Shown piece by piece: positions 1 to 29,796 of a stretch of DNA of 29,796 nt (its first letter is position 1; every line of letters starts with the position of its first letter). Source of the stretch: a virus. The translations under genes and the position numbers were made by a program. The notes under the pieces are model-generated. The model had not been told where the DNA came from. It searched no databases and worked only from the letters and a program-made list of their open reading frames with translations. Location of the stretch: IMG/VR virus record IMGVR_UViG_3300031566_000260, positions 1 to 29,796 of that record. One strand, 5' to 3'.

Positions 1-194
1 AAGTTGGTCGCGTCTACCTCAGTCATCGCGCCCACAGTGGTTGCACCAGCTTGCCACGCGGCGCCTGTCCAGTACATGGCGTTGCCGACTGCCTGGATGG
101 TGAGGGTCACGGTCAGACCCGTGTTCGCCTCTCCAAGATCGACTACAAAACGGAGCAAGTCCCAAGACTGCAGCCCCTTGACTCCACTCGACAT
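1..194 (-). CDS. N-terminal part of a baseplate or tail-associated protein (cut by left edge)
   Basis: The ATG at 194 has AGGAG seven bases upstream, ten bases after the baseplate J stop. Sixty-four codons are visible, reading MSSGVKGLQSWDLLRFVVDL and then a beta-rich stretch (GLTVTLTIQAVGNAMYWTG). The frame is open at base 1. In this position a tail-tip (gpI-like) or fibre-related protein is common, but the visible part has no diagnostic motif and the function is unknown. Confidence 0.65.
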   Translation of the reverse strand, partial: MSSGVKGLQSWDLLRFVVDLGEANTGLTVTLTIQAVGNAMYWTGAAWQAGATTVGAMTEVDATN

Positions 195-203
195 CCAGGA
201 CTC

Positions 204-1583
204 CTACGTGATTGCGATGTTCGAAGCGCGCACCCGGATCAGTTCGCCGTCGCCCACCGTAACGTTCGCAGTGGGGTTCGTGAACTCGATATCCTGGACG
301 CCTGGGATCGATTGCGCTGCGAATATCAGCTCGCTCCAGATGACGTCTTGGCCGATCCCTAGCCCGTTGACGTATCGAATGAGAGCGCTCTTCACCTTGT
401 CTTTGAGGGTCGACAGCTCGCCCTGATAGGTTGTGTCCGCTGCGATCACGGCTGTGATAACGAGCTGCGTCGTCGCCGGAGCCAGGACGAACACCTGGAT
501 GCCGTCCGCTCCATACCCGGGGTAGTTCGCGCGATCGGTCGGATCGCCGTAGATGACCTTCTGAACTTCCTCGATCAGCCCGACGTACCACGTGTATTCC
601 CCAGTCACGGTGTCGAGCGCGGTCAGCCCACTCGGGTACAGCGTCTCATCGAGGATGACGAGCCCGCTGGTCGGGTCGAGTCGGTAGTCGACGTCTCGAA
701 CGATCGCCGCGGCGTTGATTTCCAAAGAGATCGTGTAACCCTCGTGCACCGGGACTTCGCCCAGAGAGAACCGCTTCTCGCCGCCTGCAGCCGACGCTAC
801 GACGGTCTCCGGAGTGCCCGAGTTGTCCTCGATCCGCTCCACCGTGCCGAACCCGTCGTCGATGTACAGTTCGACCTCTCCGGGACGAATCCCCGGAAAG
901 GTCACTGACTGTGCCGTGACGACGCTACCGAACCCGTCGACCGCGACATTGAGCGCGGCGCCCACAAGGGCATCTTCCGTGCCCCTCGCGAGGGTCCGGT
1001 AATAGGTGCGCAGCCGGTCTCGAAGGTGCGCGTCGCTCTCCTCGTCCTGGCCTCCGGACGCCGCGGTGTTGTTGTAGACGGTCTCGACCCCCGGAATCCC
1101 ATCAAGCTGGTCGGCGGTATTGACGTCGGCGTTGCCGGCCTCTCCGGCCTCCAGCGCCTGTGCAGGGATCGTAGCAGACGTCGATGACAGGTCAGGGATC
1201 GTGCCCGCCGATGTCGTCTGGAAGGCAGGCCCGCCCTCGGGCACCCGAAAGATGGTACCGATCGGGATAGACACCGCTCCGCTCGTCCCAGCGCGCCCGA
1301 ACACTGCGGTGGTCAGCGCCTTGGCCTCGCCTTCACGAACGATGATGCCTCCAGGGATGTCTTCGGCTCGGAGATCGAGTTCATCTCCCGTAGCGGTGTC
1401 GATGTCCCAAACCTCCATGAGGTTCGTCATTTCGAAGTAAGTACCGTCGATTTCGCGCGCAATGGCGGACAGCACGCTGTGTACTCCGCCACCTTCGATC
1501 ACATCTGTCAGTTCACTCCGAGCGACGACGCGGTTGATCATGCGCTGCAAGATGTCCTGAAACTGCTTCGGTTGGAAGCCCAT
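204..1583 (-). CDS. Baseplate J-like wedge protein, 459 aa
   Basis: The ATG at 1583 has AGGAG five bases upstream, overlapping the previous TAG. The sequence shows the pattern of the baseplate J/gp6-like family: a helical N-terminus (ILQRMINRVVARSELTDV), ATGDELDLRAEDIPG, the beta domain with GTIFRVPEGGPAFQTTSAGTI, QALEAGEAGNADVNTADQL and GIPGVETVYNNTAASGGQDEESDAHLRDRL, then a C-terminal part (LSTLKDKVKSALIRYVNGLGIGQDV, IPGVQDIEFTNPTANVTVGDGE). These wedge proteins surround the hub and link to fibres. Longer upstream in-frame sequence lacks a good start. Confidence 0.87.
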   Translation of the reverse strand: MGFQPKQFQDILQRMINRVVARSELTDVIEGGGVHSVLSAIAREIDGTYFEMTNLMEVWDIDTATGDELDLRAEDIPGGIIVREGEAKALTTAVFGRAGTSGAVSIPIGTIFRVPEGGPAFQTTSAGTIPDLSSTSATIPAQALEAGEAGNADVNTADQLDGIPGVETVYNNTAASGGQDEESDAHLRDRLRTYYRTLARGTEDALVGAALNVAVDGFGSVVTAQSVTFPGIRPGEVELYIDDGFGTVERIEDNSGTPETVVASAAGGEKRFSLGEVPVHEGYTISLEINAAAIVRDVDYRLDPTSGLVILDETLYPSGLTALDTVTGEYTWYVGLIEEVQKVIYGDPTDRANYPGYGADGIQVFVLAPATTQLVITAVIAADTTYQGELSTLKDKVKSALIRYVNGLGIGQDVIWSELIFAAQSIPGVQDIEFTNPTANVTVGDGELIRVRASNIAIT

Positions 1584-1591
1584 TACCGCTC

Positions 1592-3394
1592 CTACACGAC
1601 GACCGCGCGGATACCGCGAGCCTCGGTTTCGCCGATTGGCACTACGTCGACATTGATGTCGACCTGATCGGGGTGACCATCTGGTACCACGATCCGCACG
1701 TTCTTGACCAGCCGCACTCGCGGGTCGGCGAGCATCGTCTCGCGCACCTGTACCTTGATGATTTCGACTGCGCCCTGCGTGATCTTGAGACCGATGGTGC
1801 GACGCAAGCCGTAATCCGGTACCAATGGCATTGAGCCTCTCTCGGTCCACATCCGCATCTGAAGCGCCTGGCTCAGGTTGTCAATGCCATCGATCATCTG
1901 ATAGTCGGTGAGGGTGCTTCGATCGATCGCGAATGACACCCGCGGCTGGCCAGGGAGGCTCCTTCCGGTCTCGACCCACCGCAAGTCCTTCAGATAGATG
2001 GACTCGTCTTCCTGGTCGACCTTGTCGCTCCCTGCGGCGGAAATCACGGGGACCCGAATCTTGGTGCCAGGCTGCGCCGTGCTGGGCATGGCCGCCTTCG
2101 AGATGAAAGGGGCCTTGAGACCGTTAACGATCGCGATGTCGTACCACAACGACCCGTCGCCGAGCTTGTTGGCCGCGATCGACTGCAGCGTGTCCTGCGA
2201 GCGCACCACGTAGTCGATGAACGAACCATACCGCGCGTACACCCGTTGCAACGGGGTAGCTCCGGCTGCGACCAGCGCCGCCGTCGACTTCGTCAGCGCC
2301 TGTGAGCCGAAGCGCCCGACCGAGGTAGCCGGATCGCCATCCGCAGCAGCGGTCAGCTCAGCTTGCGACGCGTTCCCGATATTGCCGGCCTCCGCGGTCG
2401 ACATGCGCCCAGCGACCGTCGAGTACGTGTCCCCAAACGCATCCCGTTGGGCTGCGATGGTGTGGAGCCCATCGAGCGCCATCTGGTAGTTCTGGCGCAC
2501 CTCGTTGGGGATGTCCGCAGCGTTCTCCATCAGCCCCATAGCGCTTTCGAGGATCGTAGCCGTGCTTGTGATGAAGGTACGTCCGATCGATAGCGTGTCT
2601 GTCACCCCGTCAACGAAGCTGTTCGCACTGTTGATGATGATGTCGACGTTGGTGAGCACCTGGTCGATGGTGGCGACGAAGTAGCGCACCTCGCCCAAGA
2701 TCGCCGAGCCTTCCTGGATGGCGGCAGAGGCGAGCGACAACCCCTTGTTGACGTCCGAAATCGTGTTCTTGATCTTGCCGAGCACGCTTGCCGGGGTTGG
2801 GGGCAGGAGGATGCCGTCAGCGGGCCCAATGGCGATGAACTCCAGCTGCAGTGGGTAGCGGAATTTTGACGAGATCGCGCGGGACAATGTCGCTTCGGTG
2901 GGCACCACGACAAAGTGCTCGTCCGTCTTGGTGTCGTGCCAGATCATGTACGAGCCCGTCGCGAACTGCGGATCGCTCTTCAGCTTGCTGTAGTTGTCGA
3001 AGTAGTTCCACAGCATGCGCCGGCTCCATGCCGGTCCGGAGAGCGCGACCCCGGGGACATAGAAGTCAGGCAGCAGCGACGTGTCGAGCGACGACTTCGG
3101 CTTGAGCCCCGGATCCCACATGATTGAGATCTGCTTGTACAGCTCTCCGCGCTCCTCTACGACGAGACCGCCGAGCGTCGGCGTGATCTTCTGACGGTAG
3201 ACGCGCTTGACGCTGTAGCTCTGCAAACCGAGTGGTAGCACCATGAACTGAATCGGGGGGATCAGAAGCACGCCAGCGAGCGGTGATGCACGCAATTCCA
3301 GCACGTACGGGTGCTTCGCCTGCCCCTCGACGTACCAACTATCGCCCGTGAGGGCCCGACGAGCGACCTCCGCGATCTCCTCGATGAACCCCAT
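1592..3394 (-). CDS. Baseplate protein: LysM domain fused to gp25-like wedge domain, 600 aa
   Basis: The ATG at 3394 overlaps the spike stop. Residues 1-200 contain YVLELRASPLAGVLLIPP and TPTLGGLVVEERGELYKQISI, a pattern common in LysM-containing baseplate proteins. A long Ala/Ser/Thr-rich helical middle follows. A LysM motif occupies about 394-440 (YVVRSQDTLQSIAANKLGDG, LWYDIAIVNGL). The last 90 residues (from about 511) read like gp25: GSMPLVPDYGLRRTIG, VQVRETMLADPRVRLVKNV, VDINVDVVPIGE. In T4 and many relatives the LysM/gp53-type and gp25 functions are separate proteins, so this is a fusion of wedge components. The frame is continuous with no sign of frameshift. Confidence 0.78.
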   Translation of the reverse strand: MGFIEEIAEVARRALTGDSWYVEGQAKHPYVLELRASPLAGVLLIPPIQFMVLPLGLQSYSVKRVYRQKITPTLGGLVVEERGELYKQISIMWDPGLKPKSSLDTSLLPDFYVPGVALSGPAWSRRMLWNYFDNYSKLKSDPQFATGSYMIWHDTKTDEHFVVVPTEATLSRAISSKFRYPLQLEFIAIGPADGILLPPTPASVLGKIKNTISDVNKGLSLASAAIQEGSAILGEVRYFVATIDQVLTNVDIIINSANSFVDGVTDTLSIGRTFITSTATILESAMGLMENAADIPNEVRQNYQMALDGLHTIAAQRDAFGDTYSTVAGRMSTAEAGNIGNASQAELTAAADGDPATSVGRFGSQALTKSTAALVAAGATPLQRVYARYGSFIDYVVRSQDTLQSIAANKLGDGSLWYDIAIVNGLKAPFISKAAMPSTAQPGTKIRVPVISAAGSDKVDQEDESIYLKDLRWVETGRSLPGQPRVSFAIDRSTLTDYQMIDGIDNLSQALQMRMWTERGSMPLVPDYGLRRTIGLKITQGAVEIIKVQVRETMLADPRVRLVKNVRIVVPDGHPDQVDINVDVVPIGETEARGIRAVVV

Positions 3395-4425
3395 CAGTCC
3401 GTCTCCAGTTGTGTCGCCAAGTAGGGTCGACCTGCCGACAGTGAGGTCGCGATCGCGGACAACGTAACGCCGATCGCTGCTGCGGTCGCACCTGCGGCTG
3501 CCGCGGCAGCCGTTGCAGCGGTCGCTGCAGCCCCCGCTGCTGTCGAGGCAGCACCCTGAGCCAGCGCCGTGAATGCCAGCCCGTTCGCAGTATGCGCAGC
3601 CGCGATCGTGGTCCAGGTCGACTGTTCCGTCAGCCACATCGCTTGTTCTTGCGTCAGCTGGGTCTGAAGCGCCGTGAGCATCGTGCGACCCAGAATGACC
3701 GGTTCCTGGGTCGGGCTGGGCGCGAGCAGCAGGCCAATCGAGACCTTGGCGCCTGCGGCAGTCGCGATATTTACGTTCCCAGCGACCGGAACAGCCGGCA
3801 CCTCGACCGACGGGATGCCAGGGGTCACGATCCCTGCGGTCGCCACGATGCCGTTGAGATCGATATTCCCATCGATCGTCATGCCGATGGTCCACCCGCG
3901 CAGCGTGCGCTTCTTCTTGTAGAGCGTCTTGTCCGTGGGCAGGTTGCGAACGTTGCTCGGATGGTCGACCTGTCCCAGGATGATGGGGCGTGCCAGATCG
4001 TTTGACATGAATCCGACGATCACGTGGTCGCCGTCCATGTTTCGCGGGTCAGAAACCACCGGTACGGGCGGACCAAGAGCCCCGCCCCCGTCCGAAATGA
4101 GCAGCCCCGTCTTGATGTCGATCGTTGACGCTCTTGGGATCCACACGTCATTGTCCACGAGCCCGGCAGACTCGCGCATGATCGGCACCTGCCTCAAAGT
4201 AGTCGTGTGACGCGGATCGTAGATGAAGACATCGCACATGACTGCGGGGGCGAATAGCTGCGTCGGGTTGCGGTTAGTCGCCAATTCCGGGTCTGCGACT
4301 CCGTACACCTTCGTGATGACGCCCTGTAGCATCAGACCGTTCGCAGCACGTGCTGACCCGTTCGGCGACGTGCCGCGAGCAAGATGTGCGAGCGCAGAGG
4401 GGAGCATGGGGCGAAGGCGTTTCAT
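3394..4425 (-). CDS. Baseplate spike protein with OB-fold (gp5/gpV-like), 343 aa
   Basis: The ATG at 4425 overlaps the hub stop. The segment VVSDPRNMDGDHVIVGFM...ARPIILGQVDHP at about residues 125-158 carries the typical phage-spike OB-fold pattern of a D-x-V-hydrophobic strand followed by P-hydrophobic-ILG. Beta-type repeats with valine and glycine follow (IDGNIDLNGIVATAGIV, AGNVNIATAAGAKVSIG), as in the beta-helical shaft of spikes. The C-terminus (about 285-330) is an Ala/Thr-rich low-complexity helix. No lysozyme domain is present. Coupled by TGATG to the LysM/gp25 gene. Confidence 0.75.
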   Translation of the reverse strand: MKRLRPMLPSALAHLARGTSPNGSARAANGLMLQGVITKVYGVADPELATNRNPTQLFAPAVMCDVFIYDPRHTTTLRQVPIMRESAGLVDNDVWIPRASTIDIKTGLLISDGGGALGPPVPVVSDPRNMDGDHVIVGFMSNDLARPIILGQVDHPSNVRNLPTDKTLYKKKRTLRGWTIGMTIDGNIDLNGIVATAGIVTPGIPSVEVPAVPVAGNVNIATAAGAKVSIGLLLAPSPTQEPVILGRTMLTALQTQLTQEQAMWLTEQSTWTTIAAAHTANGLAFTALAQGAASTAAGAAATAATAAAAAAGATAAAIGVTLSAIATSLSAGRPYLATQLETD

Positions 4426-6065
4426 CCGATGACTCTACCTCCGAGCGAGATGATGGGGTCTGGCACGGTCAGATTGATGAACTTGTCGATCTGTAGCTGC
4501 TGAATCTGGTCGAGAAGGCCGAGCTTCGCCGCTGCAGCGTCAGCCGAGCCTGACGGGATGGTCGTGATCAGCGACCAGTCGACCGCCTCTTCTGCCATCG
4601 CTACAAGCCGCAAGTCCTCCTGATAGCCGCGGGACACCGTCAAGACCGTGTTGGAAGTAGGGGAACCATCACCCTCCGACCAGTTGTGCTGGACGCTCTC
4701 GACGTAGAAGGTCATGTCGAGACCCTTGAGCAGCAGATCGCGTGGGAACCCCGGCAGCTCCGCGAGGTACGCATTGCTCAGCCGGATCTTCTCCCCCTTC
4801 CGAATCTCTGGGCGCATCTCACCGATGGTGATCGTCCCCGACCAGTACCGATGGTTGAGCATGTTCCAGCACACGAGCAGAAAGAGCTGCTCACGGTACG
4901 CGATGCTCATCGGTGGCTGCGGCTTCAGCTGCCCCGCCACTTGTGCTGCTTCCCCGTCGAAGTAGATCGTGCTCTCTTCAATACGTTTGAGCCCGTACTT
5001 GTCGACAGAACTGCCATTCGAAACCGGCAGATACACGCCGAGTGCGTTTTGCTGCAAGACTGGGGCTAGATCGCCTGTCAGCATCACGTAGTTGATACGG
5101 TTCGCGCCCTTGGTCAGCGAAAGCTGCTCGACCAGCCGCGCATCGACCTCCCACGTCGTCAGCTTGAACCACGGAGACAGCTTGTTGTCGACTAGGTTCA
5201 CGAAGGGCTTCTCACGCATAATCAACTTGACCTTGGGCCCCAGAAGACTGCGCAGTGGGCTCGAATCTATGAAGACCTCGTTGAGTACCGGGTTGCTCCA
5301 GCTCTTCACCATGTCCCACACGCTGCCACCGCTTGACGGGTTGATCAAGTTGGTGATGAGCGTGATGCCCCGCAGCTCGTCCTGCACGCCTCCACCGACC
5401 AAGACGGACGAATCATCGAGGAACGCGATCCATTTCTGCGGCAACGGACCGACCGACAGCCCCAACGGGACCTCGATGTACCCACCGAGCAGCAGCGGCT
5501 TGTTGATGCCACCCATGAACCCGCGGATGATGGTCTTCACGATCGAGTCGGGCGAACCAGCACACTGCTGCAGAATCTGCGTCATATTGATGCCGGCAGC
5601 TTGGTCGATCGTAACGTCGTACGGATTGAAGAACACCGGCGTATCTGTCAGTGCAAACCCGTATGATCTGCCAGAGACTTGGATCACGGTCTCCACCGCA
5701 CCACCGCCCGCGGAAACGAGATGCCCGACCGCGTCGATGATGCCGAACGACAGCTCGACCACTTGATCGTTCTTATAGATCTCGACTTTCCACCAGTCGC
5801 CCTGTTCGAGCAGCTCGGTCCAGAGCTTCCCTTGCCGGTAGAAGAAGTCGAATGACTCTTTCCGTGCCTTCAACATGAAAGTCACTGAGCCGAAAGGCGC
5901 CTCGATACCGTCTCCGAAAGTGAACGAGATCAGGGACGTCTTCTTCCGTCCCGTAATCCCCGGAAGGTCGAACACATCGAACACGTCGATCTTGTTGTTG
6001 ATGACCGAGTGCGTGTAGAACGACAGCCGCGCGTGGGTCGTGTTCCGTTTGGCGAGCTGGCTCAT
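4422..6065 (-). CDS. Baseplate hub protein (gp27/gpD-like), 547 aa
   Basis: The ATG at 6065 overlaps the tape measure stop. Features that fit the hub family are an early beta domain (FTFGDGIEAPFGSVTFMLKA), the stretch ELSFGIIDAVGHLVSAGG followed by VIQVSGRSYGFALTDTPV at about 105-150, and a late KGEKIRLSNAYLAEL...FYVESVQHNWSEG region near 425-475 ending in an extended tail. Hub trimers lie at the tip of the tube and carry the spike encoded by the next gene, to which it is coupled by ATGA. The order tape measure, hub, spike is standard. No enzyme motif was found. Confidence 0.78.
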   Translation of the reverse strand: MSQLAKRNTTHARLSFYTHSVINNKIDVFDVFDLPGITGRKKTSLISFTFGDGIEAPFGSVTFMLKARKESFDFFYRQGKLWTELLEQGDWWKVEIYKNDQVVELSFGIIDAVGHLVSAGGGAVETVIQVSGRSYGFALTDTPVFFNPYDVTIDQAAGINMTQILQQCAGSPDSIVKTIIRGFMGGINKPLLLGGYIEVPLGLSVGPLPQKWIAFLDDSSVLVGGGVQDELRGITLITNLINPSSGGSVWDMVKSWSNPVLNEVFIDSSPLRSLLGPKVKLIMREKPFVNLVDNKLSPWFKLTTWEVDARLVEQLSLTKGANRINYVMLTGDLAPVLQQNALGVYLPVSNGSSVDKYGLKRIEESTIYFDGEAAQVAGQLKPQPPMSIAYREQLFLLVCWNMLNHRYWSGTITIGEMRPEIRKGEKIRLSNAYLAELPGFPRDLLLKGLDMTFYVESVQHNWSEGDGSPTSNTVLTVSRGYQEDLRLVAMAEEAVDWSLITTIPSGSADAAAAKLGLLDQIQQLQIDKFINLTVPDPIISLGGRVIG

Positions 6066-7945
6066 CGCAAACTCGTGCCGAGATTGAGCGTACTGGAGAT
6101 CCGACCGGTTGCGTCCTCGATCGCATACGCAAAATCGTTGATCGCCTGCCCCAACGTGCCAGTAATCGTCTTGGCGATGTTCAACGAAGCCCTCTCCAGA
6201 GCCTGCACCGCTGGGGCGACCTGGCCGCCGACACCGATTCGCTCCTGTTCGATGCCGGCGTTGGCGATGACCGAGTACCCCGTTGCGCGTGCGAGCCCCT
6301 GACCCTGGATTACCATTTCCTGGATGTCTGCATGACCGAACGTCCCGGACTTGATGCCCTTTCCCAGCTTGATTGCGTCTTCAGCGGTGATATTCGCCTT
6401 GAGCGCACCCATAGCTTGCTGTATGATCAAGCCCTGACTGTACTCGTCCATGCCTGGGACGAGGAACGACTTGAGGTACTCCGGCATCGCTGCAGCGGAG
6501 GCACCGGCGTCCTGCATCTTCAGGCGGATCTTGGCGTACTCCCCGAAGCCGCCCTGACCCGTAAAACCCATCGCTCGCATCATTCGCAGGTCTGCGCCGC
6601 TCTGCGGCCCATTCCGCCCCACTGCGGCGGCTCCAGCCCCGAAAGAGCGCGAATAGCTCATGAAGCGGAACGGGTCGTCGACCCCACTGGCGTTCAAGGC
6701 CGCTGCACCGCTCAGGAGGCCGGGCAAGCTGACGTTGTTGCCCTGCTCGTACATCCCGTGCAACCAGCTGCTCTGCTGCTGCAAGTAGGTTGCGATCTCA
6801 GACCCTTCGAGCCCATGCGTAACCGCGATACCGATCTGGTCAGCGACCTCCTGTGCGTCTCCGGTGTTCCCGGTCCACCGAGAACCGAGCATGAATTCGC
6901 CCTGCTGCTGCCCGGAAACACCGTATCGCTGCGTCATAGCGAGCGACACACCGAATTCACCGACCCCGACAGGGCGTCCTGCGGCTTGGGACAGGCCACT
7001 CGCTTGGGCCAACGCCTGTTGCGGAGTCAGCCCGAATGACCTGCCCGCATCCGCATAGCCCCACCTATCGAAGAGATCGGACCCCGGCTTGTAGTTTCCT
7101 GCGCCGCCTGCGATCGCGCCCAACTCGGCATCCATCTGGGGGGAGTTCGAGAGTGAATCAGCGACCTGCCTTTTGCCCGCAACCGTTAGAGGGGAAGTAA
7201 ACAGCGCGCGAACTCCTTCGTAAGCCGAAGCGATCATACCGATCCTGGCTGATCTAGACTTCGCCCGCATTTGGACCGCTTTCATCTGCCCCCCGATGTC
7301 ATCGGGCAGATTGCCGTACAGCTCCATCATGCGTTCTTGTGAGTTCGTGAAGTTTCCACCAACAGATCGGGCACCAAACGGATTGCCGCCCCCACCGCCT
7401 GTCGGACCGCGGAACCCCATTGCGGACGACATCAGGTAGGGGGCCGCCTGCATCTGGGCCTGCTGCCACGACAGGTGCGAGCCATAGGCTTGCGCCGCAG
7501 TCATCAACCCGCCGGCTGCCAGCGCACCAGCTACGGGAATCGCCCCCAGAGCCGTTGCGAGCCCGCCCATCGAAGGCGATGGGATCTGGGGCGCGCGGCC
7601 GCCTCCAAACCCTCCTCCGCCTCGACTGCCTCCGCCTCGACTGCCACCGCCTCCACCTCCGCTCAAACGTCGCAGCGAGTTGTCGAGAGTCGAGATCTCG
7701 GAGTTGACGTCCTTCAGCTGGTCCTTCAGCTTCTTGAACTGGGCGGTGCCGCGGGCGACACCGTCCATCTGCTTGACGATCGCGCCCATAGCACGGCGGC
7801 TGACGTCGAGCTGACGGTTGACGGACCCGATCTCGGAGTTGAACTCCCGCGGCGTCTTGCGGTCAAACACCTTGCGCAGCAGCTTCTCCAGACCGGTGAG
7901 CTGCTGCGTGTTGACTCGGATGTTCAGCGCGCTGTTATTCGGCAC
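6062..7945 (-). CDS. Tail tape measure protein, 627 aa
   Basis: The GTG at 7945 overlaps the chaperone stop (TAGTG) and has GAGGTG five bases upstream, so I prefer it to the longer open frame. The N-terminus is helical (LTGLEKLLRKVFDRKTP, LKKLKDQLKDV-type repeats). A Gly/Arg/Ser-rich hinge at about 95-117 follows, then an Ala/Gly-rich hydrophobic segment near 127-152 (LGAIPVAGALAAGGLMTAAQ), then a long Gly/Ala/Gln-rich helical region. Tape measures set tail length; by the usual rule of about 0.15 nm per residue this one would suit a tail of roughly 90 nm. I see no lysozyme or peptidase motif. It couples to the hub gene by ATGA. Confidence 0.8.
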   Translation of the reverse strand: MPNNSALNIRVNTQQLTGLEKLLRKVFDRKTPREFNSEIGSVNRQLDVSRRAMGAIVKQMDGVARGTAQFKKLKDQLKDVNSEISTLDNSLRRLSGGGGGGSRGGGSRGGGGFGGGRAPQIPSPSMGGLATALGAIPVAGALAAGGLMTAAQAYGSHLSWQQAQMQAAPYLMSSAMGFRGPTGGGGGNPFGARSVGGNFTNSQERMMELYGNLPDDIGGQMKAVQMRAKSRSARIGMIASAYEGVRALFTSPLTVAGKRQVADSLSNSPQMDAELGAIAGGAGNYKPGSDLFDRWGYADAGRSFGLTPQQALAQASGLSQAAGRPVGVGEFGVSLAMTQRYGVSGQQQGEFMLGSRWTGNTGDAQEVADQIGIAVTHGLEGSEIATYLQQQSSWLHGMYEQGNNVSLPGLLSGAAALNASGVDDPFRFMSYSRSFGAGAAAVGRNGPQSGADLRMMRAMGFTGQGGFGEYAKIRLKMQDAGASAAAMPEYLKSFLVPGMDEYSQGLIIQQAMGALKANITAEDAIKLGKGIKSGTFGHADIQEMVIQGQGLARATGYSVIANAGIEQERIGVGGQVAPAVQALERASLNIAKTITGTLGQAINDFAYAIEDATGRISSTLNLGTSLR

Positions 7946-8254
7946 TACGGCACCTCGTCCAGATTCGGGACTCGACCTTCCGCGATCGCACGCTCCCACT
8001 TGTCGATCAATGGGTCGCCGGAATCTACGATCTCGGGGGCCGGGGAAGTCCAGTGACGAATATCAGCCTCATGGCTCATCCGTTCCCACTCCTTCTTTGC
8101 CGTATCCAGCTCGACAGTCAGGGCTGCCAGCGTAGTCAGGTCGTAATCATCGATCGATCGAGCAGGTCGACCCGTGTTCACAGCCCACAGGACTTCCGCC
8201 ACCTCGAACGAATCACGCACCATCCCCTTGATCCTCTCCTTCGCCGTCTGCGCC
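7945..8254 (-). CDS. Tail assembly chaperone, downstream frame (gpT-like extension)
   Basis: This frame is +1 (equivalently -2) relative to the upstream chaperone and overlaps its end. It has no good start near its 5' end: an ATG at 8223 would give 92 residues with AAGGAG about 12 bases upstream, while the open frame extends back to 8313. By analogy with known gpG-gpGT pairs I read it mainly as an extension, giving a fusion of about 255 residues. The visible sequence is helical and acidic (FEVAEVLWAVNTG, LTTLAALTVELDTAKKEWERM, ADIRHWTSPAPEIV). It stops in a TAGTG overlap with the tape measure start. The frameshift itself is inferred; independent initiation at 8223 remains possible. Confidence 0.6.
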
Positions 8255-8710
8255 CCAAAATCGAGCCTCGTAGTCTCGGACCTCCTTGTAAACGGCGGCG
8301 AGGACACCGGCATCCATCATGTCGAGGAGCTTGTTGCCCCGCGCCCACACGGGCGCCTCATCGAGGGCAGTCGTGATGTACGCCGCCATCTCAGTGATCG
8401 ACGCCGTCGTGAAATCGAGCGCGACCTCCGGAACGTTGCCTCGAAGCTGAGCGAGGAGCCGACCGAACTGCAGCTGATCGCCGAGGCTCAACACGTGGGC
8501 TCTGAACGACCCCGACCAGCGACGGTTGCGTCGCTGATCGTGGTAGTCGACCTCGAAGGTGTAGTTCTTCGGTAGGCTCTTCGCGCCGGTGTCGTCGTTC
8601 TCGGGTCCGACCAGCTCGATCACCTTGGCCCTGGCTTCAGCCAGAGTCGGCGGCTTCGCTGCTTCTCGCGCTCGACTTCCGAGCGGCCCCCTGTCCGTGT
8701 CTTCGCCCAT
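8213..8710 (-). CDS. Tail assembly chaperone, upstream frame (gpG-like), 165 aa
   Basis: The ATG at 8710 is preceded by GAGAGGA. The position between tube and tape measure, size, acidic-helical composition and overlap with the following frame match the tail assembly chaperone pair that coats the tape measure during assembly. Visible parts include an N-terminal helical region (LAEARAKVIELVG), a beta stretch (YTFEVDYHDQRRNRRWSGSFRA, limited to the part around the Arg-rich turn) and helices (QFGRLLAQLRG, MAAYITTALDEAP). The unshifted product ends in an acidic tail GADGEGEDQGDGA. Just before that tail lies TTTTGGGGCGC, a plausible slippery site leading into the downstream frame. Confidence 0.75.
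   Translation of the reverse strand: MGEDTDRGPLGSRAREAAKPPTLAEARAKVIELVGPENDDTGAKSLPKNYTFEVDYHDQRRNRRWSGSFRAHVLSLGDQLQFGRLLAQLRGNVPEVALDFTTASITEMAAYITTALDEAPVWARGNKLLDMMDAGVLAAVYKEVRDYEARFWGADGEGEDQGDGA
8250..8260 (-). promoter_or_regulatory. Candidate programmed frameshift site TTTTGGGGCGC
   Basis: In the upstream frame the codons are TTT TGG GGC GCA; in the downstream frame TTT GGG GCG. A +1 slip of the Phe tRNA on TTTT, or a -2 slip from GGC to GGG, would join the frames. The G-run form resembles the -2 site that I recall for phage Mu chaperones. Confidence 0.5.
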
Positions 8711-8748
8711 TTTGCCGATCCTCTCTCATGTTGGTTGCCCGACCCAGC

Positions 8749-9195
8749 TTACGCCAGGTCGGCCTCGTCGCGCGCCACCTTGGCCACGAAAGTCACGTTC
8801 TCACCGGTGATGCCTCGCGGCGTCACCTGGATGCTGCGCTCCGACATCTTGACGCCGGAGAGCTGCATGATGATCTTGCCCGTCGGGACATCCTCGATCG
8901 TCGCAGTCATCTCGCCTGCGTTGATGATGTTCGTCAAGTGCTCAGCCGGCGTCTGCCCAGCCTTCGGGAACCAGCCCTGCGCCTTGGGAGACGCATTCAC
9001 GACGCGCACGAACCCTGCCGTGCAACTCACGTCGTAGCCGACCGGCACGTGCTCCTCGACCTCGACGTTGTCGAGAACGTTGAGCGCTTCGAGCGCGATC
9101 GCTTCGCGAACACTGACGTCGGTGGCGTACGCCACTTTGACGCCATCGACGCTGAATCGGGCTCGCGCACCGGTGACGATGTCTCTGGATGCCAT
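8749..9195 (-). CDS. Tail tube protein, 148 aa
   Basis: The ATG at 9195 has GGGAG across the sheath stop. The size and the beta-rich pattern (GARARFSVDGVKVAYATDVSV, NVEVEEHVPVGYDVSCTAGFVRVV, GKIIMQLSGVKMSERSIQVTPRG, NVTFVAKVARDE) fit the tail tube fold shared by contractile and flexible-tailed phages, and the gene lies directly behind the sheath and ahead of the chaperone pair, as expected. Hexamers would stack to form the inner tube through which DNA and packaged proteins leave the head. An alternative such as a minor tail protein is unlikely given the order. Confidence 0.85.
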   Translation of the reverse strand: MASRDIVTGARARFSVDGVKVAYATDVSVREAIALEALNVLDNVEVEEHVPVGYDVSCTAGFVRVVNASPKAQGWFPKAGQTPAEHLTNIINAGEMTATIEDVPTGKIIMQLSGVKMSERSIQVTPRGITGENVTFVAKVARDEADLA

Positions 9196-9205
9196 GAGCT
9201 ACTCC

Positions 9206-12019
9206 CTACGCCGCTGCCGCGAATGACGCGTTGACGAGATGGATTGTGGTGGTGACGAAGTTGGTCGACTGCACAGGCGCGACCTCAAGATCCACCTTGG
9301 CCACGTCTCCGGTGATCTCTACGGTCAGGTTGCGCCACGCCGTGATCGCGAACTGGCCATTCGGGTTGGCCATCTCGATGAGCGTCGCGATGGCGATGTC
9401 AGCGATCGCGTTCGCGGAGCCGGCAAACGCCTTCTTCCCGATCGCCGCTTCGAGGTTGACCCGAAGATTGTACGCTACGAAGTTCACCGCTTCGTTGACA
9501 GCAGCCTCGACGTAGGCAGGGTTGTCGTCGATGAGGTAGGTCGTGACATTGCGCAGCCAGCGCCAACCGATGTTGTCCTTGTACTGCAACATGCAGAGCC
9601 CGGAATCGATCATCTCGTCGCTGTCATCTTGGATGTTGTACGAGGACTGTCCGATGACATCGAGCACATCGACGTACTTTCGAGTCAGCGACGTGCCAAC
9701 AGGAGACCCCGCCTGCTGCCCCGCGGCCAGACAGGCCGAGAAATACGGCGGAAACTGCTCTTCTTCGCCGTCCGTGTTGAACCGTACGATGTCCTGAATG
9801 CAGAGCCGGACGTGGCGGGTGTTGAGCGCCTGTGCCAGCGTCTTCGCTGCCGCCTTGGTCGTCCCAGAAGGGGCTCCCAGGACCGCATCGCGCTCCTGAC
9901 CACCCTGGCCTCCCATGTACACGCAGTGGGCCTTCACGGCGGCGTGTACGGCTGCGTCGTCGGTGAGCGCGACCACGGTGTTCGCGAACGTGTCACGAAG
10001 CACGTCGAGCGCCCCCTGCCAGTCGGCAAACGCCGTCGTACCCTCGACCCCGCCGGACAAGAAGACCGGGGACGCCGTGTTGTCTGGCACACCGGTCGCT
10101 GCAGCAGCCGCATCGGCCTCGACGAGCGCGGAGCGGGCGTTGATCGCAGCCACGAGCGCGGCCAGATCTCCAGTGAACGAAGCTGCGGCACCGATCACGG
10201 TCGTCGCGGCCTTGTCGTCCATGTCCGAGATCATCACGGTGCCGGATCCACCCGTCAGCGTGATCGTCCAGCCGCCGAGCGCGTTGAAGTGCGAGGCGAT
10301 GTCGTTGGCGACCGGGTACGAAGCCGGAGCCAGCACCGCCACGTCCCCATCGATCGTGAGCGTGCGAGCCGCTTCCACATGACCGGTCGCGATTCCAGTC
10401 AGACGAGACCAGGTCGAAACGCCTACCACCGGAACCGCACCGGCAAGCACGAGCTTCTCTGCCTGGGGAGAGCCGGTGGCGCCGAACCCGAAGAGCACAG
10501 CGGTCTGCGTCGTGGCGCCATCCGCCACGATGGAGTCGATCGCAGTCGACTTGAGCGCGATGTTGTCGATGAGGACCACACCTTGTGAGGTCTCAGCAGC
10601 CGTGATCGAGAACACCGCCACGGTGCCCGCTGCGTTGGTCACGGAGATGGTGCCGACAGCCGCAGCCGACAGCGTTGCCCCCATGATCTCGCTCCACGTC
10701 GCCGTTCCGGTCACCGCGACGGTGCCCGTCATGGTGAGCGTCTCCGACTGAGCGTCTCCGGAGTCGTCGAGCCCGTAGAGGGTGATCGTGCCGATGTCGC
10801 CCGCGGCGTCAGATACGACACGCGCCGCCTCTCCGACGTTGAAGATGAGCCCGGTCATCGTGATGGTGCGCGCCGCAGCGACCTCGCCGATCACAACGTA
10901 CTGAATCTCGCTCCAGAGCGTGATGGTTGGAACCGGAGTGGTCCCGTTGGTCGTGACCTTCTCCGACGTCGGCGTGCCCACGGAGTTGTCGCCGAAGATG
11001 AGCACGTCGTGCGACCCGCCGGCATCGAGGACGAACGACACGACCGTGCCGGCGACCTCCATGATGTCGGAGCCGAAGTGCCACAGCCCGTCGTCGGGGT
11101 CAGCAGGCGTGATCGTGATCAGTAGGTCGGAATCGCCGTTGTCGTCCACCGACACCGTTCCGGTTGGCGCCGTGAGCATGATCGCTCCTAGCACCTTTGC
11201 CCATTGCTGTGTTCCGACCACGGGGGTGACCCCCGTGAGCACCAAGGTCTCGGTCGCCGGATCACCGGTCGCGTTGTCGGTGCCGTAGATAGTGATCGAG
11301 CCCACGTCAGCGGCGTTGTCCGACACCACATTGACGACCGCAGCTGCGGTGATCGGGTTGGAAATGTCACCATCGAGACCAGTGGTCGAGATCGTGCCGA
11401 CATAGTCGGTCGAGAGCCCCGCCGCGGTCTTCGTGAACGCCGCGGTGACTCCGGTGGTGCGATCGAGCGCCATCGTCATGGTGTCGGCGCCGTTGGTACC
11501 GGGCACGTACAATGCCGTCCAAATGGGGTCGCCGCCGACGTCGTCGAGCACTTCAGACGTGTCCCCCAGAACGATCGTGACCTTCTTGCCCTGGACGGTG
11601 CCGGACTCGATCAGGAGGTTGATCTGCGTCGTGTACACGCCGTAGTCGAGACTCGTGATGTCGAGAGCGTCGCCATCGACATTCGAGAACGAAGCCGTCG
11701 AGCGAGTCGCCGGGTTCACCTTGCAATACTTGACCGCTTGGGCCCCACCCGGAATCTCGGGGTCATTCGAGCCCTGGAACAGCATCAGGCCCGACTCACG
11801 CAGATCGCCCTCACGGAAGGTCTCGTTGACCCGAGCCGGGTTGGTGATGTTGATGATCGGCTCAACCCCGTTCCACGGAGACCCGCCATCCGCTTCACCG
11901 AGGCAGGCGATGATGCCAGTGGCGCCGAGTCCGACAACGGCGAGGCCGCTCGCGTCGATCTTCGTCAGTGAAGACGGGGTCGACGTGGTACGACCGTTGA
12001 AAAACACCTTTGATGCCAT
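9206..12019 (-). CDS. Tail sheath protein, 937 aa, with duplicated beta-rich insertion
   Basis: The protein forms the contractile sheath around the tail tube. The first 130 or so residues, with GVEPIINITNPARVNETFREGDL and GGAQAVKYCKVN, and the C-terminal 320 residues, with IQDIVRFNTDGEEEQ, LTRKYVDVLDVIGQ and the end KVDLEVAPVQSTNFVTTTIH, look like the conserved sheath core, and the next gene is the tube. The length is about twice a common sheath size of 400-500 residues. The excess is explained by residues about 230-570, where two modules of about 170 residues follow each other; each has two subdomains with ITxYGxDxxG and ETLxxTG or a related pattern. The insertion probably sits on the outside of the tail. 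Confidence 0.88.
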   Translation of the reverse strand: MASKVFFNGRTTSTPSSLTKIDASGLAVVGLGATGIIACLGEADGGSPWNGVEPIINITNPARVNETFREGDLRESGLMLFQGSNDPEIPGGAQAVKYCKVNPATRSTASFSNVDGDALDITSLDYGVYTTQINLLIESGTVQGKKVTIVLGDTSEVLDDVGGDPIWTALYVPGTNGADTMTMALDRTTGVTAAFTKTAAGLSTDYVGTISTTGLDGDISNPITAAAVVNVVSDNAADVGSITIYGTDNATGDPATETLVLTGVTPVVGTQQWAKVLGAIMLTAPTGTVSVDDNGDSDLLITITPADPDDGLWHFGSDIMEVAGTVVSFVLDAGGSHDVLIFGDNSVGTPTSEKVTTNGTTPVPTITLWSEIQYVVIGEVAAARTITMTGLIFNVGEAARVVSDAAGDIGTITLYGLDDSGDAQSETLTMTGTVAVTGTATWSEIMGATLSAAAVGTISVTNAAGTVAVFSITAAETSQGVVLIDNIALKSTAIDSIVADGATTQTAVLFGFGATGSPQAEKLVLAGAVPVVGVSTWSRLTGIATGHVEAARTLTIDGDVAVLAPASYPVANDIASHFNALGGWTITLTGGSGTVMISDMDDKAATTVIGAAASFTGDLAALVAAINARSALVEADAAAAATGVPDNTASPVFLSGGVEGTTAFADWQGALDVLRDTFANTVVALTDDAAVHAAVKAHCVYMGGQGGQERDAVLGAPSGTTKAAAKTLAQALNTRHVRLCIQDIVRFNTDGEEEQFPPYFSACLAAGQQAGSPVGTSLTRKYVDVLDVIGQSSYNIQDDSDEMIDSGLCMLQYKDNIGWRWLRNVTTYLIDDNPAYVEAAVNEAVNFVAYNLRVNLEAAIGKKAFAGSANAIADIAIATLIEMANPNGQFAITAWRNLTVEITGDVAKVDLEVAPVQSTNFVTTTIHLVNASFAAAA
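10310..10822 (-). repeat. Sheath insertion module 2 (subdomains A2 and B2)
   Basis: This encodes residues about 399-570. A2 begins VVSDAAGDIGTITLYGLD and contains ETLTMTGT and GTISV; B2 has VLFGFGATGSPQAEKLV, STWSRL and EAARTLTI. A2 resembles A1 and B2 resembles B1 more than A resembles B, so the unit that duplicated was the pair. The exact right end is uncertain. Confidence 0.7.
10823..11330 (-). repeat. Sheath insertion module 1 (subdomains A1 and B1)
   Basis: This encodes residues about 230-398 of the sheath. A1 begins VVSDNAADVGSITIYGTD and contains ETLVLTGV and GTVSV; B1 begins HDVLIFGDNSVGTPTSEKV and contains TLWSEI and AAARTITM. The same order of motifs recurs in the next module about 170 residues later. 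Confidence 0.75.
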
Positions 12020-12024
12020 GAATT

Positions 12025-12030
12025 CCTCCT
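12025..12030 (-). promoter_or_regulatory. Strong ribosome binding site AGGAGG of the tail sheath gene
   Basis: The minus strand reads AGGAGG five bases before the ATG at 12019, the fullest Shine-Dalgarno match that I noticed in the window. It overlaps the TAG of the upstream gene and fits the high copy number of sheath subunits. Confidence 0.7.
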
Positions 12031-12403
12031 ACCGACGACGGCGGCGAATCTGGTTGCGATTGCTGCGATGGTTGTCATCGACGTTCTTGCGACGGTGACC
12101 GGTGATCGGGCGCTCAGTGAACGCCGTCAAGTGCACCTGCCACTCATCGAGAGTCAGCCGAGCGAGCTTGGAGAGACCCTGGGACTCGACCCAGCTGGCG
12201 AACGCCTCCTTCCCGTGAGGAAAGAGATCAGACAGCGCTGCTGCCTCGGTCGCCGAGTAGCGCGTGCCGGAAATGGGCTCGGTGCGTACTGTCCCCTTGG
12301 AACCGACGCCGGGCTTCGGGTTCCGCTCCTTGCGAGGGAAGACAGCGTTCTCGACCACTGACGGAGTGGTCTCGTCCTTCTTCTTGCGGGTCATGCTGGA
12401 CAT
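12029..12403 (-). CDS. Small basic protein before the tail sheath, 124 aa
   Basis: The ATG at 12403 has GGAG nine bases upstream. The sequence begins with a Lys-rich stretch (MTRKKKDE), has a central helical, conserved-looking segment (LSDLFPHGKEAFASWVESQG, LTLDEWQVHLTAF) and ends in a strongly basic, Arg/Asn-rich tail with five Arg in a row. Such a tail could contact nucleic acid or an acidic partner. Its stop codon lies inside the strong Shine-Dalgarno of the sheath gene, so its translation may feed sheath synthesis. I do not recognise a family. Confidence 0.65.
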   Translation of the reverse strand: MSSMTRKKKDETTPSVVENAVFPRKERNPKPGVGSKGTVRTEPISGTRYSATEAAALSDLFPHGKEAFASWVESQGLSKLARLTLDEWQVHLTAFTERPITGHRRKNVDDNHRSNRNQIRRRRR

Positions 12404-12415
12404 GTTGTCTGTCTC

Positions 12416-13135
12416 CTATTCGGTGTCGTCATATGTGCCGAGCTTGCCTTGGCCGAAGATATCGCCATCTTCGTCCTCGTAGTAGCCGATGTCCTCACGA
12501 TGGTGGTCGATCTTCGTGGCCGTTCCTTCGACTTCGCCGTTGAGAGCGGTCCACAACGGACCAGACGTCGGCCACTCGTCCTCGTATTGGAGGCCGACGG
12601 TGAGCCGTCGTACAAACAGATGATCGGCACCCTTGCCGGGCTCCGGAGCTAGCTCCTGCCCGCTCAATGCGGTGATATCAAGCCCCTTGATGATCAAGTG
12701 CGGCGTGCCCGCCTCGATGATCCGTTTCGCCACCCGATACAAGTAGGCGCACACGTCGGGGTGCTCCGAGTACACGTAGACCCCGATGTTGTCGGAGCGG
12801 CGTCGCTCTCGGACCTCGGAGACCGTCTCGTCACCCAGAAGGAAATCGACCGACAACTGCCGTTCGGACTCTCCGATGAACTCGGTATGGTCCGTGTCGG
12901 AGATCAGGGCAACCGCGAACACCGGAAACGTCGAATCGGACCGTGGGTAGCTCTGAATCACAGTCGGCGGGTTGCTCGTAAAGACAGCCTTGATCTTCTC
13001 GACTTCGGCCGACTCCAACCCGCCTTCTTGGTCAGTCCCAAGGATGTCGTCCAGCTCTTCGAGGTTGTCGCGAATCGCAGTGACACCGATCCTCATCATG
13101 TTGATGATGACTCTGTCTGGCACGATCCCCGGCAT
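12416..13135 (-). CDS. Neck/tail-terminator-type protein, 239 aa
   Basis: I chose the ATG at 13135, which overlaps the upstream TGA (TGATG); a GTG one codon earlier is possible. The protein starts with helical sequence (IINMMRIGVTAIRDNLEELDDILG), followed by an alternating beta/alpha pattern (TFPVFAVALISDTDH, RQLSVDFLLGDETV, NIGVYVYSEHPDVCAYLYRVAKRII) and an acidic tail. This size, topology and location just before the sheath are typical of tail-terminator or neck proteins that cap the tube and sheath in contractile tails. No diagnostic motif is visible, so the role is inferred. Confidence 0.6.
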   Translation of the reverse strand: MPGIVPDRVIINMMRIGVTAIRDNLEELDDILGTDQEGGLESAEVEKIKAVFTSNPPTVIQSYPRSDSTFPVFAVALISDTDHTEFIGESERQLSVDFLLGDETVSEVRERRRSDNIGVYVYSEHPDVCAYLYRVAKRIIEAGTPHLIIKGLDITALSGQELAPEPGKGADHLFVRRLTVGLQYEDEWPTSGPLWTALNGEVEGTATKIDHHREDIGYYEDEDGDIFGQGKLGTYDDTE

Positions 13136-13896
13136 CACAAACCTCCGACTACTGCGCGAAACGCAGCGGTAGCAGCTCGGTCAACGTAGCTCTGGGCTTC
13201 CGCGAAGAAGCCGTGTGCCTTGATGCCCGGATGAATCCAGGAGGACGGATCTGACCGAGAGCTGACAGCCCGAAAGGTCTTGTACTGCGATTGGGTCGCC
13301 TTGGCATACGTCTTTCGCTCGCGGACCATCCCAGCGTACAAGTCCGTGGCGTGATGCGGCTTCAAGATCGGCGCCGTTCCTGGAGCGAGGCGCTTGCCTG
13401 GTCGCAGGCTCATGGCGCGCTTGTAGACCTGTTTGCCGAGCTGCTCTGCGCCGCGTGCTCCAAGCATGGGCGCATACTGCGAGCCCATCGGCTGCCCATT
13501 TCGACCAGTCGTTCCGGGGCCCATGTGGCGGAAGGGCACCACGTTGTACCGCCCACCGTCTTTCGTCGGTTTGGAATTCCGACCCGCAAGCAGGAACGGC
13601 TTCATGTCGCCACCCGCCCACCCCTCCTCGATCATGTTCGGCATCATGCCGACGAGTTCGATCGTAGCAACATGGCCATTCGGCATCTTCTTGGTGTCGG
13701 CCGGCAGATGGTAGACCACCGGCTGCACACCGGCAGCGTAGTCGTCAAAGGACGTGTGCAGGCCCACCATGGCCAGTCGCAAGATCTCGTTCCGCGCCTC
13801 CTCGCCCAGCTCACGGATGAGCTGGTGAATCAGCTCCGGGTAAGCGAGCAAGTTTCGCGGGATCATCTTCTCGCTGATCTCGATGGGGTGGATCAT
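13135..13896 (-). CDS. Tail-completion/neck-type protein, 253 aa
   Basis: The ATG at 13896 overlaps the previous stop (ATGA). The N-terminus is helical (LIHQLIRELGEEARNEILRLA), the centre is basic and Gly/Pro-rich (FRHMGPGTTGRNGQPMG, LRPGKRLAPGTAPIL), and near the C-terminus lies FRAVSSRSDPSSWIHPGI, a pattern that recalls HK97 gp10-like tail-completion or minor head proteins that join head and tail. I am confident that it is a real structural gene and only moderately confident in the role. It is coupled by TGATG to the following gene. Confidence 0.65.
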   Translation of the reverse strand: MIHPIEISEKMIPRNLLAYPELIHQLIRELGEEARNEILRLAMVGLHTSFDDYAAGVQPVVYHLPADTKKMPNGHVATIELVGMMPNMIEEGWAGGDMKPFLLAGRNSKPTKDGGRYNVVPFRHMGPGTTGRNGQPMGSQYAPMLGARGAEQLGKQVYKRAMSLRPGKRLAPGTAPILKPHHATDLYAGMVRERKTYAKATQSQYKTFRAVSSRSDPSSWIHPGIKAHGFFAEAQSYVDRAATAAFRAVVGGL

Positions 13897-14696
13897 CCTC
13901 GCCTCTCGGTGAGCCAGTCCAGCTCCACTTTGAAAGTACGCGGAAGGTTCTGCACGACGTTGGCGCCGCTGATGCCCGCTGCGGGACCGATCGAGTGCTG
14001 TACGCCGAATTGAGCGTCATCCGTCACCCAAACCGGCCGACAGTCGTAGCTCACCGAGTAAGCGACTCCATCAGCCGGTCCACGCCCAACAACCCACTGC
14101 ACCTGGCTCGGGACTAGATCGGTTGGAGTCGTGATCTTGAAGTCGACTCCCACGCGGAAGATGTTGTCGTTGACGTCCTCCGCATAGTGTATTTCGAGTG
14201 GCTCGTAACGGAACGCGGTGAGCTGCTTCTCACGGGTGCGCCCCAGCCAACCAACAGGCACCTTCACGTCGGACGTGTCCCGCAGGAGTACCTGGGTGAA
14301 GGTGGCACGCTGCTCGATGCCTACGAATCGGTCGCGATACGCCACCGCGTTGTGTCCGTCGACCGTCATGACCGCTTGTCCCGTGGTCCACGCAGACGGC
14401 GTGTACTCGTGTCGGGTAGGGTCGAAAGCGATCGAGGAGAACACAGCAGAAATGAGCGCGAACTTGTTCGGAAGGTGCGACTCGATCCGGTACAGCGGGT
14501 TGATGTAGAGCCAACCGTCATAGCACTTGGTACAGGTCGGGTCGTACTGCTCGGAGGCGGCGTTGAGCTGGCACGTACAGAGGAGCGCACGTGACCACCG
14601 GAACTTGAGACCATGCTGCTCGATCGCCCGGGTGAACTCGTCCGGTGCGAATCTCGACTGTACGCCGGGCGCGACCCCCTTGTCGACGAGCCCCAT
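13893..14696 (-). CDS. Neck/connector-type structural protein with C4 metal-binding-like cluster, 267 aa
   Basis: The ATG at 14696 overlaps the upstream TGA. Residues 40-58 hold a CxC...CxxC arrangement (C40, C42, C55, C58) around YDPTCTKCYDGWLY, which could bind zinc or form a structural knuckle. The rest is beta-type sequence with many aromatic residues (FRVGVDFKITTPTDLVPSQ, GVAYSVSYDCRPVWVT). It ends by ATGA overlap with the next gene. The position between the connector and the tail-completion-type genes suggests a neck or adaptor role, but the exact function is not shown by the sequence. Confidence 0.65.
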   Translation of the reverse strand: MGLVDKGVAPGVQSRFAPDEFTRAIEQHGLKFRWSRALLCTCQLNAASEQYDPTCTKCYDGWLYINPLYRIESHLPNKFALISAVFSSIAFDPTRHEYTPSAWTTGQAVMTVDGHNAVAYRDRFVGIEQRATFTQVLLRDTSDVKVPVGWLGRTREKQLTAFRYEPLEIHYAEDVNDNIFRVGVDFKITTPTDLVPSQVQWVVGRGPADGVAYSVSYDCRPVWVTDDAQFGVQHSIGPAAGISGANVVQNLPRTFKVELDWLTERRG

Positions 14697-16075
14697 CAGA
14701 CCACCACGAGGCGCGTACCCTTGCCGTAGTACCTACGCAGGTTCGGAAGGGCTTCCTTGATCTCTTTCTGGTACTCGATGATGCGAGCGCCGTAGCCAGA
14801 GTTGGTCGCCGATGACGTGGTGCCGATCGACTGTGACAGGCCCGGCACGCTGATGGACTGCGAAGCGATGCCTGCACCAGCGAGAAGATCACCGGCGATG
14901 TTGAGCACGCCGATTGACGCCGCCATCGCAACCAGATGCTTGAGGTCTGCCGGCAGGCCGCCTTCAGCCGGCGTCTTTCCGGGCTCAAAGCCCGACCGAT
15001 AGGAGATGCGCCAAACACCCGGGACACGCCCCGTCGCGCCGCTCCAGATGGGCATCAGCATGCCTGGGATGAGCAGGACGTCGGCGATGTTGCCCTGGCC
15101 CGGCACCACCTGCACCACCCCGGTCAGCCCATCATCGACCAAGATGATCCAATCATCGAGGATGGTCACCCCCGCAGACATCGACGGGTACTGGAATTCC
15201 AGGCTGTCGACGCGCCGAACTGGGTAGTGATCGAGCTGGAACCAGCCCCAGCGTCCGTAGTCTCCGGCGTAGTGGTCCTGTACCTCGTAGTAGTCGCGAG
15301 CGATGAGATCGATGTCAAGCTCTTTCTGGAGCCACTGCACAGCGACGTCGATGTAGTGCTCGAACATGCGGTCTGGGTAAGGCTCGCCGGTAGCGGGGTC
15401 CGTGAGGTCGACACCGAACAGGTACAGCGCGATCAACTCGTCCGTCGAGAGCAGGACCGCTGCGGCAGCGCTGTCTGAAGCGCGTCGTTCTGACCCCTGC
15501 GATGCGTCGAGGTTGGCGGTGTTGTAGTAGTCCGCCGAGTACGCAACTGTGTTGACAGCGAGATCTGTGTACTCATAGAACTCCTCGTTGTCGAGGAGAT
15601 CGATGGCTGCGACCTCTGTGCCCGATCCGGCTCCGAGCGTGGCGTAACGCGTGATTCGAACCTGATCGAAACGTTCTCGCACTGTAGCGAGCGGGGCGCA
15701 CTGCACCGTGATGCGATTGGTCTCGATGTCGGGGTTGTCCGGGTCAGAGTCATCGATGTAGTCGACAACTGCCTCGATGATGGGCTCGATCGCAACGGTA
15801 TCGAACCGGACCGTCGAGATTGCAGGAGCGACGAAGACGCGCGCAAACCCGATTGCCTCGATCACGAGCCTGTAGCGAAATCCCTGGACCGCGTCGATCG
15901 AGAAGATGCCTGTTGGACCAGTTGAGACCGACACCGCGTTGACCACGATGCCGATCCCGCCGATGGCTTCAGCTCCACCTGCGGACGGGCTCTCCGGCCG
16001 CAGCTCCACGACCACGCCTTCGACTCCGTTGCCGCTGGCATCCTGAATCGTGCCTGTGATCGCGACGACTGCCAC
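14696..16075 (-). CDS. Head-tail connector/neck-type protein with carboxypeptidase-regulatory-like N-terminus, 459 aa
   Basis: The ATG at 16075 opens a protein with three visible parts. Residues 1-95 look like a carboxypeptidase-regulatory or transthyretin-like beta sandwich (ITGTIQDASGNGVEGVVVELRP, TGPTGIFSIDAVQG, YRLVIEAIGF). Residues about 110-200 form a second beta-rich, possibly FN3-like unit (RITRYATLGAGSG, FYEYTDLAVNTVAYSA). The C-terminal half contains helical and Trp/Tyr-rich sequence, including LPADLKHLVAMAASIG and SQSIGTTSSATNSGYG, the latter resembling a motif I recall in connector-type proteins of contractile-tailed phages. The beta domains would plausibly decorate the neck. It overlaps the next gene by TGATG. 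The specific role (adaptor or neck) is inferred. Confidence 0.65.
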   Translation of the reverse strand: MAVVAITGTIQDASGNGVEGVVVELRPESPSAGGAEAIGGIGIVVNAVSVSTGPTGIFSIDAVQGFRYRLVIEAIGFARVFVAPAISTVRFDTVAIEPIIEAVVDYIDDSDPDNPDIETNRITVQCAPLATVRERFDQVRITRYATLGAGSGTEVAAIDLLDNEEFYEYTDLAVNTVAYSADYYNTANLDASQGSERRASDSAAAAVLLSTDELIALYLFGVDLTDPATGEPYPDRMFEHYIDVAVQWLQKELDIDLIARDYYEVQDHYAGDYGRWGWFQLDHYPVRRVDSLEFQYPSMSAGVTILDDWIILVDDGLTGVVQVVPGQGNIADVLLIPGMLMPIWSGATGRVPGVWRISYRSGFEPGKTPAEGGLPADLKHLVAMAASIGVLNIAGDLLAGAGIASQSISVPGLSQSIGTTSSATNSGYGARIIEYQKEIKEALPNLRRYYGKGTRLVVV

Positions 16076-16087
16076 GAAGTGCCCCCG

Positions 16088-16576
16088 CTAGACGCTGTTC
16101 TTGTCGAAGATGCCGCTCACGAGAACACGAGAGTCAGTCTGATCAGCCCCAGGCACCCAAGCCTTGAACCGCATAAAGCGCCCACCAACGGGCTCAGACA
16201 TCCCAGCCTGCAGAGCCACGATAGTCGCCAACGACACCGCCCAGCGACCTGGCGCGCCGGACGGATCGGGTCGCACGTAGAAGTCGTACCACGGAGAAGT
16301 CGACGACCCCCCATGCTGCGAGATCTGGGCGCGGATTTCGATCCCGGTGGTATCCGTTCCTTCGGTGTGATCGATGAGCAGGTGCACCTTGTCGTATCCG
16401 AGGACTTCGACGGCGGCGCCCCACGCAGCAGCGCCTTCGGTGGCGACGGCGTCCGCATCAGCGTCCCCCGCGAGGGGCCGCGGCTCGCCCTTGAAGTCGA
16501 ACGCAGTACCGCGCCAGTCGTCGATCCTTCGGCCCGGGGTCTGCGACCACACTCGCCGATCCGATTCCGCTGCCAT
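16088..16576 (-). CDS. Hypothetical structural protein, 162 aa
   Basis: The ATG at 16576 follows GGAG located across the previous TAG. The sequence is beta-rich (VHLLIDHTEGTDTTGIEIRAQIS, WYDFYVRPDPSG, GRFMRFKAWVPG) with no membrane segment and no cysteines noted. The pattern of hydrophilic turns and alternating hydrophobic residues suggests a jelly-roll-like or beta-sandwich virion protein, perhaps a capsid decoration or connector component. I do not recognise a family; support comes from coding quality, ribosome binding site and its place within a continuous structural operon. Confidence 0.65.
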   Translation of the reverse strand: MAAESDRRVWSQTPGRRIDDWRGTAFDFKGEPRPLAGDADADAVATEGAAAWGAAVEVLGYDKVHLLIDHTEGTDTTGIEIRAQISQHGGSSTSPWYDFYVRPDPSGAPGRWAVSLATIVALQAGMSEPVGGRFMRFKAWVPGADQTDSRVLVSGIFDKNSV

Positions 16577-16579
16577 GAG

Positions 16580-17110
16580 CTACTCCTCGGGCGCTGCCTG
16601 CGCCTTGATGGAGGCGATCAGGTCGCCCTTGTTGAGCTTCTTGTCGATTTCGAGGCCGCGCTCCGTCGCCCAATCGGACCACGTCCCCACAGTGGCGTCG
16701 TCCGCGGGAAAGGTGGCGGGCGGCACGACTTCGGCGCTAGGATCGACAGAAGCGTCGTCCGCGGCGCCCGCCACCTCGATGGCTTCGTGGCGTTCACGGT
16801 CGATCCGCTCCATGGGCGGCTCCGCCTCTTCCGCCCACGGAACGATGCTGTACGCCTCGAACTGGTCGAACTCCGCCGCATCACTCGCAAGACAGCCCGG
16901 CATCTCGGTGGGGCCTTGTCCGCGCACGTCCATGTACAGCAGGTCGTCGATGACCACGTAGACGATGCCGGACAGGCCGGCATGCCGCTCCGAGCGCAAT
17001 CGCCAAGCGTTGAGCTTGACCACCTGCAGGAGCAGAGCCCCTTCCAGCGAGGCCCCAACTTCGCGTTCGAAGATCTCCTCGATCTCCTGTCGACTCTTGG
17101 ACGCCGACAT
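16580..17110 (-). CDS. Head-completion-type protein with C-terminal HeH/SAP-like motif, 176 aa
   Basis: The ATG at 17110 overlaps the preceding stop (TGATG), which fits translational coupling; a GTG at 17131 is an alternative start. The N-terminal part (MSASKSRQEIEEIFEREVG) is helical, and the middle contains a beta stretch (GIVYVVIDDLLYMDVRG). An acidic, Pro/Ala-rich linker leads to a C-terminal element, WSDWATERGLEI...KLNKGDLIASIKA near residues 140-170, that resembles the small helix-extended-helix or SAP-like motifs found at the ends of phage head and connector proteins. Those motifs often bind nucleic acid. The overall function is unassigned; head-tail joining is inferred from position. 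Confidence 0.65.
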   Translation of the reverse strand: MSASKSRQEIEEIFEREVGASLEGALLLQVVKLNAWRLRSERHAGLSGIVYVVIDDLLYMDVRGQGPTEMPGCLASDAAEFDQFEAYSIVPWAEEAEPPMERIDRERHEAIEVAGAADDASVDPSAEVVPPATFPADDATVGTWSDWATERGLEIDKKLNKGDLIASIKAQAAPEE

Positions 17111-17529
17111 CAGCGGCCATCCACGAGGCACTTCACCGTCACCTCGGCTGTCGCAGTCGCGTTGCCGACCACAGTGAGCACATCGCTCGCGATGTTGGCG
17201 CGAAACAGATGCGTCAAGGTCGCATCGGTGGCCGCCTGGACGATCATGGCGAACACCGGCTTGCCATCGAGACCGACAGCAGCAACGGTGCCTGAGGCCG
17301 CACCGATGGCGATCGCGACGGTGAGCACTTGGAGTGCGTCGACATCCGCTTGCGCGGCAGCCGAGTCAGCTTCCAGCGCGTCGATGTCGACGAGGGCTGC
17401 CGCAACGAACGTGTTGAGCAGGTCGGCAAGGTCGACGTTGCCGTCCGGCCGATCGGATAGCACGGGGATGTTGTCTCGGATCCTCCGAACCTGCTCTGCG
17501 GTCAGGAGAGGAGACGTGACGGTGGACAT
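17110..17529 (-). CDS. Hypothetical virion-associated protein, 139 aa
   Basis: The ATG at 17529 follows AAGGAG at a good distance, directly after the capsid terminator. The first half (about residues 8-65) is helical with an Ala/Asp-rich candidate coiled coil (LVDIDALEADSAAAQADVDALQ); the second half is beta-type (GTVAAVGLDGKPVFAMIV, TAEVTVKCLVDG). I recognise no family. Directly behind the capsid gene, a capsid decoration, fibre-like or head-completion protein would be usual, but this is by position only. It ends in a one-base TGATG overlap with the next gene. Confidence 0.7.
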   Translation of the reverse strand: MSTVTSPLLTAEQVRRIRDNIPVLSDRPDGNVDLADLLNTFVAAALVDIDALEADSAAAQADVDALQVLTVAIAIGAASGTVAAVGLDGKPVFAMIVQAATDATLTHLFRANIASDVLTVVGNATATAEVTVKCLVDGR

Positions 17530-17542
17530 GGGAGATCTCCTT

Positions 17543-17584
17543 TAGAAGAAAAGGCCCACCCACCAGGTTTGGTAGGTGGGCCTT
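17543..17584 (-). terminator. Strong intrinsic terminator after the major capsid gene
   Basis: On the minus strand a 14-base arm AAGGCCCACCTACC (17584-17571) pairs with GGTGGGTGGGCCTT (17564-17551), with one mismatch and a six-base loop, followed by TTCTTCT. It starts 36 bases after the capsid stop and ends just before the ribosome binding site of the next gene, leaving no room for a separate promoter. Partial read-through would make capsid protein in excess of the downstream products. Confidence 0.88.
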
Positions 17585-17620
17585 AGCCAAGTGTTTAGCT
17601 CGGAACGGCCCAGCTGCCGA

Positions 17621-19141
17621 CTACGCGTTGGCGCCAGTCGGGAGCTTGCCCACGTTGATGAACATGCCGCAGTAGCGGGGCTTCATGAGCTGCAGCGCAC
17701 CGTAGAGCACCTGCATCCAGCGGATCGAGGTGTCGATCGTGGCGAGGGGGATCTTGGTGAACGGTGCGAGCTGCTTCCACTTGAAGACCTCGCTGCTCTG
17801 CGACAGCAGGTAGCAGCGCGCCGTGTTCGGCAGGAACCGGTTGAGATCCACGATCGTCTGGGTGTTGCCGGTACGCGGCACCCGGAAGATCGTACGGCAG
17901 GTCGCCGCGGTGCCGTCCTTGTCCGAGCGGTAGACCTCGTAGTAGGACGTGTCGGGCCCGTTGTCGGTCACCCCGATCGACACCTGGTCGCCGGAAGACA
18001 CTGCGATCGATGCGGACGTGGTCGGAGCCGCCTTCCCGTACCGGGAGCCAGCGACCACCTTGTAGATGTAGGTGCCGGCATCGGAAGCGGTGAAGTACGC
18101 CGTGTTGGCCCCAGCGTAGGCGGGCGACGTCGGCGCAGCGACGGTCGGCGACAGGGGCCGCTTGGACGCCTTGCCGACACCGGATGCCTGCGGCACCGTG
18201 GACTGCGGGATGAAGATGTTCGGGTTGATGTCGATGTCCCCGAACGGAGTGCGCAGCCCCTTGACGTCGATGCCGACGCGACCGTTCTTGTCGGGCTTGT
18301 CGAGATCGTAGCGCCCCTTCGGGTACATGATCTTGGACAAGTCCTTCACAGGCCCGGTCGGTGCCCACAGGTCGCTCGGCGACCCGTAGTTGGGCTCGGC
18401 GACGAGCTGTTCGGTGAGGTCGGTGATGACGTCCTCGGTGAGCGGCTCGTTGCGAAGGTCGATCACGTTGGTGTCGTCCTCGTAGCCGAGGTACTGACCG
18501 TCCTCAGCCGTCGAAGAGCCGAACGCCTTGGCCATCAGCGTCTCGATGCCGTCGAACTGGATGGGGACGTAGTCCTCGTTGCCGACGAAGAGGTTGCGCT
18601 CGATCTGCCGGAGCAGGTGGAGCGTGCCGTTGACGGTCTCGCGGGCCACTGCGGAGCCGTGTGCGGCACGGATCGTGCTCATCACGTGGGTCACGCGGCG
18701 AGTGATGCCCATGAACTTGATCTTGGTGTACTGCCGGCTGTACGTCGAGTCGTCTTCCTCGGGGAGGTCGCCCTCTCCGATGAAGATCGCGTCACCCGAA
18801 CCGTACTCTTCGAGCCGGTTGAACTCCTCGACCGTGTTGTAGGCGGGGTCCTTGGCGATCATCTTCCAGAACTTGATCTTGTCCGCCGAGTACGTGACGT
18901 TGAACAGCGTGCTGTCCAGCGACTCGACCCTCAGCGGAAAGCCCTCGCCTGCGCTCGATCCGGGGTTGTTGATGTCGCTACCGGCCGCGAGCGCCTTGTT
19001 GAGCGCGTCGACCTCACCAGCGGAGTGCACCCCGCTGTAGACGCCATCGCTGTCGTCGACGTCGAACGTCGGCATGCCGCCGGCACCCATCGCGTGAGAA
19101 CCGACTCCCGCGTAGTCCGACCAGCTGACCATTCCGTACAT
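17621..19141 (-). CDS. Major capsid protein, 506 aa
   Basis: The ATG at 19141 has AGAGGAG six bases upstream. The frame is open further upstream but without a good start. The N-terminal 85 residues contain KALAAG (49-54) and ESLD with LF and Y spaced as in the protease tail, followed by DKIKFWKMI and AYNTVEEFNRLEEYG, a pattern I associate with capsid proteins of large contractile-tailed phages. The region 330-440 looks like an inserted FN3/Ig-type beta domain (TYIYKVVAGSRYG, SYYEVYRSDKDG), perhaps exposed on the capsid surface. The end (FTKIPLATIDTSIRWMQVLYGALQL) is conserved-looking. Placement after protease and scaffold and before a strong terminator supports the call. The fold is presumed HK97-like. 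Confidence 0.85.
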   Translation of the reverse strand: MYGMVSWSDYAGVGSHAMGAGGMPTFDVDDSDGVYSGVHSAGEVDALNKALAAGSDINNPGSSAGEGFPLRVESLDSTLFNVTYSADKIKFWKMIAKDPAYNTVEEFNRLEEYGSGDAIFIGEGDLPEEDDSTYSRQYTKIKFMGITRRVTHVMSTIRAAHGSAVARETVNGTLHLLRQIERNLFVGNEDYVPIQFDGIETLMAKAFGSSTAEDGQYLGYEDDTNVIDLRNEPLTEDVITDLTEQLVAEPNYGSPSDLWAPTGPVKDLSKIMYPKGRYDLDKPDKNGRVGIDVKGLRTPFGDIDINPNIFIPQSTVPQASGVGKASKRPLSPTVAAPTSPAYAGANTAYFTASDAGTYIYKVVAGSRYGKAAPTTSASIAVSSGDQVSIGVTDNGPDTSYYEVYRSDKDGTAATCRTIFRVPRTGNTQTIVDLNRFLPNTARCYLLSQSSEVFKWKQLAPFTKIPLATIDTSIRWMQVLYGALQLMKPRYCGMFINVGKLPTGANA

Positions 19142-19158
19142 GATGATCTCCTCTGAGA

Positions 19159-19170
19159 TGAATTTAAGTT
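19159..19170 (-). promoter_or_regulatory. AT-rich patch ahead of the capsid gene (weak promoter candidate)
   Basis: In the 61-base gap before the capsid gene the minus strand reads AACTTAAATTCATC, an island of A and T in G+C-rich DNA, about 20 bases upstream of the start codon. TTAAAT could be a -10 element, but no good -35 partner is present. An unstructured leader that favours translation is an equally good reading. Confidence 0.2.
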
Positions 19171-19202
19171 GAAGGGGTTGGAGCCGAAGAGACCGCCGCC
19201 GA

Positions 19203-20156
19203 CTAGCGGAGGGCGTTCTCGATCGACTGGTAGGTGGTCTTGTGGATGCGGCTGGTCGACTCGAACACCGCGGACTGCTCGGTGAGGCTCTTCGCGAGCT
19301 TGTTGTCACCATCCTCTGCAGCGGACTTGACCAGGATGCGGAACCCGTGAAGGATCTGCTCCCGCTTCAGGCCGTCATCCGCGCTGTCGTCACCGATCAC
19401 CGACTTGTTCAGCGGTCGCTTCCGGTCCGGACCCTTGGGAGTCTGGTGCGCGCGACGCGACGCCGGCTGACGCTCGACGTCGTCGACCCGACCACGCAGC
19501 GACTTGATGATCTCGGTCTGCTCCTCTACGATCTCGCCGAGCGACATCGAGTAGCCGGCGAGCATGCGCACCATGTCGCCCTGCGCCTTCACCAGGTCGC
19601 GGGTCTGGGCGCTCTCCTGCGAGATCGCCTCGTGCACCGACTCCAGGCTGTCGTCGATGCTAGCGGTGAGCGACTTCAGGAAGTCGTTCGCTCGCACGAG
19701 ACGGGCGCTGTCGGGGTTGTCGTCCTCGATGCGCTCCGAGAGGCTCTTGCGCATCGGCGTGCCGCGCGAGTCATCCTCACCCATGAGAAGGTGACCGAAC
19801 TCGTTGCGCTCGGACTTGGTGATCGTGCCGTTGTCCATCCGAGCACGCAGGTACGCCTCACGGCTGCCACCCTGGGTCTGGATGCCGTCCTCGATGGTGT
19901 CGTAGGTGTCGATGGACTTGCGGAGAGCGTCACCGTCGACCTTCAGCGACTTCTCGGCCTCCTCTTCCTCTTCCTCCTCCTCCTCCTCGTCATCGTCGTC
20001 GTCGTCCTCCTCTTCCTTCTCCTCGTACTCGGCCTTGGACATCGGGTCCTTGCCCGCCTTGCGCATGGCCGCGGAGTAGTCCCCGTACCCCAGACCAGCA
20101 GGGCGAACGCCCTTCTCCAGGGACTTGATGAGGTCGGAAATCTTGATCCTGCGCAT
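19203..20156 (-). CDS. Head scaffolding-like protein, 317 aa, with acidic tract
   Basis: The ATG at 20156 follows an AGGAG ribosome binding site that spans the protease stop. The protein starts basic (MRRIKISDLIKSLEKG), carries an almost pure Asp/Glu run at about residues 44-66, and continues as Lys/Glu-rich, probably helical sequence, with a candidate coiled coil near 165-230 (SLEEIVEEQ-like heptads around GEIVEEQTEIIKSLRGRV). No enzyme motif is visible. Its place between a prohead protease and the major capsid protein, plus the charged helical composition, is the classical setting of a scaffold removed by the protease. It could instead be a packaged internal head protein; sequence alone does not decide. 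Confidence 0.7.
   Translation of the reverse strand: MRRIKISDLIKSLEKGVRPAGLGYGDYSAAMRKAGKDPMSKAEYEEKEEEDDDDDDEEEEEEEEEEAEKSLKVDGDALRKSIDTYDTIEDGIQTQGGSREAYLRARMDNGTITKSERNEFGHLLMGEDDSRGTPMRKSLSERIEDDNPDSARLVRANDFLKSLTASIDDSLESVHEAISQESAQTRDLVKAQGDMVRMLAGYSMSLGEIVEEQTEIIKSLRGRVDDVERQPASRRAHQTPKGPDRKRPLNKSVIGDDSADDGLKREQILHGFRILVKSAAEDGDNKLAKSLTEQSAVFESTSRIHKTTYQSIENALR
19957..20025 (-). repeat. Low-complexity GAG/GAT codon run encoding an acidic tract
   Basis: A purine-rich run on the minus strand of repeated GAG, GAA, GAC and GAT codons encodes a stretch of about 20 nearly uninterrupted Asp and Glu residues inside the scaffold-like gene. Such trinucleotide runs tend to vary in length between relatives through slippage. 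Confidence 0.85.
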
Positions 20157-20159
20157 TTC

Positions 20160-21044
20160 TCACACTCCTGCGATCGCGCGGTTGATGATTGCGTCGATCT
20201 CGCTTTCGTCGAGATCGGGCATTTCGGACTTGACGACAAGACGAGCTTCGTCCATCGTGAATTGAGGAGCCGGGCTCACCCGGGACATCGCCGGGGCCCA
20301 AGAGGCGACGAACCCGAACTCGTCGATGTCGTCCAACTCTCCGGAGATCTCGGACTTGTGGACTTCGCCGGTCGTATCGTCGTCTTCGTCTTCGGTCGTG
20401 TCATCGCCTGCGTACTCGATGTCGAACAGCTCGTCATCGAGACTTTCGGTGCGCAGCGCGGCGCCCGACCCGGGGCCGGCGTTGATGTCACCGGATCCGA
20501 TCGCGTGACCGGCAGCCAGCGCCTTCGCCAAGAGCCCCAACTCCGTCTTGTCGTTCACCGGGCAGTGAGTCACCGCAACGTTGCGCACAACCGCCTTGGT
20601 GACTCGGCTCGCGTCTCGTGGATGCCGCGAGAGCACCTTCCCCTCGATCGAGAAACCGAGTTTGCGCGGTGCGTCTTCGAGCGCCTTGACGAGACCCCAC
20701 AGCTTGCGCCCGTCGTCGGTGTTGAGCAGGTAGCCCTCGGCCCACCAACCGTTCGACTTCGCGATCCGGCCATTTGGGAGCTTCTTGCCCTTCTTGACGT
20801 AGAAAGCCGCGGTTGGGTAGCCGACAACGCCAGCCGTCTGCTTGGAATGGTTGTCGTTGAACCAGCCTTTCGAGAGGAAGGGCTTGAAATCGAGCCCCTC
20901 CTGCACGATCCGCTCCCCGTCCTGATCCAGGTCGTCAGTCGAAACGAGTCCACCGATGAACATCGGAGTTTCCGCGTCGCTCTTCTCGAACGCAGTCAAC
21001 TCCGCATGGACCGTGAAATCGATTTCTTCGGGGGTTGCGACCAA
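20160..21044 (-). CDS. Prohead maturation serine protease (HK97 gp4/U35-like), 294 aa
   Basis: The protein matches the pattern of prohead proteases that cut scaffold and capsid proteins inside the procapsid: GGLVSTDDLDQDGE near residues 31-44, the likely catalytic His in NDNHSK (H66), the likely catalytic Ser in GFSIEGKV (S132), and NVAVTHCPVND at 155-165. The acidic C-terminal tail follows a KALAAG...ESLD segment (about 174-210) that also occurs in the capsid protein. I chose the TTG at 21044 because GGAG lies six bases upstream; the in-frame TTG at 21080 lies inside a hairpin. The stop is three bases before the scaffold gene. The catalytic assignment follows the known family pattern; a third catalytic residue is not assigned. 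Confidence 0.87.
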   Translation of the reverse strand: MVATPEEIDFTVHAELTAFEKSDAETPMFIGGLVSTDDLDQDGERIVQEGLDFKPFLSKGWFNDNHSKQTAGVVGYPTAAFYVKKGKKLPNGRIAKSNGWWAEGYLLNTDDGRKLWGLVKALEDAPRKLGFSIEGKVLSRHPRDASRVTKAVVRNVAVTHCPVNDKTELGLLAKALAAGHAIGSGDINAGPGSGAALRTESLDDELFDIEYAGDDTTEDEDDDTTGEVHKSEISGELDDIDEFGFVASWAPAMSRVSPAPQFTMDEARLVVKSEMPDLDESEIDAIINRAIAGV

Positions 21045-21061
21045 CTCGATCTCCAAACGTG

Positions 21062-21098
21062 AAAAAGGCGGCGACCTCAATGAGATCGACCGCCTTTT
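21062..21098 (-). terminator. Hairpin with T run between the zinc-ribbon and protease genes
   Basis: AAAAGGCGG (minus strand, from 21098) pairs with CCGCCTTTT, with additional interrupted pairing inside, and TTTTT follows on the minus strand at 21066-21062. It is near-symmetrical and could act in both directions. It would end transcripts from the giant-gene region or act as an attenuator in the leader of the capsid cassette. It argues against the in-frame TTG at 21080, which sits in the hairpin, being the protease start. Confidence 0.6.
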
Positions 21099-21128
21099 GT
21101 CCGCATGGGGTAGGCTTTAGCTGCCGTG

Positions 21129-21158
21129 ACAGTAATCCGGTACTCGATCCGGGGTCAA
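21129..21158 (-). promoter_or_regulatory. Candidate promoter for the capsid cassette
   Basis: On the minus strand TTGACC (21158-21153) is followed after 18 bases by TACTGT (21134-21129), a fair match to a sigma70-type -35/-10 pair. It lies in the longest non-coding gap of the window, directly ahead of the protease gene. Such weak matches occur by chance, so this rests mostly on position. Confidence 0.3.
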
Positions 21159-21400
21159 GAATCTTCGCTGTCAATCACGAAGACCACTCGCCGTCGGCCG
21201 CTTGATGAAGTAGGAACCTCGATCGATTTGGACAGCTGGCCGCCGCAGACCAACTCCACTTCACCACGACAGTAGCGGCAGGGCCCGTACACGGTGCCAT
21301 CGGCTTTCACCAAGGTGATCGCCAGCCCACGCACGACCATCCCACCCTGGGGAGCGGCGGTGCCAACTGCGCGACTACAGTGCGGGCAGCGCAGCTTCAC
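21155..21400 (-). CDS. Small zinc-ribbon protein, 81 aa
   Basis: The GTG start at 21400 overlaps the preceding stop (GTGA). Two CxxC pairs are visible, CPHC at residues 5-8 and CRYC at 41-44, with a further Cys at 52; the about 32-residue spacing is typical of a zinc ribbon that binds one zinc ion. The middle holds beta-type sequence (GGMVVRGLAITLVKADG). Small zinc ribbons are common in phages as DNA- or protein-binding adaptors, but the sequence does not say which. It is the last gene before the capsid cassette, and its stop overlaps a candidate promoter for that cassette. Confidence 0.7.
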   Translation of the reverse strand: MKLRCPHCSRAVGTAAPQGGMVVRGLAITLVKADGTVYGPCRYCRGEVELVCGGQLSKSIEVPTSSSGRRRVVFVIDSEDS

Positions 21401-21705
21401 TCGGGGCCGATCCCGTAGAAGTCAGCAGTAGACCGAACGCGGTCAGTCATCGAGACGTCGAGACGCACCGATGCCTCGGCGATCGCCTTCAGGACCGCCT
21501 GCAGCCCCTCACGCCCATGCCACTTCAAGAGGACCCCGCATACCTGCTGGTCCTCGATCCATGCGTTGTAGTAGAAACAGTCATGCTCGGTCTCACACGC
21601 CGCCATCTTCACGAGCTGCCCCTCGAAGTCGTGGAGCGGGGCATCTGGGAACGGACCTTCCAGGAGCCACCGCAACTTCGGTAGGGGGATTTCCGTGATC
21701 TCCAT
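21397..21705 (-). CDS. Hypothetical protein, 102 aa
   Basis: The ATG at 21705 lies one base beyond the TGA of the giant gene, with GGAG about eight bases upstream inside that gene's end. A longer frame reaches 21777 but would overlap the giant gene by 70 bases without a better start. The protein (MEITEIPLPKLRWLLEGPF...) has Cys and His residues (ACETEHDC, QQVCGV) but no regular zinc spacing, and no membrane segment. Its GTGA overlap with the downstream zinc-ribbon gene indicates translational coupling. I recognise no family; a small accessory head or packaging protein is possible by position. Confidence 0.7.
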   Translation of the reverse strand: MEITEIPLPKLRWLLEGPFPDAPLHDFEGQLVKMAACETEHDCFYYNAWIEDQQVCGVLLKWHGREGLQAVLKAIAEASVRLDVSMTDRVRSTADFYGIGPE

Positions 21706-21706
21706 C

Positions 21707-24700
21707 TCACAACTCCAGGAAGAGGTCGGTTTCGAAGCTCTTCTGAACCTTCGACGTTGACTCGATCGCAGACGCATCGACTGTCATCATGTCCAAGTCC
21801 GTACGAATAGGGGTCTTGTCCTGCACGGTCTGCAGGAACTCCTCGATCGCGGTGAACCTCGACCGGCCAATGGCGCGCACACGTGCTTCGGGGATGATCG
21901 GGTTCTGCCGCTCGTAGCCGGTGAACACCTTCTGCGGCCCCACCTTCACGATACTCGGCACCTCTGCAGCGACCCCGAGGCGCGTGACGTTGACGAGGAA
22001 CTTGCTCTCCTTGATCACCGCACGGTCCATTGGAGTGAGCCCGTCGATGATCTTGTTGACCACGTCGCTCGACTGGACGACGGCTCCGCCAGCTGCCGTG
22101 CGCATCTCTGCTCCGACCACATCCAGCTGGTCCTGAACGAAGAGCATCACCTGCATGCCTCGAATCGCGAGGTACACCTCGGTCGGGTCGAGCGACTTCC
22201 GCTGCTTCTTGGCGGCGTCCTTCTGGTACAGGTGCGCGCTGAGCAACTCGGTTCGCTCCGTCTCGGTCAACTGGTTGATCGCCTCCGTGAGAGCAGCAAC
22301 GGGCCCCTTGATCGCGGTCCGACCACCATACGTCCCCTTGGTGACGTCGGTGTACGAGCCGATTCTCTCGAAGTCGATCACATTTCGAGTCCCGCCCGGC
22401 ACCGGCGTCTGCTTCAGCGTCGTGAACGCCATCCGCGCAGCCTCACCACCCAGCGTAGCTGCGACCTCCGCCTTCGCAGCGATCATCTGCCAGGCTTCCC
22501 GGGTCTTCTTCGCCGACGCCTTGTTGCGGGCGTACTCCGCGACCGCCAGAAGCCCAGCATTGAAGTCGATCTCGCCGCCAACAGGCGTTCCGTCGATCTC
22601 CATGCCCAGAACCGTCCCAGTCACGTTCATGGTCGCAACGGGACCGAAGATCTCGTGCTCCATCTCCATGAGCTTGCCCACCGGCCCCAGCGAGCCATCT
22701 GGACGTTGGATGAGTTCCGGCGGGATCGGATCGGGCAGAAGCCGCGCTGCGCGCGTCATCCGCTGCCACTCCGACATCGGCGACGAAAGCGAGTCGTAGT
22801 TGATCATTTCGGGCGCGTTGCCCCAGTTCATCCCGGTGTTCGCCGCGTCACTCGCGACCATGCCGACAGTGTTGTTGAACACCGTCATCTGCTTCCTGTC
22901 GAGCGGAGGCGTCTTGATGGCGTTCTTCTCAACGAGATCGTGGTACTCCTTCGCGAGCGCGTCAACGCGCTTCTGCGCAGCTGCTCGGCTGTCCTTCGGG
23001 AGCCGGTCGATGTTCCCGATATCTTCGATCTCCTTCAGAATCTTGTGCGAGTGGGGCGTACCGTAGAAGTACGACTGCACACCGTCCTTGACGAAGTACG
23101 CCTCGGGCGCCTGAATCTTGAACTGCTGGAAGATCTGAACACGGGCGTCTGCCGACCACTGGCTCAGCTGGACGTCGGCGTGGTGGGCCCAGCTGCGCCC
23201 CTCCATGCATCGATCGACGAACACCGACACATACGAGTCCCGGTTCCGTCGATCCTTCATCTTCTTGAAGACCTCGGAGTTCAGTTCGCGAGTTCCGGTG
23301 TAGTTGCTGCCGATGTAGGTGACGTAGTAGTACCCGTTGCCCGGATTGGGGTCGCTCGGGTCGTACTCCCTCGACCCCTGAAGCGCCTCATTCACGTCCT
23401 TGAAGCCCATGAGACGCATCACGGATTCCGCGACCCGGCACGACTCCAAAATGCCACCACCGAAGATGATGAACTGCCGCGCGTTGCCCTCGCTTCGATC
23501 GGAAGTACGCATCAACTCCTCGATACGGTTCATGATCGACTCGGCCTTTGCGTTGCCTACCACGTTCACGATGTCGAACTGATGACGCTCCGCGCGCATC
23601 CCGGGGTCTAGAAGGTTGAGCACACGCGCCTTGACCTCCCGCTTTGACACCCAGACGGTCTCGCCGCTGTTCTCCTCGATCAACGCTACCTTGTCGCCCT
23701 TCTCGCCGAGAGCTGCGTTGTACTTGAACGACGGAGCCTCCCATTCGGCGAGCGTCGAACGCTTCTCTTCCTCCCACTCCTCCTTCGTCATGTCCTTCGG
23801 CTTCGCACCGAACTTGGGCTTGAACTGCTTGTCGAACCGTTCGGGGATCTCAACCCGATCGCCATCCTTGACGATCTCAAACCCGCCCGCCGACTTTGGC
23901 TTGTTCAACTCTCGATCCCAGTCCTCCTTGCGGAAGGGAAGGTGGAGCGACCCCCGCTTGTCGGACACCCAGTACTTCCCCTCAGGGACTGTGACCTTGT
24001 GCTTGCCCTCGCCCCAACTCACTGTGTCATGATGTTCGATCTGCGTGGAACGAGTCCCTAGCAATCGCTGTCCCTCATCCGCAGAAATGCCGTTCATCCG
24101 CGACACCAGATCCAACACCGCTTGCACGTTGGCGCCCTTCACCGTGACCAGCTCCTTGATCCGCGAAAGATGCGCTTTCGCGTCACCGGGCCAAGCTGGC
24201 GGGACCATCCTCTTGATGACGGCTCGAAACTCACGCTGGAACTTCTGGGCACGGTCCCACAGCTCCGGGTCCGTTGCCCGGATCGTATCGCTCCCTCGGC
24301 AGATGATCCCCAAGGGTCCCTCTTCGGGGTTGATGACCTTGCTCGGCCACTTGATCGTGTCACGCACCCACTTGCCACCCTCTTTGCGCGCGATCTTGTT
24401 GAGCTGCGCGGTCGTCACTTGCGTGCCAGAAAGCTGCTCGTACGAGTCGACCCCCATCTCACGCAGCGCCTTGTGCATGTGCAAGTTGTACAGGCCGGTG
24501 ATCTCGTCTCCAAGCTCCTCTGCGGTCGGCCACAGACCGGCGAGCTTGCGACGCACCTTCGCATTGGTGATGTCCGGGCGATCGAGCAGCCACTGCGGGT
24601 CGAAGGGGATCCAGTTCTCGGACTCGTCCTTGAACGCCTTATCTGACTCCTCACCCTGTGCGACCTTGCGGGTCACCTTCACGAACAGGTCTTCCGATGC

Positions 24701-27700
24701 CGCCTTGTAGGCGGGGTTGTTGGCGATCGCCTTCGCCTGCTGGATGGCGACCCCGCCGGACCCGGACATCACCCGTCCCTCCTCCTCACGGGACAGCCCT
24801 GCTCGGCCTTCGAGTGCGCTCCGGTCGGAATCCGACAGCTTCGAGATCTTGGACGCGTACAACAGAGCTTGAGTGCCGACCATCTCCTCGAACTCGGTCT
24901 CGTTGATGCGCACCGCGGGCAGCATCTTGCCCTTGACGTCCTTGGACATCGCGATGTCCATGTACTGCGACAGCGTCGCGGCCACGTCAGCGATCTTGGT
25001 CGGCTTGAGCGTCAAGCGCTCGCCCTTAGCCTCCTTCTTCGTCAGCCCGACGTCCTGCGGAATGGTGGACTCGTCGCAGTACAGACGCTCCCACTCCTTG
25101 GTGGTCATGTCGCCCCAGATCTTCCCACCCGACAATGTCGTGATGTACTCCTTCACGTCACTGGTCGCGCGAGTCATGGGCGTCCCGGTCATCATCCCAA
25201 GCGCGGTCTGCTGCCCCTTGGCCTCCAGCTCGGCGAAACGCTCCTGCACCTTGTCCAAGATCTTGGCCAGCTTCGAGTTCTCGTTCTTGCTCCCCTTGTG
25301 CGCCTCGTCCTGTAGAAGCCCGGACAGGTCGAGCCCCTTGTACGTCTTTCCGTCGATCACAACCTCTGCATCGAGGAATTTCTCCCAGTTGCGAGTGAAG
25401 TACTCGGGGCCAACGAGCAAGATCTCGTCGGTTGCGCCTGACTTCAGGTAGGTGTCGATGCTGGTCATGTCCGATGCCGCACCGATCACCTTGCACCCGT
25501 CGTTGAAGTCGAAACAGGCGTCGCGCCACTGGCTGATGACACTCAGCGGGGAGAGCACGATCGTTCTACCGAGCGGCTTCTTCTTGGCGATCTTGCCCCA
25601 CATATCGCTCTGCATCACCTTGATCGTCGACAGACCAGTGATCGTCTTGCCGGTCCCCATCCAGTGCGTCCAGAACCACCGACCCCCGTTGTCCAGCGCC
25701 TTCAGCATGCCGCCGATCTGATGCCGCGGCAGCGTGAAAGTTCGTCCTTTCACGACTCTTTGCAGGTGGACACCCTTATCGATGAGCTTCCCCATTCGAA
25801 TGGCACCGCCATGCGCCTCGGCGTACTCGGCATCGAGTTCTACGAGATCTAGAGCATGGGATTCGACCTGCGATCGAGCGGCCTCACGAACCTCCTCTGC
25901 ACGAGCCTCGATCGCGCGACGAACGTCGTCGGTCATGTTCAACATGCCGAACCGGTTCCGCATCTGCGCGAAAGAGTTGAGGCTGATGTCGATCGTCCCG
26001 GTCTCCTTGTCAACCGTAGCCCCCGGAATCGAGAACACATCGAATGTGACGGAGCCGTCTCGCGGCATGAGCAGCCGCACGCGAGCGTTCTTCACATCAC
26101 CGGTCGCAGCGTGGAGATCTTTGTACATGTACGCCAACACGTTGTGCTTGAGCGGGTCTGGAACAGAGCTGTGCTTTGTTCCTTCGATATCCCGCAACAG
26201 CTCCTTCCTGCCGTACCTCACGATCTTGCGACCGGGCATCCCCAATCCAGCAGCTGTCCAAAACACAAAGCGCTCGGGCAGGGTCCTCGCCGTCTCTTTT
26301 GCCAGAGTCAACTGCCACTGCTCGTATGCCGGCTCGTAGACTTTCCGAAGCCAGTCGCGCTGCTCGTTGGTTCCGGCGTACCAGCCCGGCAGCAGACCGC
26401 GATCAATCAACTCACGCTCACGTTGGCGCAGCTTCGGCTTCTTCTTGCCGTCAGTGCCTGCAAACGGGAGATACTCAGAAACCGTCTCCGGCATCCGATC
26501 CCACCCCGGAGGCGACGGGACTTCCCCGGCCTTCTTGGCGGGGAGGATGGATTCGAGACGCGCAGCGACCTGACGACCCTCCTTGCCCCTGATCTCGTCA
26601 TTGCGCGTGTTGATGACGATCAACTCTCCGCCAAAATCGTCCGGATTGGCGTTAGGGTTCTGCGCCAGGGCGACCGCGGCAGACTTGTAGCTCTCGACCA
26701 TTTCTTCGACGATCTTGCGAGGCTTCGCCGTTTCGACGATCGAAGGACGAATCGTCTCACCCTTCAACAGCGGATTTCCGGCGTTGTCACGGTCCAGCAA
26801 CATGTCGAGCCGCGGTTCCGACGATCCGAGCATCCGCTTCCACTCGTGACCGACCAGGAGCGGAGACCCGCGACCATCGAACTCGACCTGCAAGTGCAGG
26901 TAGTTCGGCTGACCGCGCCCTGAAGTCCTGGTCCGCACAGAGACCCAGATGCGCCGCCGCAGCGTTGCAGCGTCCGCGCAGAGCTTCTTGAGATCTGACG
27001 CCTTCCGAATCGGCTCGTTGTTGGGCGTGAGCAACGCCCGCCACACCGGGTTCGCGATGTGGAACGCGCCGGCATGCGGCCCCTTCAGCTGCCGCTCACA
27101 CTCGATCTCCGTGTACGTCCCATCCGGATTCGGGTTGCGGTAGCGAATGGTGTGCATCCGCATGTTCGCCTTGCCGTGCGCTGTGAAGTCGATGATCGGC
27201 ACCCGCCGAATCACCCGTCCACGTGCGTCGCGCTCCAACTTGAACGCCGTGTTCGGCTGCAGCTTCAGGTACTCCTTCTCCAGCCGAATCCGCTCTGCGC
27301 TGCCCGCTGGGAGAGAGGCGATTGCCTGGACCAGGTCTTCGCCGGCCGCCTCCCAACGATCGAACACGAACGTGCCGGAGCGCTGCCGGAAGGTCGTCTC
27401 ATCGATCTCCACCGGCATGAGCAACTCGATCTCGTCTACCGCCTTCTTCGCAGCCTCCAGCAGCTTGTCGGCGCCCTTCACACCCCTTGCTGCTTCCTCT
27501 CCGTAGCGCCGAACCTTCATGACCTTGTGCGTCATGTCAGCCATCTTCCGACCGATCTGCCGCGCGTCGACCGCCCTCTCGTTCTCCGGTCCGTAGATCG
27601 CAGCCTTGTCGAAGGCGATGAGTCGAGACGGGTTCCACATTTCACCCTTCTGCGGCTTCCACCCGGGCGGCGGCTCATCAGGCAGCTCGTCCTGCTCCAG

Positions 27701-29185
27701 GTAGTACATCGCCGACAACGTCGACAACGCGTTGCCGTCGGCGTCATAGACTTCCTTGATCTCGTTCGCTCCGAGCTGGTACCGGCCGGTGCCGTTGGGG
27801 TCCCACTTCGACTCGTCCCCGACACTATCGGGGTTCCAACCACTGAAATCCTTGTCGGGACCGGACTTCCCGATCCGCATGTAGATCATGCGTCCGTTGC
27901 GGTGCATCTCGTAGAACTTGTCCTTCGGATGCGTGTAGACAGACCCCTTGGGCGCCTTCTTCGAGTCGGGCTCGGTGCGCAAGAGCGCCTGCACCTTGGT
28001 CTCGGGCTGCTTCCACCAGGTCAGCTTGGTGCTGTCTTCCGGCGTCTGCATGATGCCCCGACCGTAGTGCTCAGCCAGTTGCGCCTGCTTGAACGCTTCG
28101 CCAGCATCGTCCTTCCTTCCAGCGACTTCGAGCGCCTTACGCGCTGCGCGCCACTTGCGACGATCTGAAGCCCTGGGAGCCGGGAACCCTTGGATGGTCT
28201 CGGTGGTAAGCGGCAACATCGTCTCGTGCCCGATGAAGTCCCGCATCCACTCGTACATGACCGGCGCAGCGTGAGCGAGCTGCTTCGGGTACAGCAGCGC
28301 CGCCGCAAACGACTCCGCAAACCGTTCGTGGGAGTTCTTCGCCCCTCCGGCCCCCTCAATCTCCGCCCCGCCCGTGACACCCGCTTCTCGCTGCGCCTCG
28401 TCCTTGTAGAACTTCTCCCACTGCTCGGAGAGCTTCTCCATCCCCTTGGGCGGGTTGTTGTCCAGCCGGTTGAGGAGCGCATGCCCGATTTCGTGCATGA
28501 TCGCGTCGGTGGCCCACGTGCCGCCACGAAGATGCGGTCCACGTCCGACACCGGCCGACTGAACCTTCTCGGGGTCAATATCGATCGTGCTCGTGCCATC
28601 ACCATGAATATGGCATCTGCCAGCAGAGTCCTTAGACGTCTTCTTGAACTCGATCGCGGACACTGTCCCATCGAACGCTTCACGCAGCCCAGACGGCAGA
28701 CGCTGCAGCGCCATCTCCAGCGACCGGAAGACTGACTGCGGAAGACCCATGATGTCGTCGGGCTCGGCTCCGCCGTAGTAGGAGGAAATCTCCTCATGGT
28801 ACGGCTTGGCGACCTCTTCAGGCGCGATCACACGAAGCTGATGCTTTCCACCCCACAACCCGCCGAGGTACTCCGTGTTCAGCTTCTTGAGCGGCATCCG
28901 CGCCTGCCTGAGCGGCGGAAAGTCGACCTCGAACTGCACCTGGGTGCGGTGTTCGGCCATCTCCTCGGCTTCGCGCTTGTTGGCACGAAACTTTGCACGA
29001 CGTCGATCGTAGTCGGCCTTGTCTTCGGCGTACTTCTTCCGACTGGTCTCGTTGTCGTAGTAGTAGTTGTACCGCATGCGTCCTTGCGCATCACGCCCTC
29101 TCGGGACCCGTCGCCAATACTTGTGGTTGGCGCGCTGGTCGCCGATCGCCTTGTAGAGGTCGTCGTTTTCGATGACGAAGATCAT
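21707..29185 (-). CDS. Giant polyvalent-type protein: zincin metallopeptidase plus SNF2/DarB-like helicase (2492 aa)
   Basis: The ATG at 29185 follows a GAGG-type ribosome binding site. Seen in the sequence: a basic, Tyr-rich N-terminal element near residues 22-45 (KYWRRVPRGRDAQGRMRYNY), similar to linker motifs in phage MuF and polyvalent proteins. A metallopeptidase motif HEIGH lies at residues 231-235 with a candidate third ligand in ERFAES (E291). A helicase region follows: Q-motif-like LPRHQ near 1155, GTGKT at 1177-1181, SPLSVISQW near 1215, DEAH at 1293-1296 and TGTP at 1333-1336. After an insertion of roughly 550 residues come a motif-IV-like FIIFGGG near 1903, SDAANTG at 2112-2118 and QRMTRAAR at 2141-2148. 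I see no NPPY-type methyltransferase motif, unlike what is known for P1 DarB. The location just before the head genes suggests a protein packaged in the capsid and injected to protect or process DNA; that is inference. Confidence 0.85.
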   Translation of the reverse strand: MIFVIENDDLYKAIGDQRANHKYWRRVPRGRDAQGRMRYNYYYDNETSRKKYAEDKADYDRRRAKFRANKREAEEMAEHRTQVQFEVDFPPLRQARMPLKKLNTEYLGGLWGGKHQLRVIAPEEVAKPYHEEISSYYGGAEPDDIMGLPQSVFRSLEMALQRLPSGLREAFDGTVSAIEFKKTSKDSAGRCHIHGDGTSTIDIDPEKVQSAGVGRGPHLRGGTWATDAIMHEIGHALLNRLDNNPPKGMEKLSEQWEKFYKDEAQREAGVTGGAEIEGAGGAKNSHERFAESFAAALLYPKQLAHAAPVMYEWMRDFIGHETMLPLTTETIQGFPAPRASDRRKWRAARKALEVAGRKDDAGEAFKQAQLAEHYGRGIMQTPEDSTKLTWWKQPETKVQALLRTEPDSKKAPKGSVYTHPKDKFYEMHRNGRMIYMRIGKSGPDKDFSGWNPDSVGDESKWDPNGTGRYQLGANEIKEVYDADGNALSTLSAMYYLEQDELPDEPPPGWKPQKGEMWNPSRLIAFDKAAIYGPENERAVDARQIGRKMADMTHKVMKVRRYGEEAARGVKGADKLLEAAKKAVDEIELLMPVEIDETTFRQRSGTFVFDRWEAAGEDLVQAIASLPAGSAERIRLEKEYLKLQPNTAFKLERDARGRVIRRVPIIDFTAHGKANMRMHTIRYRNPNPDGTYTEIECERQLKGPHAGAFHIANPVWRALLTPNNEPIRKASDLKKLCADAATLRRRIWVSVRTRTSGRGQPNYLHLQVEFDGRGSPLLVGHEWKRMLGSSEPRLDMLLDRDNAGNPLLKGETIRPSIVETAKPRKIVEEMVESYKSAAVALAQNPNANPDDFGGELIVINTRNDEIRGKEGRQVAARLESILPAKKAGEVPSPPGWDRMPETVSEYLPFAGTDGKKKPKLRQRERELIDRGLLPGWYAGTNEQRDWLRKVYEPAYEQWQLTLAKETARTLPERFVFWTAAGLGMPGRKIVRYGRKELLRDIEGTKHSSVPDPLKHNVLAYMYKDLHAATGDVKNARVRLLMPRDGSVTFDVFSIPGATVDKETGTIDISLNSFAQMRNRFGMLNMTDDVRRAIEARAEEVREAARSQVESHALDLVELDAEYAEAHGGAIRMGKLIDKGVHLQRVVKGRTFTLPRHQIGGMLKALDNGGRWFWTHWMGTGKTITGLSTIKVMQSDMWGKIAKKKPLGRTIVLSPLSVISQWRDACFDFNDGCKVIGAASDMTSIDTYLKSGATDEILLVGPEYFTRNWEKFLDAEVVIDGKTYKGLDLSGLLQDEAHKGSKNENSKLAKILDKVQERFAELEAKGQQTALGMMTGTPMTRATSDVKEYITTLSGGKIWGDMTTKEWERLYCDESTIPQDVGLTKKEAKGERLTLKPTKIADVAATLSQYMDIAMSKDVKGKMLPAVRINETEFEEMVGTQALLYASKISKLSDSDRSALEGRAGLSREEEGRVMSGSGGVAIQQAKAIANNPAYKAASEDLFVKVTRKVAQGEESDKAFKDESENWIPFDPQWLLDRPDITNAKVRRKLAGLWPTAEELGDEITGLYNLHMHKALREMGVDSYEQLSGTQVTTAQLNKIARKEGGKWVRDTIKWPSKVINPEEGPLGIICRGSDTIRATDPELWDRAQKFQREFRAVIKRMVPPAWPGDAKAHLSRIKELVTVKGANVQAVLDLVSRMNGISADEGQRLLGTRSTQIEHHDTVSWGEGKHKVTVPEGKYWVSDKRGSLHLPFRKEDWDRELNKPKSAGGFEIVKDGDRVEIPERFDKQFKPKFGAKPKDMTKEEWEEEKRSTLAEWEAPSFKYNAALGEKGDKVALIEENSGETVWVSKREVKARVLNLLDPGMRAERHQFDIVNVVGNAKAESIMNRIEELMRTSDRSEGNARQFIIFGGGILESCRVAESVMRLMGFKDVNEALQGSREYDPSDPNPGNGYYYVTYIGSNYTGTRELNSEVFKKMKDRRNRDSYVSVFVDRCMEGRSWAHHADVQLSQWSADARVQIFQQFKIQAPEAYFVKDGVQSYFYGTPHSHKILKEIEDIGNIDRLPKDSRAAAQKRVDALAKEYHDLVEKNAIKTPPLDRKQMTVFNNTVGMVASDAANTGMNWGNAPEMINYDSLSSPMSEWQRMTRAARLLPDPIPPELIQRPDGSLGPVGKLMEMEHEIFGPVATMNVTGTVLGMEIDGTPVGGEIDFNAGLLAVAEYARNKASAKKTREAWQMIAAKAEVAATLGGEAARMAFTTLKQTPVPGGTRNVIDFERIGSYTDVTKGTYGGRTAIKGPVAALTEAINQLTETERTELLSAHLYQKDAAKKQRKSLDPTEVYLAIRGMQVMLFVQDQLDVVGAEMRTAAGGAVVQSSDVVNKIIDGLTPMDRAVIKESKFLVNVTRLGVAAEVPSIVKVGPQKVFTGYERQNPIIPEARVRAIGRSRFTAIEEFLQTVQDKTPIRTDLDMMTVDASAIESTSKVQKSFETDLFLEL

Positions 29186-29188
29186 GAT

Positions 29189-29494
29189 TCAGCCTCGCCC
29201 GACAGCGCACAGGTAGGCGCCGGGGATTGAACGCACCGCAGCTTCGAAATGGCCGATCTCGCCAGGACCGCGAGTGTGCATGAAGTGAGAGATCTCGTCA
29301 CCGTCCACAGCGGCTGACTGCACACCGATGGGCTGTCGCAGATGGTCAGCCAACGTATGCAAGAAGTCCATCGAGGCCACGGAAGGGTCGCTATCGACCA
29401 TGCGATAGCCGTCCGGAGTGTCTGCCTGTTCGAGCGTGCAGCCATACCGCGTGTAGGGCTCGTGATCGAACTGACGCCAGATGTGATACTTCAT
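29189..29494 (-). CDS. Hypothetical protein, 101 aa
   Basis: The gene starts with ATG at 29494, nine bases after the preceding stop, with a GAGG-type ribosome binding site across the junction, and stops three bases before the giant gene. The protein begins MKYHIWRQFDHEPYTRYG and is a soluble mixed-composition polypeptide with no membrane segment, signal peptide or known motif that I recognise. His residues are scattered (HFMHTRG near residue 70) but form no clear metal site. Its tight spacing to both neighbours suggests co-transcription with the head genes. The function is unknown. Confidence 0.7.
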   Translation of the reverse strand: MKYHIWRQFDHEPYTRYGCTLEQADTPDGYRMVDSDPSVASMDFLHTLADHLRQPIGVQSAAVDGDEISHFMHTRGPGEIGHFEAAVRSIPGAYLCAVGRG

Positions 29495-29502
29495 GTTGAC
29501 CT

Positions 29503-29796
29503 CTAGTACTCGAACTTGATGGGCTTCGGTGCCGATGCCTGACGGGCCGACGATCCAGCGAACCCTTCGCGCATCATCTCCCCGTACTGTGCATCCGACA
29601 ATCCGCCCGGATTGCCGGGACCGGTCCCCACACTTCCGGGTGCCACGACCCCAGCAGGGTTCAACGGCGGCAAGTGACGCGCCAGTGACGGAATCGGCTG
29701 TGCAGCCTCGGCGGTGCTACCGACCGTCCGGAGCAGCCATCGCATGTGATCGTCGGTGAGCATAGTCTCTGCGCTGCCCCCCTGGATGCCGCTGTC
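29503..29796 (-). CDS. C-terminal part of an unidentified protein (enters from right edge)
   Basis: This reading frame stays open to the right edge of the window, so only its last 97 codons or so are visible; it stops with TAG. An in-frame ATG at 29763 exists, but the bases before it hold no convincing ribosome binding site and the frame continues upstream without a stop, so I treat it as the tail of a longer gene. The visible part is rich in Pro, Gly and Ala (for example GTGPGNPGG) and looks like a flexible C-terminus, ending KPIKFEY. Portal or another head protein would fit this position upstream of the protease and capsid genes, but no domain is visible and that is inference from gene order only. 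Confidence 0.6.
   Translation of the reverse strand, partial: DSGIQGGSAETMLTDDHMRWLLRTVGSTAEAAQPIPSLARHLPPLNPAGVVAPGSVGTGPGNPGGLSDAQYGEMMREGFAGSSARQASAPKPIKFEY

Follow-up and report, generated by a model that had tools for sequence, protein, structure and literature searches.

Tandem A-B-A-B beta domains inserted into the tail sheath of an uncultured phage

Extra domains are common in phage tail sheaths, and their rise has mostly been inferred from fold comparison. Here, we describe the contractile tail sheath of an uncultured phage in which residues 225–566 are four tandem copies of one beta domain of ~80–95 residues, arranged in the order A-B-A-B. The window, i.e. the whole stretch of DNA that was analysed (29,796 bases), is an entire IMG/VR virus record and consists of a single metagenomic contig. 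For this one sheath family, sequence alone gives a copy series of 0, 1, 2, 3 and 4 units, points to the likely course of events and places the insertion at one fixed site. A small beta domain would have been taken up in one mid-chain loop of the sheath, this domain would then have doubled to A-B, and the A-B pair would finally have doubled to A-B-A-B in one lineage. We give the architecture, the origin and a decoration of the sheath surface by the array, taken jointly, a probability of roughly 0.7, a figure from which any role in adhesion is excluded.

Identity and gene context of the sheath

The product of the 937-aa ORF is a multi-domain contractile phage tail sheath. This identity, which the sequence-only reading had already assumed, was borne out by a PF04984 match in a profile search of the genome (33.4 bits vs a cut-off of 31.4, at 9539–10027), by a tail sheath match of the protein to phrog_279 (E 5.5e-47) and by a Foldseek search with the predicted model, for which the best PDB match was the sheath of phage 812 (8q1i_O, 936 columns, E 1.5e-22), with the T4, P1 and pyocin sheaths also matched. 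PF04984 was absent from the hmmscan listing of the protein at E 0.1, and the only PDB entry matched by sequence was again the phage 812 sheath (E 3.4e-20). The start of the protein (MASKVFFNGR) lines up with the starts of its relatives. The part preceding the array is alignable with the sheaths of cultured phages that lack the unit and with residues 8–170 of the phage 812 sheath, and residues 636–924 pair with residues 288–576 of the latter (Table 1).

The gene order, i.e. sheath, tube-like, chaperone-like and baseplate genes, is present, with matches to baseplate J and a sheath initiator downstream, and capsid and protease genes are found upstream of the sheath gene. In SPO1 and Dolphis, the sheath gene is followed by a tube or major tail protein gene; by this position and a weak match only, the 148-aa gene next to the sheath gene is a putative tail tube gene.

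Two further proteins of the window deserve mention. Between the capsid and sheath genes, a 459-aa protein (14696–16075, minus strand) shows a phrog_772 tail-fibre match at residues 192–452 and, below the Pfam cut-off, a carboxypeptidase-regulatory-like beta domain at residues 6–80. An unusually large ORF of 2,492 aa (21707–29185, minus strand) adjoins the head genes and has weak matches to SNF2-type helicases; its counterpart is possibly a 2,516-aa ORF (86–7636) in a four-unit relative (L012).

Table 1. Sheath gene, its parts and the two genes downstream (window coordinates).
Feature	Position	Strand	Description
Tail sheath gene	9206..12019	-	One 937-aa ORF; PF04984, phrog_279, fold match to phage 812 sheath
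Sheath N-terminal part, residues 1-215	11375..12019	-	Conserved core and native beta-rich middle
Unit A1, residues ~225-308	11096..11347	-	Unit HMM 232-291, E 2e-18; strands 229-304 in model
Unit B1, residues ~318-396	10832..11068	-	Unit HMM 330-388, E 2e-21
Unit A2, residues ~397-478	10586..10831	-	Unit HMM 402-460, E 3e-21
Unit B2, residues ~484-566	10322..10570	-	Unit HMM 498-556, E 3e-22
Sheath C-terminal part, residues 570-937	9209..10312	-	Conserved core; PF04984 match
Next gene downstream, tail tube gene position (putative), 148 aa	8749..9195	-	phrog_985 virion structural protein, E 1.2e-5
Tail assembly chaperone-like gene, 165 aa	8213..8710	-	phrog_25000, E 3.3e-8

Four tandem units in alternating order

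The sequence-only reading had proposed that a unit of two beta-rich subdomains is duplicated with a period of about 170 residues, and all motifs it quoted were found in the sheath ORF. The period was confirmed by a self dot plot of the protein (25-residue windows, 20 shuffles as control), in which the diagonals at +169 (score 68), +170 (66) and +168 (58) exceeded the shuffle maximum of 42. Further diagonals, i.e. +264 (75, the strongest of all), +95 (63), +96 (49) and +73 (49), reflect the homology between A and B. Therefore, the element consists of one unit present four times, alternating A, B, A, B, with successive units spaced by ~96, 72 and 96 residues and a pair period of 168–170. The proposed two-subdomain unit thus stands as a repeated A-B pair, but its two halves are copies of one domain.

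Alignment of A1B1 with A2B2 gave a score of 273, compared to a mean of 48 (SD 8.7, maximum 79) after shuffling. The two pairs share 37 % of their amino acids and 55 % of their nucleotides (50 % at third positions), so the pair duplication is old. Units of like type were the most similar (A1/A2, z ~20; B1/B2, z ~17), and the cross-type comparisons A1/B2, A2/B2, B1/A2 and A1/B1 yielded z values of 9.7, 9.4, 7.3 and 6.7, respectively.

Profiles for A and B were also built from two-unit relatives alone, with the four-unit sheaths excluded. On A1, B1, A2 and B2, the A-only profile scored 57.9, 24.8, 59.7 and 25.9 bits, respectively, and the B-only profile 17.9, 64.6, 33.6 and 74.9 bits; both the alternation A-B-A-B and the kinship of A with B are hence recovered by profiles that come from two-unit relatives. 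The unit profile had zero matches on reversed and shuffled sheaths, and no second unit-bearing protein was found within the window at E ≤1.

As the window is one metagenomic contig, the repeat might in principle be an assembly artefact, but this has a negligible chance of being true: the copies differ at 45 % of their nucleotides, and the same four-unit order in further, independent contigs with distinct sheaths refutes it.

Copy number among relatives

Relatives were reached via the tube and capsid genes, and close sheaths were then aligned and used as a query, which yielded 57 viral loci and two loci in genome assemblies. After identical proteins had been dropped, 64 sheath sequences were scored for units, and 59 sheaths entered the first tree. 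A direct search of viral contigs with the window protein found no relative, the array alone as query retrieved nothing from the genome contigs or the phage collection, and among 50,697 phage entries, not one had 80 % coverage of the window protein, or of a two-unit relative, at a single place.

In the 59-sheath tree, two units are the most frequent state (34 sheaths), followed by none (14), four (7), and one and three (2 each), so that the copy number indeed differs among relatives, as had been anticipated. Judged by the type-specific profiles, the three-unit sheaths are ordered A-A-B. One sheath scored as having no unit (L066) possibly contains a single diverged one (A profile, single-sequence E-value 0.0016). 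The four-unit sheaths are 43–46 % identical to that of the window. The relatives examined from cultured phages, i.e. Bordetella phage PHB04, Pseudomonas phage Dolphis, Aeromonas phage ST4 and Bacillus phage SPO1, are homologous to it along the core, but have only 570–572 aa and zero units.

The duplication had also been held to account for most of the extra length over a usual sheath. While the array as a whole does make up ~340 of the ~365 residues by which the protein exceeds its 572-aa relatives, the pair duplication contributes only ~170 of them, i.e. about half of the excess, because the other half is the older A-B pair that all two-unit relatives have as well.

Two sheaths carry extra segments of another kind: in L062, a different segment (residues 208–308) lies at the array's own place, beside two units, and in the two-unit sheath of L047 a segment (residues 473–564) is found elsewhere than at the array site. 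Two-unit sheath relatives were also seen in a Myxococcales MAG chromosome (L074, accession number CP070713.1) and in a 98.8 kb contig of a Planctomycetota MAG (L073), which may reflect host links or prophages, or binning errors.

Order of the duplications

In a more careful core tree, built with the array removed, all sampled four-unit sheaths and the two-unit sheath L011 form one clade (support 100/99), as they do in the first tree. Within this clade, L011 is placed beside the window (support 96/83); the four-unit state needs two changes on this tree. A constrained tree, with the six four-unit sheaths as a clade without L011, was not rejected (AU p 0.378), so a loss in L011 is likely, though short of proof. 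A single duplication from A-B to A-B-A-B, followed by loss of a pair in L011, fits the data best, but is not proven.

In the tree of the units, the A and B types are mostly separate, and the A1 units from the six sampled sheaths with four units fall together, along with the A unit of L011; the deep branches are poorly supported because only 68 columns were available. Following this pattern, the duplication of the unit to A-B most likely preceded that of A-B to A-B-A-B. Both the GC content and the third-position GC content of the array are near the values in the remainder of the gene and thus give no hint that the array arrived recently.

Source of the unit

Nine of 23 units match phrog_8198, a family of otherwise unrelated, uncharacterised phage virion-region proteins (best E 2.5e-4), and hhalign supports this kinship with a probability of 94.6 % (E 6.5e-8, 56 columns); only the domain is shared, i.e. 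the sheath itself is no member of that family. A derivation of the units from a native sheath domain was unsupported (hhalign probability 0.3 against the sheaths lacking units). Considering the kinship to phrog_8198 together with the lack of kinship to these sheaths, the unit appears more likely to be an acquired domain than a native copy. Proteins of phrog_8198 that share the unit domain lie near terminase genes in a cyanophage (L076:2821-3564) and in an uncultured myovirus (L077:2830-3621). In the four-unit relative mentioned above, a protein of 262–263 aa encoded close to the capsid gene (L012:12199-12987) contains the unit once, as a weak match (E 5e-4).

Pfam, including Big_1, Big_2 and other Ig-like families, gave no credible match at E ≤1 for the 23 units, nor for the four of the window. 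PDB matches of the unit profile were mostly xylanase fragments of ~30 residues with E 0.08 or worse, i.e. chance matches, and kinship to xylanases was dismissed.

A 464-aa uncharacterised phage protein (A0A6J5Q173) superposes on the predicted model of a two-unit sheath over 186 columns (2.4 Å rmsd, 31 % identity). From its length alone, we infer that the matched stretch would be an A-B pair. If the pair occurs outside sheaths, the sheath would be a platform for exchangeable surface modules, and it is tempting to speculate that this uncultured myophage lineage tunes its tail surface via the copy number of a mobile beta-domain pair, an idea that we nevertheless consider rather unlikely.

Predicted structure and insertion point

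The AlphaFold2 model of the window sheath (45 aligned rows) reached a mean pLDDT of 85.7 and a pTM of 0.63, with ten-residue blocks of the array at 77–95, mostly 80–95. Each unit is predicted to be all-beta with about five to six strands, in keeping with the beta-rich domains that the sequence-only reading had expected, and the model shows a core plus four units. The model of a two-unit sheath (L024) was similar in quality (mean pLDDT 85.3, pTM 0.70), with its units mostly above 90. At these pTM values, it is uncertain in both models how the units are placed against the core and against each other.

With the array excised, the window sheath aligns with the cultured-phage sheaths of 570–572 residues and the phage 812 sheath of 587, and the array maps to one site midway along the chain, next to phage 812 residue ~196/197. 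The phage 812 sheath has flexible outer domains, III and IV, located on the outer face (PMC12886913), and phages with a His-tag in an exposed sheath loop (residue 272/273) remain infective, with the tag accessible (PMC12362608). More generally, extra sheath domains sit away from the tube, and adhesion or stability has been proposed as their role (PMC9230969). By analogy with these known sheath structures and from the insertion point, the four units would most likely lie on the outer face of each sheath subunit, and the insertion point may naturally accommodate large display modules.

Comparison with known systems

Multi-domain sheaths of type 3, with an N- and C-terminal core and several extra beta domains, have already been described (Evseev et al. 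2022, PMC9230969), so the kind of protein is known; with a core and four inserted units, i.e. three or more domains, the window sheath belongs to this type. An Ig-like beta-sandwich fold is frequent but non-obligatory in the extra domains of type 3 sheaths, and in the main text of that study, repeats go unmentioned and the term duplication refers to whole sheath genes alone (PMC9230969). In contrast, the extra domains of the window sheath are tandem copies that vary from 0 to 4 among relatives and include a duplicated pair. The sheath of Staphylococcus phage 812 / K (PDB 5li2, 8q1i, 8r5g, 9euf), although the closest in structure within the PDB, has 587 aa and lacks the array.

Outside sheaths, the BACON repeats of crAss-like phages (PMC6949934) are likewise tandem beta domains of a tail-associated protein that arose by internal duplication, but domain and protein are different ones, and crAssphage duplicated single domains, whereas a pair was most likely duplicated here. 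Small beta domains on each subunit are also known from the major tail proteins lambda gpV, T5 pb6 and YSD1, whose Ig-like domains face outwards on every tail subunit (PMC8718954); these, however, are single C-terminal domains of tube proteins in non-contractile tails, as opposed to tandem domains inserted into a sheath. In open-access papers, we found no description of tandem-duplicated sheath domains. The new part is the duplication history together with the series of 0–4 copies, and the role of outer sheath domains becomes testable with near relatives that are one pair apart, e.g. L011 and the window lineage.

Selection and possible function

Among related two-unit sheaths, nine pairs were usable, and in these the dN/dS of the units ranged from 0.03 to 0.31, i.e. 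was below 0.32 in every pair, so the units are maintained by selection. It exceeded that of the core in eight of the nine pairs (e.g. 0.15–0.31 vs 0.07–0.14), so purifying selection acts on the units too, but as a rule less strongly than on the core. Similarly, identity among two-unit sheaths is 42–43 % in the units vs 52–59 % in the core. The conserved positions of the unit, i.e. glycines, hydrophobic residues and one Glu, look structural.

A decoration of the tail surface by the array is likely, judging by the insertion point and the known sheath structures. The N- and C-terminal core parts would do the contracting, and on the outside of every subunit the four units would make up an arm, which would coat the tail with hundreds of copies. 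The 645-residue product of 6062–7999 has only weak matches as a tape measure; if it is a helical tape measure, a rough estimate would be a tail of ~100 nm with ~25 discs and, on the same premise, presumably some 150 sheath subunits and 600 units. The most likely function of such a coat is passive decoration, i.e. many weak contacts with polymers of the host surface or the environment during adsorption, which is close to an even bet, if slightly on the doubtful side. Against this reading, the units reveal neither a binding partner nor a ligand site or catalytic motif, their conserved positions look structural, as noted above, and the acidic charge of the array in the window (−28) is not found in the two-unit sheath L024 (+2).

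Alternatively, the units might brace the sheath, with contacts to neighbouring subunits or discs stabilising the extended or the contracted tail. A stabilising role has been suggested for an additional sheath domain of phage 812 (Novacek et al., as cited in PMC9230969), and both the purifying selection on the units and the preservation of the A-B difference across lineages, which is expected if A and B have fixed places, would agree with it. However, sheaths with 0, 1, 2, 3 or 4 units share the same core, so that a fixed lattice contact is not needed, and the units usually evolve faster than the core. We therefore regard bracing as the less probable role when compared to passive decoration.

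Still less probable, though not negligible, is a nearly neutral copy number that results from unequal recombination in an insertion-tolerant loop, with selection acting only on folding and solubility. The two-unit sheath within the four-unit clade, the different extra segments in L062 and L047, and the structural look of the conserved positions would all be compatible with such drift. Against it, sheaths inside the clade that have diverged deeply, to the 43–46 % identity given above, still keep four units in the order A-B-A-B, and the two-unit state dominates elsewhere (34/59 rows), both of which look maintained. A decoration of the tail surface remains the preferred reading.

The arrays themselves may also be exchanged. 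Between L027 and L039, the units differ with a dN of 0.161 and a dS of 0.539, compared to 0.021 and 0.247, respectively, in the core, which suggests recombination limited to the array.

Follow-up and report, generated by a model that had tools for sequence, protein, structure and literature searches.

A giant zincin-SNF2 protein encoded among phage head genes: a probable virion cargo with an N-terminal motif that may be a shared packaging tag

A zincin peptidase and an SNF2 double-strand-DNA motor are united in a protein of 2492 amino acids encoded next to the head genes of a virus represented in IMG/VR, and we conclude that this giant is probably a phage-type polyvalent protein carried as virion cargo. 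The family to which it belongs supplies an example of a zincin fused to an SNF2 motor in a chain that lacks a methylase. A second and distinctly more tentative proposal is that uncultured SPO1-like and related phages might load many unrelated effector enzymes into their heads via one shared basic/aromatic tag of about 30 residues, which takes the form GW-IPGG-GGYRKR-GWxYWYP in InPase, ART, ParB, GNAT and methylase-SNF2 proteins and the form HKYWRRV..GKLxWxYYY at the N-terminus of the zincin-SNF2 giants.

The window analyzed here is the whole IMG/VR virus record, 29,796 bases in length. The gene for the giant, delineated from the ORF and its homologues, occupies positions 21707..29185 on the minus strand and runs from an ATG at 29185 to a stop at 21707-21709 through 2492 codons without an internal stop. 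An earlier sequence-only reading of this DNA had described an uninterrupted frame with a series of motifs, each of which was found at the residue given there, namely HEIGH (231-235), E291, GTGKT (1177-1181), DEAH (1293-1296), TGTP (1333-1336), SDAANTG (from 2112) and QRMTRAAR (from 2141).

With the single window sequence as the query, no relatives were found in PHROGs, in 50,697 phage records or in IMG/VR, and the route to the family was the major head protein, a relative of which is encoded in five IMG/VR records. A search of four of these five for the giant located it in one, a virus record of 98 kb, which encodes a homologue of 2635 aa in the same place, 39% identical over the full-length alignment. 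A 104-kb record (L006; 43% head protein) gave no match to the giant and encodes a relative of the 340-aa protein described below; another giant-less record stops just upstream of the protease. Altogether the giant was counted in 20 IMG/VR records including the window, 17 of them examined together and three added later (L073, L096 and the record of L072/L110), the latter all from a motif scan, with profile scans supplying further members among the 17; in this count some giants are cut at the contig end, the pairs L025/L026 and L035/L036 look nearly identical, and L111, a weak match over about 78 residues, is left out. In the four closest pairs, dN of 0.44-0.52 is low against a dS that reaches 2.6 in one pair and lies beyond range in three, which points to purifying selection. 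Among cultured phages, neither the window protein nor the L039 giant had a match in the 50,697 phage records at 1e-5; the L036 query matched four phage records and the P0002 query 93 (at E 0.1), the matches listed lying only around the common helicase lobe for both queries, and no full-length relative was found among the matches listed. Scans of species-representative genomes yielded 63 and 21 stretches fitting the patterns used, none of which was confirmed. Five matches, to nanobodies and a lysozyme inhibitor, look like chance and were set aside.

The zincin metallopeptidase domain (residues about 98-322; 28220..28894, minus strand) was assigned by structural alignment with VIA, by Foldseek and by profile. 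Structure prediction and profile searching had both been put forward in the sequence-only reading as checks on its zincin and helicase assignments. The AlphaFold2 model of residues 1-1150 has a mean pLDDT of 61.5, rising to about 80 over much of 150-320, and gives a zincin fold at 98-322, which VIA-align places with the lethal-factor protease domain (Z 11.0, 177 aligned residues, 3.7 A) and PPEP-1 (Z 8.6), both among the best rows; the best Foldseek match for the same residues is again the lethal-factor protease domain (E 9.6e-4). A sequence profile of 11 members, from which L039 was left out, independently ranks PPEP first, with a weak E of 0.005, and individual relatives match Pfam Peptidase_M90 (L021, 7.5e-6, just under the cut-off) and Peptidase_Mx1 (L036, 0.0013, under the cut-off). 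As modelled, residues 98-322 share the zincin fold of the M34-like (lethal factor/PPEP) group, a fold that carries no substrate information. The active site is intact in the window protein: HEIGH (28481..28495, minus strand) corresponds to an HExxH present in 15 of 16 aligned rows and also in L110, and E291 (28313..28315, minus strand), the likely third zinc ligand, to a Glu in all 16. Over 17 members the single exception is the giant of L039 (L039:5345-11878), in which both zinc histidines are lost (REVGR) and the SNF2 motifs and the N-terminal motif are kept; self-processing by the peptidase is therefore not required in every member of the family.

The motor consists of SNF2 ATPase lobe 1 (residues about 1150-1450 with GTGKT, DEAH and TGTP; 24836..25738), assigned by Pfam and a PDB profile, an inter-lobe insertion of about 400 residues (about 1451-1850; 23636..24835), which is defined by alignments and poorly modelled, and helicase lobe 2 (about 1851-2160 with motifs V and VI; 22706..23635), which matches Helicase_C and is strongly conserved, all on the minus strand. 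In the window protein the Pfam matches fall under the curated cut-offs (SNF2-rel_dom 1.4e-4, Helicase_C 2.9e-4); in relatives, SNF2-rel_dom reaches 1.1e-16 (L020), 4.3e-11 (L021), 2e-16 (L036) and 4.7e-19 (L039), and Helicase_C lies above the cut-off in L020, L036 and L039. The profile of eight members matches Rad54-like 1z3i in PDB at E 3.3e-15, so that the SF2 helicase recognised in the sequence-only reading can be placed in the SNF2 class. All 12 rows retain motif I, and motif II reads DE[AV]H in 11 and DEAQ in one. The model of residues 1395-2492 has a pLDDT of 53.1, and a fold search with it yielded nothing usable. The giant of L021 (L021:6606-15137) carries an intein within Walker A (Pfam Intein_splicing 1e-5, under the cut-off), and the relative of the 340-aa protein encoded next to it (L021:1585-3567) has another Hint/intein match.

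The SNF2 lobes, and only these, match the PADLOC defence helicases PbeA, DrmD, BrxH, ZorD, DpdE and HmaA, with a best E of 2e-8 in L036 and of 2.9e-4 in the window protein; such similarities fit defence and counter-defence alike. They could be taken to favor an anti-competitor protein, carried in the virion or expressed, that blocks competing phages or plasmids within the cell, and superinfection blocking has been raised for polyvalent proteins (PMC5512222). We find this improbable given the limitation of the matches to the helicase lobes, the absence of nuclease and methylase domains from the five giants scanned with Pfam, and the late-operon position.

The two long stretches, of about 800 and 340 residues, for which the sequence-only reading could name no match shrink somewhat and still resist assignment. 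The middle region (residues 323-880, about 560 residues; 26546..28219, minus strand) had no PDB match at E 1 with a profile of 10 sequences, and a viral scan with this profile confirmed 13 loci, 12 of them in giant-family records and one a weak partial match (L111). For the C-terminal region (residues 2161-2492, about 330 residues; 21710..22705, minus strand), the best E against PDB was 0.12, which is no credible match. Between the middle region and the motor lies a linker, AGEVPSPPGWDRMP (PSPPGWDRMP; residues 886-899; 26489..26530, minus strand), conserved in part of the family: PGWDRMP occurs in six of the 17 aligned giants and, in another alignment, in six of the nine with residues at this place. 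The linker is conserved though it lies within a low-confidence stretch of the model, and it might be a docking site or a cleavage site, conceivably of the Pro-Pro type.

The position beside the head genes, already noted from the sequence alone, is conserved. In the window, the giant is followed downstream on the same strand by a small gene, a CxxC gene, the protease, scaffold-like and head protein genes, the tail sheath and baseplate genes. The respective products are a small protein of family c10 (21397..21777; E 3e-18), an 81-aa protein with CPHC and CRYC of family c11 (21155..21400), the head maturation protease (20160..21080; phrog_1028, E 2e-40), a scaffold-like protein (19203..20156; family profile, E 1e-61) and an SPO1-like major head protein (17621..19312; phrog_752, E 7.6e-76; about 34% to the SPO1 group), all on the minus strand; scaffolding gp3.3 of SPO1 clusters with the relatives of the scaffold-like protein in L020, L027 and L028. 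The tail sheath (9206-12019) was assigned by a PHROG match, and, at 937 aa versus a PHROG length of 489, it has a long part that appears repeat-like by eye. The upstream neighbor of the giant is a 101-aa protein (HIWRQF..PYTRYG; family c3; 29189..29494, minus strand) present in 13 of 14 stretches.

Across the 17 records, the gene order is portal, a 182-aa protein, a 340-aa protein, an InPase-type protein, a 105-aa protein, the giant, two small proteins, protease, scaffold and head protein, some records having a short extra family that separates the 182-aa gene from the 340-aa gene. Counting only the stretches that reach the gene concerned, the protease lies downstream of the giant in 11 of 11 (the remaining six records end inside the giant) and the head protein in 9 of 11 (L021 and L027 end before it), and upstream lie the InPase-type protein in 13 of 13 (by profile) and the portal in 7 of 7; the two small downstream proteins are present in 10 of 11 stretches each and the 105-aa protein in 13 of 14, L039 being the exception. 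Among the later finds, L110 repeats this order for portal, InPase-type protein, giant, protease, scaffold and head protein; in L073 and L096 the InPase-type protein adjoins the giant, with no portal profile match in the L096 stretch. By Pfam, the InPase domain was detected in the scanned neighbors of L021, L027, L028 and L022 and was not found in those of L020, L023 and L024; among polyvalent domains, InPase is listed as phage-type only (PMC5512222). One head-operon protein (L022:5710-7515, G002) combines InPase with the catalytic core of a eukaryote-type topoisomerase I (topoisomerase IB; PF01028, 8.5e-16).

A fixed place between portal and maturation protease would also suit a head-assembly factor, which would take part in procapsid maturation or DNA packaging within the cell that makes the virus, without any need to pass into the next host; a peptidase joined to an ATP motor is in keeping with this, as is the indication, in PMC5512222, that such peptidases may process before packaging. 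We nevertheless consider this explanation unlikely, given that in SPO1, which has a related head protein, the portal directly adjoins the protease with no giant block between them (the block is either an addition or was lost by SPO1), that the 104-kb record had no giant match despite its related head protein, that the neighboring proteins bear InPase and, once, topoisomerase IB, and that the 98-kb relative encodes a separate terminase. We know of no head-assembly role for InPase or topoisomerase IB.

The 98-kb relative also encodes a DNA polymerase A, a Toprim protein and, under the cut-off at 1.1e-5, a DnaB_C-like protein, and with these proteins and the terminase at hand the giant is probably not the replicative helicase. 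More generally, a role in phage replication or recombination, in line with the SNF2/SF2 motor and with the proposal that SNF2 helicases of some jumbo phages function in recombination (PMC7824862), appears very improbable for a motor that is fused to a peptidase and encoded next to the maturation protease in every stretch that reaches it. Elsewhere in the same genome lies an N6_N4_Mtase (2.3e-7), which could conceivably serve as a separate methylase partner of the giant.

The N-terminal tag of the window protein (residues 18-47, HKYWRRV...GRMRYNYYY; 29045..29134, minus strand) was delineated from conservation and from the model, in which it forms a beta hairpin (strands 25-31 and 37-43) at low pLDDT. 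Among the first 1099 windows of 27 residues, residues 18-44 (HKYWRRV…YYY) show the top conservation, beaten only by the overlapping 17-43, with a score of 0.71 for the tag stretch versus 0.47 around HEIGH and 0.62 around E291; over the whole protein, 173 of 2465 windows outscore it. The expression HKYx[RK]R...G[KR][LM]x[WY]xY[YFW]Y fits all 16 distinct giants with an N-terminus and no others of 6199 ORFs (from overlapping loci). Some of these 16 were found through a tag-derived pattern; at least nine that were found otherwise or do not fit that pattern (those of the window, G002, L027, L028, L036, L039, L073, L096 and L110) are all tagged.

The second form, of about 30 residues (GW-IPGG-GGYRKR-GWxYWYP), is shared by neighboring cargo proteins and unrelated polyvalent proteins, in which it precedes or separates the enzyme modules and is present up to twice per protein. 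A looser pattern applied to 1790 six-frame ORFs of 22 loci gave 28 matches, all in giants or large cargo-type proteins of the same operons, versus a mean of 0.67 in 30 shuffles; the motif expressions were made after examples had been seen, and the shuffle counts are descriptive only. A scan of virus contigs with a DNA pattern for GWxYWYP, which comes with controls and is more independent, although known copies supplied the pattern and giant-bearing phages the head-gene profiles, returned 53 stretches with 59 matches. Of the latter, 27, spread over 21 loci, fall within ORFs of 140 aa or longer that show the upstream consensus; the remaining 32, whose ORFs measure 2-265 aa, do not pass this test of ORF and consensus and served as the control. 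A portal, protease, scaffold or head protein was recognised in 13 of the 21 motif loci versus a head gene in none of the 32 control loci (mean stretch 9.9 kb versus 8.4 kb), and head genes or the giant in 17 of 21, L074 and L080 sharing motif copies; without the four loci of records already known for the giant, the figures are 11 of 17 for head genes and 14 of 17 for head genes or the giant.

Eight motif carriers chosen from the 21 loci were scanned with Pfam. The domains found were SNF2 and N6_Mtase (L075, with the tag twice), ddrB-ParB (L082), ART-PolyVal (L074), InPase and GNAT (L067) and a weak N6_Mtase (L058); three carriers had no Pfam match, and in none of the eight did a Pfam match at E 0.01 overlie the tag. 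The L075 protein (L075:1185-7754) is a methylase-SNF2 protein of DarB type with 2189 aa and two YWYP tag copies, and neither the giant nor a head gene was recognised within its 8.4 kb stretch. The two tag forms are possibly related, the link being weak at the sequence level: hhalign gives a probability of 14, rising to 64.5 (E 6e-5, over only 10 columns) when members with intermediate forms such as HKYLKRERRIIGGKLRYVYWY in L073, L096 and L110 are included. The 48-residue N-terminus of the giant and a 33-residue motif string found nothing significant in cultured phages, and no motif-bearing stretch was found in plasmids. Another aromatic/glycine motif, GGPYIGPKGGxxADPQH, lies near the N-terminus of cargo-type proteins in L039 (L039:2210-5095) and L110 (L110:3491-6604) and may be a further address form. 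We propose that the N-terminal tag is a capsid-targeting (packaging) label; alternatively, it could function as a hairpin that binds nucleic acid or as a signal for processing. We know of no description of the tag in print, going by a literature search on YWYP in phages alone.

Under the virion-cargo reading, the giant would be produced from the late head operon, as gene order and strand suggest, docked into the procapsid through its N-terminal basic/aromatic stretch, packaged in the virion and injected, leaving the head together with the DNA. Given its SNF2 class and the analogy with DarB, the motor might then track the incoming duplex and strip or block host proteins, for example restriction or other defence complexes, which would amount to a defence-countering role. 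One member keeps motor and tag although its zinc site is lost, and for this reason we see the motor as the core function and treat the zincin as secondary, an accessory that may cleave either a host protein or the cargo itself. Phage polyvalent proteins are thought to be injected, and how so many different ones reach the heads is, to our knowledge, an open question. If the tag proposal is true, new effectors could join the payload by fusion to the tag, a short motif common to unrelated effectors encoded in the same head operons would allow the packaging route to be tested with a reporter, and the motif alone could serve to find new injected effectors.

Among known systems, P1 DarB (2255 aa) resembles the giant as a very large head-linked protein with an SNF2-type motor; it is a 250-kDa head protein packed via its first 30 residues in about 40 copies, and BLAST gave no consensus among the N-termini of P1 Dar proteins according to the authors (PMC9024508). 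The label 'DarB-like' given in the sequence-only reading holds for the shared superfamily, the SNF2 core, and fails beyond it. DarB has an N6_Mtase (1.4e-7, Pfam), SNF2 and its own PHROGs (such as 1685 and 10089); in contrast, Pfam scans of five giants (window, L020, L021, L036 and L039; E limits 1, 1 and 0.01) revealed no methylase, and of four giants scanned against PHROGs the window protein had no match and those of L027, L028 and L036 matched phrog_62, which P1 DarB does not match, L027 also touching phrog_11801 in the helicase part (8.5e-4). Conversely, no zincin was found in DarB, and the giants' tag motif is absent from DarB as from the other P1 head proteins of the Dar set examined (DdrB, DdrA, DarA and Ulx). 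Membership of the DarB family was accordingly rejected; with an hhalign E of 6e-5 (probability 65, 147 columns), the helicases of the giant and of DarB are probably distant kin within SNF2.

The Pro-Pro endopeptidase PPEP-1/Zmp1 and the lethal-factor protease domain share fold and zinc motif with residues 98-322 of the giant but only about 14-19% identity over the aligned part, and the giant is encoded in a phage head operon. The kinship with polyvalent proteins suggested in the sequence-only reading is borne out by at least two unrelated enzyme domains and a late virion gene context. The giant resembles the phage-type polyvalent proteins (Iyer et al., 2017; PMC5512222) in its very large size, several unrelated enzyme domains, SNF2 ATPase, late-gene position and InPase neighbors, and in a zincin HExxH with a downstream Glu in the following helix, a common, though not universal, feature of the class that is present in the window member; it differs from them in the absence of an adenine methylase from the five giants scanned, a zincin nearest to lethal factor/PPEP and two long regions without a match. 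P1 DdrB, described as processed and packaged into the head and as having a C-terminal zincin (PMC5512222), is likewise a zincin-bearing head-packaged protein, as the giant would be if our proposal is correct, but it carries a ddrB-ParB domain where the giant has SNF2, and its zincin lies at the opposite end.
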